A stretch of 64,000 bases of DNA from Flavobacterium pisciphilum (GTDB taxonomy: Bacteria > Bacteroidota > Bacteroidia > Flavobacteriales > Flavobacteriaceae): NCBI RefSeq assembly GCF_020905345.1, contig NZ_JAJJMO010000001.1, positions 4,278,001 through 4,342,000 on the forward strand. The letters run 5' to 3'. Positions 1 through 64,000 of the stretch are shown here, piece by piece. The translations under genes and the position numbers were made by a program. The first letter of the stretch is position 1. The number at the start of each line of letters is the position of its first letter. The notes beneath the pieces were generated by a model. It was not told the origin of the DNA, made no database searches, and was given only the letters and a program-made list of their open reading frames with translations.

Positions 1-453
1 TATCAAATTGCTCATTATATCCGAATCGTTTTTAATACCTAAAAGGTTTTCAGAAACACCTGTTGATTCTCCATTAATAAATTTTTCCACTGCTTCTGTA
101 TTTAAACCATCAGTATTTAAATAATTATGTTCTATCAACGCATTTACAACACTCTTCCCATTATTAAAAGGATTGAACTTTCCTGATGTAAAAGCAATTT
201 CATTGAACTTTCCTGTTGTTTCATTTCTTAACTCTATCCACGGAATAGCTGCCGGATCAGTAACTTTTTTTAACTCTGCTGTGATCGTATAGTTTTTGTC
301 AAGATTTGAAATTTTAAAAAGTGGCTTTTTACCTTCTATATATCCAATTGTTTTTTCATCCAGCTTTATGTCTCCTTTGTCAATCTTGATTTTTTGTGCA
401 AAACCGCAAATACTGATTAGTATAATTATTAGGGTTAAAATGTTTTTTTTCAT
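1..453 (-). CDS. Exported protein of unknown function, C-terminus cut off by window edge
   Basis: This open frame begins at ATG 453 and runs without a stop to base 1, giving 151 codons. The first 20 residues form a signal peptide (MKKN, a hydrophobic Leu/Ile stretch, then GFAQ), so the protein is exported through Sec. The mature part starts with KIKIDKGDIKLDEKTIG and contains ordinary beta-rich sequence. No lipobox and no known domain were recognised. It is the last visible gene on the minus strand behind the toxin/immunity operon, but a 330-base gap separates it from the previous gene, so it probably has its own promoter. The reading frame is sure; the function is unknown. Confidence 0.75.
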   Translation of the reverse strand, partial: MKKNILTLIIILISICGFAQKIKIDKGDIKLDEKTIGYIEGKKPLFKISNLDKNYTITAELKKVTDPAAIPWIELRNETTGKFNEIAFTSGKFNPFNNGKSVVNALIEHNYLNTDGLNTEAVEKFINGESTGVSENLLGIKNDSDIMSNLI

Positions 454-785
454 GTGTAAATGCTTGTTTTTAATTTTAATATCATATAATAATTGTGATT
501 ACGGTTTAATTTTTATATTAGCTTTTTAATTTATAAATGTGGTATTATTTAATCAAAGATTTATAAGTTTTCACTCATAAATCAATCTTCTGGATATGAG
601 TCATGAACTTAAAAATCTAGCAATGATACTTCTCTTCATTTTTTAATAATTTCTAGACACAGATCGATTTTGTTTTTTAATTATTTTTTTCTTTAGATTG
701 ACATAAAACCTCGCATTTCAAGCATACATGCCACACTAAAAGCTTTACCCCGCAGCTGTGACGGCAGGGGATATTTCTATAGTTC
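454..785. other. Intergenic, no gene seen
   Basis: This AT-rich spacer lies between two minus-strand genes. No convincing frame was found on either strand. The only GC-rich patch, near 745-770, carries an imperfect CCCCGC...GCAGGGG inverted repeat just downstream of the 786-2039 gene. It could act as a weak terminator, but it has no clean T-run. Confidence 0.5.
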
Positions 786-2039
786 TTATTTTGTAAAATA
801 GATATCGTAACCAGATTCGACCTTCTTTACTTGTACATTTAACGTTTTCTTTAATTCATTAATGCCATAATTATCAAATACATATTCTGTTTTATAGAAG
901 AAGTCATAGATTACTCCTTTTTTAATTTCATTATGCTCTTTAATTATTATTTTTAAATGAAATTCAACATTCTCAATTTCTGTAATTAAATCGCTATAAT
1001 TCCTTATATCATTTAGTTCATCATAAGTCAATTTCAGTTTTTCATTATCAAAATCAATACAGCCATTATAAAGTAAATTTCGATAAGTTGGCTCATCTGC
1101 TAATACAATACCGAAATCACAAATATTAATTGAAATCAAATAGAATTTTTTTTGAACGTAATTTATTAGCAATAGAATTTCATTTAAACTTTCAATAAAT
1201 TTTTCACCGTCTATATAATCACTATATCTTCGGAAGGTCATTTTTTTTGATTTATCATTAATATTCAAAGTTAATTCGTAGTTTTCTGCAGTATCTTCGA
1301 TAGATAATAATGAAAAAATAATTTTTTCTTCTAATAAATTAAAGCTTTTAATAAAAGTCTCTAAGTAATCTTTACCTTCCCAAATACAATCTGGCACATC
1401 AAAATAATAATAATTGTTATCTACTATATTATCTATTTTTTCTAAACCATTATAATAGTATTTGTCATCATTTAATACCAGTTTGTCTATATCAAGATAG
1501 CGATCTATTTCACTATTTATCACTAGTGGTTTACTATTAGAATCAATATCAATTAAATGTATATCTTCTTTTCCTTCTTCTACATATAAAAATATATTAT
1601 TGTTAAGTTTTGCAAAAGGAATGATTTTAGAACAATTTATTACAGGAAACAAATATCTTTTTATATGTTCATCAATTTCTTTTAGAATGAAGTATGGATT
1701 ACTAAAATTATCTCCTTCTCTAATATGATAATCGATAACTTGAAATGTGCCATAACATGGTATTTCAAATTCTATCTTTATTTTGTTTTTTAATTGGAAT
1801 TCAAGTATTTTCCTAATGGCATTTGGTATAATTCTATTGTTGCTTTTTTCAAAGGTATTTAATTGCTTGTTTTTTAATAAAATAACTATTTTAAAAAACT
1901 TAACTAGAATAACAAAAAATCCATAAATTATAAAAAATATGCCAAGATACTCCCAAAATAGCTTACCAGTATTGTGTAATATCATACCAAGTATTACAAG
2001 TACCAGACCAATAAAAATATTAATTATTTTATTTTTCAT
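786..2039 (-). CDS. Membrane-anchored protein of unknown function
   Basis: The 417-residue product starts with two closely spaced hydrophobic segments (about residues 5-22 and 30-50) that form a membrane hairpin. About 360 residues follow, rich in Asp, Glu, Asn, Ile and Tyr, and are presumably cytoplasmic. No family was recognised. It lies downstream of a toxin and its immunity protein, in the zone where polymorphic-toxin loci often keep additional immunity genes, so an accessory immunity role is possible. That is inference from position only. The start ATG at 2039 precedes the hydrophobic hairpin directly and no alternative start is better. Confidence 0.7.
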   Translation of the reverse strand: MKNKIINIFIGLVLVILGMILHNTGKLFWEYLGIFFIIYGFFVILVKFFKIVILLKNKQLNTFEKSNNRIIPNAIRKILEFQLKNKIKIEFEIPCYGTFQVIDYHIREGDNFSNPYFILKEIDEHIKRYLFPVINCSKIIPFAKLNNNIFLYVEEGKEDIHLIDIDSNSKPLVINSEIDRYLDIDKLVLNDDKYYYNGLEKIDNIVDNNYYYFDVPDCIWEGKDYLETFIKSFNLLEEKIIFSLLSIEDTAENYELTLNINDKSKKMTFRRYSDYIDGEKFIESLNEILLLINYVQKKFYLISINICDFGIVLADEPTYRNLLYNGCIDFDNEKLKLTYDELNDIRNYSDLITEIENVEFHLKIIIKEHNEIKKGVIYDFFYKTEYVFDNYGINELKKTLNVQVKKVESGYDIYFTK

Positions 2040-2122
2040 TTTCTAATTAAATTTCAATATAGAATTATGTTTAAACCTTTACTCTTTGCAAATTTCACTT
2101 ATAATAATCATAGCCTGTCGAA

Positions 2123-2269
2123 TTACCAAAACCGCTCATCAACGAACCCTTTTGTGTTATATGTTCTACTTGAAATACTACCAGGATCTGATTTATATTC
2201 AACCATTATATCTTTATCAAATCCCCCGCAATTAATACATAATACATCAATGGAACTATTGGCCTTGCA
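2123..2269 (-). pseudogene. Degraded reading frame behind the immunity gene
   Basis: On the minus strand this stretch translates to about 48 residues that look coding (KANSSIDVLCINCGGFDKD, then a second half ending DERFW and a stop) but has no start codon. A partly overlapping frame just upstream reads NARPIVPLMYYVL, as if one base had been lost between them, and a further short frame at 2343-2290 begins MKDIVKDWCKF. Together they look like the tail of a small gene broken by frameshifts. The origin is unknown; a relic immunity or toxin-tip gene is the natural guess here. Confidence 0.35.
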
Positions 2270-2344
2270 TTAGGTATAGAATGTTCAAATTTAATTTTCT
2301 TCTCCTTCGTAAAATTTGCACCAATCTTTTACTATATCTTTCAT

Positions 2345-2995
2345 TTAAATGGTTAACTGTTTATACTCTTTAAAATCAAACCCTTGTAATTTTGATTCCT
2401 CTAATGTTTTTTTCAATTCTTCACTTATTAATATAAGTGGAGTAATATTACTTAGGCTTAAAATGTCATACTTAGGAAAAGTATCTAATAAGACTAACTG
2501 TTTTATTTGAATATCTTTTTCAAAATTTAGTTCTCCTTCTAATTTATGTAGCTGGTCGACTGAAGAGACATTAAATTCTTTTAATATTGTGAATGGCCAT
2601 TTTTGAAATAATTCAAATGTTGTTTTCTCAAAATCAACATAATTTATAAAACTATCTATAAAGTGAAACCAATAATATTTTAATTGTTTATTATGATATA
2701 CAACTTCAATAGGATAAAAACGATGCGGGGGCAATTTAAATTTACAGAGTAAATCTTTTAATTCATCATCAATTGTAAGCCCTTTAAATCCAGGCAAAGA
2801 ATGAAGTAAATTAGTTGCTACAGCATTATTTCTAATCTTTACACTGTAGGTAGGTTCAAATTCTGGAAATTTATTCCAAAAGACATTCCAATAAGAATAA
2901 GGAGATGATAAATTGTATTTTTCTGATTTCTCAATCTGAGGATATTCTCCAATAACATTTAGTTCATCTGTATTAAAAAAAGTGTAATATTTCAT
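2345..2995 (-). CDS. Imm11-family (DUF1629-like) immunity protein
   Basis: The 216-residue soluble protein lacks a signal peptide. Its layout resembles the Imm11/DUF1629 family: an N-terminal beta segment (MKYYTFFNTDEL), a middle part with LPPHRFYPIEVVYHNKQLKY, and a C-terminal stretch PLILISEELKKTLEESKLQG followed by F and D residues. This ISxxLKxxLE...GxxF ending is typical of Imm11. It starts one base after the stop of the AHH-nuclease protein, so the two are co-translated. From family knowledge, Imm11 proteins neutralise the toxin tip encoded upstream. It should therefore bind and block the nuclease in the cytoplasm of the producer and its kin. The exact partner is inferred from adjacency. 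Confidence 0.72.
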   Translation of the reverse strand: MKYYTFFNTDELNVIGEYPQIEKSEKYNLSSPYSYWNVFWNKFPEFEPTYSVKIRNNAVATNLLHSLPGFKGLTIDDELKDLLCKFKLPPHRFYPIEVVYHNKQLKYYWFHFIDSFINYVDFEKTTFELFQKWPFTILKEFNVSSVDQLHKLEGELNFEKDIQIKQLVLLDTFPKYDILSLSNITPLILISEELKKTLEESKLQGFDFKEYKQLTI

Positions 2996-2996
2996 T

Positions 2997-5900
2997 TTAA
3001 TTAATTCCGTATTTAGGGTTTATAATTTCTTTAAAATATGTATTTAAGTTTTTTGATGTAGAATTTTTTGCATTAAAAATTTCAGCTTTTAATTCCGGGA
3101 TTAATTGTTTCTGTATAAAATCGTTACATGCATCTGGACTTAAATTTCCTTTCTCCATAAATTTATTCAATCTAAATTCAATAAAATTATCGTACGCAGG
3201 ATGATTTTGATGTAAGCCTACTTGCAAAGCTTCATCATAATGCTCAAGACCCAATATACTTTCGGGTAAATTAGGATGGTAACCATTTCTTGCCGCTGCT
3301 TGTACAATAGGATGCTCACATCTACCAAGTGGTAAAACGTGATGAGCATCTATACCTGATTTCGTTCCTAAGAAATTTTTAATCTGAGATCTTAAATTTG
3401 ATTTCGCAGCATCTGATGTAAAATCTATACTACCATTTACTACCTTCCACTTTAAAATCATGGATTTACTACCAAGTGAAACCTTTCGTGATACCTGTTT
3501 CACTCCATTTGCCAACTCTCCTGCTATATTATATTTTCTAACTCCACCCACCAAGCCTTCAGCAAATTCGATAGCATCATCGGTTATTTTTCCAACTTTT
3601 TCTAAACCTTCATCGGAACCAAGTATAACAGGTGTTTTTTCTCCATTAATTTCAATTTCTAAAATTCTATTTCCATTCTCATCTAATGGTAATTTTTCTA
3701 TTCCTCCTTCAGCATTTATTGCTTCATCAACTTTAGATTTTAAAGTCTTTATTTCATCTTCCGTAAATTGTGCTCCTTTACGAATTAGTTTTATATCTAA
3801 AATTGGGAAACCACAATATAAGTTAGATGAAGGTCTTATTACAAGTCTGCTATCTCTTATAAATTCTGCACCTTCTCTTAAAACAAATTTAAACGCTTTA
3901 CCCGAAGTGTTTAAAATGGGCTTAATAACTTTTCCTGCAAATTTAGAAACCTTGCTAATTAATGCTCCAACAGCGTCTAATTTATCTAAGGTCTGGAAGA
4001 AAGTGGCCAATCCTTTTGCTTCACCAGCTCCATAAAAACATGAAACGACTATGAATCCAACTTCACCAGTGCCATAAGAAACCATACAGGGGTTGGATGT
4101 ATATTTATTCCATTGTTCACTTGCAAGGGTTTCAATAGTTTGCCATTCAAACTTTGAGAATGCTGTTAGTAAATTGGTTCTAGTTTTGTCTTCATTGGTA
4201 ATTAACTTAATAATCATAGATGCTCCTTCAGGAATACCACCTACAGCACCTACAAATCCATTCCAAATACCACAAGTAAAAGCAAAACTTGCACGACTAG
4301 ATGAATATTTATCAGTGTAAGGATTTTTATTAGTTATTATACTAGTTAATTTATCATTTAGAACAGTTAATGTAGCATAAGAATAGACCTGTGCCGGAAA
4401 GGAGTTATAATCAGTTACATCAGGATTATAAAAACGTTCAGGTATTACAGTTTTACCAATAAGACCAGCTAAACCATCCAACATCGCTGTTAAAGGATTA
4501 AAAGCAGTATATTTACCGTCAAATTTAGGTAATACTTCACCTAATAGCTGAAGATATTTGTTCATCTCTGTACTACCTTTTCCTTCTATTTTATCTCCTA
4601 AAACAGTTTTTATAGTTGCTTTTCCTTTTGCATCAAAATCAATCCAAAGCGCAATTTCCAATCCTTTTACACTAGCTAAGTAATCAGTTACTTCTTTACG
4701 TTTGGCAGGAAGTGTTTGAGTATCCGTTAAAAATATTTTAGTCGCAATGCCAGAATCAGTTTTGATACCTGCCATTTCAGAAAGAATTTTATTTTTTTCT
4801 TTCTCTGTAATAATAGCTGAATAGTCGTAAACATGACTTTCAGCTGCGTTTACATCTACCGGATCATTTTTGTAACCTTTATTCGCAAGTTTTCCTAAGT
4901 TTTCTACATAATTAACATAACTAACGTCTGTTCCATTACCATCTCCATCATAATTACATCCATTGCAGGCTACATAGCCCCAAAAAGTAGTCCTATCTTC
5001 TTTCTCGCGTCTAAAGTTATCTTTAGTAGTATATTTATCTATAAAGGCACTTAATTTTTCTGGTACCCTACTATCAAGTACTACCTTTAGTTCCTCATTG
5101 TAAATGGTTTTAAGATATTTATGTTGGGTAATTGATTTGTCATTATCAAAAAATAACCAAATTATACTCTCTTTTAAAGTTGGTTTGGAAGTTGGTAATT
5201 CAAAAACATCCTTTTTGTCTGCATCATTAACATACACTTTGTTTGTCGCATCCCATTTGTATGTTTTTTCACCGTTTTTAAATCCGCCCACGAATCCTTT
5301 TTCAGCAACTTCAAGGTAAGCTACTGTTCTTTCGTCTCCATTATTAACAAAAGTCCAATTTGGTGCAATACCAAAACCTTTTGCTAACTGCCCACTAGCT
5401 TGACTCTGAAAAGCATACAACTTAAATGCAGGATCATTGATTTGTTTCCAATCCTGATGATTCAGGATCGTTCCTGAACTATAGTCCATTAAGAAATCGG
5501 TACCAGATTCTGAAGTTTTATATTGTTCAAAAGGATGTTCTAATTTAAAGATTCCATGACCTAACTCATGTGCAGCCGTTTTATTATTTGCTGAATTAAA
5601 TACATAACCGAATTGACCATTCAAACGCATATAACCATCTTGCCCAGTACTTGAAGCTTTATCGGTTATAAACAACACATAACTATTAGCTGTACCTTGA
5701 TACAGGGCATTTATTTTTTGTTGCTCTGAACTATAGGTCGATGTAAGTGTATTCTTTTCAGTCTGAATTTTATTGACAGTATCTGGAACTACACTGTCAA
5801 TTTTTAATCGGTCTTCTTTCGTAAAATTAATTTTTACCCCAACTTTATTATAAATTGCCTGTGTATTGGAAATAATTGCATCGACCTTACTTTGCGAAAT

Positions 5901-8054
5901 TGCGTAAGTAGGCACCAGCGCTACATTTACTTCTTTTGTAGAAATATGTACGAGCATAAAAGCACCTATAACTTTCCATTTATTTCCTTGTTTTATAGTC
6001 GCTAATATTTGTTCTTCGGCATAACTCAGGTTTCCTTTTACCGTTAGTACAAAGACATTATCATTTTTTGTAAAGTTGATTTTGGCACCATTTTGGGTTT
6101 TAAAAACAATACTATCCGCTTTTACATTCGTGTCTGTAATGTTAACTGTAGCCAATACAGTATCCGTATCACCATTTAAAACTGCTTTATAGGGCAAGGC
6201 AACGTCACCTACTTTTTTGTATAACTTTTGTAAAGCGGTAGCTGCGTTATTTGGCATTACATCAAAAGCATATTTACTTCCGTTTCCTGAAAAAGCAATC
6301 GAGATTCCTTTGGCAGTAAATGCTGTGACCTGACCACTTTTATCTACACCATCGGTATTCTCAGGAGTTGGTTTTCCTCCCGCTGCGGGTTCAGTAGGTT
6401 GGTTACTTCCATTACCATCTTTGTCTACAGTATACGTATTTCCTTTACTATCAGTAATGACAGTATCTTTTCCTCCTGGAATGGTTACTTGCTGTCCATC
6501 GCTACCATTTACAACAATATCTCCATTGGGATTAATAATAATGTCTTTGATCTCAAACGGAACCGTTTCTTCTATCTGCCCACCCTGACCTTCACCTGTG
6601 AAATCTTCTACATCGGTAACATTTTTCCATTCGGGATTATAACTCGTTTCAACGATACCACTAATTAACTGATAATCGGTATTAACTACGATATTGTTAA
6701 ATTCAACAGCAATCTTAGTGTCTTTTAGATAAGGCACAATAATGTAACCTCGACCGGAGTATGGGCTGTTTTCGCCTTTGAGTTCAAGAATAGTTACCGG
6801 AAAATCTCCAGCTTTAAACGTTTCACTTTGTATTAAATTGGTAAGCGGTTTTTGATTCTGAATATTAATTTGGGGTATGATACCACAATTATAAGCAGGA
6901 ACACCACTAGTTTCTGTTAGCGTTGTAAAGGTGCTGATTCCAGAATAGGTAAACGACTGAACGCCATCTGTTGCAGGATCACAACTTGAACCAACTCTAA
7001 ACTGATAGGTTATACCTGGCTCTAAATTGGTGATTAAACTTTGCGTGTTTAAACTATTTATCGAAAACCATTGCGCATTACGAACATTTTGTTTTTTATA
7101 TTGTACCTGATAACGGGTGTGTTCCGGTATTCCTTCCCATGTGATTTTTACACTTTTAGAACTTTGAGATTCGCTTAACAAAAAGGAAGGAGCAGGGCAG
7201 GAAGCAGTATACTTAAAAGAATAAATTTCACTATATCCATCATTCTTAAACACAGCGTTCTCTGAAAGTCCTGTTGTCGAAATTGCTCTTACGCGCCATG
7301 CATAACGCATTCCCGGTGTAAGAATAGGCATGCTTAAATTATATAGTAAAGCAGTTCCAAAAAGTGTTTCCTCATATAATAAGGGAGACATCTGAAATGC
7401 AAACTGCGGATCTAGTGTAGGATCAATAAGCCTTTTTAATTCGAACTTATAGGAGATATTAGTCGCATTCATCTGGCGTGGTGTCCAGGTAAACATAATA
7501 TTCGGGAAATCGCTTGAAGCTATTTGCTCATTTTTTTGTGGCGTATTTAAAAGTGGAGGATCATTTAAAATCAAATATAGACTCGCACAGCTTTTTTGTG
7601 ATATTCTTTGATTAGTCATATAATCAAACATCTCGAAACAAAAACTGTACATGCCTTCTGGTAATCCGTTGGCATATTGTAATGCTGTAATTCCTTGCAG
7701 GTTTTCTAACCTAAATAAGGCTCCAATATCACTATTGGTTAAGGTCTGCAATTCGCCTCCATTGATAAAAATGGGGCGTTGTCCTACCATATAATCGCTG
7801 GTTTGTATATTGAGCCCGTTACCTTGTATGTGCAGTTTTAAGCGTACTTGTCGTTGCGATATCGTAATATCGGTAGGGTTGATTAGCAGTCGCATTTTAG
7901 TATCCATACTGGTTGCGTAATCGGATAATTTGACACTGTATGGACTATTAAAAACAGGTGTTAACTGGACAGGGAATAATTGGGCATAAGCCCCTCCAAG
8001 TCCAGAAAAAGATACTACAATAAAAAGGATAATATGATTGAAAAAGTTTTTCAT
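2997..8054 (-). CDS. Large secreted polymorphic toxin: FN3, metalloprotease, C-terminal AHH nuclease
   Basis: The 1685-residue protein has a signal peptide (residues 1-25, ending GGAYAQ) and a fibronectin-III-like segment (about 285-380). Near residue 828 it carries HELGHGIFKLEH, a zinc-protease HExxH motif with a third His, followed by a Met-containing turn (FLMDYSSG). Near residues 1265-1350 there are two hydrophobic stretches. The last 130 residues hold DAHHVLPLGRCEH near 1570, the AHH signature of an HNH/EndoVII-fold nuclease. Other AHH proteins are toxin tips that cut nucleic acid. The internal protease is the likely maturation enzyme that frees the tip; this is inference. No T9SS sorting domain was seen, so export may rely on the SprB-like partner encoded just upstream (4-base gap). 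The Imm11-like gene follows directly. Confidence 0.8.
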   Translation of the reverse strand: MKNFFNHIILFIVVSFSGLGGAYAQLFPVQLTPVFNSPYSVKLSDYATSMDTKMRLLINPTDITISQRQVRLKLHIQGNGLNIQTSDYMVGQRPIFINGGELQTLTNSDIGALFRLENLQGITALQYANGLPEGMYSFCFEMFDYMTNQRISQKSCASLYLILNDPPLLNTPQKNEQIASSDFPNIMFTWTPRQMNATNISYKFELKRLIDPTLDPQFAFQMSPLLYEETLFGTALLYNLSMPILTPGMRYAWRVRAISTTGLSENAVFKNDGYSEIYSFKYTASCPAPSFLLSESQSSKSVKITWEGIPEHTRYQVQYKKQNVRNAQWFSINSLNTQSLITNLEPGITYQFRVGSSCDPATDGVQSFTYSGISTFTTLTETSGVPAYNCGIIPQINIQNQKPLTNLIQSETFKAGDFPVTILELKGENSPYSGRGYIIVPYLKDTKIAVEFNNIVVNTDYQLISGIVETSYNPEWKNVTDVEDFTGEGQGGQIEETVPFEIKDIIINPNGDIVVNGSDGQQVTIPGGKDTVITDSKGNTYTVDKDGNGSNQPTEPAAGGKPTPENTDGVDKSGQVTAFTAKGISIAFSGNGSKYAFDVMPNNAATALQKLYKKVGDVALPYKAVLNGDTDTVLATVNITDTNVKADSIVFKTQNGAKINFTKNDNVFVLTVKGNLSYAEEQILATIKQGNKWKVIGAFMLVHISTKEVNVALVPTYAISQSKVDAIISNTQAIYNKVGVKINFTKEDRLKIDSVVPDTVNKIQTEKNTLTSTYSSEQQKINALYQGTANSYVLFITDKASSTGQDGYMRLNGQFGYVFNSANNKTAAHELGHGIFKLEHPFEQYKTSESGTDFLMDYSSGTILNHQDWKQINDPAFKLYAFQSQASGQLAKGFGIAPNWTFVNNGDERTVAYLEVAEKGFVGGFKNGEKTYKWDATNKVYVNDADKKDVFELPTSKPTLKESIIWLFFDNDKSITQHKYLKTIYNEELKVVLDSRVPEKLSAFIDKYTTKDNFRREKEDRTTFWGYVACNGCNYDGDGNGTDVSYVNYVENLGKLANKGYKNDPVDVNAAESHVYDYSAIITEKEKNKILSEMAGIKTDSGIATKIFLTDTQTLPAKRKEVTDYLASVKGLEIALWIDFDAKGKATIKTVLGDKIEGKGSTEMNKYLQLLGEVLPKFDGKYTAFNPLTAMLDGLAGLIGKTVIPERFYNPDVTDYNSFPAQVYSYATLTVLNDKLTSIITNKNPYTDKYSSSRASFAFTCGIWNGFVGAVGGIPEGASMIIKLITNEDKTRTNLLTAFSKFEWQTIETLASEQWNKYTSNPCMVSYGTGEVGFIVVSCFYGAGEAKGLATFFQTLDKLDAVGALISKVSKFAGKVIKPILNTSGKAFKFVLREGAEFIRDSRLVIRPSSNLYCGFPILDIKLIRKGAQFTEDEIKTLKSKVDEAINAEGGIEKLPLDENGNRILEIEINGEKTPVILGSDEGLEKVGKITDDAIEFAEGLVGGVRKYNIAGELANGVKQVSRKVSLGSKSMILKWKVVNGSIDFTSDAAKSNLRSQIKNFLGTKSGIDAHHVLPLGRCEHPIVQAAARNGYHPNLPESILGLEHYDEALQVGLHQNHPAYDNFIEFRLNKFMEKGNLSPDACNDFIQKQLIPELKAEIFNAKNSTSKNLNTYFKEIINPKYGIN

Positions 8055-8057
8055 TTT

Positions 8058-11000
8058 CTAATAGATGATAATTTTTTTAACAAGCGTTTGTTGTTCTGTT
8101 TCAAGCACCAAAATATACATTCCAGACGGCAATGAAGTGTTAAAATCGACTTCGTACTTTTTCTTGCCTGAATCTTTTTTCTGCGTGGTAAATTCTCCCG
8201 TAGTTGAAAACAGCCTTAAATTTATAGCACTGTTATTCTCTAAAGTCACAATTGCTTTAAAGTTTCCGTTACTCGGATTAGGTGTTACAATAAAATCAAT
8301 GATAAACTTAGAACCAATAGCTGCATTAGGAAGCGTGCTTCTTTTTTCTACTGTAATATTTTTATTGTATGTGGCAAAGCAGTCTCCCTGTGTTTGTTGT
8401 AAACCTATTGTATAAATACCTGTAGTATCAAATTTAAGTGTAATATATTTTTCTTTTTGCTCTACAATGCTAACACCCTTAGGTAGTATCCAGTGGGTAC
8501 TTTCTCCAAAAGGATTACTAGTATTTACCAAAATAACTTCTTCATCTGAGTAAGCCTGAGAGCTGAGTAAAAACTCAGAACTGATTACCATCTGATTTGT
8601 TTTTATTATAATTTCGTCCTCTCCAATACAACCTAAAGCTGAAGTTACTTTTACAGTATAAGTTCCAGATTTGGTCAAACTTACTTTTGCCTGATTTGAT
8701 GTAAAACCATTTGTAGAAGTCCAACTGTATTGTGCTTTATCATCTGAGATTGTAACATCTAAATCTAATACCTGATCGTTGCATAAAGTTCTGTCTTTTC
8801 CTAAATCAACCACAATTGGGTTTGGATCTTTTAAAATAAACTTCTTTTTGTACACACAACAATCCGTGCAGGAAATAGTTACTTCATAATTTCCAGCTAC
8901 CAGATTATTTAGATCTTTGGTAGTAGCTCCTGTGTTCCATAAAAAATTATAAGGTAAATTTCCACCTGTAACATTTAGTTCTATTGAACCATCATTACCA
9001 CTATAACAAGTTGGATTTGTTACTGTTTCCGTAGTGAATATCCCTTTCGGATCACCTACAAAAATGCTCCCCTGAACAACACAGCCTTTTGCGTCTGTTG
9101 CAATTACAAAGTAGTTGTTTGTTGTTATGTTTTCAATTCTTGCCGTTGTTTCACCATTTGTCCACTCATATGTATAAGGCGGAGTTCCACCGGAAATGTG
9201 TGCTTCTGCCCAACCATCATCTCCATTGTTACAACTGGCATTCCCTTTTGTAAAAGTCAGATTTAGTTTTGCTGGTTCGGGCATATACTGAGTAACATCT
9301 ACTTCTTTTACTAAAACATTATTGACATACGTTCCGAGTTTTATTCCGTTGGCATCTTCAATATTTAAGGCATACGTTCCCTCAGATAAGTTTTCGGCTG
9401 TTTCATCCTGATCGTTCCAAATAGTCCATGAACCATCTTTTTGCTGTTTCTTCCAGGTATAAAAATAGGGTAGTGCGTTATTTTTGTCCGCCTTTAACTG
9501 AATTCCTCCCTTGACATGGGCCACTAAAATTCCGTCCTGCGATTCGTCTCTTTGGTTGTCTTGTGGATTAGCATCGATCTCGTTTCCAAATTCATTACTT
9601 ACATTACACGAAATAGTACGAACTACTTCAAAAGTAACTTCAAGCGGATCCGGATCATCCAAAGTTGTAATTGAATTTGCCACCGTACAACTTATTTTAT
9701 TTGTTGCAGCGTTATAATTAGCATCACGAACTGTTAGGCTATAGGTTTCCTCAGGAAGCCCGTTTAGAGAGATAGTAAAAATGCCATTACTAAAGCTCGT
9801 TGTGGTTGTAGTTTGTGTTATTCCTGTACTATTTTTCCATTCAAACCAATAGGAGTTGTCTGGTAAAATTGTTCCACCTGTAACTTCTACTACAATTTTT
9901 CCATTAGTCGCTTTATAAAAAGTAGGATTAAAAACTTCTGTATATTTTATAGCAAGTGGTGCTACAGGTTGCAAGATAGTAACACTTTCCTGTGTTGTAC
10001 AGCCTTTAGCATCTGTAATAAACACCCAGTATTTACCTGCTTTTAGAAACGTATTTTTATCAATATCTACTTCATTAGACCATTTATAGTCATACGGAGG
10101 CGTTCCTCCCACAACGTTTGCTGTAGCCCAACCGTCATTTCCGCCATTGCAAAAAACATCTCCATGTGTTATAGTAACAGCTAATTTTGGAGGTTCCTGC
10201 ATTAATTGTGTAACATCAATTTCCTGTGTGAGTATATTATTAACATAAGTCCCTAACATGATTCCGTTTCTGTCTTTTATATTCAACGCATAACTTCCAT
10301 GAGAAAGGTTTGAGGCTGTTTCACTTGTGATGTTAGGTAAAGCTATCCAGGAACCATCTGCCTGTTGTTTTTTCCAGTAAAAATAATAAGGCAATCCATT
10401 ATTTACAGAAGACGCCAGTGGAGTTCCACCAGAAACATGAGCGACTAAAATACCATCTTGCGACTCGTCACGCTGACCATCTTTTGGCGTAGTGTCTTTA
10501 TCATTACCAAACTCATTATTTGTATTACAAGAAATAGTACGAACTATTTCAAAAACAACTTTTAAAGGATCAGGTTCCGTCAATACGACTTTTGACTCTA
10601 ATACGGAACAATTAATAATTTGATTTGTTCCCTCGCTATAATTTTTATCCTTAATCGTTAAAAAATAATCATCGGCAGGAACACCATTAAGAGTAATAGT
10701 ATAAAATCCATCTTTTAATTCTGCAGTTGTAGTTTGTAGCACTCCTGTGGAGTTTTTCCATTGATAATAATATGATTTATCATCATTTGGTGTTCCTCCT
10801 GTTATCTTAGCTACAATTCTTCCATTGGTGGCTCCTGAAAAAGTAGGAGTAAAAATGTCTATATACTCAATTGCGACAGGAAATTCAGGTTCACTTATTA
10901 CAATACTCCCTTTTGTAAAACAGCCTTTTGCATCAATAACTTCAACAGTATAGGTACCTGCAGTTAAATGAGATATTTTATTAACGTCAATAATTCCTTC

Positions 11001-13322
11001 ACCTGTATTGTACCAAGTATAAGTATAAGGACTAGATCCTCCTGTGACATTTGCTTGAGCCCAGCCGTTATTGCCTACATGACAAGAAACATTTCCAGAA
11101 TTGAATGATAATTCCAATTTAGTAGGTTCTACCATTTCTTTTGTTGTTGGAATTGCTGTTACTAAATCTGTAGTATTATAAGTTCCTTGTACTATGCCGT
11201 TAGCATCAATAATATTTAATGAATAGTTTCCTTGCGAAAGATTCTCAGCTGTTGCTGTTTTATGTTCTGACAATTCCTCCCAGAACCCTGTTATAGTATT
11301 ATATTTTGACCAAATAAAGGTATAGGGTAAACCATTATTTGCTGCTCCCGTAAATTGAATACCGCCGCTTACTGTTGCTTTTAAAATTCCGTCTGAGAAT
11401 TTATCTACATCTGATTCTGAATTTTCAGTGTTACAAGAAATAGGTTGTGTTTCTTGTAAAGTAATTTTAATTTTTTCGGGCTGCGTTAATATTTGAGAGG
11501 ACTCGATAATAGAACAGCCTTCTTTATTTATGGCGTTATTGTAATTTTTATCTTTTACAGTTAGTTTGTATTCTCCTTCAGGAGCATTTTCCAATGTAAT
11601 ATTGTATGTATTATCGGCAGAATTATACTGAGCTGTTGCAGGCATAACAACACCAATACTATTTTTCCATTCAAAACTATAGGATTTGTCATCATTAATA
11701 GTCCCACCAGATATGGCGGCAACTAATTTTCCGTTGGCCGCTCCGTAAAAAGTTGGATCATTTTTGAGGGTGTAGTTTATGTATACAGCATTCGCAGGTT
11801 GCTCGATTGTGACCGACTTTGATAATTCGGCTCCTAATTCAATTTTCCCATCAACCACTTTCTGAATTTTGGCAACACAGCCATTCATGTCTTTCACATT
11901 TATAGCATAATCAATAGATAGACCAGAAATGGGATATAAACCATTTATAGTATGAGTATTACTATTGGTATTGCTAAAAGGAATCCATGTGGTCCCATTG
12001 TCAACGGAATATTGATATCCTTTTCCTGTTCCACCTGATGCATTTATGGTTATTGTTCCGTCTTTACCGCCGTTGCATTTAACATTTGTTTTCGATAAAT
12101 TAAAATCGACGGGACTAGGTGAACCAATTGTAAAATAAGTTTTGATTTCTGTTGGTACTCTTGTATTGTAGCCATCATAAAATCCAATCAACTGAAACTC
12201 ATAGTTACCTCGGGCCAAATTGTTTCTAGTCATAAATTTATCTCCATCCATAACGACAGCTCCATTTACGTCTACAGGTGTACCAGTATCTGCATTAATT
12301 AAAGTGTAATTTAATTTCTCCTGTGGTAATAGTGATTTATCAAATTGTATTTTCACACTACCATCCTTGCTTTCGAAATCATAGCAGCTTACATTAGCAG
12401 GAAGAGCAGATGTTACTACAGGTGAGGTCTTTAAATATGTAAAAGGAATCTCGTTTGAATTCAAACTTTGGTGTGTTTTTTCTAATTCATCAGTATATGC
12501 TTCATTATAATGTGTAGTATAATTAGTAGCACAATTTTGGATACATTTAATCCAATTAGTAATTGGAAAACTAGGGCGACACTTACTGGTACATTCATTA
12601 ACTTTATAATACGCTTCTCTACGAGCATATCCTTTAGCCAGTTCACTTCCTGCATTACAATTCATATTTACCCAAACGTAAATAATTTTACCAAAATCCT
12701 CAGCTTTTAAAAAATCTTCACCTTTTATGTTTAGAACAGGCTTATTATTAAAAGCTGCCGGAATGTCTTTTTCAGGTTCGGTACCTACTCTATACTTCCA
12801 ATTGTAATAATTTGGAGTCAAATTATCGGGAAGTTCAATTTTCAAAACTCCAGTATCCCCCAAATATTGAGGCTCCGCTGGTTTATTAATAACAACAACA
12901 GGTTTAACGGTAACTGTTAATTCACGCAATTCACTTCCTGCATTAGCTTGATAAGATGAGAAACAAGTATTGGTAATACTCACATTATCATAATTTCGGT
13001 TTGGTCCGCCATTACAACCAAAAGTAGTTTCCCAACGAACTACTTTATGGAACTCTAAATTAACAATAGGATTATTTTTAGTAAAAGTTTCTTCATGATC
13101 TACTGGTTGATAAATTTTTCTTCCTTGAAAAAGATTAGAATGATTCCCATCCTGATAAGTTGCTCTGATATAAATTAATCCATCAATATCTCCGCATCCG
13201 TCACTATCTCTACTTTGATAACCTACAATATTTAACTTATATTTGGTGTCCCCAACTAAATTAATCTGTCCATATCCAAATACAGAAACCAATAAAATTA
13301 ACAATAAGTAAAACTTCTTCAT
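8058..13322 (-). CDS. Giant SprB-repeat surface protein with T9SS type A sorting domain
   Basis: The 1754-residue protein has a signal peptide (ends VFGYGQ). From about residue 410 to 1550 it consists of SprB-type repeats of the form CNGGNDGWAxxxVxGGTPPY...W...LxAGxYxVxxxDAxGC. The last 75 residues (PNPSNGNFKAIV, then PSGMYILVLETEQQTLVKKI) form a type A T9SS C-terminal domain. That domain directs transport across the outer membrane and anchoring at the surface. SprB itself is a gliding adhesin; the repeat alone does not prove adhesion here. Its position between an FN3 protein and a toxin, with gaps of 4 bases on each side, suggests a scaffold or delivery partner for the toxin. Residues 497-1420 contain three copies of a longer super-repeat. 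Confidence 0.85.
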   Translation of the reverse strand: MKKFYLLLILLVSVFGYGQINLVGDTKYKLNIVGYQSRDSDGCGDIDGLIYIRATYQDGNHSNLFQGRKIYQPVDHEETFTKNNPIVNLEFHKVVRWETTFGCNGGPNRNYDNVSITNTCFSSYQANAGSELRELTVTVKPVVVINKPAEPQYLGDTGVLKIELPDNLTPNYYNWKYRVGTEPEKDIPAAFNNKPVLNIKGEDFLKAEDFGKIIYVWVNMNCNAGSELAKGYARREAYYKVNECTSKCRPSFPITNWIKCIQNCATNYTTHYNEAYTDELEKTHQSLNSNEIPFTYLKTSPVVTSALPANVSCYDFESKDGSVKIQFDKSLLPQEKLNYTLINADTGTPVDVNGAVVMDGDKFMTRNNLARGNYEFQLIGFYDGYNTRVPTEIKTYFTIGSPSPVDFNLSKTNVKCNGGKDGTITINASGGTGKGYQYSVDNGTTWIPFSNTNSNTHTINGLYPISGLSIDYAINVKDMNGCVAKIQKVVDGKIELGAELSKSVTIEQPANAVYINYTLKNDPTFYGAANGKLVAAISGGTINDDKSYSFEWKNSIGVVMPATAQYNSADNTYNITLENAPEGEYKLTVKDKNYNNAINKEGCSIIESSQILTQPEKIKITLQETQPISCNTENSESDVDKFSDGILKATVSGGIQFTGAANNGLPYTFIWSKYNTITGFWEELSEHKTATAENLSQGNYSLNIIDANGIVQGTYNTTDLVTAIPTTKEMVEPTKLELSFNSGNVSCHVGNNGWAQANVTGGSSPYTYTWYNTGEGIIDVNKISHLTAGTYTVEVIDAKGCFTKGSIVISEPEFPVAIEYIDIFTPTFSGATNGRIVAKITGGTPNDDKSYYYQWKNSTGVLQTTTAELKDGFYTITLNGVPADDYFLTIKDKNYSEGTNQIINCSVLESKVVLTEPDPLKVVFEIVRTISCNTNNEFGNDKDTTPKDGQRDESQDGILVAHVSGGTPLASSVNNGLPYYFYWKKQQADGSWIALPNITSETASNLSHGSYALNIKDRNGIMLGTYVNNILTQEIDVTQLMQEPPKLAVTITHGDVFCNGGNDGWATANVVGGTPPYDYKWSNEVDIDKNTFLKAGKYWVFITDAKGCTTQESVTILQPVAPLAIKYTEVFNPTFYKATNGKIVVEVTGGTILPDNSYWFEWKNSTGITQTTTTTSFSNGIFTISLNGLPEETYSLTVRDANYNAATNKISCTVANSITTLDDPDPLEVTFEVVRTISCNVSNEFGNEIDANPQDNQRDESQDGILVAHVKGGIQLKADKNNALPYFYTWKKQQKDGSWTIWNDQDETAENLSEGTYALNIEDANGIKLGTYVNNVLVKEVDVTQYMPEPAKLNLTFTKGNASCNNGDDGWAEAHISGGTPPYTYEWTNGETTARIENITTNNYFVIATDAKGCVVQGSIFVGDPKGIFTTETVTNPTCYSGNDGSIELNVTGGNLPYNFLWNTGATTKDLNNLVAGNYEVTISCTDCCVYKKKFILKDPNPIVVDLGKDRTLCNDQVLDLDVTISDDKAQYSWTSTNGFTSNQAKVSLTKSGTYTVKVTSALGCIGEDEIIIKTNQMVISSEFLLSSQAYSDEEVILVNTSNPFGESTHWILPKGVSIVEQKEKYITLKFDTTGIYTIGLQQTQGDCFATYNKNITVEKRSTLPNAAIGSKFIIDFIVTPNPSNGNFKAIVTLENNSAINLRLFSTTGEFTTQKKDSGKKKYEVDFNTSLPSGMYILVLETEQQTLVKKIIIY
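9060..11815 (-). repeat. Three tandem ~310-residue super-repeats inside the SprB-type protein
   Basis: Three units of about 920-930 bases each repeat the same order of motifs: PTFxxATNGxIVxxxxGGT, then WKNSTG, then VRTISCN, then DESQDGILVAHV, then YVNN, then CNGGNDGW, then DAKGC. Unit borders are near 11815, 10905, 9975 and 9060. Units two and three are closest to each other; for example GAAATAGTACGAACTA occurs at both 9608 and 10531 on the plus strand. Copies this similar can recombine and change protein length. Confidence 0.7.
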
Positions 13323-13326
13323 AGGC

Positions 13327-15393
13327 TTAATATATAACTGTTAGGGTTTCGACTTTTGAAGGGCTATCATTTTCTAAATTAGGAATTAAATGATATTCAT
13401 ATTCCGAGTTTATATTTAAATTTTTATCTTCTATAGTAAATACAGTACCATTTAATTCTTTCCATAATGTTGGCGGCGTACCTTTTACATTTTTATAAAT
13501 ACTCAAACTGATTACTTTGTCCTTACTTTTATTATAATTCCATGTTAGGACTATTTTTTTATTCTCTCGATCAGGCAGTCCTTGCAAAAATGTAATTATT
13601 TTTACAGGTGTAAAATCCAAAACTTGTACCGTTATTATAGAATGATCTAATGATGACCACAGATTACTTTTGTCCCTAGCTAGAATAGCGTATTGATATG
13701 TCTTTTTATTCTCTACCCTGTCATCTGTATATTCCTGAATGGTGTCGTTTATTTGTTTAATCTCCAGCCACTTTTCCTGTCCTTTTTCTCTCCTTCTTAG
13801 ACTATATCCTACTACATCTTCACTAAAACTGCGTATCCACTTTAAGTGTACTTTTCCATCTTTATTATCATAGTCTTTAAAAATGGGTGCAGCAGGGGGA
13901 ATTTTATCGGGTTTATCTAAAACTAAAATATCTGATGGTTCTGAAATATTAAACCTCATGTCCTCTGCAGCAATTCTATAATACACTTTACTATTTGTCA
14001 TTTTAAGGCTCACACTGTCTTTGTAATTATTGCCTACATAGGATTTATGATAAATATCTACAAATTCTTCACCAGCATTATTGGCTTTTAAAATTCGGTA
14101 TCCACGCAAATCTTTTTCCTGATTTGTTTTCCATTTCAATCGCACCATTCCAAGACTATCAATTACACCTTCCAGCCCTATTGGTTTTGCTGGTGGTATA
14201 GAATCTACAGGTTGAACCAACATACTCTGTGAGGTTAAGCGCTGATTATTCTTACCAACTACAGATATGGTAAAATAATTAGATTGAAATAAAATTTCTT
14301 TATAATTGAGTTTTCTCTCCGATGGAGGAATCATTTTAGAAACTACTTTATAGGGACCTTTATCATTATCCGATAGGTTAATTTCATAGCCCTGAATAAA
14401 GCCTTCGGACGCTACAGGATATTCCCATTCCAAATTAACTTCATTAGAGTTCACTATATTATAATCTACAAGCCTTGCAGCGGTAACGATAGCAGCCACT
14501 CCAGTTGCAGTAATTGGTTTTGTTACTTCTCCCTTTTCTCCAAATGAAGTTATACCGTATAATCTATATTGATACATTTTATTGTTTACACTAAGCGTAT
14601 CAATATAATACATGGTTTTAGATGGATGTTCGTCTTTATCATTTAAGTTTACTAAAGGTGTAGTTGCTATTGGAGTATAATTGGTCCCATCAGAAGATTT
14701 TTCGACCATAAAAGAAGTATATATTCTTTTGAATGTTTCGTAATCCCAGGAAAGCAGTACTTTTTTATCATCAGGAATCGCAATAAAATCTGTTGGTGCG
14801 GGTAAAACACTAAAGTCTTTTAAACCGATCATATAAGAAGATTCTTTAACTTTTGGGCTTTCAAAAACACTTACCTGATAAGCATACACTTCATTGACTT
14901 TAACGTTGGTATCTACAAATCCCCAACCCGCTTTTACTGCACCAGTAAAACTCATATCGGCTGCATATAAAGCAAAAGTATACCGTTGATCCAGCTCATC
15001 AGCCATATTTACTATTTTAGCAAGTTCCCCTTCTTTGGCACCAGTTACCTCAAAACTTTCTCCGTAGATAGATTGTGCAATTATAGCCGCATTATTATCT
15101 TTTTGTGCTAAGTCAAGCCATGAATCCAGAGGTTCTGGAAGAAGTGGTTTTGGTGTAAGTACCATTTTTTCGGGTTTAGGCAAAATATTCCCATCTCGAA
15201 GTATTGTAGTTCGGGTAATTACAAATCCTTTTTTATTTGCTTTTTGCCATTCTATTGGAGAATTAATAGCCCAACGAATCAAAATCTTATCTTTTTGAGC
15301 CCTGGCATTGACCATGACTTTTGCGTCTTTGCTTTGACTGTAACCTAATGAACACGTAATAATTAGTAAGAAAAGTAATTTTATCTTCAACAT
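13327..15393 (-). CDS. Exported fibronectin type III repeat protein
   Basis: The 688-residue protein opens with a signal peptide (MLKIKLLFLLIITCSLGYSQ). It is built of about five fibronectin-III-like units recognisable by PxxPxxLxxxxxxxxxxLxW and by YxYRLYGIT/YRIAAED/YQYAILARD strands near each unit end. The units begin near residues 200, 300, 395, 495 and 590. FN3 modules are extracellular protein-protein contact domains; no enzyme motif was found. It is the first gene of the operon that continues into the SprB-type protein, toxin and immunity gene with gaps of four bases or fewer. It may therefore be an adaptor of the toxin complex. That role is inference; the domain call is fairly safe. 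Confidence 0.75.
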   Translation of the reverse strand: MLKIKLLFLLIITCSLGYSQSKDAKVMVNARAQKDKILIRWAINSPIEWQKANKKGFVITRTTILRDGNILPKPEKMVLTPKPLLPEPLDSWLDLAQKDNNAAIIAQSIYGESFEVTGAKEGELAKIVNMADELDQRYTFALYAADMSFTGAVKAGWGFVDTNVKVNEVYAYQVSVFESPKVKESSYMIGLKDFSVLPAPTDFIAIPDDKKVLLSWDYETFKRIYTSFMVEKSSDGTNYTPIATTPLVNLNDKDEHPSKTMYYIDTLSVNNKMYQYRLYGITSFGEKGEVTKPITATGVAAIVTAARLVDYNIVNSNEVNLEWEYPVASEGFIQGYEINLSDNDKGPYKVVSKMIPPSERKLNYKEILFQSNYFTISVVGKNNQRLTSQSMLVQPVDSIPPAKPIGLEGVIDSLGMVRLKWKTNQEKDLRGYRILKANNAGEEFVDIYHKSYVGNNYKDSVSLKMTNSKVYYRIAAEDMRFNISEPSDILVLDKPDKIPPAAPIFKDYDNKDGKVHLKWIRSFSEDVVGYSLRRREKGQEKWLEIKQINDTIQEYTDDRVENKKTYQYAILARDKSNLWSSLDHSIITVQVLDFTPVKIITFLQGLPDRENKKIVLTWNYNKSKDKVISLSIYKNVKGTPPTLWKELNGTVFTIEDKNLNINSEYEYHLIPNLENDSPSKVETLTVIY

Positions 15394-15406
15394 TCTATGG
15401 GTTTAT

Positions 15407-15434
15407 TTAAAAAGCTACAAAACTAGCTTTTTAA
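15407..15434 (-). promoter_or_regulatory. Toxin-operon promoter inside a perfect 11-bp inverted repeat
   Basis: TTAAAAAGCTA (15407-15417) and TAGCTTTTTAA (15424-15434) are exact reverse complements separated by CAAAAC. Read on the minus strand, TAGTTTTG (complement of 15418-15425) fits the Bacteroidota -7 box TAnnTTTG and lies 25-32 bases before the ATG of the FN3 gene. A perfect inverted repeat centred on a -7 box is a likely repressor site. It could alternatively form a hairpin at the 5' end of the mRNA. Confidence 0.5.
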
Positions 15435-15891
15435 TATTTAATTAATAATATTTTTACGTTAAAAACTCCCTAAACAAAGGGTTTTTGAAGTCTTTAGATA
15501 GAGGGAGATTTCTGTTTAGCAAAGTCGATTATTTAAATTACTTTTCTATTGTAAAATTTCAATAAATTGGATTTCTGTTGATGTAAAAAAAATCAGACAA
15601 ATGTATGTGGCTTTTTAGCTATTTGCAATACCCACTTTTAGTGATTTTTACGAATTTGATATTTTAGCATGATTAATTAGATTAACTTTCTTGTATTTAG
15701 TATTATATAGTATGTAAAATCAATAATTATATATTTAAAAATTGCACAAAGATAGTTTTGAATTTTAAATTAAATCGCTACAATAAGCCACAATAATACT
15801 ATAATATGGTTTTGTGATAGATGATTGAGTTAATCGGTATAAATAGCATGTAATTTAAACTTAAATTATTTCAATATATTAAACAAACCAT
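15435..15891. other. Divergent intergenic region, AT-rich, no gene seen
   Basis: About 450 bases separate the minus-strand toxin operon from the plus-strand histone-like gene. Stops are frequent in all frames and no ORF with coding character was found. The stretch should contain the upstream control regions of both units. Confidence 0.5.
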
Positions 15892-15899
15892 TAGTTTTG
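15892..15899 (+). promoter_or_regulatory. -7 box for the Hc1-like histone gene
   Basis: TAGTTTTG matches TAnnTTTG and lies 26 bases before the start codon at 15925. No clear TTG box was found at the expected upstream distance, so the assignment rests on one element and its position. Confidence 0.4.
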
Positions 15900-15924
15900 C
15901 TGCTTTAATTTAATATAAAATATA

Positions 15925-16101
15925 ATGAAAGATTTAATAGAAAAAATCAACACAGAAATCGAAACGTTCAAAGCAGAATCGGAATCTTTAATTGAGAAAG
16001 GTGTAAAAGCAGCTGGGCCAAGAGCTCGTAAATCAAGCTTAGAACTTGAGAAATTATTCAAAGAGTTTAGAAAAATTTCTGTAGAAGAAGCTAAAAAGTA
16101 A
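15925..16101 (+). CDS. Histone H1-like protein, Hc1 family
   Basis: This 58-residue gene reads MKDLIEKINTEIETFKAESE at the start. Later it has KAAGPRARKSSLELEKLF and ends FRKISVEEAKK. The AAGxRARKSSLELEKLFKEFRK core is the signature I know from small Hc1-like proteins of Flavobacteria. Such proteins are Lys-rich, helical and bind DNA in the nucleoid; here the charge is mixed, with many Glu residues in the N-terminal half. It is a stand-alone gene with its own -7 box upstream and a strong terminator 18 bases after the stop, which fits a highly transcribed small gene. Binding partners cannot be read from the sequence. Confidence 0.85.
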   Translation: MKDLIEKINTEIETFKAESESLIEKGVKAAGPRARKSSLELEKLFKEFRKISVEEAKK

Positions 16102-16118
16102 TCTTTTTGCTAAACAGT

Positions 16119-16146
16119 AAACCCCATCTAATCTAGGTGGGGTTTT
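16119..16146 (+). terminator. Rho-independent terminator of the Hc1-like gene
   Basis: AAACCCCA (16119-16126) pairs with TGGGGTTT (16138-16145) across an 11-base loop, and the right arm ends in a short T-run. It follows the Hc1-like stop codon by 17 bases. Confidence 0.8.
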
Positions 16147-16170
16147 GTATTAACATTCGTGATTTTATTG

Positions 16171-16779
16171 TTATAGACTATTTAGCCTTTTTTCCATTTG
16201 TTTTGCGATGAGTATTGAATCTATAGAGATAAAGAATAAAAAACCAATGATCATTGGAAATATTAGTGACCCCATTGTTATAAGAATATCTCCTATGCCT
16301 TGAGTTTTAAATTGATTTAAATAGAAATATGAAATAATTCCACCAGTAAAAAAAAATAGGGATAGTGAGATGGCAATGTTGGCACAAATTCTTTCAGTTT
16401 TACTTAAATTAATTTTTATTTCTGGACCATTTGAATCTAGGTGTTGTTTTGCTCTCTTGATTTTTGGCCATGTATAGTTTCCGCCTAGTTTATCTTTAAA
16501 AGAAATGTATTTTGGTATTGATTTCTCATTTGTATCAATTCCAGTTTGAGAAAAAAAGTACAACTCTTTCACATGAGGCTCAATAAATTTGGTTTTAAAA
16601 TCATCATCAAATTTATCAAGAGCAGAAAATGTTTCTAAATCATTTAGTACGTTTTTTAGATTTCTTCTTTGTAAAGAATCAAATAAATTTGATAATGACT
16701 GCTTTCCCAGTATAGCTGCAAGTACAGTTCCAGATACAGTTAAGACTGTTTTTACAATATTTTCATTTATTAAATCCAT
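16171..16779 (-). CDS. Small membrane protein of unknown function
   Basis: The 202-residue protein has a weakly hydrophobic N-terminus (TVLTVSGTVLAAILG), a charged middle of about 110 residues, and two clear membrane segments near the C-terminus (about 130-153 and 160-187). The C-terminal tail is charged (AKQMEKRLNSL). No family was recognised. The N-terminal ATG at 16779 is preceded by AT-rich sequence without a ribosome-binding motif, as is common in this phylum. It converges on the Hc1-like gene and shares its terminator region. Confidence 0.65.
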   Translation of the reverse strand: MDLINENIVKTVLTVSGTVLAAILGKQSLSNLFDSLQRRNLKNVLNDLETFSALDKFDDDFKTKFIEPHVKELYFFSQTGIDTNEKSIPKYISFKDKLGGNYTWPKIKRAKQHLDSNGPEIKINLSKTERICANIAISLSLFFFTGGIISYFYLNQFKTQGIGDILITMGSLIFPMIIGFLFFISIDSILIAKQMEKRLNSL

Positions 16780-16841
16780 ATCATTTTAATTAAGAGATTT
16801 TAACTGATTTTTTTAACTTCTTAATTTTTAATTAATTTGCT

Positions 16842-17165
16842 TTAATATTTTATACCATACTCTTTTTCGAAATCACTAAAAAGCTGAGATAAGGATGTTT
16901 CCTCTTTACGGCAAATTTTTATTATAGTCTTCAATGGAGGTATATACCCTTCTGGAGCATTTGCTATTTTTGTAATGGTAGATGTAGCTAAATCACATTG
17001 ATTAGCATAATTTGTCATACTGACTTTTTGACTAGCGGGATCTAATTTTTTTGGAAACCACTTTTTAGTAATGTAATTACATAAATTCATGTACATTAAA
17101 GCATCACTATTTGAAGTTGTGTTGGAAGGTTTTTTATTTACCACTTTTATAAAAGATTTTAACAA
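16842..17165 (-). CDS. Small helix-turn-helix (XRE-like) regulator
   Basis: The 107-residue protein carries a probable helix-turn-helix: MTNYANQCDLATSTITKIAN (about residues 50-70), followed by PPLKTIIKICRKEETSLSQLF, the third and fourth helices of a Cro/CI-type fold. The N-terminal 45 residues are basic and unassigned. In place of the usual Ser-Gln-x-x-A it has TNYANQCDLATSTITKI, so the recognition helix is atypical but spaced correctly. It lies next to the folded ncRNA candidate on the opposite strand. Its targets are unknown. Confidence 0.55.
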   Translation of the reverse strand: MLKSFIKVVNKKPSNTTSNSDALMYMNLCNYITKKWFPKKLDPASQKVSMTNYANQCDLATSTITKIANAPEGYIPPLKTIIKICRKEETSLSQLFSDFEKEYGIKY

Positions 17166-17182
17166 AATAAATCCATTAGGTT

Positions 17183-17208
17183 AAAAAAATCGTTCGCGCT
17201 TGCGAACG
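17183..17208. terminator. GC-rich hairpin with T-runs on both sides
   Basis: CGTTCGC (17191-17197) and GCGAACG (17202-17208) flank a GCTT loop. On the minus strand the stem is followed at once by T7 (complement of 17183-17189); on the plus strand a T-run starts 7 bases after the stem. It can act in both directions and insulates the ncRNA promoter from the XRE-like gene. Confidence 0.6.
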
Positions 17209-17229
17209 GTAAAGTTTTTTTAATTATAT

Positions 17230-17260
17230 TTGCTTGAAATCCAAATGGATTGTATTTTTG
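17230..17260 (+). promoter_or_regulatory. Bacteroidota-type promoter for the ncRNA candidate
   Basis: TTG (17230-17232) and TATTTTTG (17253-17260) are 20 bases apart and match the TTG / TAnnTTTG arrangement well. A second -7-like box, TATATTTG, lies at 17225-17232. Transcription would begin near 17266, exactly at the first hairpin of the folded RNA. Confidence 0.55.
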
Positions 17261-17265
17261 CGATA

Positions 17266-17442
17266 CTTCTAAATAAAAATATTTGAAGCATTCGCTTTGA
17301 ATCTCGGATAGAAAACTGGTAATTTTCATTGGAACGAGAGGATAAGTGGTTTTGCTCACGACCATGGCGTGGGCTCACTTGTTGTTCCAGGGTTATACCA
17401 GTACCTCTATTCGACATGTTGAGTTTCTGCGCCATTTTTTAT
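17266..17442 (+). ncRNA. Strongly folded RNA of ~175 nt, possibly 6S-like
   Basis: Two small hairpins open the RNA: CTTC-t-AAATA pairs with TATTT-GAAG (17266-17288), and ATTC pairs with GAAT (17290-17302). A long interrupted hairpin follows with these nested pairings: CGGATAGA 17305 with TCTATTCG 17406; ACTGGTA 17315 with TACCAGT 17396; GGAAC 17331 with GTTCC 17384; AAGTG 17344 with CACTT 17376; GCTCACG 17354 with CGTGGGC 17368. Two of the pairs are G-U on the plus strand and would be A-C mismatches on the minus strand, which fixes the strand. A T6 run ends the unit at 17435-17440. A long broken hairpin of this length resembles 6S RNA, but I could not confirm a family. It could alternatively be the leader of the SusC operon. 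Confidence 0.55.
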
Positions 17443-17457
17443 TTCTAAAGCAAATCT

Positions 17458-17563
17458 CTCATTTTTGGATTCTTAGCACCAAATTTTCATTGTTTTTTAG
17501 GCTCGTAATAATTTAATTAGTTCAACTAACCAAAATTTAGTGCCTATGATTCAACAAAAATGG
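17458..17563. repeat. Imperfect ~30-bp inverted repeat upstream of SusC gene
   Basis: The arm at 17458-17487 and the arm at 17532-17563 are imperfect reverse complements; the best part is AAAATTTxGTGC with AAAAATG at the far end. The centre contains TTAGTT-C-AACTAA (17517-17529), itself a palindrome. The region sits between the ncRNA and the SusC start and may be an operator or the ends of a lost small element. Confidence 0.4.
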
Positions 17564-17683
17564 TAGTCGATACCATACTCCACCTAACTTAACGCACAAA
17601 AAATGGCCCTCTAATTCGTCACCAAACTAGTATAGAGGACCGTAGCAAACAAAACAAACGTTTTACTTAACTAACCCAATATT

Positions 17684-20600
17684 ATGAATAATTATTCATT
17701 CTACAAGGGTAGTAAGGCTCTTTATTGCCTGATTTTTTTCGGGTGTTTTTTGTCTTTTACCCCTGTTATAGCAAAAAGTGTACTGCGGCAACAGCAGTCC
17801 AACTCTCAACAAAATGTGGTGCACGGTACCATTACAGATGGAACCAATCCTTTACCAGGAGTTACCATTGCTTTAAAAAGCAAAATTAATTCTAGTTCAA
17901 TTTGCGATTACAATGGGCAGTATAATATTACTGCCGCTGTTTCAGATACGCTAATTGTTTCTTTTATGGGATTCAAAACCGTCCTAGTCCCCATAAAGGG
18001 ACGGCAAACCATAAACATAACATTAGAGTACGATACCATGGCACTGCAAGAAGTGCGCGTCAACGCAGGATACTATACCGTAAAGGAAAGCGAGCGTACC
18101 GGTAGCATTTCCAGAATAACAGCCAAGGATATCGAAACCCAACCTGTGACTAATGTCTTAGCAATCCTGCAAGGACGCATGGCAGGGGTCAATGTAACCC
18201 AAACCACAGGAGTCCCCGGTGGAGGATTCCAAATTCAGATACGAGGGCAAAACAGCATCCGACCCGAGGGAAATAATCCTTTATATATTATAGATGGTGT
18301 TCCTTATGCTTCAGATCCCATCGGTTACAACCAGACTTCGACGATCTTCCCTACTATTACCAGCCCACTTAATAGCATCAACCCAGAAGCTATAGAAAGC
18401 ATCGAAATACTAAAAGATGCCGATGCAACCGCCATTTATGGCTCTCGTGGAGCCAATGGCGTTGTACTGATAACTACCAAAAAAGGAAAAGAAGGAAAAA
18501 CAAAATTTACCTTCACCGCATCATCAGGAGGTGGAACAGTCACCAAATTCATGAAACTCATGGATACCCAGCAATACCTCGTCATGCGCCGTCAGGCATT
18601 TATTAATGATGGAATTACTACTTACCCAGCAGGAGATTACGACATCAATGGAACATGGGATCAAAACCGTTATACCAATTGGCAGAAGGAGTTTATAGGG
18701 GGGACGGCCATAATTACAGATTTGCAAGGAACCATCTCAGGTGGTTCGCAGTATACGCAGTTTCTCTTTAGTGGTAATTACCACACCGAATCAACTGTAT
18801 TTCCAGGAGATTTTTTATACAAAAAAGGAGGTTCGCAGTTCAACTTAAACCATCAGTCGATTGATGGTAAATTTCGTTTGGTACTCTCAGCTGGTTATAC
18901 ACTACAAAAAAATGACCTGCCCGCTTATGATCTTACTAACGATTCTCGCAATCTCCCCCCAAATGCTCCCGCACTCTACGATGCTACAGGAAATCTCAAT
19001 TGGGAAAATGGAACATGGAGCAATCCACTAGCCAATTTGTACGCTCAAAATAAATCCAAAACCAAAGATTTTCTTGCAAATACGGTATTATCTTATGAAA
19101 TAACACCTGACTTAATTCTAAAAAGCAGTTTTGGGTATACCGACTTACAACATGAAGAAAGTCGTACGAGTCCTTCAACCATTTATAGTCCTTCTTTGGG
19201 TGCAACAAGCGCCAACTCTAGTTTATACCTCAATAATACCAAACGTAGTTCTTGGATTATAGAACCGCAGATTAATTGGGAAAAGAAATTAGGTGGAGGT
19301 AAATTCGGAATTCTGTTGGGAGGAACTTTTCAACAACAATCCACTTATCGCTTATTCCAGTCTGGAACTGGTTTTAGTTCCAATAGTTTAATTTATAATC
19401 TCGCATCGGCGACTACTAAAGTGGTAGCACTAAGTGATGAAACCATATATAAATACCAAGCTTTTTTTGGTAGGATTAACTACAATTGGCACGACCGTTA
19501 TATTGTAAATTTAACGGCAAGACGTGATGGGTCAAGTCGTTTTGGTCCTGGAAATCAATATGCAAATTTTGGAGCAGTTGGTGTAGCTTGGTTGTTTTCT
19601 AATGAAAGCTTCTTAAAAAATAATACTTGGTTCAGCTTTGGCAAACTTCGTGGTAGTTATGGAACTACGGGTAGCGACCAGATTGGGGATTACCAATTTT
19701 TAAAGACCTATAGCTCTACAAGTACCAATTATCAAAACATTATCGGATTACAACCCAGTCGTTTATTTAATCCAGACTTTGGATGGGAGGTCAATAAAAA
19801 ACTAGAAGTTGCTTTAGAACTAGGCTTTTTGGCTGATCGCATCTTTGTCACAGGGGCATGGTACCAAAACCGTTCTTCGAATCAACTCGTTGGAATTCCA
19901 CTTCCTGGAACCACTGGTTTTACCCAGCTCCAAGCCAATCTGGATGCAACAGTAGAAAATACAGGATTAGAATTCACATTACGAACCATGAATGTTTCTA
20001 CCAAGACTTTTAATTGGGTTACCAGTATTAATCTAACTATAGCTAAAAATGAACTTTTGGCTTTCCCAAATCTTACAAGCTCGACCTATAGAAATACGTA
20101 TCGCATTGGTGAACCACTGAACATGCAATTGCGATACAAATACATTGGACTTGATCCTGCAACAGGACTATATCAATTTGCAGATGTGAACAACGATGGA
20201 AAGCTATCCTCTCCAGATGATAAACAAACTATAGTAAATCTTAATCCTGATTATTTTGGAGGATTCCAAAATCAATTGAGTTACAAAAATTGGAAGCTTG
20301 ATTTTCTTTTTCAATTTGTGAAACAACGAAAAGACAGTTATGGTGGATCCTCAGGAATGGTCAATCAACCAGAAAGATTGGTGAATAGTTGGCAACAAGT
20401 TGGTGACACAGGTCCTTATCAACGTTATACTGCTGGGTACAATGCTGCTGCTATGACTACACAATCTCTTTATAGTGATAGTGATGCTACTATTGTTGAT
20501 GCTTCTTATGTTCGTCTTAAAACGATTGCTTTAAGATATGATGTCCCTTTAAGTACAAAGGCTGTACAATGCGCTATTACACTCCAAGGACAAAATCTTT

Positions 20601-20698
20601 TGACTTTTACTTCTTATAAAGATGGAGATCCTGAAAACAACATTGGTTATCTCCCTCCGCTAAAAGTAATAACTGCGGGAATACAATTAACTTTTTAA
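17684..20698 (+). CDS. SusC/RagA-type TonB-dependent outer-membrane transporter
   Basis: The 1004-residue protein has a signal peptide (ends SFTPVIA) and a carboxypeptidase-D-regulatory-like domain (about residues 45-120, VVHGTITDGTNPLPGVTI). The plug follows (about 135-265, with LQGRMAGVNV, IQIRGQNSI, PLYIIDGVPY and IEILKDADATAIYGSRGANG, all SusC hallmarks). A C-terminal beta-barrel ends LTF. It imports a large nutrient, glycan or peptide, in an energy-dependent way with its SusD partner. The next gene begins 10 bases downstream. The third operon gene is a peptidase and no glycosidase is present, so peptide or protein fragments are the likelier substrate; this is inference. Confidence 0.92.
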   Translation: MNNYSFYKGSKALYCLIFFGCFLSFTPVIAKSVLRQQQSNSQQNVVHGTITDGTNPLPGVTIALKSKINSSSICDYNGQYNITAAVSDTLIVSFMGFKTVLVPIKGRQTINITLEYDTMALQEVRVNAGYYTVKESERTGSISRITAKDIETQPVTNVLAILQGRMAGVNVTQTTGVPGGGFQIQIRGQNSIRPEGNNPLYIIDGVPYASDPIGYNQTSTIFPTITSPLNSINPEAIESIEILKDADATAIYGSRGANGVVLITTKKGKEGKTKFTFTASSGGGTVTKFMKLMDTQQYLVMRRQAFINDGITTYPAGDYDINGTWDQNRYTNWQKEFIGGTAIITDLQGTISGGSQYTQFLFSGNYHTESTVFPGDFLYKKGGSQFNLNHQSIDGKFRLVLSAGYTLQKNDLPAYDLTNDSRNLPPNAPALYDATGNLNWENGTWSNPLANLYAQNKSKTKDFLANTVLSYEITPDLILKSSFGYTDLQHEESRTSPSTIYSPSLGATSANSSLYLNNTKRSSWIIEPQINWEKKLGGGKFGILLGGTFQQQSTYRLFQSGTGFSSNSLIYNLASATTKVVALSDETIYKYQAFFGRINYNWHDRYIVNLTARRDGSSRFGPGNQYANFGAVGVAWLFSNESFLKNNTWFSFGKLRGSYGTTGSDQIGDYQFLKTYSSTSTNYQNIIGLQPSRLFNPDFGWEVNKKLEVALELGFLADRIFVTGAWYQNRSSNQLVGIPLPGTTGFTQLQANLDATVENTGLEFTLRTMNVSTKTFNWVTSINLTIAKNELLAFPNLTSSTYRNTYRIGEPLNMQLRYKYIGLDPATGLYQFADVNNDGKLSSPDDKQTIVNLNPDYFGGFQNQLSYKNWKLDFLFQFVKQRKDSYGGSSGMVNQPERLVNSWQQVGDTGPYQRYTAGYNAAAMTTQSLYSDSDATIVDASYVRLKTIALRYDVPLSTKAVQCAITLQGQNLLTFTSYKDGDPENNIGYLPPLKVITAGIQLTF

Positions 20699-20708
20699 TC
20701 TATAAAGT

Positions 20709-22112
20709 ATGAAAACGTTATATAAAAAAAAGAACGGTTACTGGCTAATAGCTAAAAAAATATTCTTTTTAAGTTTTACCTTCTCCATGCCTGCCTGCGA
20801 TTCTTTCCTTGAGGTAGATCTCCCTAAATCCCAACTTACTGATGTTGCAGTGTTTCAGGAGTACACCACTGCCAATGCGGCTATGGCAGATATATATGCA
20901 AAAATTAGGGATAGAGGATTACTGACAGGTACAGCATTTGGACTTACCAATTATTTAGGGAATTATGCAGATGAACTTACCTTTTATGGAGCAGCAACTA
21001 ATCCAGCTTTTGCATTTTATACCAATACCGTTTTGCCTTCTAATACTAACATAGGAACACTGTGGAACAACTCCTACAATCAAATTTATGCTGTCAATGC
21101 AGTTCTTGAAGGTGTACGACCATCAATGTTAACTGTACAAGAAAAAGCACAATTAGAAGGAGAAGCACTTTTCCTGCGTGGGTTACTTCATTTTTACCTG
21201 TTGCAACTCTTTGGCGACATTCCTTATATACAAACTACCGATTACAGAGTTAATAGTATTGTAACAAAGATGCCAAAAAGTGAGGTATATACCTATATTT
21301 TAAACGATTTAAGAACTGCTGAAGACTTGCTCTTACCAAATTATTCCAGTACTGAAAGGGTACGCGCTAATTCTTTTGTAGTGAAAGCACTCTTGGCTAG
21401 AGTTTATCTCTATAAAGGTTCATGGGATGATGCTAATAAAAAAGCTACGGCAGTTATAGAAAACAATTCATTATATATTTTTGAAAATACACTTAGTAAA
21501 GTGTTTTTAAAAAATTCCACCGAAGCCATTTGGCAATTCATGCCCACTGCTGTTGGGAAAAATACTGATGAAGGAGCATTTTTCACTTTTGCTTTTGGAC
21601 CGCCTCCTATGGTAGCACTAAGCGAATCACTCATGAGTTCTTTTGCTACAAACGATTTGCGTAAAACTTCTTGGACTACACCAATAAGCAAAGGAAGTAG
21701 CACATGGTATTATGCCTCCAAATATAAAGAACCCCGAAGCACTGCTACATCAAGAGAATATTCTATAGTGTTACGTCTGACTGAACAATACCTTATTCGA
21801 GCAGAAGCCCGTGCTGAATTAGGAAATATCATTGGAGCAAAAGAAGATTTAAACAAAATCAGAAATCGTGCGGGACTCTCCGATACAGGAGCCAGTTCAA
21901 AAGAACAAATACTGGAAGAAATACTAGAGCAAAGAAGAAAGGAACTCTTTACCGAATATGGACATCGCTTTTTTGACCTTAAAAGAACAGGAAAACTCGA
22001 TGCTGTCTTGTTTATAAAGCCAGGATGGAACACAACTGATGTTCTTTTACCTCTCCCTGAGAATGAACTCACGCTTAACCCTAATCTTAAACCGCAAAAT
22101 CTAGGTTATTAA
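20709..22112 (+). CDS. SusD/RagB-type surface lipoprotein
   Basis: The 467-residue protein starts with a long basic and hydrophobic leader ending FSMPAC, a lipobox with Cys near residue 30, so it is a surface lipoprotein. Typical SusD parts are visible: AxAAMADIYAKIRDRG, LWNNSYNQIYAVNAVLEG, EGEALFLRGLLHFYLLQLFGDIP, RVRANSFVVKALLARVYLY, and the C-terminal LNKIRNRAGL with RRKELFTEYGHRFFDLKRTG. It caps the SusC channel and binds the substrate. It lies in one operon with the SusC and S9 peptidase genes. Confidence 0.92.
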   Translation: MKTLYKKKNGYWLIAKKIFFLSFTFSMPACDSFLEVDLPKSQLTDVAVFQEYTTANAAMADIYAKIRDRGLLTGTAFGLTNYLGNYADELTFYGAATNPAFAFYTNTVLPSNTNIGTLWNNSYNQIYAVNAVLEGVRPSMLTVQEKAQLEGEALFLRGLLHFYLLQLFGDIPYIQTTDYRVNSIVTKMPKSEVYTYILNDLRTAEDLLLPNYSSTERVRANSFVVKALLARVYLYKGSWDDANKKATAVIENNSLYIFENTLSKVFLKNSTEAIWQFMPTAVGKNTDEGAFFTFAFGPPPMVALSESLMSSFATNDLRKTSWTTPISKGSSTWYYASKYKEPRSTATSREYSIVLRLTEQYLIRAEARAELGNIIGAKEDLNKIRNRAGLSDTGASSKEQILEEILEQRRKELFTEYGHRFFDLKRTGKLDAVLFIKPGWNTTDVLLPLPENELTLNPNLKPQNLGY

Positions 22113-22148
22113 ATTTAAAACCTATTGCCAATAAAACCAAATGCTAAA

Positions 22149-24824
22149 ATGAAAATACATTCCAAAACAACTTTACTGTTACCATGGCGAAGGCCATTCT
22201 TTTTTTTAGTTTTTATTTTGCAATTAGTAGCCTGCTCCCTTTGGGGGCAGGTGTTGCAAAAAAAGAACTTAACGATAAACGATTATCCAAAGTGGGGCGA
22301 ATTATCGCTTAATAAAATGAGCGCAAACGGACAGTGGATCTGTTATAGCATGACTTATGAAAATAGGCTTGACACGTTATTTGTAAAAAACACCAAATCA
22401 TTACTGACTAAGGCTTTCCCTTTAGGGAACAATGGAGATTTTATAACATCAGATTGGTTTACCTATCAAACTGCACAAGAACTTCATCTGTTGAATTTAA
22501 AAACAGGCAAGCAAGAAACAGTGGATAATGCAATCCAATATGTTTATGCGCCAAAGGCAAAGAAACTATTGATTTTAAAAACCGAAAAGGATAAAGAAAA
22601 TGTATTGATTATTCGGGATCTCGATGGAATGATTCAGGAGCGTATTGAGAGAGTGAATACATTTGTAATGGATCCAACAAACCAAATAGTACTCTACACA
22701 ACAACAATTGGAAAGCAACACATCATTAATCTTTTACAACTTTCTCAAGAAAATAAAAAAACAACTTTGTTTAGTGGTTCCAGTTCTTTTAGCAATCTAA
22801 CATGGGATGAGAAAGGAAAATCATTGGCTTTTATGCAAAAATATCCTGATGAATCGAGCTTTAACAATACTATTTTCTATTATAATGTGTCCAACAAGAA
22901 GTTATATACCACTAGTTCTCAGGCACAAAATAGTTTTCTGGGAGATTCCCTTTGCATGCCAAGCAATATTTTAGGTTACATGTTTAAATTAAAGATTTCC
23001 GATGATATGCGCAGCGTCTTTTTTAATGTACAGCAAAAAATCAAATCAAAAGATACGATAAGAGATACTGCTGTACAATTATGGAATGGAAATGCCAAAT
23101 TGATTTATCCTATGCAAGAAAAGCAAAAAAATAATAAAAGGACATATCTTGCATTATGGCGTCCACTTGAAAATCAATTTCAACTTATTTCCAATGATAT
23201 CTTACCAAAATATATGTTAACTGGAGATCAAAAATATGCCATACTATCCAATGAGGAACAATATGAACCCCAATATTCAAAACAAGGCCCGCGAGATTTT
23301 TATCTTATGGATGTGTCCACCGGTAAAAGCGAGTTGTTATTAAAGAAACAGTCTGGCAGTCTTGATCATACCACTGCTTCTCCTAATGGAAGGTACATTG
23401 CTTATTTCCAACAAAAGGACTGGTGGATTTATGATGTTACTAAGAAAATCCATATCAATATTACTAAAAATATTGGAGTGTCTTTTTCTAATAATCAAAA
23501 AGGACATCCACAAAAAAACAATGCTTATTCTCCTTTAGGTTGGACTCAAGAGGATAAAGAAATCCTATTGTATGATGCATACGATATCTGGGCAATACGT
23601 CCCGATGGATCTTCTGCGCGCAGGCTAACTCATGGGAGGGAAAGCCAAACTCAATTTAGATTAGCAGGCTCTACTTATGTTTTGCCCGCAAAAGTAAATT
23701 ACGATGGAATGATTTTTTATACCCATAATCTTGATACAGGATTGTTGTTAGAAACTACTAGTGAACAAGGCTATTATGGCTTTTATAAATGTTCATCAAA
23801 ATCCAATGAAAAGTTAGTGTTTTCTACTAACAGTCGTCTAGATCAACTAATTCAATCAGACAGAGGTAATGTTTTTATTTATACCGAGCAGCGTTATGAC
23901 CTTTCTCCTCGATTGATGCTTCAATCCCATACTGATAAGATACCCAAAGTACTACTACTACAAAGTAACCCACAACAGCAGCAATTTTATTGGGGAAAAT
24001 CAGAACTAATTCAATACAAAAATTCAAAAGGGAAATCCTTGCAGGGTATATTATATTATCCCGCGAATTACAACAATCAAAAAAAGTATCCAATGATTGT
24101 TTATATTTATGAGAAATTATCGAAAAAACTTCATAATAAATACCTCAATCCTTCCCAATTCATCGGAGAAGATGAAGCGTTTAACAGCACCTCTTTTACA
24201 ACACAAGGGTATTTTGTACTTGCTCCGGATATTATTTATGAAATAGGTAATGTTGGAGTATCTGCGGTAGATTGTGTTGTTTCGGCAACAAATGAAGTCA
24301 TTGCACAAGGACATGTTCTTCCAAATAAGATAGGGCTAATTGGACACTCTTTCGGAGGATATGAGACGGACTTTATCATCACACAAACCAACCTTTTTGC
24401 TGCAGCTGCAGCTGGTGCTGCAGCAACAGACCTTACTAGTTTTTATCTAACAGTAGGGCGTACAGGAAGAGATGATATATGGCGTTTTGAAAATCACCAA
24501 TGGCGTATGGGAAAATCGCTCTTTGAGGATAAAGAAGGTTATGATAGAAACTCCCCAATTGTCCACGCAAAAAACATTACCACACCACTTCTTTCGTGGA
24601 CTGGAGGTAAGGATAAACAGGTAAACTGGAATCAAAGTATAGAATTTTATTTGGCGCTACGACGTCTGGAAAAAAAGCATATAATGTTACTCTATCCCAA
24701 AGAAGAACATACTATTAGTAATAGTGAAAATCAAAAAGATCTTTCAAATAGAGTGCATGAATGGTTTGACTACCATCTAAAAGATATGCAACCTTCATCT
24801 TGGATAAAATCAGGGTTGAAGTAA
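22149..24824 (+). CDS. Secreted S9 (prolyl oligopeptidase) family serine peptidase
   Basis: The 891-residue product has a signal peptide (ends LVACSLWGQ), a long N-terminal beta-propeller-like part and a C-terminal alpha/beta-hydrolase peptidase domain (about 610-885). Catalytic motifs are visible: GHSFGG (nucleophile Ser), GGKDKQVN (Asp), and KEEHTIS (His), in the order expected for family S9. It should cut proline-containing oligopeptides in the periplasm or at the surface. I chose ATG 22149; an in-frame TTG at 22125 would add eight residues before the signal peptide and is less likely. It is the third gene of the SusC-SusD operon and closes it at a strong terminator. Confidence 0.88.
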   Translation: MKIHSKTTLLLPWRRPFFFLVFILQLVACSLWGQVLQKKNLTINDYPKWGELSLNKMSANGQWICYSMTYENRLDTLFVKNTKSLLTKAFPLGNNGDFITSDWFTYQTAQELHLLNLKTGKQETVDNAIQYVYAPKAKKLLILKTEKDKENVLIIRDLDGMIQERIERVNTFVMDPTNQIVLYTTTIGKQHIINLLQLSQENKKTTLFSGSSSFSNLTWDEKGKSLAFMQKYPDESSFNNTIFYYNVSNKKLYTTSSQAQNSFLGDSLCMPSNILGYMFKLKISDDMRSVFFNVQQKIKSKDTIRDTAVQLWNGNAKLIYPMQEKQKNNKRTYLALWRPLENQFQLISNDILPKYMLTGDQKYAILSNEEQYEPQYSKQGPRDFYLMDVSTGKSELLLKKQSGSLDHTTASPNGRYIAYFQQKDWWIYDVTKKIHINITKNIGVSFSNNQKGHPQKNNAYSPLGWTQEDKEILLYDAYDIWAIRPDGSSARRLTHGRESQTQFRLAGSTYVLPAKVNYDGMIFYTHNLDTGLLLETTSEQGYYGFYKCSSKSNEKLVFSTNSRLDQLIQSDRGNVFIYTEQRYDLSPRLMLQSHTDKIPKVLLLQSNPQQQQFYWGKSELIQYKNSKGKSLQGILYYPANYNNQKKYPMIVYIYEKLSKKLHNKYLNPSQFIGEDEAFNSTSFTTQGYFVLAPDIIYEIGNVGVSAVDCVVSATNEVIAQGHVLPNKIGLIGHSFGGYETDFIITQTNLFAAAAAGAAATDLTSFYLTVGRTGRDDIWRFENHQWRMGKSLFEDKEGYDRNSPIVHAKNITTPLLSWTGGKDKQVNWNQSIEFYLALRRLEKKHIMLLYPKEEHTISNSENQKDLSNRVHEWFDYHLKDMQPSSWIKSGLK

Positions 24825-24840
24825 TAACTGATATTAAATG

Positions 24841-24875
24841 GTAATGCAGTTCCTTTGGAACTGCATTACATTTTT
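24841..24875. terminator. Terminator between S9 peptidase and DUF6520 gene
   Basis: GTAATGCAGTTCC (24841-24853) and GGAACTGCATTAC (24857-24869) form a perfect 13-bp stem with a TTT loop. ATTTTTAA follows on the plus strand. The two flanking genes converge here, so it can serve both. Confidence 0.85.
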
Positions 24876-24898
24876 AATAGACATTTAAAAGAGTAACC

Positions 24899-25180
24899 TT
24901 AAGGTTTGAAAACAGTTTCTGGACAGCTCATTCCGCCTTCTTCAGGACGTCCAAAAGCTTGAGCCCCTCCAGGGTAGGAAACACGACAAACTTCCGTGCC
25001 TTCATCAGAACAAACTATCTGGACACTGCAAGGCGTCAATGTAATGGGAAAACCCACTACAAGATCATCAGATACTTTAGTATTCGCATCACTTTGCATT
25101 GACATAGTTAAAAATGCACCGGAAATGGCCAGTACAAAAACTGCAGCTGGCATCATTTTTTTTAAAATTATTGCTTTCAT
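24899..25180 (-). CDS. DUF6520-type small exported Cys-containing peptide
   Basis: The 93-residue protein begins MKAIILKKMMPAAVFVLAISGAF, an N-terminal export signal characteristic of DUF6520 members in Flavobacteria. The mature 60 residues contain four Cys (PCSVQIVCSDEG, EVCRVSY, MSCPET), enough for two disulfides. The function of this family is unknown to me. It is the second gene after the MauE-like protein on the minus strand. MauE relatives take part in disulfide redox chemistry, so the MauE-like partner may help oxidise these cysteines; that is inference. The nearby SusC-SusD-S9 operon could import or trim such peptides. Confidence 0.7.
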   Translation of the reverse strand: MKAIILKKMMPAAVFVLAISGAFLTMSMQSDANTKVSDDLVVGFPITLTPCSVQIVCSDEGTEVCRVSYPGGAQAFGRPEEGGMSCPETVFKP

Positions 25181-25243
25181 AATATTATAATTTATGGTTA
25201 ATAGCGATCTACTATTTTCTACAGGTGTTCGATCTAATTCCTG

Positions 25244-25259
25244 ATACTAGGCCTAGTAT
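25244..25259. promoter_or_regulatory. Perfect 16-bp palindrome
   Basis: ATACTAGGCCTAGTAT is a perfect palindrome with no spacer, in the 102-base gap between the MauE-like gene and the DUF6520 gene. With no loop it cannot be a good RNA hairpin, so a dimeric DNA-binding protein site is more likely. It could give the peptide gene its own regulation. Confidence 0.4.
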
Positions 25260-25282
25260 ATCATTACGTGTATCACAGTTTT

Positions 25283-26800
25283 TTATTCTACACGTTTTAT
25301 TTCATTTTTTAATTTTTCGTTCAATTGATAAACTACCAATTTTGTGTCGATAAGTGCATACACATGGGTTGATGTAACTAAAAAATCTCGAATTTTTTCA
25401 CCATCAATTCCATAAATATGAAAACTAAATAGATATCCTTTTTTGTTAAGGTCGTAAACATCAATTACCGAGGATTGATTCCATACTTTTTTTGGCTCAT
25501 AGCGCCCCGGAACATTGGAATTCACAAAAAGTAGGTGCCCATAGACACTACTATTCGCATTAACACTAAGCGCTGGTATTGCCATTGTTTGTTCCGTTTT
25601 TTCCTTGAGGTAGGCTACTTTTATTTGAGCACGTGATACAGTATCAATTGTATTGCCCCGATAATCAAGAACTCCATTTTCATCTGCAACGATGTACTCG
25701 TTACGGTAACTATAGAGATAGATCATTCTTTTCATTTCCTCGCTGTAATGCAACATACCATCCGTATCAAAAATGCCATCGATTTGCTTTTGTAATAGTT
25801 GTGGTGCCATTTGTAGTTTTGATGGAACTCCTGCTTTGAAGATGCCAAGGACATTGTTATTACTAGTAGTGTTAATACTCCTAAAAATAATTGAACTACT
25901 ATCTATCGGTACGGCAGTAGTAAAATAAGGAGACTTAGGTTCTTGTAATTTAGCATTCCAATCGGTGATACGACCACTAAAAATAGCAGGGACTTTTCCA
26001 TCTATTATATAGAAAAAAGGAGGACGAACAGCCATTCTAATAGATCTAAAAGGAAAGCTGCTGCGATCAAGTGTTACTTGTATCTTCTGTTGCTGGAGTT
26101 TGTTATCAACCGATAATAAATACAGTGGAACAGTATAATTGCCAAGATATAATTTTTCCTCACCAGCTCCCGCAAAATAATACGAATTGTACTTTAGATC
26201 TAAGGTATGTGTAAGTGTAACGGGATGATGTGGATAACGACGGATAAAAGGATTTTGATGATGCATGATTTCTTCGGAAGAGAGAAACAAAATGATGACA
26301 GCAATACAGCTCAATAAGAAGGATAATAATAACTGAATAGGGTAGGAGAGAAGCCTTGTGTTTTTTCTCCCAGAGTTACTGTGAGGATGATTGAGCCAAA
26401 GTGCTAAGCCAGCCAATAGTACAAAGATGAAGTTGAATATGAGATGTTCTAGCCAACTCATTTTCTCTAATATTCCTCCACAAGAGCAAGGAAGATAGGA
26501 ACTGTAATTCAGCATGATATAAATATAAGCCGTAAACATGGTCATCAAACAAAATCCAGCATAAAGTGCTTTGATGCGTGTTTTTGGAAAAAGAAGTAAT
26601 ATTGCAATAGCGAACTCCACAATCAGTACAGTCCAGGAGATCCAATGAGCAAATGCGCTTAGCAATGGAGACTGCCCCAATTCTACCTTGAAATTTTCAA
26701 AATCAAGTCCTTTGTTCATCGCTGCATAAACCAATAAAAGGATATACAATAGACAAGTTATTTCAATAATTATCCTCTTACTTTTTTCGTTAAGTTTCAT
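25283..26800 (-). CDS. MauE-like redox membrane protein with large extracytoplasmic domain
   Basis: The 505-residue protein has four to five membrane segments in residues 10-180. A CSCGG motif follows the third segment (YLPCSCGGILEKMSWLEHLIF), the signature of MauE/methylamine-utilisation-type membrane proteins that are linked to disulfide transfer. The remaining 310 residues form a beta-rich domain, possibly a propeller, on the outer face; it has no family I recognised. The DUF6520 peptide gene follows on the same strand. The substrate of the CxC site is unknown, and the Cys-rich peptide next door is the obvious candidate. The start ATG directly precedes the first membrane segment. Confidence 0.72.
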   Translation of the reverse strand: MKLNEKSKRIIIEITCLLYILLLVYAAMNKGLDFENFKVELGQSPLLSAFAHWISWTVLIVEFAIAILLLFPKTRIKALYAGFCLMTMFTAYIYIMLNYSSYLPCSCGGILEKMSWLEHLIFNFIFVLLAGLALWLNHPHSNSGRKNTRLLSYPIQLLLSFLLSCIAVIILFLSSEEIMHHQNPFIRRYPHHPVTLTHTLDLKYNSYYFAGAGEEKLYLGNYTVPLYLLSVDNKLQQQKIQVTLDRSSFPFRSIRMAVRPPFFYIIDGKVPAIFSGRITDWNAKLQEPKSPYFTTAVPIDSSSIIFRSINTTSNNNVLGIFKAGVPSKLQMAPQLLQKQIDGIFDTDGMLHYSEEMKRMIYLYSYRNEYIVADENGVLDYRGNTIDTVSRAQIKVAYLKEKTEQTMAIPALSVNANSSVYGHLLFVNSNVPGRYEPKKVWNQSSVIDVYDLNKKGYLFSFHIYGIDGEKIRDFLVTSTHVYALIDTKLVVYQLNEKLKNEIKRVE

Positions 26801-26936
26801 GCTTTCTAATCTTTAAGTTGATACAATTTTTAAAGTGTCAAATTTTAAAAACTCAAATAAAGGAAGCTTTTAACTGGGGTTCAATTATTTAGAGTTGGAG
26901 CTAAAACAAAATTACAACAAGCTGTTTTGTAGGTAG

Positions 26937-26972
26937 TTGTAAAAAACGTGCTAATTTTTGTAAAAAACGTGC
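26937..26972. repeat. Direct repeat with 21-bp spacing (operator-like)
   Basis: TTGTAAAAAACGTGC occurs at 26937-26951 and 26958-26972. The spacing of 21 bp equals two helical turns, so both copies face the same side of the DNA. They lie about 140 bases upstream of the MauE-like gene. This is the layout of a response-regulator site; the regulator is not visible. Confidence 0.5.
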
Positions 26973-27094
26973 CATTTTTATTGTATATAATTCAAAAGCA
27001 TTATTTTTTGGGTAAAATAGATTGGTGAAAAATAAAATGCCAATAAACAATTACTTTTTATTGGCATTATTTTACTTTGCATTCAGAACCTATT

Positions 27095-27394
27095 TTACTT
27101 TCCGGTTTCGCTCAATGTTTTCAATTTTTCACTGAGTTCAATAAGTCCAGCTTTTTGTAAACATTCCTCCCCAAAGAATTTTAATTCCTGGAGATTTTCT
27201 TCTGGAACACTCGTCATAAGAATCGACGGTTTAGTACTCTCTTTGGCAGATAATCCACGTTCAATCACATGATTTAATAACAGTACATTTTTTCGTGAAA
27301 TTTTCAAATCAATCTTCACTACATCATTCATTCCAGGGATACTAAGCACAGTATCTAAAACTTGAGCCACATCATTTGTTGTCATAATCTTCAC
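27095..27394 (-). CDS. Small soluble protein of unknown function
   Basis: The 99-residue product (MKIMTTNDVAQVLDTVLSIP...LSETGK) is acidic and predicted helical, with no signal peptide and no membrane segment. Codon use and the clean start and stop support a real gene. The phrase LDTVLSIPGMNDVVKIDLKISRKNVLLLNHVIERGL suggests alternating strands and helices, but no family was recognised. It is transcribed away from the mobilisation genes and has a 280-base gap behind the MauE-like promoter region. It may belong to the edge of the mobile element. Confidence 0.6.
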   Translation of the reverse strand: MKIMTTNDVAQVLDTVLSIPGMNDVVKIDLKISRKNVLLLNHVIERGLSAKESTKPSILMTSVPEENLQELKFFGEECLQKAGLIELSEKLKTLSETGK

Positions 27395-27558
27395 GTTTTT
27401 AATTAATAATTTATTCTTGTAAAGGTATAAAGTCGGATATGAATTTTGATAGGTAAAATTTACCTGTGATAGGTAGAATCCGTGTTACTTGCATAGTTTT
27501 GTATCGCAGATGAGTGATAAGTATTAAAATGTAGAAGAGAATTTTAGAGAATCGGGAG

Positions 27559-27669
27559 ATGAGTAATTTTTGTGAAATATATAAATTGAAATTCTTCCAT
27601 GGAATTAAAATGTTCCTAGAAAAGGACATCATTGAAGTATTTAATGACGCTTTTACCCTTTTAGAATGA
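27559..27669 (+). CDS. Possible 36-residue ORF followed by a terminator
   Basis: The frame MSNFCEIYKLKFFHGIKMFL... ends DAFTLLE and stop at 27669. GGGAG stands directly before the ATG, very close. A hairpin with T-rich tail begins 15 bases after the stop. The acidic, helical C-terminal half looks coding, but there is no homology that I know. It could equally be the tail of a lost gene. Confidence 0.3.
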   Translation: MSNFCEIYKLKFFHGIKMFLEKDIIEVFNDAFTLLE

Positions 27670-27683
27670 ACAACCAAAAACCT

Positions 27684-27712
27684 TCCTGAAAACAGTCAGG
27701 ATTTTGTTGTTT
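27684..27712 (+). terminator. Weak terminator
   Basis: TCCTGA (27684-27689) pairs with TCAGGA (27696-27701), loop AAACAG, and is followed by TTTTGTTGTTTT. It closes whatever is transcribed from 27559 upward. Confidence 0.45.
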
Positions 27713-27953
27713 TAAAATTGGTTTATTGTTTTGAAAGAGCACGTTTTTCAATTTAAAACTAGAGGATAAATTGGCATTATGATTCCCTAGTTACAATAGT
27801 TTCGAATTATATTCAGTGTGCACTTTCCTAGAGTTCTAAAAAATAATAATAGATTTTATAAAAAACAGTGAAATTTTGATGACTGTTTAAATAATGTATT
27901 GAGTTTCCGGAATAATACAATTAATACATCACATCGTATAAAAAAAGTAATAA

Positions 27954-28064
27954 ATGGAAAAACTGAATTTGGAACATTTTAAAAATTATGCAATGTCTAA
28001 TAAACATTTAAAGTATCAGGAAGATTGCCATGTTCCTGCAATCAGCAAGATGTCCTGTTGTTAA
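27954..28064 (+). CDS. Possible 36-residue peptide ending in Cys-Cys
   Basis: The frame MEKLNLEHFKNYAMSN... ends SKMSCC and stop. The stop codon lies inside CTGTTGTT-A-AACAACAG (28055-28071), an inverted repeat with 8-bp arms. Length and the N-terminal MEKLNLEHF resemble leaders of small Bacteroidota peptides, but no modification enzyme is encoded nearby. It may be a fragment upstream of the mobilisation genes. Apart from this and the frame at 27559, the 27.4-28.15 kb stretch holds nothing I could identify. Confidence 0.25.
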   Translation: MEKLNLEHFKNYAMSNKHLKYQEDCHVPAISKMSCC

Positions 28065-28152
28065 ACAACAGCTTCTTGATGCTCTACACTCGGGACTCGT
28101 TCGCAGTGATACTAGAAGGATAAAAAGAGTTTGATAACAATGAAAAAGAGAG

Positions 28153-28548
28153 ATGATGAAAAGAAAAATTTCAAACAGAACACGTATTGTTGGGTTACGA
28201 TTTACACCTGAAGAGTATGCGAAAATTGAGCGGAAATGGAAAGCTAGTACTTGCCGTAAGCTGAGCGATTACATTCGTAGACACCTATTTGATAAATCTA
28301 TAAACACCACTTATAGGAATCAGTCTTTAGATGATATGATCTATGAAATGATGCAGTTGTTCAAGCAATTAAATGGCATTGGGAACAACTATAATCAGGC
28401 GGTAAAAAAACTACATACACTAAATCAAATTCCGGAATTTAAAGTATGGATTATAAGTGCTGAACTGGATAAAAAAAAGCTTTTTGATAAGATTGATGAA
28501 ATCAAAAATCACATCCAGAAAATCTCGGAAAGATGGTTGCGATCATAA
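28153..28548 (+). CDS. Relaxosome accessory protein (MobC/MobA-like, ribbon-helix-helix)
   Basis: The 131-residue basic protein starts with RTRIVGLRFTPEEYAKIERKW, a ribbon-helix-helix-like DNA-binding start. A C-terminal helical part follows, including LNGIGNNYNQAVKKLHTL, a feature common to MobC-type mobilisation proteins (LNxIGxNxNQ). It binds the origin of transfer and helps the relaxase load. Its stop codon overlaps the relaxase start by 16 bases, so the two are translationally coupled. The start could be either of two adjacent Met codons (28153 or 28156). Confidence 0.78.
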   Translation: MMKRKISNRTRIVGLRFTPEEYAKIERKWKASTCRKLSDYIRRHLFDKSINTTYRNQSLDDMIYEMMQLFKQLNGIGNNYNQAVKKLHTLNQIPEFKVWIISAELDKKKLFDKIDEIKNHIQKISERWLRS

Positions 28549-29837
28549 AAACGGGACACTCTATCCACAAGGTTTTCTATTACAATGAAAACAAAGTAAA
28601 AGAAAATGTTGCAGAATGTATAGGTGCTGGAAATTATCCGATTGATGTTGATAAAATGGGACTTACTATAAAACTGAATCGTTTTTTAAAACAACTGGAA
28701 TTAAACGATAATGTAAAGCGAAACAGTGTACATATTTCAATCAACTTTGATCCGTCAGAAAATCATTCTAAGGAAAAATTAATAGCTATTGCTGATTCGT
28801 ATATGGAAAAGATAGGTTTTGGTGAACAACCTTATCTAGTATATCAGCATCACGATTCCGGCCATGCGCACATCCATCTGGTTTCGATAAATGTCCAGAG
28901 AGATGGCACACGAATTGACATGCAAAATATTGGTAAAAACCGATCTGAACCGGCAAGAAAAGAAATTGAAAAACTCTTTGGACTTGTTAAAGCAGAAGGG
29001 AATAAAAACAGTCAGAATTTCGAACTTAAGCCAATCACCTCAGGAAAGATTCAGTATGGGCGAAGCGAATCAAAAAAGGCAATTACAAATGTATTGGATC
29101 AAGTACTTTACTCTTACAAATATACCAGTCTTCCAGAACTCAATGCAGTGCTCAAACAATACAATGTTTTAGCAGACCCAGGTAATGAAGATTCAAGAAT
29201 GTTTAAAGCAAAAGGATTAATGTACAGGATACTCGATGATACAGGAAAACCTATTGGAGTGCCTATAAAAGCAAGTCTTTTTTACAACAAACCAACCCTG
29301 AAGTTTTTAGAAGAAAAATTTGCATCTAATACCACAAATGAAGTCTCAGATATGAGAAGGGTAAAAAACGCTATTGATATGGCATTTTTAAGAACAGAAA
29401 TATCACTTACAGAATTAGCGCAACTACTTGAAAAAGAAGGGATTAATACTGTTTTTAGAAAAAATACAGAAGGATTACTTTATGGTATTACCTATGTAGA
29501 CCATACCACAAAATGTGTTTTTAACGGCAGTAAATTGGGAAAACAATACAGTGCCAAAGCAATTCAGGAACGCTGTGCATCGATTAGTCAGGTAGAGCAA
29601 AACAGGGCAAGTTTAATAAGTGAAAAATCACATACAATCACATTTGAAGCACCTAATTCGGAAATTATTGCAACGCTTTTTGGTGATGATTTTAGAGATA
29701 ACAAATACGTAGGTTCCAGCACTATAATGGCACAATTAGCAGAGATGCTCACGCAAGCTGAACAGACAGCTAATTACCTTCCGTACGAGCTGAAAAACAA
29801 AAAGAAAAAAAGAAGAGGACAGTCTTATAATCGATAA
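28533..29837 (+). CDS. Relaxase / mobilisation nuclease
   Basis: The 434-residue protein has the relaxase domain in residues 1-200: an N-terminal KVFYYNENKVKEN, SVHISINFDPSE, and the metal-binding GHAHIHLVSINVQRDG (three-His motif, near residue 110). This fits the relaxase/mobilisation-nuclease family (Pfam 03432). It should nick one strand at oriT and stay attached to the 5' end during transfer. The catalytic Tyr is probably one of the two in FYYNEN (inference). The C-terminal 230 residues are unassigned and end in a Lys/Arg-rich tail. It lies between its accessory protein and the coupling protein. Confidence 0.85.
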   Translation: MVAIIKTGHSIHKVFYYNENKVKENVAECIGAGNYPIDVDKMGLTIKLNRFLKQLELNDNVKRNSVHISINFDPSENHSKEKLIAIADSYMEKIGFGEQPYLVYQHHDSGHAHIHLVSINVQRDGTRIDMQNIGKNRSEPARKEIEKLFGLVKAEGNKNSQNFELKPITSGKIQYGRSESKKAITNVLDQVLYSYKYTSLPELNAVLKQYNVLADPGNEDSRMFKAKGLMYRILDDTGKPIGVPIKASLFYNKPTLKFLEEKFASNTTNEVSDMRRVKNAIDMAFLRTEISLTELAQLLEKEGINTVFRKNTEGLLYGITYVDHTTKCVFNGSKLGKQYSAKAIQERCASISQVEQNRASLISEKSHTITFEAPNSEIIATLFGDDFRDNKYVGSSTIMAQLAEMLTQAEQTANYLPYELKNKKKKRRGQSYNR

Positions 29838-29848
29838 AACTTGAAATT

Positions 29849-31837
29849 ATGGCTATGCTGACAGGAGAAAACGAACAGGCACTGAGAAAGATCTTGGATA
29901 TGACAAGACTAATCAGTATTATTATTTTAACAATCCATTTTTATTATTACTGCTATGCCGCATTTGGAAAGTGGCATTTGGTTAGCGGATTCAGTGATAA
30001 AATTATGAGCAATATTTACTATACAGGATTGTTCAGTAATTTTCATAAATCCAAATTCTTTGCACTGGGATTTTTAATAATCTCACTAATTGGAGCTAAA
30101 GGACGAAAAGAGGAGAGACTAAATTACAAAACCGCTTTTGCTTATATAATTACGGGGATTCTGATTTACTTTATAAGTTATCTTTCATTATACCTGAAAA
30201 TAGAATTAATGTTGGCAGCAATTGCCTACATGACTATTACTTCCAGTGGTTTTCTTTTAATGCTCACAGGAGGGACATTATTATCGCGTATTATAAAAAA
30301 CAGGCTCAACAGCAAAGATATTTTTAATACTGAAAATGAAACCTTCCCGCAAGAAGAAAGACTCTTGGAAAACGAGTATTCCATCAACCTCCCAGCCCGA
30401 TACTATTTAAAGGATAAGATAAGAGACAGTTGGATAAACATCATTAATCCGTTTCGGGGTTTATTGGTTTCTGGCACTCCTGGTTCTGGAAAATCCTATT
30501 TTGTCATACGTCATGTAATCACCCAGCACATCCGTAAAAAATTCACCATGTTCGTCTATGATTTCAAGTTTGATGATCTGACGAAAATCGTCTATAATAC
30601 GTGGCTTAAATACAGACATCTTTATCCAATAGTACCAAAGTTTTATGTTATTAATTTTGATGATTTGACCCGAAGCAACCGATGTAACCCATTAGAGCCT
30701 TCAGGTATGAGCGATATTACCGATGCTTCAGAATCTGCGCGTACTATTCTGTTAGGACTCAACAAGGAATGGATCAAAAGACAGGGGGATTTTTTTGTAG
30801 AATCTCCGATTAATTTTCTCTCAGCGATCATATGGTATTTAAAAAAATATAAAGACGGCGAATTCTGCACCCTTCCTCATGTGATTGAACTCATGCAGGC
30901 GGATTATGATAGCCTGTTTACCTTACTTAGAGCTGAAAAAGAAATTGAGGTGCTCATTAATCCTTTTGTGAATGCTTATCTTAACCATGTGATGGACCAA
31001 TTGGAGGGGCAAATTGCATCGGCTAAAATTGCTATGGCAAGACTTTCCTCCCCGCAATTGTATTATGTTTTGTCAGGTAATGATTTTACTTTGGACATCA
31101 ATAATCCCGAAGAACCCAAGATTGTATGTATGGGTAATAACCCGCAGAAAATTCAAATATATGGAGCTGTATTATCATTATATGTAAACCGATTGGTAAA
31201 ACAAGTGAACCAGAAAAATAAGCATAAAAGCAGCTTAATATTCGATGAGTTTCCTACAATTTACCTCAACAATATGGATAGTTTGATTGCCACGGCAAGA
31301 AGTAATAAAGTAGCAACTTGTTTGGGTATTCAGGATTTTAGCCAGCTGCGTAAAGACTATGGAAGAGAACAGGCTGATGTAATTATGAATATTGTTGGAA
31401 ACGTAGTCAGCGGACAGGTTACAGGTGATACTGCCAAACAATTATCGGAACGTTTTGGAAAAATTATGCAGGACAGAGAAAGCCTTTCAATCAATAGTGG
31501 AGATACTTCAATCAGTCGTTCCAAACAGTTAGAATCTGCAGTGCCTCCATCCAAAATTTCCGGACTTAGTTCCGGTGAATTCGTGGGTATGGTAGCGGAT
31601 GACCCTGATTGTAAAATAGAACTCAAAACATTCCATTCTGAAATTGTAAATGACCATGAAGCATTGAAAGAAGAACAGGATAATTATGTAGCTATTCCTG
31701 TTATTCGAAAAGTTGATAACGCTATGGTACAACGTAACTATTTGCAAATAAAAAAGGACATCAAGGATATTATTTATTCTGAAAAAGAAAGATTATTAAA
31801 TGATTACGAACTAAGGCATTTAGTAATTAAGAAGTGA
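29849..31837 (+). CDS. VirD4/TraG-like coupling protein with YWFCY-type membrane domain
   Basis: The 662-residue protein starts with HFYYYCYAAFG, a variant of the YWFCY domain, and has four membrane segments in residues 20-155. The cytoplasmic ATPase follows: Walker A GTPGSGKSYFV (near 208) and Walker B SSLIFDEFPTIYL (near 461), followed by ATARSNKVATCLGIQDFSQL and the TGDTAKQLSERFGK region typical of TraG/MobC of Bacteroidota. It hands the relaxase-DNA complex to a secretion channel. That channel is not encoded in the window, so transfer may depend on another element. Confidence 0.88.
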   Translation: MAMLTGENEQALRKILDMTRLISIIILTIHFYYYCYAAFGKWHLVSGFSDKIMSNIYYTGLFSNFHKSKFFALGFLIISLIGAKGRKEERLNYKTAFAYIITGILIYFISYLSLYLKIELMLAAIAYMTITSSGFLLMLTGGTLLSRIIKNRLNSKDIFNTENETFPQEERLLENEYSINLPARYYLKDKIRDSWINIINPFRGLLVSGTPGSGKSYFVIRHVITQHIRKKFTMFVYDFKFDDLTKIVYNTWLKYRHLYPIVPKFYVINFDDLTRSNRCNPLEPSGMSDITDASESARTILLGLNKEWIKRQGDFFVESPINFLSAIIWYLKKYKDGEFCTLPHVIELMQADYDSLFTLLRAEKEIEVLINPFVNAYLNHVMDQLEGQIASAKIAMARLSSPQLYYVLSGNDFTLDINNPEEPKIVCMGNNPQKIQIYGAVLSLYVNRLVKQVNQKNKHKSSLIFDEFPTIYLNNMDSLIATARSNKVATCLGIQDFSQLRKDYGREQADVIMNIVGNVVSGQVTGDTAKQLSERFGKIMQDRESLSINSGDTSISRSKQLESAVPPSKISGLSSGEFVGMVADDPDCKIELKTFHSEIVNDHEALKEEQDNYVAIPVIRKVDNAMVQRNYLQIKKDIKDIIYSEKERLLNDYELRHLVIKK

Positions 31838-31866
31838 TAAAAAATAACAATTTAAAGGGAGAAATA

Positions 31867-32835
31867 ATGATACAAGAACAATTTACTGATATTATCCAAT
31901 TAATAAAACAATCCAGATCAAGAGCTATTACTGCTGTTAATACTGAAATGATTAATCTGTACTGGAATATTGGACAGTACATTCACAATCGTATCGAAAC
32001 AGCACAGTGGGGGAAATCAGTCGTAAAAGAATTGGCCGATTTTTTACAGAAAAGCGAGCCTGATTTAAAAGGATTTTCAGATGCGAATCTTTGGCGTATG
32101 AGACAGTTTTATGAGATTTACAAGGATACACCAAAACTCGCACCACTGGTGCGAGAAATTAACTGGTCTAATAATCTGATTATCTTTTCAAGATGTAAAA
32201 CAGTGGAAGAACGGGAGTTTTATCTAAGCTTTTCCAAAAGGGAAAACTATAGTAAAAGAGAACTTGAACGCCAGATTTCATCCAGTCTTTTTGAAAGGAT
32301 AATGATAGGAAATTCAAAACTCGCACCAGTGGTGCGAGAAATACATCCTGAGGTTAATAATACGTTCAAAGACAGTTATATTTTTGATTTTTTAAACCTT
32401 CCAGAATCTTATAGCGAGAATGAATTACAACAGGGACTCATTAAACAAATGAAAAATTTCATTCTGGAATTAGGTAAAGATTTTATCTTCATCGATCAGG
32501 AATACAAACTACAGGTAGGTAATAGCGATTTTTATGTTGATCTATTATTCTACCACAGAGGATTACAATGTCTGGTCGCTTTTGAACTCAAAGCCGATAA
32601 ATTCAAACCGGAACATTTGGGACAATTGAATTTTTATCTTGAAGCATTAGATCGGGACGTGAAAAAAACACATGAAAACCCAAGTATTGGAATATTGTTA
32701 TGTACAGATAAAGACAGTAAGGTTGTCGAGTATGCACTCAATAGAAGTTTATCGGCTACGATGGTTGCTGAATATAGAATCCAGTTACCCGATAAACAAT
32801 TGCTAAAGCAAAAGCTTAAAGAATTATTGGAATAG
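31867..32835 (+). CDS. DUF1016 (YhcG-type) PDDEXK nuclease
   Basis: The 322-residue protein has the DUF1016 N-terminal domain (INLYWNIGQYIHNRI, LADFLQKSEPDLKGFSDANL, WRMRQFYEIY) and the C-terminal nuclease domain. In the latter DFYVDLLFYHRGLQCLVAFE followed by LK gives the D...ExK catalytic pattern near residues 225-245. Members are predicted nucleases found in mobile elements and defence islands. I chose ATG 31867 because AAAGGGAGA stands just upstream; a GTG at 31834 would overlap the previous stop. Two nearly identical palindromic inserts encode KLAPLVREI and KLAPVVREI. Confidence 0.82.
   Translation: MIQEQFTDIIQLIKQSRSRAITAVNTEMINLYWNIGQYIHNRIETAQWGKSVVKELADFLQKSEPDLKGFSDANLWRMRQFYEIYKDTPKLAPLVREINWSNNLIIFSRCKTVEEREFYLSFSKRENYSKRELERQISSSLFERIMIGNSKLAPVVREIHPEVNNTFKDSYIFDFLNLPESYSENELQQGLIKQMKNFILELGKDFIFIDQEYKLQVGNSDFYVDLLFYHRGLQCLVAFELKADKFKPEHLGQLNFYLEALDRDVKKTHENPSIGILLCTDKDSKVVEYALNRSLSATMVAEYRIQLPDKQLLKQKLKELLE
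32132..32159. repeat. Palindromic insert, copy 1, in DUF1016 gene
   Basis: CTCGCACCACTGGTGCGAG (32137-32155) is a 19-bp palindrome with one central base. Flanking CAAAA and AAAT are the same as in copy 2, giving 28 matching bases apart from the centre. It is read in frame as KLAPLVREI. Confidence 0.8.
32315..32342. repeat. Palindromic insert, copy 2, in DUF1016 gene
   Basis: CTCGCACCAGTGGTGCGAG (32320-32338) differs from copy 1 only at the central base. It is read in the same frame as KLAPVVREI, 183 bases downstream of copy 1. Confidence 0.8.
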
Positions 32836-32875
32836 AAATAATGGGATTCCTGCCTTAATCAAGTTTTGGTAGAAA

Positions 32876-33634
32876 TTAATTCTTCAACTCTTTGACTTCC
32901 CTTTTCAATTCTAAAAGCATGTCTCTAAGACTTGAAAAATCTGATGATTCTTGTTTTTGGTCGCTTTTGCCGATATTACATTCATACTCCCAAATTTCCA
33001 GAATATCAGAAGCCTTGACTTCATAAGCAGGATAAAAATGATTGTCCGATTCTAAAACGAGCGTGTTTCTTTTATTTTTATTGAGCCTTTTATAAACCAT
33101 ACCGTCGCTTTTGGTGATTATGATATAGGTTTTTCCATCCATTACCTCTCCCAATTTGTCTATGTAGCGGCCTATAATAATTGAACCATCTTCATGTGGT
33201 GGCATAGAGTCTCCTTCCACAGGAAAACCCCGGTGTTTCCCAGGTCCTAAAAAAGGTAAAGAAATCTGCTGTAAGTTTTCGATAAATTCAGGATCGGCAT
33301 ACCCATTCAAATACCCGGCCTTTGCTGTTTGGGTAACGACTTCAATATAATTCTCTCCTGCTACATCAACAGTAATCGGTAGCAGTAATCTGTTGTTTTC
33401 CAATTTCAGCAAATCATCCATCGGTATTTTCCGAACATCTACAGAAAGTAGCAAATCGATACTGATTTGATAATAGTGCGCTATTTTCTTTAGGATTTCA
33501 TACGGAGCTTCAGAGGTTCCGTCTTCATACTTGGCGTAGCGTCCACGGGTAATAAGAAGACTCTCAGCGACTTTTTCCTGAGAAACTTTCTTTTTTGCTC
33601 TAAGGCTTTTGATATTATCAGAAAATAAAGACAT
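32876..33634 (-). CDS. LexA/CI-like repressor: HTH plus S24 peptidase
   Basis: The 252-residue protein has an N-terminal Cro/CI helix-turn-helix (residues 8-62, with KVSQEKVAESLLITRGRYAK) and a C-terminal S24 self-cleaving domain. In the latter FPVEGDSMPPHEDGS holds the Ser (near 140) and GMVYKRLNK the Lys (near 178). A plausible self-cleavage Ala-Gly is seen in QTAKAGYLNG (near 103). From the LexA/UmuD family, DNA damage should trigger RecA-assisted cleavage and release of the target genes. It is divergent from dinB and shares an 87-base operator/promoter region with it. A C-terminal helix follows the peptidase fold. Confidence 0.87.
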   Translation of the reverse strand: MSLFSDNIKSLRAKKKVSQEKVAESLLITRGRYAKYEDGTSEAPYEILKKIAHYYQISIDLLLSVDVRKIPMDDLLKLENNRLLLPITVDVAGENYIEVVTQTAKAGYLNGYADPEFIENLQQISLPFLGPGKHRGFPVEGDSMPPHEDGSIIIGRYIDKLGEVMDGKTYIIITKSDGMVYKRLNKNKRNTLVLESDNHFYPAYEVKASDILEIWEYECNIGKSDQKQESSDFSSLRDMLLELKREVKELKN

Positions 33635-33639
33635 GTTAG

Positions 33640-33692
33640 TTTTGTTACAATTTGTATCAACAAATATAGGTATTTTTGTTACAATCTGTACT
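33640..33692. promoter_or_regulatory. Twin operators overlapping divergent repressor and dinB promoters
   Basis: TTGTTACAATTTGTATCAA (33642-33660) is a 19-bp near-palindrome (8 of 9 pairs). TTGTTACAATCTGTACTAA (33674-33692 region) is a weaker copy. The dinB -7 box TATTTTTG (33671-33678), with TTG at 33652-33654, overlaps copy 2. The repressor -7 box (TATATTTG on the minus strand, complement of 33661-33668) abuts copy 1. One repressor can therefore silence both genes. Confidence 0.65.
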
Positions 33693-33721
33693 AATTTTGT
33701 TCCGTATAAAAGAAGAGGATT

Positions 33722-34903
33722 ATGGGAAGGTCAATTGTACATATTGATATGAATACGTTTTTTGTATCCTGTGAGAGGTTAACCAATTCAGAGTTGAATG
33801 GAGTACCATTGATTATTGGAGGCGGGGACAGGGGAGTGGTCGCTTCTTGTTCTTATGAGGCTCGTACTTTTGGAGTGCGCTCGGCTATGCCTATTAAGAT
33901 GGCACTTCGACTGTGCCCACAGGCAAAAGTGATGAAGGGAGATATGGAATTGTATTCCACCTTATCGCATACCATCACAGAAATAATCCAAGAGAAAGCA
34001 CCCATAGTCGAGAAAGCAAGTATTGATGAGTTTTATCTGGATATAACGGGTATGGACAAATTTTATGGGAGTTATAAGTGGACTAATGAATTGGCTCAAA
34101 CTATTACAAAAGAAACAGGATTACCATTAACCTTTGCTTTATCAGTTAATAAAACGGTTTCAAAAATAGGAACTGGAGAAGGAAAACAAAAGCAGAATTT
34201 GGAGATTCCAGAGCATATGGTACAACCCTTTTTAAATCCTTTATCCATTCAGAAAATCCCAATGGTGGGAGATAAGACTTTTCAGTTGCTTTCACGAATT
34301 GGTATTCGGACCATTCAAACGCTCTCTGAAATGCCATCGGAAGTCTTACAACAAATGATTGGAAAAAACGGAACTGAACTCTGGAAGAAAGCCAACGGTA
34401 TAGATAATAATCCCGTGGAACCTTATACGGAAAGAAAATCCATATCAACCGAACATACTTTCTCGCAAGATACCATTGACATAGCTAAACTTAAACGCAT
34501 ACTCGTTGGGATGGTAGAAAAACTCGCCTTTCAATTACGTTCAGAACAATGGCTTACCTCGACGGTAGTTATTAAAATACGGTATGCTAATTTTGATACA
34601 GAGACCAAACAATGCCGTATAGCCTATACCTCAGCCGACCACACCCTGACCAAAAATGTAACCGATTTATTTGATAAATTATACCAGCGTCGCATGCGAC
34701 TAAGACTAATAGGGATACGTTTTAGTGGTCTTGTTCGGGGAACGTATCAAATCAATCTCTTTGAAGATACAGAAGAAATGTTAGCCTTATATCAGGCAAT
34801 GGATAAAATGAAAAGCCGCTATGGATTTGATGCCGTTATGCGGTGTGCAGGAGCTTCGTTCAAACCCAACAACAAAGCAGAAATTTTAAAACGCAAACAA
34901 TAA
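33722..34903 (+). CDS. dinB: Y-family DNA polymerase (DinB / Pol IV type)
   Basis: The 393-residue protein has the Y-family catalytic motifs IDMNTFFVSCERL (near residue 7), SYEARTFGVRSAMP, and SIDEFYLDITGMD (near 103, Asp-Glu pair). A thumb helix-hairpin-helix (IPMVGDKTFQLLSRIGI) and a little-finger domain follow. YQINLFEDTEE (near 340) contains QINLF, a QxxLF-type beta-clamp contact. It copies past damaged template with low accuracy. It stands directly behind a damage-responsive repressor and seven bases ahead of a DnaE-like polymerase. This unit resembles the SOS mutagenesis cassettes (ImuB-DnaE2) of other bacteria. Sequence is close to DinB rather than ImuB because the catalytic residues are intact. 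Confidence 0.9.
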   Translation: MGRSIVHIDMNTFFVSCERLTNSELNGVPLIIGGGDRGVVASCSYEARTFGVRSAMPIKMALRLCPQAKVMKGDMELYSTLSHTITEIIQEKAPIVEKASIDEFYLDITGMDKFYGSYKWTNELAQTITKETGLPLTFALSVNKTVSKIGTGEGKQKQNLEIPEHMVQPFLNPLSIQKIPMVGDKTFQLLSRIGIRTIQTLSEMPSEVLQQMIGKNGTELWKKANGIDNNPVEPYTERKSISTEHTFSQDTIDIAKLKRILVGMVEKLAFQLRSEQWLTSTVVIKIRYANFDTETKQCRIAYTSADHTLTKNVTDLFDKLYQRRMRLRLIGIRFSGLVRGTYQINLFEDTEEMLALYQAMDKMKSRYGFDAVMRCAGASFKPNNKAEILKRKQ

Positions 34904-34909
34904 TTCATT

Positions 34910-37900
34910 ATGTACCTCAACTGTCATTCTTTCCATTCCCTGCGTTATGGGACTATTCCATTGGTAGAGTTAGTACAGCAAGCTGCGGCATGTAATGTAA
35001 AAGCCATGGCACTTACAGACATCAACACTGTAACTGGGATTTATGATTTTATCAGGGCATGTAATACAGTTTCGATTAAACCACTAGTTGGAATTGAATT
35101 TAGATGCAATCATAAACTACGTTATATTGGGCTTGCCAAAAATAGTGAAGGTCTGGGGGAAATGAATCGTTTTTTGACCAAGCATAATTTTGAGAATACT
35201 TCTTTGCCAATAGAAGCGCCTGAATTCAAATCGGTCTTTATACTATATTCCCTGGAGAATGCTCCAGTTTATTTAAAAGAAAATGAATACATCGGCATTC
35301 GCCCCGAAGAACTTCCAAAACTGTTCAGTTCTCATTGGAAAAATAGAATGGATAAAATGGTCATTTCTCAGCCTGTAACCTTTCGGATTAAAAAAGAATT
35401 TAATCTCCATAAAATTCTTCGGGCTATTGATACCAATGTTATTCTATCAAAGCTTAGTCAGAGTGATTATTGCAGTACTTCGGACGTAATGGTGCCGCTT
35501 GAAAATTTACTGGCCCAATTCACGGATTATCCACAGATTATTGAGAATACCCAAAGAATAACAGACGAGTGTAATTTCGAGTTTGATTTCAAAACGCCTA
35601 AGAATAAAAAATACTATACCAATAGTAGAAGCAGTGATATGGCTTTGCTGATAACCCTTGCCCAGCAAGGATTAGTGTGGAGATACGGAACTACCAATTT
35701 GCAGGCAAAAGCACGAGTGGAGAAGGAACTGCGTGTGATTGAAGAACTAGAGTTCAGTGGTTATTTTTTAATCACATGGGACATTATCCGCTATAGCAAC
35801 AGCTGTGGTTTTCTGCATATAGGCAGAGGGAGTGGAGCAAACAGTATCGTGAGTTATTGTCTTGGGATTACAGACATCTGTCCAATAGAATTGGATTTAT
35901 ATTTTGAACGTTTCCTGAATCTAAATCGTAAAAGCCCGCCAGATTTTGATATTGACTGGTCGTGGAAAGAACGCAATACAATCCTTGAATATATTTTCAA
36001 TCGATATGGCGCAGACCATGTGGCTTTTTGTGGAACCAATGTAGAATTCAAGTACCGATCCATATTCAGGGAAGTGGGTAAAGTATTCGGTCTACCAAAG
36101 GAAGAACTTGATCTATTGGCTAAAAATCCAATGGTTTCACACGATGGAAATTCAGTAGTACGATATGTGCAGGAATATGGGATGATGCTTGAAAAATATC
36201 CCAACCAGCGCAGTATGCATTCCTGCGGGATATTGATCTCTGAAGAACCTCTTACCAATTATACAGTGCTCGAAATGCCACCCAAAGGCTTCCCGATTGT
36301 GCTCTTCGACATGCATATCGCTGAGGATATCGGTTTTGAAAAGTTTGATATCCTGAGCCAGAGAGGTATTGGCCACATTGATGATAGCGTGAAACTCATC
36401 CACAAGAATCGTGGTATTAAAGTAGATATAAGAGATACGTCATTATCCAAAGATGAGGTGTTGTGCAATACGTATTTGGCCACAGGCAAGACCATTGGTT
36501 GCTTTTATATTGAAAGCCCTGCTATGCGTGGATTACTTAGACGTCTTAATTGTGATAACTATAAAATACTGGTGGCTGCTTCCTCCATTATCCGCCCTGG
36601 AGTGGCACAGTCTGGAATGATGAAAGAGTACATTTTTCGCCATAACAACCCCGATAAATTCGAATATTTTCATGATGTTTTTAAAGAACAATTGGGGGAG
36701 ACCTATGGTATTATGGTCTATCAGGAAGATGTAATCAAGATAGCTTTGCATTATGGAGGGCTTCCAGCTGCTGACGGAGATATCTTGCGCCGTGCCATGA
36801 GTGGTAAAGGGCGTTCCAAAGCTGCCTTACAAAAAGTCAAAGATAATTTCTTTGCTTCTTGCCTGCAAAAAGGACATTGCGTAAAACTAAGTGAAGAAAT
36901 ATACAGGCAAATTGAATCCTTTGCAGGCTATTCTTTCTGTAAAGCACATTCAGCATCCTATGCAGTGGAAAGTTACCAAAGTCTGTATCTGAAAGTACAT
37001 TACCCTGTGGAATTTATGGTAGCCGTTATCAATAATCAGGGCGGTTTTTACAGGACAGAAGTGTATATTCATGAGGCTCGTATGTCAGGAGCAGTGATAC
37101 ATAACCCATGCGTCAATAAAAGTGAATACGAAGCAACACTATACGGAGTTGATGTTTATCTCGGGTTCATGCATTTAGAGGGTTTAGAAACTAAACTGGC
37201 ACAGCTTATTGTGTCGGAACGAGAGTTGAGAGGTGATTTTAAATCATTGGAAGATTTTATCAATCGCATTCCTATTGGCATTGAAGGTATTCAGATTTTG
37301 ATTTTTATTGGAGCTTTTCGCTTTACTGGTAAAACAAAGAATCAATTGTTGGTAATAGCCCGATTGATATTGGTGAATTTTAGGCCTGAAAATAGAAACC
37401 TCATGCTACTTCAGGAGCCAGTCAAAGAATATAAGCTGCCTGTACTCGAACGCTCGGCTTATGAAGATGCTTTTGATGAGATTGAACTGTTAAGTTTTCC
37501 AGTATCATGCACTCCTTTTGATCTTTTACAAACGCCATACAGAGGTGCTGTGATGGCAAAGGATTTAGTGAGTCATCACAAGAAAACAGTAAAAATGCTA
37601 GCCTATCTGATTTCCAGAAAACATGTGCCTACCAAAAGAGGTACCATGTATTTTGGCACTTGGATTGATACAGAAGGGGAGTATTTCGATACAGCCCATT
37701 TCTCAGATAGCCTTGAAAGATATCCTTTCCAAGGTGGTGGTTGTTATCTATTATTAGGAAATGTTGACGTAGAGTATCATTTTCCAACGGTAACGGTAAC
37801 AAAAATGGCAAAGATGCCATTCATACCCGATCCGCGATATTCAAATACGAGTGACAGACAATTCAAAGCACACGAGCATATACGAGAAGATATGAGCATG

Positions 37901-37963
37901 ACACATCGTGCTCCTTATCCTTCAGAATCTGAAATTAATTTACCTAGGGAAAAGATGGTTTAA
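34910..37963 (+). CDS. dnaE: DnaE-type (error-prone, DnaE2-like) DNA polymerase III alpha subunit
   Basis: The 1017-residue protein has a PHP domain (1-70; NCHSFHSLRYGTIPLVELV), a palm with the catalytic triad PPDFDIDW (near residue 344), helical fingers with HSCGILIS, and an OB-like region near 860-960. At 1017 residues it is shorter than replicative DnaE of about 1160 or more. In the PHP domain the usual HxH and TDH motifs are replaced by NCH and TDI, so metal-dependent proofreading is probably lost. This fits a damage-tolerance polymerase working with DinB. It is in one operon with dinB, seven bases apart, under the S24 repressor. The chromosome surely has its own replicative DnaE elsewhere. 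Confidence 0.87.
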   Translation: MYLNCHSFHSLRYGTIPLVELVQQAAACNVKAMALTDINTVTGIYDFIRACNTVSIKPLVGIEFRCNHKLRYIGLAKNSEGLGEMNRFLTKHNFENTSLPIEAPEFKSVFILYSLENAPVYLKENEYIGIRPEELPKLFSSHWKNRMDKMVISQPVTFRIKKEFNLHKILRAIDTNVILSKLSQSDYCSTSDVMVPLENLLAQFTDYPQIIENTQRITDECNFEFDFKTPKNKKYYTNSRSSDMALLITLAQQGLVWRYGTTNLQAKARVEKELRVIEELEFSGYFLITWDIIRYSNSCGFLHIGRGSGANSIVSYCLGITDICPIELDLYFERFLNLNRKSPPDFDIDWSWKERNTILEYIFNRYGADHVAFCGTNVEFKYRSIFREVGKVFGLPKEELDLLAKNPMVSHDGNSVVRYVQEYGMMLEKYPNQRSMHSCGILISEEPLTNYTVLEMPPKGFPIVLFDMHIAEDIGFEKFDILSQRGIGHIDDSVKLIHKNRGIKVDIRDTSLSKDEVLCNTYLATGKTIGCFYIESPAMRGLLRRLNCDNYKILVAASSIIRPGVAQSGMMKEYIFRHNNPDKFEYFHDVFKEQLGETYGIMVYQEDVIKIALHYGGLPAADGDILRRAMSGKGRSKAALQKVKDNFFASCLQKGHCVKLSEEIYRQIESFAGYSFCKAHSASYAVESYQSLYLKVHYPVEFMVAVINNQGGFYRTEVYIHEARMSGAVIHNPCVNKSEYEATLYGVDVYLGFMHLEGLETKLAQLIVSERELRGDFKSLEDFINRIPIGIEGIQILIFIGAFRFTGKTKNQLLVIARLILVNFRPENRNLMLLQEPVKEYKLPVLERSAYEDAFDEIELLSFPVSCTPFDLLQTPYRGAVMAKDLVSHHKKTVKMLAYLISRKHVPTKRGTMYFGTWIDTEGEYFDTAHFSDSLERYPFQGGGCYLLLGNVDVEYHFPTVTVTKMAKMPFIPDPRYSNTSDRQFKAHEHIREDMSMTHRAPYPSESEINLPREKMV

Positions 37964-38219
37964 ATTTAAAACTGTTGATAGTTAAGGTATTATATGAAGC
38001 AGATATGTTAAAGTCAAACAGAAATAAGTACAAACTTGAATTTGTGTATTAATTTATGTATTTTCGTACAAATAAATAAAATGATTTAATAAGATCACAC
38101 TACTAAATTTTGAGGAACAAAATGGTTTAATTAAAAATTCAAGTTCCGTATTGATAGCTGTTGATATTGTTTTAAGTAAAGTAGAATTAGTCATAATTTC
38201 CAAATACCATTGTTATTGA
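37964..38219. other. Intergenic stretch without a recognisable gene
   Basis: This AT-rich stretch behind dnaE has only short frames, such as the one from 38080 that breaks quickly. No hairpin was seen before the terminator at 38220. Confidence 0.4.
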
Positions 38220-38250
38220 AGACCAGCTTACTTATAGGCTGGTTTTCTTT
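38220..38250 (+). terminator. Terminator downstream of the dinB-dnaE unit
   Basis: ACCAGC (38222-38227) pairs with GCTGGT (38238-38243) and is followed by TTTCTTTTTT. It is 257 bases behind the dnaE stop. Confidence 0.7.
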
Positions 38251-38313
38251 TTTAAGACATAGAGAGTGTTAATATGGAAACTGCTATATTTCTCAGAACT
38301 TGGTTTCAAAGCA

Positions 38314-38350
38314 AAAAAAATAGGCTGTTCATCGAACAGCCTATTTTTTT
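38314..38350. terminator. Bidirectional terminator behind the lipoprotein gene
   Basis: A7-TAGGCTGTTC and GAACAGCCTA-T7 form a perfect 17-bp stem with an ATC loop. A-runs and T-runs on both sides allow it to work in both directions. The lipoprotein gene ends 23 bases away. Confidence 0.9.
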
Positions 38351-38372
38351 GTGAGGTTAAGAGTTTTTTATA

Positions 38373-39131
38373 CTAGTAAGTATATTCGAACGTTTCATCA
38401 CCACTAACTTGTTTTGTCAAAAAGTTATTGCCATCATATGTGTTTACGTAAGTAGTTGTTCCTACGTTCTCCCCATTTTTTGTTTCTGTTATTTTAGTGA
38501 AATTATTAGGTGTATTTACGTCTTTATCAAAAATTCCTGCATCCAATAACAAAGTATATCCTAAAATATTTTTAAAAGGATTATTTTTTGTATCATACTC
38601 AACTACATTGATATAATCATTAAATACAACTTTAGTGATGTTTCCTCTCGCATCTAAAGTAAATACACTTGATGATTCTTGTGTTTCTACTAGTGTGGTA
38701 GGATCAATCATAACTGTAACAGTTGAAATTGTTCCATCAGCATTGTAAGTATAGCTTTTCTTTAGGCTGGCAGAATCTGCTGATGCAGGAACCTCAATAT
38801 AAGACTTCAGTTTATTGTTTTCGTAAGTGAAATTTGTAGTTGTTTTTAATACACCACCTTCAAAAGACTCTGCTTTGGTAATTACATTTCCTGTATATGA
38901 AAAGGTTGTTTTATCACCACCACTGTAGGTAAGACTTTCAATTTTGTTCCCTTGATAAGCATAGGTAACAGTCGAATTCTCTTCTGGAGAAAGTGTAGAA
39001 GTGTATTTTTCGGTTTTAGGGAAAATTGTATTCTCGACATTAGAATTATCACCACCATTGTCATCATCAGAACTAGAACAAGAAGTTAGTACTAAACTGA
39101 TAGCACTAAATAAAAATAAAACTTTTTTCAT
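38373..39131 (-). CDS. Outer-membrane or cell-surface lipoprotein of unknown function
   Basis: The 252-residue protein starts MKKVLFLFSAISLVLTSCSS, with lipobox LTSC, followed by SSDDDNGGDNSN. An acidic stretch after the lipid-bearing Cys is a known surface-export signal in Bacteroidota lipoproteins. The rest alternates short strands of the form TFSYTGNVITKAE, TNFTYENNKLKSY, KSYTYNADGTIST, YDTKNNPFKN and NTYDGNNFLTKQ. This resembles YD/RHS-like or DUF4595-like beta-repeat proteins. The function is not clear. It has its own promoter and terminator and is not part of the neighbouring mobile operons. Confidence 0.78.
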   Translation of the reverse strand: MKKVLFLFSAISLVLTSCSSSDDDNGGDNSNVENTIFPKTEKYTSTLSPEENSTVTYAYQGNKIESLTYSGGDKTTFSYTGNVITKAESFEGGVLKTTTNFTYENNKLKSYIEVPASADSASLKKSYTYNADGTISTVTVMIDPTTLVETQESSSVFTLDARGNITKVVFNDYINVVEYDTKNNPFKNILGYTLLLDAGIFDKDVNTPNNFTKITETKNGENVGTTTYVNTYDGNNFLTKQVSGDETFEYTY

Positions 39132-39154
39132 TACGATTGTATTTATGATTTTTG

Positions 39155-39162
39155 CAAAAATA
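39155..39162 (-). promoter_or_regulatory. -7 box for the lipoprotein gene
   Basis: Read on the minus strand this is TATTTTTG, a match to TAnnTTTG, 24 bases before the ATG at 39131. No clear TTG box was found upstream. Confidence 0.45.
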
Positions 39163-39483
39163 TAATAAATTTCGTATAAAAAAAATGATTTTCATACTAT
39201 TATGCAATTTACTGATTATCATATTATTTAGTTTTTTAGAAAGGTCAATTTTTCGTAAAAATAACAGCAAACTAGTTTTCTAAAAATTGAATAAAAATTC
39301 CTTTACTCAGGATATGAATTTTTGGAAAGCATTCCATAGGTTATTCTAGCATCATTTTTTAATTCTAATCTGTAGGTACTGCCCGCAAACTTTCCTTAAC
39401 TCATTATCATTTATTGATTTTACATATGATAAGATATATGATATTCTATTAAAAGTCCATTAAGAAATTTTACTTAAAGCTTT

Positions 39484-39640
39484 CACTCGAAACGGACTAA
39501 AAGGGCAGCCAAGATAGTGCCCGCCGTATGCTGCATGCGCATAATGGCTCCGCTCACGCTTGCGCCACCCTTCGGGACTTATAGCACTCCGCATCCGTTA
39601 ACCGGTCACTTGATTCTTGCTTTCTTTTTTCCCGTTTTTT
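39484..39640. other. GC-rich structured block upstream of ssb (oriT or leader candidate)
   Basis: The 580-base gap before ssb is AT-rich except for this block. It has several short inverted repeats (GGGCA 39503 with TGCCC 39518; TGGC 39545 with GCCA 39564) but no frame. Sharp GC contrast at the head of the ssb-PRTRC cluster suggests a replication/transfer origin or a structured 5' leader. The remainder of the gap shows nothing. Confidence 0.3.
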
Positions 39641-39713
39641 CGTTTTGAAAACAATTTTTGTTAGGGCAGGATTAGAGAGAAAGTAAACAGTAGTAATCCT
39701 TAAAATTAAAATT

Positions 39714-40109
39714 ATGGAAATCACAGGACGCATAACAGCAAATTCTGTTGTTCACAAAGTGGGCAATGACAAACAAGTGGTCAATTTCAGTATTGCCATA
39801 AACGACAATTACAAACCCAAAGGTAGTACCGAAGTAAAAGAAGTAGTAACCTATATTAATTGTTCGTATTGGTTAAATGCAAAAACAGCCGACTGGCTTA
39901 AAAAAGGAGCAATTGTACAATTGTTCGGGCGTATTGGTATGAATGTATATAGTAACAACGAAGGCAAAGCAATAGGTAGTCTTACGTTCCACACAAATAA
40001 TATCAAGATTTTGGCTTTTGCTAAAAAAGCAGAACAGACCCAAACTGAAATAACACCCCAATCCAACGAGGGAGTAAAACAAGAACCCGCAGACGACCTG
40101 CCTTTTTAA
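39714..40109 (+). CDS. ssb: Single-stranded DNA-binding protein
   Basis: The 131-residue protein has the OB fold of SSB: MEITGRITANSVVHKVGNDK, VNFSIAINDNYKPKG, YINCSYWLNAKTADWLKKG, VQLFGRIGMNVYSNNEGKAIGSLTFH. It ends in an acidic tail EPADDLPF, the SSB tip that recruits partner proteins. This is a mobile-element copy, shorter than most chromosomal SSBs. It coats single-stranded DNA during transfer or replication. It is the first gene of the DUF932-PRTRC cluster. Confidence 0.9.
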   Translation: MEITGRITANSVVHKVGNDKQVVNFSIAINDNYKPKGSTEVKEVVTYINCSYWLNAKTADWLKKGAIVQLFGRIGMNVYSNNEGKAIGSLTFHTNNIKILAFAKKAEQTQTEITPQSNEGVKQEPADDLPF

Positions 40110-40144
40110 TCCATTCAAACAATAACATTTTAAATTTAAATATC

Positions 40145-41206
40145 ATGGCACATCATATAAATTACAACGAGCAAAGCCAAAAACACAGTTTTTTCAGCGT
40201 AAAAGAAAAAGCATGGCATAATTTAGGACAGATAATATCGGACTACCCAACAAGCGCAGAAGCTATTGCGCACGCAGGATTAGATTACGAAGTCGAAAAA
40301 CGCAAGCTATTTACACCCTGTTCTCAGGAAATTATTGTAAATAATGAAACCACCCACAATAAAATCGAAGTACCAAATTATTTCAGCACGGTACGTACTG
40401 ATAACAATGCCGTTTTGGGTGTAGTGGGTAAGGACTATCAAATCGTACAAAACAGGGATGCTTTTTCTTTTTTCGATAGCATCGTTGGTGGTGAAGGTAT
40501 TCTATACGAAACCGCAGGGGCTTTGGGTAAAGGCGAACGCATTTTTATAACCGCTAAACTACCCGATTACATCAGGGTTGGCAATGACGACCTTATCGAA
40601 AAATACCTGTTCCTTACCACCTCACACGACGGAAGCGGAAGCATAACAGCCGCTTTTACGCCTATACGAATTGTATGCGCCAATACCCTTAATGCCGCTA
40701 TGCATAGTAAAACGAATACCGTACGCATTCGTCATACTTCCAATGCCAAACAACGTTTGGAACAGGCACATAAGGTAATGGGCATATCGGATATGCTATC
40801 GTCACAAATGGAATCTATTTTCAACGATTGGACAAAAGTACGCATCACAGATAAAGAGGTTAAAAAACTCATTTCGTTCGCTCTTGTTCCCAACAAGGAG
40901 GTTTTAAAATCCATACAGGATGGTAAAGAAGACGAACTTTCTACCTGTTTTACCAATATGGTGGATAGTGCTTTTGAGTACGCCATGAGTGACCCCACAC
41001 AACTCATGGATACCACCAAAGGAACGGTGTTTGGGGCGTACAATAGCGTAACGGGTTACTTTCAGAATGTCCGAAACTATAAAGACGATGAAGCCAAATT
41101 AACCTCTCTTTTAATGGGAGGAACAGGACAGCTACGTACACAGTCTGCATTCAATTTGTGTATGGATTTTGCGAGAAAAGGCACAGATGCATTATTGCTA
41201 AACTAA
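40145..41206 (+). CDS. DUF932 phage/plasmid-like protein
   Basis: The 353-residue protein matches the DUF932 pattern: MAHHINYNEQSQKHSFFSVK, EKAWHNLGQ near residue 24, then FSTVRTDNNAVLGVVGKDYQ followed by IVQN, FITAKLPDYIRVG, LFLTTSHDGSGSI with TAAFTPIRIVCANTL, and RTQSAFNLCMDFA. These proteins occur on plasmids, phages and integrative elements beside ssb and PRTRC genes; the biochemical role is unknown to me. The gene is followed by a strong hairpin, so the downstream PRTRC genes may be transcribed less. Confidence 0.85.
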   Translation: MAHHINYNEQSQKHSFFSVKEKAWHNLGQIISDYPTSAEAIAHAGLDYEVEKRKLFTPCSQEIIVNNETTHNKIEVPNYFSTVRTDNNAVLGVVGKDYQIVQNRDAFSFFDSIVGGEGILYETAGALGKGERIFITAKLPDYIRVGNDDLIEKYLFLTTSHDGSGSITAAFTPIRIVCANTLNAAMHSKTNTVRIRHTSNAKQRLEQAHKVMGISDMLSSQMESIFNDWTKVRITDKEVKKLISFALVPNKEVLKSIQDGKEDELSTCFTNMVDSAFEYAMSDPTQLMDTTKGTVFGAYNSVTGYFQNVRNYKDDEAKLTSLLMGGTGQLRTQSAFNLCMDFARKGTDALLLN

Positions 41207-41209
41207 TCC

Positions 41210-41246
41210 AATAGGTACAGGCACAACCTGCCTGTACCTATTTTTT
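41210..41246 (+). terminator. Intra-cluster terminator between DUF932 and PRTRC E
   Basis: AATAGGTACAGGC (41210-41222) and GCCTGTACCTATT (41230-41242) form a perfect 13-bp stem, loop ACAACCT, followed by TTTTA. It is only 22 bases before the next start, so it likely sets a lower level for the PRTRC genes. Confidence 0.85.
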
Positions 41247-41267
41247 ATCCACTTAAAACGCAACATT

Positions 41268-41801
41268 ATGAATTTCTTTCAATCTCTAATCGCCTTGCAG
41301 GTTGCAGGCGACTGGAAAATAAACATAGTAAAAGAAACTGCCGACAGGCTTATCGTATCAGTATTGTTTTTCAATGATGCTATTGGCGATGAGGCACGTA
41401 AAAAAGTGCCGCCTATACTACTTAAAGGTACTGCCGAGGAATTGGATGCAGGATTTTTTGAAGCTATTGCAGAGCCTGTAAAAGATACGGCACAGTTATT
41501 TGCCAATATGGAGCAGTTCCTCAAAGAATCGGCACAGGCAAAAATTAGCTCGCAAATGGAAAAGGACAACATCCTTAAGATAGGCAAGGAAAAAACCGAA
41601 ATGCAGAAGAAATACGAAGAAGCCATGAAGAAAGCCGATGAACTCGAAGCGCTGGGCAAATTCAAAGAAGCATGGATGAAAGTACCACAAGCAGACCAAT
41701 ATCCTGAACATAAGGACATCATTCACAAACGCAAAGCGGAACTTTCCGATAAATTCCCCATTGACCTTTTTAACGACCCTAATACCAAAGAATCATGTTA
41801 A
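41268..41801 (+). CDS. PRTRC system protein E
   Basis: The 177-residue protein begins MNFFQSLIALQVAGDWKINI, then has PPILLKGTAEELDAGFFEAI and a long charged helix with FANMEQFLKESAQAKISSQM and EKTEMQKKYEEAMKKADELE, ending in NDPNTKES. The N-terminal part and coiled-coil C-terminus match PRTRC E as I know it. The PRTRC set (ParB-related, ThiF-related cassette) occurs on plasmids and mobile elements; its purpose is not established. The next gene overlaps by seven bases. Confidence 0.8.
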   Translation: MNFFQSLIALQVAGDWKINIVKETADRLIVSVLFFNDAIGDEARKKVPPILLKGTAEELDAGFFEAIAEPVKDTAQLFANMEQFLKESAQAKISSQMEKDNILKIGKEKTEMQKKYEEAMKKADELEALGKFKEAWMKVPQADQYPEHKDIIHKRKAELSDKFPIDLFNDPNTKESC

Positions 41802-42013
41802 CAGCCACACTATTAGAAAGAGTCTTTTCATTTAAAGATAAAGAGCAGGATATTAAACTTGCCGATCCGTGCGCCTCATTCAGCCCCGAAGCGGTATTGA
41901 ACTTTTATGCGCAGACCTATCCCATACTAACAACAGCAACTATCGAAGGACCCGTAATAAATGACGATGCCATACAATACAGATTTTTGTCGCAAATCGG
42001 AACAAAAGGATAA
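41795..42013 (+). CDS. PRTRC system protein C
   Basis: The 72-residue protein has the pattern of PRTRC C: LADPCASFSPEAVLNFYAQT, then YPILTTATIEGPVI, ending in YRFLSQIGTKG. Fast recognition comes from the SPExVxxFYxxxYPxLTTA core. It overlaps the end of protein E and is followed three bases later by the small frame at 42017. The role within the cassette is unknown. Confidence 0.82.
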   Translation: MLTATLLERVFSFKDKEQDIKLADPCASFSPEAVLNFYAQTYPILTTATIEGPVINDDAIQYRFLSQIGTKG

Positions 42014-42016
42014 ATC

Positions 42017-42193
42017 ATGAAAACGAAATCCATAACAGGCAGTATCAGATTGCCTAAAACGAAAAAGCAATGCAAACTATACCAACAGTTAGGCGCTTGG
42101 GCAGAAAACACCAACCGCTTGCCCGATGCGCAGGAAGTAAAAAACAACAAACCCACCTCAGTACCTTTGGAACAGTTACCGATGGTTTTCTAA
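42017..42193 (+). CDS. 5' half of PRTRC F-like gene (58-residue frame)
   Basis: The frame MKTKSITGSIRLPKTKKQCK... runs to a stop at 42191-42193 and has good coding character up to about residue 42 (AWAENTNRLPDAQEV). It overlaps the larger -1 frame, which lacks a good start but reads well from about 42145 on. The upstream part of the larger frame (before 42145) is low-quality shadow of this one. The two are therefore probably halves of one gene joined by a -1 shift at the A-rich heptamer 42139-42145. Otherwise it is a separate 58-residue protein. Confidence 0.6.
   Translation: MKTKSITGSIRLPKTKKQCKLYQQLGAWAENTNRLPDAQEVKNNKPTSVPLEQLPMVF
42139..42145 (+). promoter_or_regulatory. A AAA AAC slippery heptamer (possible programmed -1 frameshift)
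   Basis: In the 42017 frame the codons read gtA AAA AAC, the standard X XXY YYZ form. After a -1 slip translation continues in the downstream frame as QQTHLSTFGTVTDGF. The heptamer lies 46 bases before the zero-frame stop. A one-base loss in the A6 run would give the same layout by mutation or sequencing error. Confidence 0.5.
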
Positions 42194-43161
42194 AACATCA
42201 GTTCTTACCGTTGTTCGAACAAGGAGAAGAAATGCCAAACTACGAAGGAACTGAAAAAGGATTTTTTGATTCGTTGAACATCCTGACAGGATTATATGGA
42301 TTCGAACAGATAGAAGTAGAGCACAAAACCTACCCTTACAATATCTTGTTGGCGCATAAGTATACTCAAAGACAACTTGAAAAATCAGGACAGGATATTG
42401 AACTTGTCATTATGCAGGATGATGATGGAGCGGTGAAATTGGCAACCAACCATAGTTATAATACAGGTACAACCTTGTATTATATTCCGGTACTTCCTTT
42501 GTACCGATTGTTACAGGACAAAAAACAGAAACGAACTGCCGAACTTCTGTTGTCTGTGTTTGGATATCTCTACCATATTGCACGGATTCCCTACTACAGG
42601 GAGAATCATACCTATCTATTTTATCAGTATGAATGTATGGAAGAATGGTTGATAGATGATTTGGAAAATTGCGAGAGCGATGATGCAAACAATGAATTTT
42701 CAGAATTTAATGGGGTAAACTACTACGGAGATATAATGCTACGAAAAATATACAATCCTTATCATCTGAATGTTTTTAAACAGCGAATTGATACCTACAA
42801 GTCAAAATCTTCATTTAGTCAGGATTGCCTAAACATTGCACAAAAAGCATTTGCTTTATTAACCGATTATCCTGATGCCAGCATTTTCCGAAATACCTTG
42901 AATCAGGAACTGGATGAAGATGATAGCATCATACACGCAGAACAATACATTTCTTTTATAGCGGATAGCGATGGTATGCTGTATGAGAACATTGCCCGTG
43001 TTGTCAACGATGAATTTAATGAATGTGGAGAAATCGAAGAACCCACACTACAGCAAATCTATGATAGCGAAAACAGTCCATCAAAAGAGCTACTTGATTT
43101 TGAATACCGAATTTTCCCTTTGATTAATGAACTATGTACCCTTTTAAACTATATACCATGA
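42145..43161 (+). CDS. PRTRC F-like protein, main part (larger frame)
   Basis: The frame reads GTVTDGFLKHQFLPLFEQGE and continues for 338 residues to TGA 43161. If translated alone, ATG 42232 is the best start because AAGGAG lies six bases before it, giving 309 residues. If joined to the 42017 frame the product is about 381 residues. The content is acidic (IVMQDDDGAVKLA, DDLENCESDDANNEFSEF) with many Tyr; no enzyme motif was seen. By its position between C and B it should be the PRTRC F member, which I assign by context more than by motif. Its stop overlaps the next start as ATGA. Confidence 0.65.
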   Translation, partial: QQTHLSTFGTVTDGFLKHQFLPLFEQGEEMPNYEGTEKGFFDSLNILTGLYGFEQIEVEHKTYPYNILLAHKYTQRQLEKSGQDIELVIMQDDDGAVKLATNHSYNTGTTLYYIPVLPLYRLLQDKKQKRTAELLLSVFGYLYHIARIPYYRENHTYLFYQYECMEEWLIDDLENCESDDANNEFSEFNGVNYYGDIMLRKIYNPYHLNVFKQRIDTYKSKSSFSQDCLNIAQKAFALLTDYPDASIFRNTLNQELDEDDSIIHAEQYISFIADSDGMLYENIARVVNDEFNECGEIEEPTLQQIYDSENSPSKELLDFEYRIFPLINELCTLLNYIP

Positions 43162-43874
43162 AAGATATAACAGCCGATTTCGGAACATTATACACTCCTG
43201 TAAAAGCCTTGGTAATCTATCAGAAAAATTCGTCTGACAAGACTACTTATGTGGAAAGCTACGACATGGATAAAAATGGCTATCCCACCAATGCCCATCC
43301 ACTGAGCGTAAAAGAAAGTACACTGCTTGCTAGTGCTTTAGATACTTCTGACGAACTCAAACGCAACTTTTTGAAACCTTTAGGATTGCTACCTAAAAAT
43401 GTACTGTATATCAATCCCGACCACGATGGCTATGCCATTTGGCATACACCATCCCAAAAGGTAGATTTGTTTTTTGTCGAGAGTTTAGGCATTCCAAACG
43501 GCAAAGCATTAATACCTCCTTTGCTTTGGAAAGCCTCTAAAAACACACTTTGGATATATGCATTGGGGGAAACTCTAGCCATTACAGAAACTACCCCTTT
43601 ATACAATGCCCCCTACTTTAATCTATACTCCGATGGTAGAGTTTGTATGGGAACCGTTTCAGTCAATAGTAAAACAGATTGCCTATTAGAAGAATTTATT
43701 CAGTCGTGGGAGCAGTACTTTTTTAACAGCTATTTCAGCCACCTGATTAGCGAGAAAAGCCCTGTGAAAGGAAACATTATTCAGTTGTGGCAAAGCCTTG
43801 TAAATACTCGCAAAAAGTTCCCCACAAAAGTCCTTATGAAAAACGGTCTAACCCTTAATAAACTACTGTCATGA
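43158..43874 (+). CDS. PRTRC system protein B
   Basis: The 238-residue protein starts MKDITADFGTLYTPVKALVI. It contains NVLYINPDHDGYAIWHTPSQ, LPPLLWKASKNTLWIYAL-like text (IPPLLWKASKNTLWIYAL) and APYFNLYSDGRVCMGTVSVN, which are typical of PRTRC B. I chose ATG 43158, whose ATGA overlaps the previous stop, rather than the in-frame ATG eight codons upstream at 43134. It overlaps the ThiF gene in the same way, so F-like, B and ThiF are translationally coupled. Confidence 0.82.
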   Translation: MKDITADFGTLYTPVKALVIYQKNSSDKTTYVESYDMDKNGYPTNAHPLSVKESTLLASALDTSDELKRNFLKPLGLLPKNVLYINPDHDGYAIWHTPSQKVDLFFVESLGIPNGKALIPPLLWKASKNTLWIYALGETLAITETTPLYNAPYFNLYSDGRVCMGTVSVNSKTDCLLEEFIQSWEQYFFNSYFSHLISEKSPVKGNIIQLWQSLVNTRKKFPTKVLMKNGLTLNKLLS

Positions 43875-44674
43875 ACACATTAAAACCAATGCATTACGCA
43901 GATAATTACCTGATAAATCCAACCAATCCCATCACAATTAATCTTATTGGTGCAGGAGGAACAGGAAGCAGGATGCTTACTGAACTGGCAAGAATGAACC
44001 ATAGCCTTATTGCTTTAGGACATACAGGATTGCAGGTTAGTTTATATGATGATGATAGGATAACCCAAGCCAATCAGGGGCGACAGCTTTTTGCCGATAC
44101 TGAAGTTGGTTTGTACAAATCAGTGGCACTCATTAACCGAACCAATCGTTTTTTTGGTACGAATTGGAAAGCCATAACTGAGCAGTTTTCTACAGTAAAC
44201 CTCAAATCTCTACCCAACCGCGGAAAAGCAAATATGTACATCAGTTGTATCGATACGGTATCGGCACGATTTGACATTGCAAAGGCTTTACAGGACTGCA
44301 CAGAAAACAGCAGTTGGGAACGCAATAAATCACTGTATTGGCTTGACCTTGGTAATTCACAAAATACAGGACAGGCGATATTATCTACTATTGGCGAAAT
44401 CAGGCAACCAAAATCCAAACTATACAGGACTGTTGCAAATCTTCCAATGGTTACCGATGAATTTAAAGAACTGCTAGAAGCACAGACCGAAAACAATGAA
44501 CCAAGTTGTTCGCTTGCTGAAGCACTCGAAAAACAGGATTTGTTTATCAATACTACACTAGCCAGTATGGGGGCTTCTTTACTTTGGAAGTTATTCCGTG
44601 AAGGTATGACAGCCCATAGAGGATTTTTTTGGAATTTGGGTAATTTCAGGTCAGAACCGATACTGGTGGGTTGA
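43871..44674 (+). CDS. PRTRC system ThiF-family (E1-like) protein
   Basis: The 267-residue protein has a Rossmann nucleotide site INLIGAGGTGSRMLTELARM (near residue 20), then LQVSLYDDDRITQANQGRQL, where ThiF/MoeB proteins carry DxDxVxxSNLxRQ, and MYISCIDTVSARF. It belongs to the ThiF/E1 adenylating fold. The canonical Cys-rich zinc site is not seen, so it may bind nucleotide without the usual sulfur-carrier chemistry. It is the last gene of the PRTRC cluster and is followed by two terminators. Confidence 0.85.
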   Translation: MNTLKPMHYADNYLINPTNPITINLIGAGGTGSRMLTELARMNHSLIALGHTGLQVSLYDDDRITQANQGRQLFADTEVGLYKSVALINRTNRFFGTNWKAITEQFSTVNLKSLPNRGKANMYISCIDTVSARFDIAKALQDCTENSSWERNKSLYWLDLGNSQNTGQAILSTIGEIRQPKSKLYRTVANLPMVTDEFKELLEAQTENNEPSCSLAEALEKQDLFINTTLASMGASLLWKLFREGMTAHRGFFWNLGNFRSEPILVG

Positions 44675-44681
44675 TGCCCGC

Positions 44682-44728
44682 CGCCCCGCAATTGCACTTC
44701 CTTCGTCGGGACAATTGCGGGGCGTTTT
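44682..44728 (+). terminator. Terminator of the PRTRC cluster
   Basis: CGCCCCGCAATTG (44682-44694) and CAATTGCGGGGCG (44712-44724) form a perfect 13-bp stem with TTTT behind it. It begins 8 bases after the ThiF stop. Confidence 0.88.
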
Positions 44729-44785
44729 AAGCGGATGCGCCCGCTTGCACAGAACATGCCTTTATTGGCAGTCATGCAAGCGGGC
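44729..44785 (+). repeat. Folded element, copy 1 (upstream of caspase gene)
   Basis: Hairpin 1: AAGCGG (44729-44734) with CCGCTT (44741-44746), loop ATGCGC. Hairpin 2: GCCCGCTTGCA (44739-44749) with TGCAAGCGGGC (44775-44785), perfect 11 bp, then ACGTTTTTA. The two hairpins share bases and exclude each other. A diverged copy with compensating changes lies at 46857-46911. Confidence 0.6.
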
Positions 44786-45100
44786 ACGTTTTTATTATTA
44801 CTATTTGAAATAATGTTAAACGTTTAATAATACAATAAAAAATATTTGAAAATTTATGAAATTAAATATTATATATTTGAGAATAAATAAAAGAGTCATC
44901 AAACTAGCCTAGAACTATTTCGAATACATATGTATGATAAAATTATACATAATAAATGAATTTATATCATTACGAAATCACTGTGGAGGTTGTGAAATTT
45001 ATTGGCAATTCTAATTTATTATTTGGCATTACTAAATAATAATAACAATTTGTAAATTAGTTGGAAGGATGGTTGGCTTCAATAATTAGATAATAAAAAA
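44786..45100. other. Intergenic region upstream of the caspase gene
   Basis: No gene was seen. A -7-like box TATATTTG (44872-44879) with TTG at 44846-44848 could start transcription, leaving a leader of over 200 bases before the ATG at 45101. Confidence 0.35.
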
Positions 45101-46603
45101 ATGAGTCAAAGATTTGGAATTTTAATAGGGATAAATGATTATTTAATAAATCCTTTGGATTATTGCGTAAATGACGTAAATAAAATTGAAGAAGTTTTAA
45201 TTAAAAATTGTCAATTTGACACAAACAACCTTAGAATAATTACTAGTGATAATGGTAGTTCTAATAAGGATATTGAAAGTTTATTCTACAATGCGGTTGA
45301 TAACATCAGTAGAGACTTTAGGCAGAATGAAGACAGTATCTTTTTCTTTTTTTCTGGACACGGTGTTCATCATGAAGAAGCTACTTTACTATTTCATTCT
45401 AAAGAGATAACTGTTTCACAAATATATGCCAAAATTAAAGATAAGTTAAACCCTAAAAATCAATTTTTAGTATTTGATGCTTGTCACTCAGGTGAGAAAA
45501 TAAAATCTGCAGTTGATGAAGATTTTTTTAAAGAACTCGATTGGAATAAACTTTCTTCAAAATCAGAAAATAAAACAATTATTGCAGCTTCTAGATTTGA
45601 TCAAAAAGCTACAGAAAAAAAAATTTTCCAAAATGGTACCTTAACTCATTACTTTCTAAAAGCAATCATTACAAAACAGAACTATAATGATTTAGGATTT
45701 ATTACACCGTCAGTAATTGCAGACTATGTAAGAAGGGAAGTTAGTTTAGATAAAAACTTTAATCAGATACCTTATACAAATAGTATTGATATTGGTAGCT
45801 ATCCTTTTGCTTTTTCAAAATATTTAGAGATAGGATATAAACCATTAGAAATTACTGAAATAAAAAGAGAAGAAACAAATAAGGAGAAAAACGTAAATGA
45901 GAAGACTATAATACGAACTGCTCCAACTGTATTTTTTATTGAAAAACTTTCAAAAGCCTTCCCAGGTATTAGGGGTTTAAAATGGTTTGTAGGAAAACCA
46001 GCTACAGACGGGTTAAAAAGATTTTTACTTGGGCCTCTCAGATTTGACGAGGCAAAAGATTATGGTGTATTTGCAGATCCTATATGGTGGTTTAGGGGAG
46101 GTAGTGCATTACCTGTTGCAAAGTTTGAAGATTTAGGAAATGATAAAATATTATTAAACAACGATGAATTAATTATTGATAAAATTGCTGTTTTTAATTC
46201 ATCTTCATATTACTCTAGTTTTATTTATATTCAAGTAACTGCTGACGTACCGTCCGGAGCATCCGAAATAAGTTCCGAAGATATAGAAAGACAAGTAAAA
46301 AGTATGGGCTATTGTTATGAGTCTTTTGGTATTTATAAAGACCATGTTGTGACGTCTGAGGAATACGAAGATGGTGCAGCAATTATTAATGGAGAATATA
46401 CCGAACTAACAGATTGTAAATTTAGACATAGGTATCTTTCAAAATATAATATTATTCTTGTTCCGAAATCATCACCCCATAATACAAGGGAGGGTAATTT
46501 ATTAGGTACAGAATATATGAATTCAATTCTCAAAGAAGAAAGAACTATAGAGCAATTTGCTAAAGAATACGAATTACTTCCAAGGAATCATATGGATCAG
46601 TAA
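45101..46603 (+). CDS. Caspase-like (C14) cysteine protease with unassigned C-terminal domain
   Basis: The 500-residue protein begins with a caspase-hemoglobinase fold: FGILIGINDYLINPLDYCVN, then SIFFFFSGHGVHHEEATLLF (catalytic His near 90) and FLVFDACHSGEKI (catalytic Cys near 127). The protease domain covers about residues 1-245. A 30-residue charged linker follows, then about 220 residues ending NHMDQ that I could not assign. In bacteria such proteases act as cell-death or defence effectors, cutting gasdermin-like or other targets after activation. No gasdermin is next door, so the C-terminal domain may sense or bind the trigger. The gene stands alone between two copies of a folded element and ahead of several defence modules. 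Confidence 0.85.
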   Translation: MSQRFGILIGINDYLINPLDYCVNDVNKIEEVLIKNCQFDTNNLRIITSDNGSSNKDIESLFYNAVDNISRDFRQNEDSIFFFFSGHGVHHEEATLLFHSKEITVSQIYAKIKDKLNPKNQFLVFDACHSGEKIKSAVDEDFFKELDWNKLSSKSENKTIIAASRFDQKATEKKIFQNGTLTHYFLKAIITKQNYNDLGFITPSVIADYVRREVSLDKNFNQIPYTNSIDIGSYPFAFSKYLEIGYKPLEITEIKREETNKEKNVNEKTIIRTAPTVFFIEKLSKAFPGIRGLKWFVGKPATDGLKRFLLGPLRFDEAKDYGVFADPIWWFRGGSALPVAKFEDLGNDKILLNNDELIIDKIAVFNSSSYYSSFIYIQVTADVPSGASEISSEDIERQVKSMGYCYESFGIYKDHVVTSEEYEDGAAIINGEYTELTDCKFRHRYLSKYNIILVPKSSPHNTREGNLLGTEYMNSILKEERTIEQFAKEYELLPRNHMDQ

Positions 46604-46649
46604 TACTGCACTGTATCACACTAAACTATATATTTAAAGGTAAATAAAT

Positions 46650-46760
46650 ATGATAAAGCAATTCACAGAGGATATAGTTCACAACAATGTTTCTTTATCT
46701 GAAGTTGTAACTATCTTTTAAACTTTTAGCTGTAGAAGTTGGAAACCAAACTTAATAAAA
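46650..46760 (+). pseudogene. Remnant of an AbiTii-like N-terminal domain
   Basis: MIKQFTEDIVHNNVSLSEVV ends at a stop (46719-46721), and right behind it another frame reads LLAVEVGNQ. The combined pattern VSLSEVV...LLAVEVGNQxLxK fits the start of AbiTii-type abortive-infection proteins (VSLSxLLRKxLVLAxxLGxxEL). The rest of the gene is missing. Support is a short motif only. Confidence 0.35.
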
Positions 46761-46856
46761 CCGTCTAAACTTTTAGGTATATTCTATAATCGTGGATTGA
46801 AATTTTTGTGACTCTGTAACTCCTCATGTTTTGTTAGGAAATTTGGAGGGCTTTCT

Positions 46857-46911
46857 AATTGGATGCACCCAATTGCGTGAACAAACGAAATCACTTTTTC
46901 ACACAATCGGG
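46857..46911 (+). repeat. Folded element, copy 2 (downstream of caspase gene)
   Basis: Hairpin 1: AATTGG (46857-46862) with CCAATT (46869-46874), loop ATGCAC. Hairpin 2: CCCAATTGCGTGA (46868-46880) with TCACACAATCGGG (46899-46911), one mismatch and one G-U. Same layout as copy 1, with different but still pairing stems and a conserved loop ATGC(G/A)C. Confidence 0.6.
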
Positions 46912-46918
46912 CGAGCGT

Positions 46919-49900
46919 TTAGTCATTAATAATACCTTTTGAGGAAATAAAATCATCTCGGATAATATAAGCAGTTGAAGATGCAGTCTCATCAATCAGT
47001 TTATCAAGTAGTAGGATAAAAGCATTTCTCAGCTTAGTAGATGTGATAACTTCCTTTCTTCTTACACCATCATAATAAGTTTGTATAACAATTTTTTCAA
47101 GGTAAAAGTTCCAATCTTTGTTGTTTGGCCATTCGTTTTTAATTCGCTCAGCCAGCCAGAAAATACCATCCGGCATTAACTCTTTATATCCTATTCCAGC
47201 AATTAATCTCCCTGAAGAGTTTAAATCAGCACCCTCTAAAATGATTGTTTCAAAAAAATGTTTTTTATTGTCTAAAGGTGCCCACTCCTTTTGTGTCAAG
47301 GATAGTATCCGATGATTAAGAAGAAGTGTTTTATCAAAAATGAAAGTATTAGTTGTTAAAATTTTATGGCTTAAATAATTCCATAAAATCCAAAAATTAT
47401 CGCTTTTAGATTCGTTGTTTATAAGTTGATTTATTAGTTCTTCTAGACATTTTTCTACAAAATCAAATTTTTTATTTGCATAATTACGTTTTGATCCTTC
47501 TACATAGACCCAGTTAATTAATATTTTAAAATGTTCAATTGCAGTATCTTCTGGCTGGCTTAGTAAAAATTGAGCAAATTTTTGATGAAAAAGTTGCTGT
47601 AAGGAGTAATGAAGTCTGTCATCATATGAGGTAGAATCTCTAGTCAGACTTTCAAATATGAAATTCAATACTTCTTTATAATAATCTTGCAGGATTTTTA
47701 GATCTGTATCTTGTGGTACCAGTTTTAAAGCTTCAAATAGCCAGTCACTTCCATTTTTTTCATAGTCAGGAATTTCAATTTGAGAAGGAGCGACTCCTGC
47801 ACCAACTTTATCCATTATTTTATTAATTGCACTATTGTACTCATGCAATATTTTGTTATAATTCTTATCACTGGATTGATGATTTGAGGCTCTATAGCCT
47901 GGATTAATAGTCAGTCGGATATTGCTGTAGATTTCTTTTAAAAATGCAAAAGGGGATATTTTAGAGGAGGTTTCAACTCTTCTAAAATATTGAAGATTCT
48001 GTTTTAGAAATGAGATTTTCGAATACTCAATAATCGAACTGATACAGAGTAAGACGAAGGCAGGATCAGACTGCCAAAGATTTTGTCTTATTGATTCTAT
48101 TAGAGAACGGCATTCCGATCTATCAGTAAGATTTATTAAAGCGAAGACCATGTATTGCCTTAGATCTTTCTTTTCAGATTCCTCAGCATAAGACATTATA
48201 AGAGGGAGAACTGAAAAAGCAGCTTCCGTTTCATAAACTGTATATTTAGAATGCTGCAAATCTAAATGTTGTTTATTTTCAAAAAGCTCATATTTAAAAA
48301 GTTCAATTATTTTATCGTTAGACCATTCTTTTTCTAAAGGTGTTAAGCAAGAATAAAAATCTCTGATGCCAATAGAAGCTATCAATACTGCTTGTTTATA
48401 TCTCGAATTTATCTCTATATTATTTTCAGCAGCTTTGGAAATTAAATAAAATTCCGACCATTTCGCATAATTATTTTCCTCAACAATTTCATGTCTTAGT
48501 TTTTTCATACACCAGTATGACGCGTGTGATACTGGATTAGTAATTGCCTGCCTCTCCTTATGCTGCTCAACAACTTTTTTCAGGTCTTCTTCTAAATTTG
48601 TTTCCATTAAAAAGCCATTCTCAACTTCTCCGACAATTTTATACTTTCTTTTGTCTATTCTAGTGAGCGCAAAACGCCACGCTTGATCTGTAGGGTTCTC
48701 AGAATTAAATTTATCTATTATCTGAAAGATATCAGCTTCGTACTGTCCCTGACTGAGATTCATTACTAGATCCTCAATACTTTTGCTTCTATGTTTCAGG
48801 TTTTGAAAATTCTGTAACTGCAGATGACGTAATTGGCTCTGTCTTTTGTAACTAATGGGACTGAAGGCTTCTGTTTCATTTATACACCTGTTAAAATCCA
48901 ATTTATATATCTCTTTGATTTTTAATAAAGGAAAAATTTTATTTCCAACAATATCCATATGCTCGTTTGCAACACTTATTAGTATGGCATCAGTCATAAC
49001 ATTATTGCTTTTGCTGATTAAAACGTCAAAGCTGTAATCCCAAAGCCTCTTTAAAATTTCAGTGTACTGCTCATCTTCATTTTCTTTGATATCTTTACCT
49101 ATATGAAGTAAATAGCATTCTAGTGCCATAAGGGTACACTTTAATAGATCTGGAACATTATTATAAGTACCTCTGAACATCATCCACAATGTCGGGCTTG
49201 CATGATGTCTAATTTTATTGCCATCTGGCATTGTTATAGTTATTTCAGACCGTACATCAGGAGGGAACAAAAATTGATTGCTTTTTCCGAAATCTGAATT
49301 AATATAAGAGTTTGCAGAATGATTAAATAACTTTATTAAAAAATTTAAGGTTCTAAAAGGTGAGACTAAAAGAAGATTTAATATTGGAGTTTCATAAGGG
49401 CTTGCAGGGGAATAATCATGGGAAGTACTTTCTTGTATGCCGAAATTATTTTCACTGTGAATACCTGATCGGTAATGAGGTCCAAAAAGTGATTTCTTTG
49501 CCATTTCAGCAATTTCCTCTGGAGTTGGAGGATAATAAAACCAATCTTTCTCTGCAATTTCCAAAACAAGCTCGGGATAGTTTTTACAAATATTTTTACC
49601 TTCATATCCATCAAGGACATAATCTAAAATTTTATCATATAAATTTCCAATTGCAAGGTCTACCGCACTTTTTTTATTTCGAAATGCGACCTCTATAATA
49701 ACTTTCAAGTCTTCTTTAACAACATCAGCCAGATTAAAAAGTAATAAAATGCCCTTGTTTAAATCGTCAGTTTTTGACCTTTTCAGATCGGGTGTAACAG
49801 TTGATGTAAATATTTTATAATACCATATTAAGATCTTACCAACATGCCCTGCCTCGGCTGGAAATGGCTGAGCTTGTTTAAAACCCTTTTCCCACTGTAA

Positions 49901-52051
49901 CATCATTAATAGTATTAATTTCATTTGAGTTTGCAGAACATCCAGATTAAAAAAAATAAATTCAATAAGATTAGGCCAGCCCTCCCCAAAAGGAATTAGG
50001 TTGATATTATGATATAATTCTGTTCTTTTTTCCTGCTCTATTACGCTGAGAAGTGTGAAGTCTGGTTTTTGGCATGCAACCTGCACTAAAAAGTTTATTC
50101 TTTTGAAATATTCAAAATTATTTAAAAATAGAAAGTCTTTATTCTCTTTCAAAAAATCCCTACTGTAGGGAGACTGCATAATAGCAATAAGTATCTCGTC
50201 CTTCCAGTATTTTTGTGTTTTTTGCTCCCTAAGTGTTGCTTTTAAAAATTGATTGATGGTCTCATTAATAGTTTGTATTTTTTCTGATATCCAAATTCTA
50301 AAGGCCCTTCTAACCGCTGGAGTTGATCCTAGACTTTCGTAAAAATTATCATAATTTCCTTGATCAATAATGTATTTTAAGTAATTATAATCAATATGTC
50401 GCGTTAATGCCCAGTCTTCGTAAATGTCGTGCGCAGGAGCAAAACTATTTTTATAAACAGGTTCAGGATCAATGATGTTGTCGGCAATTAGAGAATATAA
50501 TATTTTCTGTGGGGCATCATCAACAGTTGTATATGCACTCATGGCGGCAGTTCTTTGCAAAGCAATTTTCATGAAAATTTCTCCACGTAATTTTCTCTGA
50601 TCAACCTCAGTTATTTTGTCAAGGCCTTCAATGACATATTCCCACATAATTTGTTTGAACTTTACCTCAGAATCTACATCATTACTTAGTGAATTTTCGG
50701 GTAATGTAACCGCCTTATCAAGATTAAACGGTATTTGAAGAACTTTCGAAAGAGAAATATTATCCAGCAAAGATACTAGGGCAGGGTAGGTCTCGGCGAC
50801 AGTATTAAGTTCAATCTTGTCAAGAAGTGGTACTTCAAAATTGGGAAAAGGGGGGAACTGTCTTAAAAAACGTATTTTTAACTGTTCAACCGCATAACTC
50901 CTGCAGGTAAGGACTAACGTTATATTAGGTCTCTTAGAAAGTAATTCAAAGAAATCGAGTATAGTATCAGCATTATTGGTTTCCAATACTTTTTCTATAC
51001 TGTCTATTAAGAGTATATGAGATTTGTCATATGCTGGCGAATTAAGTATGTCTGCAAATCTGGTTTTAAAATTAAAAGGAGGTTCAGAAAATAGTTGCTC
51101 AATATTTTCCCTGTCTAGTTGCTCACCCTGCAAAGCTAAAATTTCGTATTCATTCTTCAGGTTCTCAAAAATATTCTTGACTAGAGCAGATTTACCAGCC
51201 CCCGGTTTTCCTGTAAAAATGGCCAGTCGGTTACTTTTTATAACTGTTGTTGCTTCTGCTGTTACTTTGGTACGTGGAAGATTAACCTTTCCAACACTGC
51301 TTCTTACTCTTGAAAGAACCCGCATGGAATTTTCATTAAGCTTTTCAATCGCATCAAGAATAGTCTCATCTGTTTCTATTTCATGAATTGATAGAGTTTG
51401 TAATGTTTTTGATAAGAGAAGATCATTAACCAGATTAAGATTAATTCCCAGAATTCGTTTATTTTTTCTCTCATAACCGAGAAATAATCCACAGCAAAAA
51501 AAGATGTTTTTTACTTTTATAAATATTGGACTTCCAGAATACCCTTCAACAAGATTGTCGTCATTATATTCACCAGTTAGGGGATCAGAGAGTTCAATCT
51601 GTATTTGGTTGCTGTGATCCTTATCATTAAGTGTTTTTAATTGATAAAGCGTTCTTTTTAATTCGTTCTGAACTATTTTAGGATAACCTGTTATCTCAAG
51701 CAGATGATCTTTTTGTGGAACCATGCAGAGAGATGGACATTTGGTGTAATCTAGAATTACGGGCAGGGATGATTTTTTGATCACTAAAACCCCGATATCT
51801 TCAACTTCATTATTTTTTCCAAATATTATAATGTCATCTGTTTTTAAATTATATTTTGACCATTTATTTTCGATAAGAAATTCAATTGAAAGTTCCTGAG
51901 CAGTCCATGGAACTTCTTCGACACTAACAAGAGAATGTCTTGCGGCAAACACATATACCACTTCCGCATCCTGAGTTGGAGAATAAATGAATCCGCCACT
52001 GTATCCTGCAGGGTTTTCAATGCGTATTATAAAATCTTTAGCTGTTGTCAT
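46919..52051 (-). CDS. Trypsin-like protease fused to STAND/AAA NTPase (AVAST type 1-like)
   Basis: The 1710-residue protein starts with a trypsin-fold protease (residues 1-220): GYSGGFIYSP, VFAARHSLVS (His near 38), EDIGVLVIKK, and EGYSGSPIFIK (Ser near 175). An NTPase follows with P-loop FTGKPGAGKSALVKN (near 280), Walker B SHILLIDSIEKVLE (near 345) and NITLVLTCRSYAVEQL (sensor). About 1150 residues of helical C-terminal sensor sequence complete it. As I recall, type 1 AVAST systems combine an MBL hydrolase, a trypsin-like protease and a STAND NTPase; here the last two would be one chain. The C-terminal part would recognise a phage protein, and the protease or the MBL enzyme would execute the response. 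Start ATGA overlaps the MBL stop. Confidence 0.78.
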   Translation of the reverse strand: MTTAKDFIIRIENPAGYSGGFIYSPTQDAEVVYVFAARHSLVSVEEVPWTAQELSIEFLIENKWSKYNLKTDDIIIFGKNNEVEDIGVLVIKKSSLPVILDYTKCPSLCMVPQKDHLLEITGYPKIVQNELKRTLYQLKTLNDKDHSNQIQIELSDPLTGEYNDDNLVEGYSGSPIFIKVKNIFFCCGLFLGYERKNKRILGINLNLVNDLLLSKTLQTLSIHEIETDETILDAIEKLNENSMRVLSRVRSSVGKVNLPRTKVTAEATTVIKSNRLAIFTGKPGAGKSALVKNIFENLKNEYEILALQGEQLDRENIEQLFSEPPFNFKTRFADILNSPAYDKSHILLIDSIEKVLETNNADTILDFFELLSKRPNITLVLTCRSYAVEQLKIRFLRQFPPFPNFEVPLLDKIELNTVAETYPALVSLLDNISLSKVLQIPFNLDKAVTLPENSLSNDVDSEVKFKQIMWEYVIEGLDKITEVDQRKLRGEIFMKIALQRTAAMSAYTTVDDAPQKILYSLIADNIIDPEPVYKNSFAPAHDIYEDWALTRHIDYNYLKYIIDQGNYDNFYESLGSTPAVRRAFRIWISEKIQTINETINQFLKATLREQKTQKYWKDEILIAIMQSPYSRDFLKENKDFLFLNNFEYFKRINFLVQVACQKPDFTLLSVIEQEKRTELYHNINLIPFGEGWPNLIEFIFFNLDVLQTQMKLILLMMLQWEKGFKQAQPFPAEAGHVGKILIWYYKIFTSTVTPDLKRSKTDDLNKGILLLFNLADVVKEDLKVIIEVAFRNKKSAVDLAIGNLYDKILDYVLDGYEGKNICKNYPELVLEIAEKDWFYYPPTPEEIAEMAKKSLFGPHYRSGIHSENNFGIQESTSHDYSPASPYETPILNLLLVSPFRTLNFLIKLFNHSANSYINSDFGKSNQFLFPPDVRSEITITMPDGNKIRHHASPTLWMMFRGTYNNVPDLLKCTLMALECYLLHIGKDIKENEDEQYTEILKRLWDYSFDVLISKSNNVMTDAILISVANEHMDIVGNKIFPLLKIKEIYKLDFNRCINETEAFSPISYKRQSQLRHLQLQNFQNLKHRSKSIEDLVMNLSQGQYEADIFQIIDKFNSENPTDQAWRFALTRIDKRKYKIVGEVENGFLMETNLEEDLKKVVEQHKERQAITNPVSHASYWCMKKLRHEIVEENNYAKWSEFYLISKAAENNIEINSRYKQAVLIASIGIRDFYSCLTPLEKEWSNDKIIELFKYELFENKQHLDLQHSKYTVYETEAAFSVLPLIMSYAEESEKKDLRQYMVFALINLTDRSECRSLIESIRQNLWQSDPAFVLLCISSIIEYSKISFLKQNLQYFRRVETSSKISPFAFLKEIYSNIRLTINPGYRASNHQSSDKNYNKILHEYNSAINKIMDKVGAGVAPSQIEIPDYEKNGSDWLFEALKLVPQDTDLKILQDYYKEVLNFIFESLTRDSTSYDDRLHYSLQQLFHQKFAQFLLSQPEDTAIEHFKILINWVYVEGSKRNYANKKFDFVEKCLEELINQLINNESKSDNFWILWNYLSHKILTTNTFIFDKTLLLNHRILSLTQKEWAPLDNKKHFFETIILEGADLNSSGRLIAGIGYKELMPDGIFWLAERIKNEWPNNKDWNFYLEKIVIQTYYDGVRRKEVITSTKLRNAFILLLDKLIDETASSTAYIIRDDFISSKGIIND

Positions 52052-53094
52052 CCTATTGTAAAATGAAGGTGGTTTTTTCCTTGATCAGGGAATTTTAAAT
52101 TGATTTGAAAGTCTTTATCAACTTTGAAAATATTTCTTGTAAGCTCGTTTTCCTGTGTTATATGAAAATTTATAATTTTGTCAGGATTGGCATGGAGCAC
52201 TTTGACTAAAGTTTCCTTATTGGGTAAATTCGATCTGTTGAATCCGTCCGCTGAAATGATATAATCCTCACAGTCAATCAATTCAAGAAGAGAGTTACTG
52301 ATGTTGTACCTGCTTCCATGATGAGGAATCTGCATGTATTTAAGCTTTAATTTTCTGTCTTTACAAATTCTGTTAATTGAATAGGCTAGAATATCTGAAT
52401 GGCTGTCAGCCGAAAACAATATAGATTCATTATTAAATTGCAGTATGAAGGAAATACTTGAGCCATTTTCTACTGAAGCATCTTTCACTTCCTTGCTAAT
52501 ATCGAAATCCTCAATTTTTTTATTGTAGTCGTTTTTTCGATTGGTTTTCAAAGATGAGGTTTCTGATTCTCTTATTTTAATTTCTGCATTTTTCCAGACG
52601 TTCAAAAGTGCATTATATTTTTGATTGTTAGGGGACAAAATTGTAGCCGTTGCTCCCCATAAATCAATAATATCATCATCTGTAATGCTTTCTCTTATAT
52701 TGGAATTTTCAATAATATAATTTCTTAATGTGATGCCCTGCTTGACGTTTTTTAGATTATTTGTACGTATACCACTGTCATAATCCCAATTGGAATAATT
52801 GAACCAGAAGGTTGTTCTGGATAAATCAACAGCCTCTAGTAATTCAATATCTTTTAAAAGGCGAAGAATACCACCTATATGATCGTCATCAATATGTGTT
52901 ATAATCCAAATATCTATTATTTCCTTTTTAATGTTGACTATTTCATCTATTCTTTTTCTCAGCCCTTTTTCATAGAGGTTTCCCTTCTCACTACCGCCAT
53001 CAATTAAGATATTATGAGGTTTATTATCACTACCGATAAAATTAATATGAATTGCATCTGCACAGCCTGCATCTAGAAAATCTATGTTTATCAA
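52048..53094 (-). CDS. MBL-fold (ComEC/Rec2-like) hydrolase, partner of the protease-NTPase
   Basis: The 348-residue protein has metallo-beta-lactamase-fold motifs: MINIDFLDAGCADAIHINFI, ILIDGG, WIITHIDDDHIGGILRLLKD (the HxDDDHxGG metal site near 65), SILFSADSHSDI (where nuclease- and lactonase-type members have a metal Asp), and YMQIPHHGSRYNIS. The pattern is that of the ComEC/Rec2 branch, which often hydrolyses nucleic acids. It shares four bases with the start of the trypsin-STAND gene, so both proteins are made together. It is likely the effector or a regulator of the system; the substrate is unknown. Confidence 0.82.
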   Translation of the reverse strand: MINIDFLDAGCADAIHINFIGSDNKPHNILIDGGSEKGNLYEKGLRKRIDEIVNIKKEIIDIWIITHIDDDHIGGILRLLKDIELLEAVDLSRTTFWFNYSNWDYDSGIRTNNLKNVKQGITLRNYIIENSNIRESITDDDIIDLWGATATILSPNNQKYNALLNVWKNAEIKIRESETSSLKTNRKNDYNKKIEDFDISKEVKDASVENGSSISFILQFNNESILFSADSHSDILAYSINRICKDRKLKLKYMQIPHHGSRYNISNSLLELIDCEDYIISADGFNRSNLPNKETLVKVLHANPDKIINFHITQENELTRNIFKVDKDFQINLKFPDQGKNHLHFTIG

Positions 53095-53204
53095 AGTATA
53101 AAGTTATTAGTAAGATTCTTTATAAAATTACAATTATTTACAGCATACACAACTTATGCAGTCTGCAAACTAAACATTATATTTACTTGCACAATAAAAA
53201 ACCT

Positions 53205-55337
53205 ATGACACTAGCAGCTGTTTACATAAACGATCATTTTTTGTTTGATCAGCCTCAAACATTGAACTTTGGAGGAAGATTTATTTATAAATTTGAAAGT
53301 ATTGATGATCGGACATTTATGGTGATTTTCACAGAAAACCCAAGTTTTATGGAAGGTTTCTGGGGGAGAGGGATTTCTTCTTTATCAGCGGTTGTTGGGG
53401 CCAATGGATCCGGGAAAACAAGTATCCTTAAAGTGATAAATAAAGGGTACCAAGAATTTACAAAAGCGATTTTTATTTATGAGGATGCTGATGGACATTT
53501 TTTACTAGACAATCGGACAGGAGATAGAAATGAATCAGGACAGTTTGTAAAGGGGACAGGCATAACAGTTTATTTTCCACCAGGCATAAAGTATACTAAA
53601 TCTACTCCTGAAGGATTTACTGAATTGTATTTTTCGCCAATTTTTGATCCGAAAATAGAAGATTTTTTTTCGCATTTAGGTTTAAATTCAAGTCATCCGG
53701 AAAAAATGATAGGTGAAGTTTTTATGGAGAATATTCGAAAGGATGTAATTTTCTTAAATGCGGATGTAAGTAAAAAAATTAAGGAGGCGTATCCTGATTT
53801 TCCAACTTATGAAAGTCTGAATATAATTCCAAAAAAGTTATACAAACGTGATTTTAGAAAAGTATATAATGATACAAATTTAGGAAACCCCAAAAAAAAT
53901 GAAACACTGCAGGTTACTATAGAAAGAGATTTAAGTGTTAAAGATTATTCAAATCCTGAATTTCTTTTAAACTCATACCTTGATATCCTGAAATCTTCTA
54001 ATATCTTGGATGCACTAAATGAAATCTGGGATATGCCGGCTTACAGAAATAGTATACAGCATAATGAACACCTTGTGCATAGCTCTCGAGATTTTATGAA
54101 GGATATCGAAATCAATATTCTGTCTTTTCTGGTTATTAATGACATATTTGCGATAACGGATCTTACTGGTTCTTTTAATTTTGAGAGAATTTTAAATAGT
54201 AAGAGTTTTGACGAGCTGTTAAATCATTTTTTGGTAAAATATATTGTCCAAATTGATAAGAATTTTTACAGGTATGAAGATAAAATCAAGCTTGACAATT
54301 ATACTGAACTTATGGATATTGTCATGAACGAATATGGTAAATTTGAGCAGCTGTCGGGAGTTAAGACCGAATCCCTGAAATCAAATATAATGCATCATGT
54401 GAATGGTTTTAAATCGATTAAAAGCCTTCATGAGATATTTGTCACCCTTTCAGACAACATCGTTTTTGAAAATGGAAGGTCAATATTAAAAATTGATGTC
54501 GACAGAGAAGATATAGAAGATCTAACAAAGGCTCTTTTTGATGTATATGCAAAAGTACGTGAGTACTTTTCAAATATTCCAATTGCACTAAAAGACGTTG
54601 TAGATATAGAGTCTAATAAGAATTTATCTTATGGTGAGAAATCGATTCTAAATCTATATTCAACATTCCACGATTTTACCTTTACAAATAATCATGTTAG
54701 GGAATCGGAAAATTTTTTGCTGATTCTTGATGAAGCTGACCTGGGATATCATCCAATTTGGAAAAGAAAATTTATAAACACTTTATGTGAAACTCTCCCA
54801 ATAATTTTTGCTCAATTAAAGCCAGCTGTATGGGACAGTGTTGCTAAAAGAAAGAAGTCTAGCAATAATGAAAATCCACGTTTACAAATTGTGATTGCAA
54901 CCCATGACCCGTTAACATTGTCCGATTTTCCAAGCAGTAATATAATTTACCTTAAGAAAGACAGCAATCGTAAAACTATAGTTTTAAATAGTGAAATAGA
55001 TCCGAAGAAGTCATTTGGAGCAAACATTACAGATCTCTTAGCAGATTCGTTTTTTGTAGAGAATGGTTTAATAGGAGATTTTGCCAAGAAAAAGATTGAA
55101 CATACTATCATGTGGCTCAATGAACAAAAGCAGAAAAAAGAAGAATTAGGATCATCTTACGTATTAGATCAGGAAGAATTCGTCCATCACCAAAGCATCA
55201 TAAAGATAATTGATGAGCCGGTTATTAAAATCAAATTAGCAGAAATGCTTGATGAATTAAATGACCAGATAGATGTACAGAAAGAAATTATTCAGAGAGA
55301 AATTGATTTGCTGAATGAAAAGCTTGGAAGATTATGA
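53205..55337 (+). CDS. AAA ATPase of a Septu-like (PtuA-type) defence pair
   Basis: The 710-residue protein has a RecF/SMC-like ATPase split across the chain: Walker A VVGANGSGKTSILKV (near residue 63), signature region SYGEKSILNLYSTF (near 475), Walker B FLLILDEADLGYHPIWKR (near 503) and the His switch ATHDPLTLSDFP (near 565). The C-terminal 130 residues are helical. I chose ATG 53205: the 51 residues before it look like noise and would overlap the divergent MBL gene. The next gene, an HNH nuclease, starts in ATGA overlap. ATPase-HNH pairs of this form are Septu (PtuA-PtuB); the ATPase controls the nuclease. Confidence 0.82.
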   Translation: MTLAAVYINDHFLFDQPQTLNFGGRFIYKFESIDDRTFMVIFTENPSFMEGFWGRGISSLSAVVGANGSGKTSILKVINKGYQEFTKAIFIYEDADGHFLLDNRTGDRNESGQFVKGTGITVYFPPGIKYTKSTPEGFTELYFSPIFDPKIEDFFSHLGLNSSHPEKMIGEVFMENIRKDVIFLNADVSKKIKEAYPDFPTYESLNIIPKKLYKRDFRKVYNDTNLGNPKKNETLQVTIERDLSVKDYSNPEFLLNSYLDILKSSNILDALNEIWDMPAYRNSIQHNEHLVHSSRDFMKDIEINILSFLVINDIFAITDLTGSFNFERILNSKSFDELLNHFLVKYIVQIDKNFYRYEDKIKLDNYTELMDIVMNEYGKFEQLSGVKTESLKSNIMHHVNGFKSIKSLHEIFVTLSDNIVFENGRSILKIDVDREDIEDLTKALFDVYAKVREYFSNIPIALKDVVDIESNKNLSYGEKSILNLYSTFHDFTFTNNHVRESENFLLILDEADLGYHPIWKRKFINTLCETLPIIFAQLKPAVWDSVAKRKKSSNNENPRLQIVIATHDPLTLSDFPSSNIIYLKKDSNRKTIVLNSEIDPKKSFGANITDLLADSFFVENGLIGDFAKKKIEHTIMWLNEQKQKKEELGSSYVLDQEEFVHHQSIIKIIDEPVIKIKLAEMLDELNDQIDVQKEIIQREIDLLNEKLGRL

Positions 55338-56314
55338 TTTACTTGGATCCCAGTAGTGCCAAGATTAAAGATGCACATGCAAATCATCATGCTAAATTAC
55401 TGACTATTATTAAAGCAAGAATCATTCTGCATGCTGATGCAGTAGTAACAGCATTTCTAAATGATGATAATTTGGATATTATTTTAAAGGGAGCGCCTGA
55501 TCAATTGATTCAGATACAAATGCAATTTTTCAGCAGCGTTGTTCCAGGATACAATTTCGCAGAGTGGCTGACCTATTTTAAATTTAAACGAAAACCGGTA
55601 GCGTCAAGGACAGCAGCTGAAATAACAATTTTAGCAAAGTATGGTAACTTTTACAGTCAGTTAAACCAAATATTTGATTATGATAAGTTTTCTTCAAAAA
55701 AGAATTTAGTATATTCTACATATGACCTTGCTCATAAATTAAATATCAATACCTGCACGTACTGTAATAGGATGTATACTAAGACTGTAATCAAGCCACA
55801 AAAGCTTACTCGTCCTGAATTTGATCATTGGTTCGCAAAAAGTCGATACCCACTCTTGGCATTATCTTTTTACAATTTAATTCCCAGCTGCAATATATGC
55901 AACAGTAGTATTAAAGGTTCAAATGAAATGACATTAGCAACTCATCTGCATCCTTACATTGATAAGCCGGAATTTAAATTTACATATTACAATAAAAGTT
56001 TTGATACTTATGGTTTTACTATCATTTCAGCCCCTGGATCGAAATCATATAATACGGTATCTGCTTTCAAAATAAAAGAAATTTATGAAATGCACGAAGA
56101 TGAAATAGACGATTTACGTAAAATAAAATCTGCTTATTCGGAAAGTTACCTCACTATTCTAGCAAACCAGTTTAAGGGATTATCAATTTCCGAAGACGAA
56201 ATGTACAGGCTTGCTTTTGGAACGTATAATGATGAGGAACTTTTTGATAGAAGACCTCTCAGCAGAATGAAAAGAGATATACTATTGGAATTAGGAATTA
56301 TAAAAAAGAAGTAG
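55334..56314 (+). CDS. HNH endonuclease of the Septu-like pair (PtuB-type)
   Basis: The 326-residue protein contains NINTCTYCNRMYTKTV, then RPEFDHWFAKSRYPLLALSF and YNLIPSCNICNSSIKGSNE (about residues 145-200). Two CxxC zinc pairs flank an HNH core (DHW...S.YP...N), the layout of PtuB and related HNH nucleases. It should cut nucleic acid when released by the ATPase. It is much longer than the smallest PtuB; the C-terminal 120 residues are extra. A weak AATAGC-CTTC-GCTATT hairpin (56347-56362) follows the stop. Confidence 0.82.
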   Translation: MIYLDPSSAKIKDAHANHHAKLLTIIKARIILHADAVVTAFLNDDNLDIILKGAPDQLIQIQMQFFSSVVPGYNFAEWLTYFKFKRKPVASRTAAEITILAKYGNFYSQLNQIFDYDKFSSKKNLVYSTYDLAHKLNINTCTYCNRMYTKTVIKPQKLTRPEFDHWFAKSRYPLLALSFYNLIPSCNICNSSIKGSNEMTLATHLHPYIDKPEFKFTYYNKSFDTYGFTIISAPGSKSYNTVSAFKIKEIYEMHEDEIDDLRKIKSAYSESYLTILANQFKGLSISEDEMYRLAFGTYNDEELFDRRPLSRMKRDILLELGIIKKK

Positions 56315-56396
56315 AAATTCTGAATTAATATTAGTTTAATGTTTTGAATAGCCTTCGCTATTATGTTACGAAATAGTTTAATTAACATCTTTATTT

Positions 56397-57737
56397 ATGA
56401 CAAATGAATCAAAAAAACATCATTATTTGCCTCAATTTGTTCTGCGAAGATTTAGTATTGATACAAAAGGAAAACAAATTTATGTTTTTGATAAGCAGAC
56501 TGAAAAATGTTATACCTCGTCAATATTAAATAGTGGCAGTGAAAACGACTATAATACTGTCTTAACTGATACAGAAGAGTTCAATTTTGAGTATCTTTTC
56601 CAGAAAACAGATAACTTATATGCAGAACTTACGAGAAAAATAATTGAGCAAGGATCTTTTGACGGACTTGATTACGATGATTTTAAGTCTTTAGCTTTAG
56701 TAACAGTAAATCAGCTGAGAAGAACTAAGCTTGAGAGGTCAACAATGGATTATGTTAACAGAGAAATTTATAATACAATTGAAAAAGCAATTAAGGACTT
56801 AAAAGGCCACTATACGAATGGTCATGAAAGGTTAACTTCCGAGGAAATTAAAGCTTTTTCAATTATGGGTGTCTTTGATACTGAAGAAGAAATTCGTTCA
56901 CTTCTTACTATGGGTATCTATTTAATTAAAAACCGGACAGGGCTTCCATTTTTAATATCGGACACTCCTGTAGTTTTTGATAATAATTTTGATTATGGAG
57001 GACTAGGAATTTTTGAAAAGGGAATTGAAATATACCTGCCTATAAGTCCTGAATATTTAGTAGGTTTTTGTTGCCCTACAATAATAAATAAATTGCAGAT
57101 AGCGGATAATTTAGGAACTTTAGATATCGAGGCTACAAAGTTTTTAAGAGCACTTGAAGAAGACCATCCTTTAATATTAGAGGATCTAAATCACGTTAAA
57201 TATTACAATAGTCTTCAAGTATTAAAGTCCTATCGTTTTATATATAGTACTATTGATGTTTCCAGTTTAGTAAAAGGAATAATTTCACACAATCCAAAAA
57301 TTAAGTTTAATGAAACAACTGTAAGGTTGGGGGAGATGGGAAAGGGACCTCCTCCAAATAAAAATCTCCCAATGGGCGATTTATTGATTATTTTTGGAAA
57401 TAAGGATCACAATATGTTGCCCGTAAAAATTATTAGCGCCTCTCAAGAAAAGGTAGAATTTAAATGCGAAAAAAGCTTTTTGCTCTCAACTGTGTTAGCT
57501 GATATTCCCTATGAAAGAGCCGAGTGGCATTGTGATCAGTCTTTAAGATGGGCACTTGGAAAACCTGAAATAAACATTATTGATCAAGCGAATGATTTAT
57601 ACGAGTTAACTTATTCAGATAAAAAAATGTTTCAAGTTTTTGAGATGATAAGAAATGAAAAGAAGAAAAAAGAGGGGAATTTTAAGCAAAGTAGATTACG
57701 GCGATTTCTAAATTTTATAAGAATAATAAAAAAGTAA
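56397..57737 (+). CDS. DUF4238 protein
   Basis: The 446-residue protein starts with ESKKHHYLPQFVLRRFSIDT followed by KGKQIYVFDKQT, the classical DUF4238 opening (KHHYxPxFxLRxF). Near residue 180 it has the typical NRTGLPFLISDTPVVFDNN and then IEIYLPISPEYLVGFCCPT. The function of DUF4238 is not known to me; members are often found in defence islands. The gene lies 82 bases behind the Septu-like nuclease on the same strand and may be either its third component or a neighbour. The C-terminal tail is Lys/Arg-rich. Confidence 0.85.
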   Translation: MTNESKKHHYLPQFVLRRFSIDTKGKQIYVFDKQTEKCYTSSILNSGSENDYNTVLTDTEEFNFEYLFQKTDNLYAELTRKIIEQGSFDGLDYDDFKSLALVTVNQLRRTKLERSTMDYVNREIYNTIEKAIKDLKGHYTNGHERLTSEEIKAFSIMGVFDTEEEIRSLLTMGIYLIKNRTGLPFLISDTPVVFDNNFDYGGLGIFEKGIEIYLPISPEYLVGFCCPTIINKLQIADNLGTLDIEATKFLRALEEDHPLILEDLNHVKYYNSLQVLKSYRFIYSTIDVSSLVKGIISHNPKIKFNETTVRLGEMGKGPPPNKNLPMGDLLIIFGNKDHNMLPVKIISASQEKVEFKCEKSFLLSTVLADIPYERAEWHCDQSLRWALGKPEINIIDQANDLYELTYSDKKMFQVFEMIRNEKKKKEGNFKQSRLRRFLNFIRIIKK

Positions 57738-57765
57738 CTGTTTAATAAAGAAAGTTTTATGAATA

Positions 57766-58341
57766 ATGACAGAAAAAATGAAGGAAGATTTGATAAAGGA
57801 TTTAATCTCAAATGCAAACTGTTCTTTGAGATTCGGGTATTACATCAATGATATTGTTGAAAACGTGAAATGTCAAGGCTGTTTGCGCGGACTTACTGTG
57901 CCTGTAGAGCCTAATTTCTAATATAAGCCCAATGATTTGATCAAAAATAATATGTTCCAAATGAAAACTTTAAAGGATGGAAACCTTACTGTCGTATGTG
58001 CACTGATTAGTCCTAAAAATCAAAGTAGGATAGATTTTAGTTATCTGCCCCTGATTTACATTTTAAAAAAAATTCAGTAGTCCGAAACCTTATACTGATC
58101 TTGATATTGTATGTCTTGTGGATTGGAAATTCTTTATTGGTAAAGCCAAACATATCGGTACAGCTTTTTTTGATAAATATTCTCAAAAAACTCACGTGCC
58201 TTGACACGCTGGTAGTTATAACAAAGGAAAATTTCCCTGCCATGGAAACCATATGAAAAACTTGAGAAAGCAAAAAATACTCTTGAAAGCAAATTAGCTA
58301 AATTGCTTATTAGGCCTGATTTATCAGCTGTTGGGGGGTAG
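57766..58341 (+). pseudogene. Decayed gene with several stops and frameshifts
   Basis: Coding-like fragments follow one another in different frames: MTEKMKEDLIKDLISNANCS (57766-57921, complete with stop), LKDGNLTVVCALISPKNQ, then TDLDIVCLVDWKFFIGKAKH and finally EKLEKAKNTLESKLAKLL ending GG and a stop at 58339. No continuous frame exists. The DUF4238 gene upstream and the STAND gene downstream are intact, so this is a lost component of the island. Its family was not identified. Confidence 0.5.
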
Positions 58342-61281
58342 ATGTCCTTTCTCCACGAGAATTATGAAATAGATTTTACTCTAACTTTAAAAAGATTATA
58401 TACCACGACCCAATATATGAAACCAGAACTTCTTAAACTCATTAAGAAAAACCAAGATGCTTACTATGTAAACAGAGGCTTTTATTATCAGTACTTAACA
58501 GTACTTCAAAAATGGATTCAGCATTACATCAGCAGTGACGATATTACTGTTTTCACTGAAGTAGGAAATGACATTAAGGAAGTTGGCCAAAAATTGGTCT
58601 ATACACAGGTGAAATGCTACAAAGCTCCTTTTAGCTTTCAAAATAGTATTCTAAAAAAAGAACTATTCTCTTTTTTTGTCCAGTACTTGGAAGAAAAAGA
58701 AATAAATTTAGAGTTGGAATTTCATTTTTTTACTAACTCAGCACTCACCAAAAATGAAACACTACTCGCTGCATGGATGAATTCGCAACCTTTGACTGAA
58801 GGTGAATTACTAAATCAATGCCGCAAAAAAATTAGAGAGATTTTTAAAAAAGAACTCAAAGAGATATGTGCAAAAAAATTATATGATAAAAGAAAAACAG
58901 AAAAAGAAAAACTTGAAATTAAATCTGGCTTTGCAGTACTTATTGCAGAACTGGATATAAGCGCTCTACTTGATGATTTTATTAGTAGGATACATTGGTC
59001 TTTTGGAAAAGAAACTCCTTTAGAAAGTATTACCACCATACATAATACAGTTCTTGAAGATTTAAAGCATCAAAAATTCGAAGGAAAGCCACCACAAATG
59101 CTTCTCGAAGCACTACTTTCCGAAATCTACCGTTGCTCTCAATTAGAAGATAGTGAAAACAGAAAGGTAGATAATAAAATGATGGAGGTTATTCTGGCGC
59201 GAAAAGATGACGAAATTAGTAACTTTACAAATGAATCACTTGTAAAGCTTCTCGATGTTAGGTTTTATGCTTTGGAGGAAAAAGTTGCATTAGTAGAACA
59301 TACAGTGGAACTTCATGGAAAGATACTAAAGGAACATTCAACACACTTGAATTCACTTTTAGCTATTGTTGCAAAACCAAAGGATGTATTGCTCCCACGA
59401 GACTTTACTTTGATTCCTTACATAAATAATACAGATGGTCTTGGAAGAACCGACGACTTACTGAATTTATACAACCTGCTGTTACAAAATAAATGTGTGA
59501 GTCTCTGCGGTGTTGGAGGCATTGGAAAAACCGTAGTAGCAAAGTTATATGCTAATAATTATCGTAATGAATATGATCATGTTTTATGGTTAGACACCGA
59601 AACAGGTATATATGAAAGTTTCATCCTTAATGAGGGCCTAATTCGTAACCTTTCTGTTAACCCTGAAGAAACTCCCCACAATAAATTCTTGGATATTATT
59701 CAAAAGCTCAACAATATTCAGGGAAAAGGTCTACTCGTAATAAACGATCTCTTAAATGATGAGAATGAAAAGCTGGATAAATTAAAAAGTCTGTACAACT
59801 GGCACGTAATTTTTACTTCGCGACTAAGAGTGAACTACGGCATACAGCAAGAGGTAAAACCACTTTCCTTTGAGCATGCCTCTCAGCTGTACCGTAAATT
59901 TGAACCAGACAGAATAGCTGATGATAATATATTTGAGCAATTTTTTGACCTCATAGAATACAACACTCTCACCATTGTGCTTGTTGCAAAGACAATACAT
60001 CTGAGTTTCGATCTTACGCTAGAAAAGTTTTTAATTTATCTTCGGGAACAGCGGCTTGATGATGAAGATATAGAAGTAGATATAGAATTGGGAAGTACAA
60101 GTGTGAACTTACTTAATATACTGCAAAAAACCTTCAACATAAGCACGCTAAGTTCCTATGATCGCTATTATATGGAGTTTTTGGCGCTACTTCCCGCAGA
60201 GGGTATTACCATGGCGGATCTACTACTATTGTACGGTAAAGAATCTGAAAAAAAAAATAAGGCAGAACTGACAAAAGTGGTGAACCAACTGCATAAAAAA
60301 GGTTTAATTACACGAACTGGTAGCCAGATTAAAATGGACATGATATTTCAGGAATCTGTTTTATATCAGCTGCGTAAGGATAAGAACACTTTTATGTCTC
60401 AGATGTTTCACATACCCTTCCTTACCGCGCGTATTCGAGAAGGTGTAGATGGTAATCCTGGACAAGCGGCACGCTTTATAAAATATGCCCAGTCATTCGT
60501 AAGTAAAATTACAGAAGAGTACAGAGCATCAATTTATCAGCCTATGCTAATCTTGGAGAATGAAATGCTTAATGTCCTAAATTGGTTTCAAAATTCTAAG
60601 GATCTAATTCAAAAATGGGAAAATCTTACTTTAAGGGCGATCGCATACATGGATGCAGGTGACCTCCAATTAGGAATAATCTTTCATAACTATGGACTGA
60701 ATCTCGCAGCTATTAATAAGCGTGAAGAAGCTTCAAAATATTTTGATATGTCTATAGTAATTTTTAAATCTGGGCAAGGGAACGCATCTCATCTGTTAAA
60801 TATGTTATGTAATAAGGCTCATCTTTACTTGCAGCTGAATGATCTAGAAAGTTTTAAGATAACATTCCAGGAGATATCTGATTTAAGAGAACTGTATAAT
60901 CTTTGGCATGATCATACATTTCCTTTGCAGTGTCATCTCTTGGGTACCGCTAACAAAAATAATGATAATTTTGTTGAGGCAAAGAAAATGTTTTCAATTG
61001 CAGTAAATGCCCAAAGGGAATTACCTATAGAAAACAGAAATGATCTTAATTTGGTAATTTATCTTTGTGATTTGGCCTTTTGCTTCCTAATGGATAAAGA
61101 AATTGAGCCCGCTGAAAGAGCAGTTATATATGCTGTAAATATATTATACCCCCTCAAGATGGGACCTGGGAAGCATTTAGAAAGGGTAATAGAAATATTG
61201 ATCTGGATTACAGATTTAAAAGGAGAATTAGAAACAAGTAGTAAATTAAAAGAGCGACTTGAAAATTTATTTAGAGTCTAA
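58342..61281 (+). CDS. STAND (NB-ARC-type) NTPase with N-terminal DUF4297/Cap4-like nuclease and helical repeats
   Basis: The 979-residue protein has three parts. Residues 30-230 match the DUF4297/Cap4 nuclease pattern: NRGFYYQYLTVLQKWI, then TEVGNDIKEVGQKLVYTQVK and CY, i.e. E, D and QxK of a PDDEXK site. Residues 365-640 form an NTPase: SLCGVGGIGKTVVAKLYAN (P-loop near 390), LLVINDLLND (Walker B) and HVIFTSRLR (sensor). Residues 750-979 look like TPR repeats. This is the effector-NTPase-sensor design of AVAST proteins, much shorter than Avs3. The sensor would bind a phage protein and switch on the nuclease to degrade DNA. Start 58342 is uncertain; Met 26 (58417, MKPELLKLI) is equally possible. 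Confidence 0.8.
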   Translation: MSFLHENYEIDFTLTLKRLYTTTQYMKPELLKLIKKNQDAYYVNRGFYYQYLTVLQKWIQHYISSDDITVFTEVGNDIKEVGQKLVYTQVKCYKAPFSFQNSILKKELFSFFVQYLEEKEINLELEFHFFTNSALTKNETLLAAWMNSQPLTEGELLNQCRKKIREIFKKELKEICAKKLYDKRKTEKEKLEIKSGFAVLIAELDISALLDDFISRIHWSFGKETPLESITTIHNTVLEDLKHQKFEGKPPQMLLEALLSEIYRCSQLEDSENRKVDNKMMEVILARKDDEISNFTNESLVKLLDVRFYALEEKVALVEHTVELHGKILKEHSTHLNSLLAIVAKPKDVLLPRDFTLIPYINNTDGLGRTDDLLNLYNLLLQNKCVSLCGVGGIGKTVVAKLYANNYRNEYDHVLWLDTETGIYESFILNEGLIRNLSVNPEETPHNKFLDIIQKLNNIQGKGLLVINDLLNDENEKLDKLKSLYNWHVIFTSRLRVNYGIQQEVKPLSFEHASQLYRKFEPDRIADDNIFEQFFDLIEYNTLTIVLVAKTIHLSFDLTLEKFLIYLREQRLDDEDIEVDIELGSTSVNLLNILQKTFNISTLSSYDRYYMEFLALLPAEGITMADLLLLYGKESEKKNKAELTKVVNQLHKKGLITRTGSQIKMDMIFQESVLYQLRKDKNTFMSQMFHIPFLTARIREGVDGNPGQAARFIKYAQSFVSKITEEYRASIYQPMLILENEMLNVLNWFQNSKDLIQKWENLTLRAIAYMDAGDLQLGIIFHNYGLNLAAINKREEASKYFDMSIVIFKSGQGNASHLLNMLCNKAHLYLQLNDLESFKITFQEISDLRELYNLWHDHTFPLQCHLLGTANKNNDNFVEAKKMFSIAVNAQRELPIENRNDLNLVIYLCDLAFCFLMDKEIEPAERAVIYAVNILYPLKMGPGKHLERVIEILIWITDLKGELETSSKLKERLENLFRV

Positions 61282-61549
61282 TTCTAGATATTACCTAATT
61301 TTTCTTTGAGTCAAATTTTCTTAACATTTTATATTGTCTTAGTCAAAATTTATATCGGAAATTGAAGATTTTTTTATATCATTACATTTTAGGATTTTCA
61401 ATTATTTTAAGGAGTGATTTTATTTAAAAATTATTTTTTACATGATTAAAAGAGTATACAATAGGCAAATGCTTTACAATAGGAAATAAAAAATTCACTA
61501 AACACACATACTTTTAAGAACCTTAAAAGTCATCTTTAATAAAGTAATT

Positions 61550-63514
61550 ATGTTGCTATACATTTGGATAAACAATTTCAGAAATATTTCAAGAACTGGA
61601 TTTAATCTGTCATCGAGATATAATTTTACATTTGAAGAAAATGAAATAAAAACTATTTCAAACGGAATAGAAGGAGAATTAAAATGCGAAGTACTGGATA
61701 GTGTAAACATTTTTCCTGACAACATAGTCGATTTTAAAGTTGTTATTGGAGAAAATGGAGCCGGAAAAACATCTCTTTTAGATGCATTAATAAATAATTT
61801 AATGACGGAACATAATAGAAATTTTGATGGATTTATTGTCACGGATAAATCCATAATTTTTAGAGATAACAGCAAAATAAAATATAGTAATGATGAGCTT
61901 AAATTAGATCTTATTGCCGATATTGATATTGTCAATTATAAACTTCCTTCATATAAAGAAAAACGCGACAAAGATTATCCTACCAGATTAGTAGAAAGCT
62001 ACTTGAAGAATAATATTGTTTTTTACTATAGTCCCTTACTAAATTTCGACAAAGTTATTGATTTTGAGGGAGTCGCAGGAATGAATGATGCATTCGAATA
62101 TTATGAAAAATATATTAATCTATCCATTGAAAATCAAATAGTAAGGGATTATAAAAATAATGTAAACCAACCCAATCAGTATAGATTAAACGGTGTAAGT
62201 GAACTGCTTAATTTTAAAATTTTTGAAACTAAAAGATACCTTGATTTTTTATTCAATTTCCAGATTGGCGATGATTTCATATTTACCAATAAAATCGAAA
62301 AAATCCGCTTCCGAATGAACACTTTTTACGATATATATTGGGAAACAATAGATGATTATTTAAAAACTGATGACCAGACTTTAGGGAGTATAAAAAAAGT
62401 CACAAGCTTCATTAATGAAAAAGCTAAATCCAATAACTATGGTTTTACAGATTTAAAGTCAAATTTGTACAGACAATTTATATACTGTGTTCTAAAATTT
62501 GAATATGACTATAGATGGAGTATCAAAAACACTGCTGGAAGTAATGCTTTAATAGACACTTTAAGAACCTTTATTGATGCAACCAAAGGAAAGCGAACGC
62601 CTCAGACAATATTAGCCTCTTTTCTAAGACAAACACTCTTTAATAAAAAAACTAAGATCAATATAAAAACCTTTGACGATATTATTAAGTTTATAACTGA
62701 TAATCCAAAGATTAAAACATTATATGAAGATTGTTTTGAGATTGAAATTCATGAAAAAGAAACTATCAATGAATTATTCAGACTGTTTTATGAAAATGAA
62801 AATTTTAAAACAGAACTCAGATACTACTTGTGTAATTTTATTTTGATTGAATTCGATGGATTAAGTAATGGTGAAAAAAATTTACTTTCATTATTTTCTA
62901 GGTTCTACAACAGCTCTAAATATTATAATTTCAAAAACAAAGAATTAATATTACTGCTGGATGAACCCGAAGTGGGTCTTCACCCACAGTGGCAGACTGA
63001 ATTTATTTCAATATTAAACTCATTTTTAACAAAATTATTTCCTGACAATAAAATTCAAATTTTATTAACAACTCATTCTCCAATTTTATTATCCGATTTC
63101 CCTCCAAATCATGTAATATATTTGAAAAAAGATGATGAAACAGGGAAATGCCAGGTTGATAATATACAAAATTCAAATTCTACCTTTGCCGCAAACATAC
63201 ATTCTCTTTATTCTAATGCCTTTTTTTTAAAAGACAAAGGTGCCGCAATGGGGAATGTAGCCAAAAGTTATATTAATAAACTTATTCGGGATATTAAGCA
63301 AAAAGAAAAAAGCAAAGAGGAATTAACTGCTTTAATAGAGCCTATCGGAGAGCCATTGATTAAAGATCAATTAAAAAAAATATTAGATGAAAACTATCCT
63401 TCTTTTCAAGGAAATATAAAAAACATTGATCAATATATTCAAAGTTTGGAAAACACATTATTAGAAGCAAAAAAAATTAAAGCTGATTTAAATGAGGATA
63501 GTAACAAAAGTTAA
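61550..63514 (+). CDS. Second AAA ATPase of Septu-like (PtuA-type) pair
   Basis: The 654-residue protein begins MLLYIWINNFRNISRTGFNL. It has Walker A VVIGENGAGKTSLLDAL (near residue 66), signature FDGLSNGEKNLLSLFSRF, Walker B LILLLDEPEVGLHPQW (near 467) and the His switch TTHSPILLSDFPPNHVIYLK (near 507). Its C-terminus (FAANIHSLYSNAFFLKDKG, then IEPIGEPLIKDQLKKILDE) is built like that of the 53205 ATPase but the two are only distantly similar. The next gene overlaps by 23 bases and encodes an HNH nuclease. It should control that nuclease as PtuA does. Confidence 0.82.
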   Translation: MLLYIWINNFRNISRTGFNLSSRYNFTFEENEIKTISNGIEGELKCEVLDSVNIFPDNIVDFKVVIGENGAGKTSLLDALINNLMTEHNRNFDGFIVTDKSIIFRDNSKIKYSNDELKLDLIADIDIVNYKLPSYKEKRDKDYPTRLVESYLKNNIVFYYSPLLNFDKVIDFEGVAGMNDAFEYYEKYINLSIENQIVRDYKNNVNQPNQYRLNGVSELLNFKIFETKRYLDFLFNFQIGDDFIFTNKIEKIRFRMNTFYDIYWETIDDYLKTDDQTLGSIKKVTSFINEKAKSNNYGFTDLKSNLYRQFIYCVLKFEYDYRWSIKNTAGSNALIDTLRTFIDATKGKRTPQTILASFLRQTLFNKKTKINIKTFDDIIKFITDNPKIKTLYEDCFEIEIHEKETINELFRLFYENENFKTELRYYLCNFILIEFDGLSNGEKNLLSLFSRFYNSSKYYNFKNKELILLLDEPEVGLHPQWQTEFISILNSFLTKLFPDNKIQILLTTHSPILLSDFPPNHVIYLKKDDETGKCQVDNIQNSNSTFAANIHSLYSNAFFLKDKGAAMGNVAKSYINKLIRDIKQKEKSKEELTALIEPIGEPLIKDQLKKILDENYPSFQGNIKNIDQYIQSLENTLLEAKKIKADLNEDSNKS

Positions 63515-64000
63515 AAATAACAATGACAAAACTGTAGAATTTAAAGATTTCTCTTCGGAATATTTTAATTTTCATAAAGGATCATGGACAAATTATTTTG
63601 ATAATGCAAAAAGTGGTCTCGAAGATTTAATCCCTGGATATCAAAATTTAGAGTTAAATTTAATAAATGATTTAATAAATAATTTTGAAGACATAATTAA
63701 AGCTGCACCAACTGATATACCTCAATTAATAACTAAATTTACAACTGGTCAGTATACCAACGTATTAATAGATGCAGCTGATAACAGAACGGATTTATGC
63801 GTTGAAATAGAAAATAAATTTAATTATAAGGATTTTCGAAAAAGTGCCAAAGCGTCATGGTTCTGCGAAAAATTAGCCGTAAGAGCCTGTTTGTATTGCA
63901 ATGCACAGTTTACTTTAGCTGTTGGAAAAAGCGGCAGTGCTAAAAAGCTTTTATTTCAGTTAGATCATTATCACACTAGGAGGAAGTATCCTTTTTTATC
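63492..64000 (+). CDS. HNH endonuclease, partner of second ATPase, cut by window end
   Basis: The frame starts at ATG 63492 inside the end of the ATPase gene and is open to the window edge (169 codons). It begins MRIVTKVKNNNDKTVEFKDF. Near the end it has VRACLYCNAQFTLAVGKS and FQLDHYHTRRKYPFL, the CxxC and the DHxxxRxxYP of an HNH domain as found in the 55334 gene. The rest of the HNH domain lies outside. It forms a second Septu-like pair with the 61550 gene. Confidence 0.78.
   Translation, partial: MRIVTKVKNNNDKTVEFKDFSSEYFNFHKGSWTNYFDNAKSGLEDLIPGYQNLELNLINDLINNFEDIIKAAPTDIPQLITKFTTGQYTNVLIDAADNRTDLCVEIENKFNYKDFRKSAKASWFCEKLAVRACLYCNAQFTLAVGKSGSAKKLLFQLDHYHTRRKYPFL

Follow-up and report, generated by a model that had tools for sequence, protein, structure and literature searches.

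A two-gene locus of Flavobacterium pisciphilum that probably couples an Avs4-class sensor to a protease-activated MBL nuclease

Two overlapping genes of Flavobacterium pisciphilum probably encode an abortive-infection-type system in which an Avs4-class sensor carries a trypsin-like protease that activates a gated MBL pro-nuclease. The genes lie in a 64,000-nucleotide stretch of DNA (hereafter the window) from a genome of 5.46 Mb in two contigs. The domains of such a system are present, the protease triad, P-loop, and metal ligands are intact, the sensor is homologous to Avs4, an MBL gene is linked, and the model of the MBL protein contains two low-confidence loops.

Organization of the locus

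Both genes are encoded on the reverse strand. The upstream gene (52048..53094) has a TTG start codon and encodes a ComEC-like MBL protein of 348 aa, which we predict to be a gated pro-nuclease. The second gene (46919..52051) starts with ATG and encodes a trypsin-STAND-sensor protein of 1710 aa, in which an Avs4-class sensor is preceded by an N-terminal trypsin-like protease domain. The stop codon of the MBL gene and the start codon of its neighbor overlap in the sequence ATGA (52048..52051, reverse strand), and the identical overlap is found in the related loci L001 and L002. Indeed, the MBL and trypsin-STAND frames overlap in all five loci that show both (the window, L001, L002, L015, and L016), and in 5 of 5 loci the MBL gene is located upstream of, and adjoins, a trypsin domain fused to a defence protein. 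The MBL gene begins with TTG ATG AAC in L001 versus TTG ATA AAC in the window, such that the second codon differs. These observations bear out a preliminary description of the locus as a ComEC-like MBL gene overlapping by ATGA with a gene for a single chain of protease, P-loop NTPase, and sensor. The sensor, estimated there at about 1150 residues, measures a similar ~1110 residues (601-1710).

Relatives in Flavobacterium cupreum and F. panici exhibit 84 and 81% identity. Because the 1710-aa frame has many full-length relatives, with identities ranging from 31 to 90%, it is not a chance open frame. No ORF of Avs1c size is present 3′ of this gene, where the largest unassigned ORF (within 46560-46960) comprises 40 aa. 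The window contains no tRNA, and a comparison of 44000-58000 with Rfam gave no match. A convergent caspase gene at 45101-46603 was considered as a partner, in light of caspase-nuclease (canu) loci, but tblastn with this caspase gave 0 of 2, with nothing in the 21-kb loci L001 and L002.

An NTPase and sensor of the Avs4 class

Judged by profile comparisons, the NTPase and C-terminal sensor belong to the Avs4 class. The STAND P-loop NTPase region (residues 216-600; 50252..51406, reverse strand) contains the P-loop GKPGAGKS at residues 281-288 (51188-51211, reverse strand) and the Walker B motif LLIDS at residues 347-351, and the chain scores 33.4 bits for nSTAND3 in Pfam, above the cut-off of 27.2. 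The sensor occupies residues 601-1710 (46922..50251, reverse strand). When family profiles were compared with an Avs4 protein encoded by an E. coli plasmid, both the NTPase profile (E 1.5e-45) and the sensor profile (E 9.2e-103) matched, and an hhalign alignment of the whole family profile covers columns 235-1695 and runs to the end (E 3e-101). Furthermore, the PADLOC Avs4 model matches residues 216-1701 with 517 bits, and the best PDB match is the Avs4 structure 8dgf (E 7.5e-57). Positions 1-146 of the PADLOC model, which represent the nuclease end of Avs4, have no match in the window protein, and the trypsin-like domain is located there.

A 1000-residue structure model of the chain (pLDDT 85.4, pTM 0.61) gave a corresponding ranking. 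The top two Foldseek matches (E 9e-32 and 1.5e-31) are both to 8dgf, which according to its PDB title is a complex of Avs4 with portal, and these are followed by human and other animal NLR proteins. The superposition of the model on 8dgf is loose, with a TM score of 0.44 by query and an rmsd of 15.9. In addition, the sensor is only ~24% identical to that of Avs4, and the 561 bits obtained with the NCBIfam Avs4 model are far under its cut-off of 1500. For these three reasons, the portal specificity of Avs4 may not hold for the window protein.

A trypsin-like protease domain with an intact triad

Residues 1-215 of the 1710-aa chain (51407..52051, reverse strand) form a trypsin-like protease domain. 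Pfam is silent here, as no trypsin match to the protein is returned at E<=0.1, and the assignment is based on four other observations. In a profile-profile comparison, the domain matches the trypsin part of the trypsin-STAND protein Avs1b. A mixed profile of eight trypsin domains, which includes examples from Lamassu and Avs1b, matches the protease-HamA structure 9wh1 (E 3.6e-12) and many serine proteases. For the 1000-residue model, Foldseek returns serine proteases over ~230-260 columns, ranked below the Avs4 and NLR proteins (its table lists no residue range of the model for these matches). Finally, a catalytic triad can be recognized, consisting of H39 (51935-51937), D85 (51797-51799), and S172 (51536-51538), all on the reverse strand. 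The active-site serine that the preliminary description placed in the region of residue 175 is S172. A check of triad conservation among relatives found H39-D85-S172 retained in 47 of 48 trypsin-bearing proteins, the exception being P0026, which is without the His region. These 48 sequences were chosen from an alignment and comprise P0001-P0050 minus P0045 and P0047, out of 75 relatives listed.

The MBL protein and its predicted gating loops

The MBL protein scores 27.4 bits against the Pfam family Lactamase_B, over the cut-off of 22.7, and its best fold match is the MBL domain of ComEC. The metal-binding motif HIDDDH is located at residues 67-72 (52879..52896, reverse strand). Its residues H67, D71, and H72, as well as D230, H258, and H259, are invariant across the 50 sequences of alignment A1. 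Two blocks of the MBL profile (2-78 and 203-295) can be aligned to ComEC, and the segment that separates them (79-202) is ~62 residues longer than its counterpart. The structure model has a mean pLDDT of 91.5 and falls under 50 solely at residues 115-118 and 179-184, and both of these stretches are inside the longer segment. We predict that they are parts of two gating loops, where loop 1 spans residues 100-119 (52738..52797, reverse strand) and carries DYDSGI at 104-109, and loop 2 spans residues 170-197 (52504..52587, reverse strand) and carries DYNKKI at 189-194. Loop 1 has ~20 residues versus roughly 50 in Avs1a, and this shortness makes its role in gating less sure.

The two loops carry a repeated signature. 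In 89 close MBL relatives, D104 is present in 86 and Y105 in 79, whereas the corresponding counts for loop 2 are 88 for D189, 85 for Y190, and 89 for F197. The pattern D-[YFHW]-x3-[ILVMF] occurs in both loops of 74/89 relatives (0.3 for shuffled loops), with 74 occurrences in loop 1 and 88 in loop 2, and in both loops of 77/121 members of a wider MBL set. These counts carry the qualification that the motif was spotted by eye in the alignment before it was counted and that the 89 sequences are related to one another. Position 109 is Ile in 40/89 and Leu in 23/89, and position 194 is Ile in 59/89 and Leu in 20/89, although the register relative to the cut sites of Avs1a is uncertain.

The strict form D-[YF]-x3-I was also considered as a general rule for both loops, and it was rejected, given that only 7/120 Avs1a relatives carry it (0.07 for shuffled sequences). 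The looser form is found in both loops of 8/120 Avs1a relatives (0.8 when shuffled). Instead, at both sites these proteins have a conserved Ile (116/120 and 113/120) followed by Ser (100/120 and 116/120), a pattern that agrees with the isoleucine cuts reported for Avs1a (PMC12799240). Thus, the strict motif is not general, and the identity of the putative cut residue in the window protein is uncertain. There are two repeated loop signatures, one per clade, and it seems reasonable to speculate that they mark the cut sites.

Distribution and gene pairing

Of the 75 relatives listed, 48 have the trypsin domain. A FastTree phylogeny of the NTPase and sensor, computed from 1410 columns for 83 leaves with E. 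coli Avs4 as the root, places all 49 trypsin-bearing leaves in one clade of 56 leaves (support 0.945) and the other 27 leaves outside of it. Seven members of the clade are devoid of trypsin, six of which have a different N-terminus of 257-274 residues, while P0047 has 61 residues there. Because a single clade holds every trypsin-bearing leaf, the tree fits a history in which trypsin was gained once and later replaced or lost in some members, though it may also have been regained.

Trypsin-bearing sensors of the Avs4 class are rare in genomes. Sensor matches at E<=1e-30 were found in 11 of 397 genomes of the family, where G000 alone has the trypsin motif within its 300 N-terminal residues and the sensor ORF of G001 is N-terminally short, and in 3 of 395 genomes of the phylum, where the trait is present in G000 and G644. 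G000 and G001 are common to the two samples, and no more than two candidates per listed genome were scored.

Among the best 120 of 542 MBL matches, an MBL relative resides on a contig of equal length for at least 26 of the 48 trypsin-bearing relatives. Of the 27 other relatives, P0045 alone, which is an N-terminally cut fragment, has an equal-length MBL contig among these same 120 matches. This approach uses the longest contig per cluster and can miss pairs, including any distant partners of proteins without trypsin. For 28 pairs, of which 25 were matched by equal-length contigs alone, the distances in the sensor tree correlate with those in the MBL tree (Mantel r 0.913, p 0.0001).

A proposed mechanism

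The intact triad, the neighboring MBL gene, the co-variation of the two proteins, and the two disordered loops fit the mechanism reported by Tuck et al. 2025 (PMC12799240) for related defence systems. In Hachiman, the MBL protein becomes a DNase once the protease has cleaved two of its loops after isoleucines, and this protease cut its nuclease and not the other proteins tested (PMC12799240). In Avs1, cleavage takes place next to one isoleucine during infection, and defence is lost when both are changed; oligomerization of the defence protein is argued to trigger the protease (PMC12799240). With regard to the sensor, the large terminase is given as the target of Avs families 1-3 and the portal as the target of Avs4, with oligomerization of Avs proteins coming after recognition (PMC12724215).

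Based on these two reports and on the PDB title of 8dgf, we predict a sequence of portal sensing, oligomerization, loop cleavage, and DNA degradation. The C-terminal sensor would meet a phage packaging protein, which is most likely the portal, and the large protein would then oligomerize via its NTPase, as Avs proteins do. The trypsin-like protease, which takes the place of the nuclease of Avs4 itself, would turn active in the oligomer and cut one or both of the disordered MBL loops (residues ~100-119 and 170-197) that are predicted to gate the active site. The freed ComEC-like MBL nuclease would then degrade both phage and host DNA. In this scheme, proteolytic activation and oligomerization are proposed by analogy with the literature on related systems, and the portal is a candidate ligand just as the loop signatures are candidate cut sites.

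Alternative explanations

Perhaps the effector mechanism is as proposed and the sensor recognizes a trigger other than the portal, such as terminase or another phage protein. We consider this a serious possibility, albeit one that falls short of an even chance. The identity to Avs4 is just ~24%, and terminase, portal, or Ksap1 are named as triggers for Avs1-4 (PMC12931631). However, the whole sensor aligns with Avs4, whose solved structure is a portal complex, and the portal is the trigger assigned to Avs4 in PMC12724215. A different proposal concerns the effector, wherein the protease would kill or arrest cells by directly cutting cellular or phage proteins, while the MBL protein serves as an ancillary hydrolase (e.g., of a signal molecule) or as a brake. 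Signal molecules are indeed substrates of other MBL-fold proteins, and Apyc1 gives a weak profile match to the MBL protein of the window. This proposal nevertheless seems unlikely given that ComEC is the best fold match, that the MBL model has two loops, and that the Hachiman protease cleaved its nuclease and no other tested protein (PMC12799240). Least credible of all is that the locus is decayed or inactive. Only G000 and G644 carry the trait among the E<=1e-30 matches in the samples of 397 and 395 genomes (with at most two candidates scored per genome listed), but both reading frames are intact, the catalytic residues are kept, and close relatives are intact as well.

The preliminary description viewed the locus as AVAST type 1-like, with a fusion of protease and NTPase that type 1 systems were said to encode separately. 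That it is a true type 1 system with newly fused parts is very improbable. There are clear likenesses, in that the trypsin-STAND fusion of type 1 is likewise preceded by an MBL gene, the MBL protein is related to Avs1a (124 bits with the NCBIfam model, under the cut-off of 420), and trypsin is common to the window protein and Avs1b. However, a public Avs1 locus on a Priestia plasmid (L017) includes a 1939-aa chain, annotated solely as a serine protease, that lies between avs1a (an MBL protein of 404 aa) and avs1c (88 aa). This chain matches the NCBIfam Avs1b model (1931 positions) over its whole length with 1077 bits, which is below the cut-off of 1500, and the PADLOC Avs1b model with 1119 bits, and it has both trypsin (19-154) and a P-loop (at 236). 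Therefore, the fusion of protease and NTPase is ordinary in Avs1 rather than new.

Furthermore, the NTPase and sensor profiles of the window family find no match to the L017 Avs1b protein at E<=10, neither PADLOC (E<=0.01) nor NCBIfam (E<=0.1) matches the 1710-aa protein to Avs1b, and hhalign against the L017 protein covers columns 13-397 only (E 1.8e-13), stopping after the P-loop region. No Avs1c-sized ORF is present downstream, and in PADLOC the MBL protein scores 229 for an LmuA-labelled MBL model and 163 for RTasMBL, both above the 89 for Avs1a. The HMM comparison with Avs1 components thus upheld the likeness of the MBL protein to Avs1a and of the trypsin domain to Avs1b, whereas the NTPase and sensor match Avs4 and the type 1 label has to be given up. 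Likewise, an AVAST-like system that uses an MBL protein and a protease as effector, and that is a distinct variant, remains a sound view of the locus, but the fusion itself is not new, and the claim that it directly demonstrates joint action of the protease and sensor within a single complex is not supported. The end-to-end match with Avs4, along with an Avs1b match limited to the protease and P-loop, instead argues for an Avs4-class sensor in which an MBL-trypsin pair replaces the nuclease.

Relationship to known systems and implications

Neither the parts nor the mechanism is new, and the latter has already been published for relatives (PMC12799240). What stands out is which effector is joined to which sensor, with Avs1-like tools placed on an Avs4-like sensor. 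With AVAST type 4 the window protein shares the NTPase and the entire C-terminal sensor, but it differs by having a trypsin-like domain for a nuclease and an MBL partner gene, and by the NCBIfam score given above. The nuclease-protease pairs of Hachiman, Lamassu, DRT, and AVAST described by Tuck et al. 2025 (PMC12799240) similarly have an upstream MBL pro-nuclease with two loops and a trypsin domain N-terminal to a defence protein, and the window system differs in its repeated loop signature. The term ‘Avs4’ is absent from the main text of that paper. Among the papers listed in the PMC literature searched, which includes passages of PMC12799240, PMC12931631, PMC7159879, PMC10907252, and PMC12724215 and has the founding AVAST papers, Gao et al. 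2020 and 2022, outside its scope, no Avs4-class sensor with MBL and trypsin is described.

Other systems come close. The N-terminal positions of the PADLOC Avs2 model PDLC02163 match the trypsin domains of the Lamassu protein LmuA (L018) and of a Haliscomenobacter relative, so PADLOC probably already contains a further trypsin-bearing AVAST type, although the window protein itself does not match this model at E<=0.01. In 2020, trypsin-STAND fusions beside nucleases were predicted for NucA-trypsin conflict systems (PMC7159879). The proteolytic cascade predicted there links a nuclease to a trypsin-like peptidase, which some operons encode as a fusion with a STAND NTPase. There, however, the nuclease is NucA of the HNH superfamily rather than an MBL protein and is fused to a Death-like domain, and the term ‘MBL’ is absent from the text of PMC7159879. 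Together, the trypsin-like start of PDLC02163 and the NucA prediction reveal that such mixing of effectors was already visible.

We tentatively suggest, in the knowledge that the idea could well be wrong, that the family is a separate AVAST class in which an Avs4-type (portal) sensor acts through a protease-gated MBL nuclease. Its matched, clade-specific cut signature would be D-Y-x3-I/L in both loops, as opposed to I-S-A in Avs1a, and the protease and its substrate would have co-diverged to form private pairs that do not cross-react. If this is true, then one effector might be combined with various sensors and still not be switched on wrongly. The MBL-trypsin cascade appears to be interchangeable even across AVAST types whose sensors have no sequence match, which supports the view that effector modules move as a gene pair. 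The roughly 50 natural trypsin-bearing sensors of the Avs4 class, many of which have an MBL gene linked to them and a candidate signature for the cut, may offer a handle on whether such cascades are insulated from one another.

Other carriers of the MBL-trypsin effector

The pairing of an MBL protein with a trypsin domain also occurs outside Avs proteins. On a Runella plasmid (L022, positions 8713-13870), an MBL protein accompanies a trypsin domain that is fused to a TPR-GreABC-PIN chain (PF20698). This chain is a further host protein for the MBL-trypsin effector pair, and the profile libraries searched gave no system name for it. On a Haliscomenobacter plasmid (L016), genes for a nucleotidyltransferase and a SLATT protein (5447-6908) lie immediately upstream of the MBL-Avs pair.

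In the Avs4-like sensors of six other loci (L005-L009 and L025), the N-terminus is formed by another kind of domain, some 257 residues long. No Pfam match was found for this domain in the three examined (L005, L009, and L025), and to the eye it looks similar to a nuclease of the Cap4/DUF4297 type. Furthermore, the N-terminus of the PADLOC Avs2 model PDLC02163 matches the trypsin domains of the Lamassu protein LmuA (L018) and of the Haliscomenobacter protein, and this match hints at the existence of trypsin-Avs2 proteins.

Genomic surroundings in F. pisciphilum

Convergent with the Avs gene is a caspase-like peptidase gene (45101-46603, + strand; Peptidase_C14, 62.8 bits), for which tblastn detected no counterpart in the two loci searched, those of F. 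cupreum and F. panici. Adjacent genes for Prok-E2_D and ThiF (E2/E1-like) proteins at 43134-44671 (+) represent a ubiquitin-like pathway.

Three genes at 53205-57737 (+) are divergent from the MBL-Avs pair: an AAA ATPase gene and an HNH gene, which form a pair labelled PDC-M62A/B in PADLOC, and a gene of the DUF4238 family. This trio also adjoins the MBL-Avs pair in F. panici, and none was seen in the F. cupreum locus. The stretch that holds a second PDC-M62A-like ATPase (61550-63511, +) and a 979-amino-acid protein weakly matching LmuA (58342-61278) looks like a defence island.
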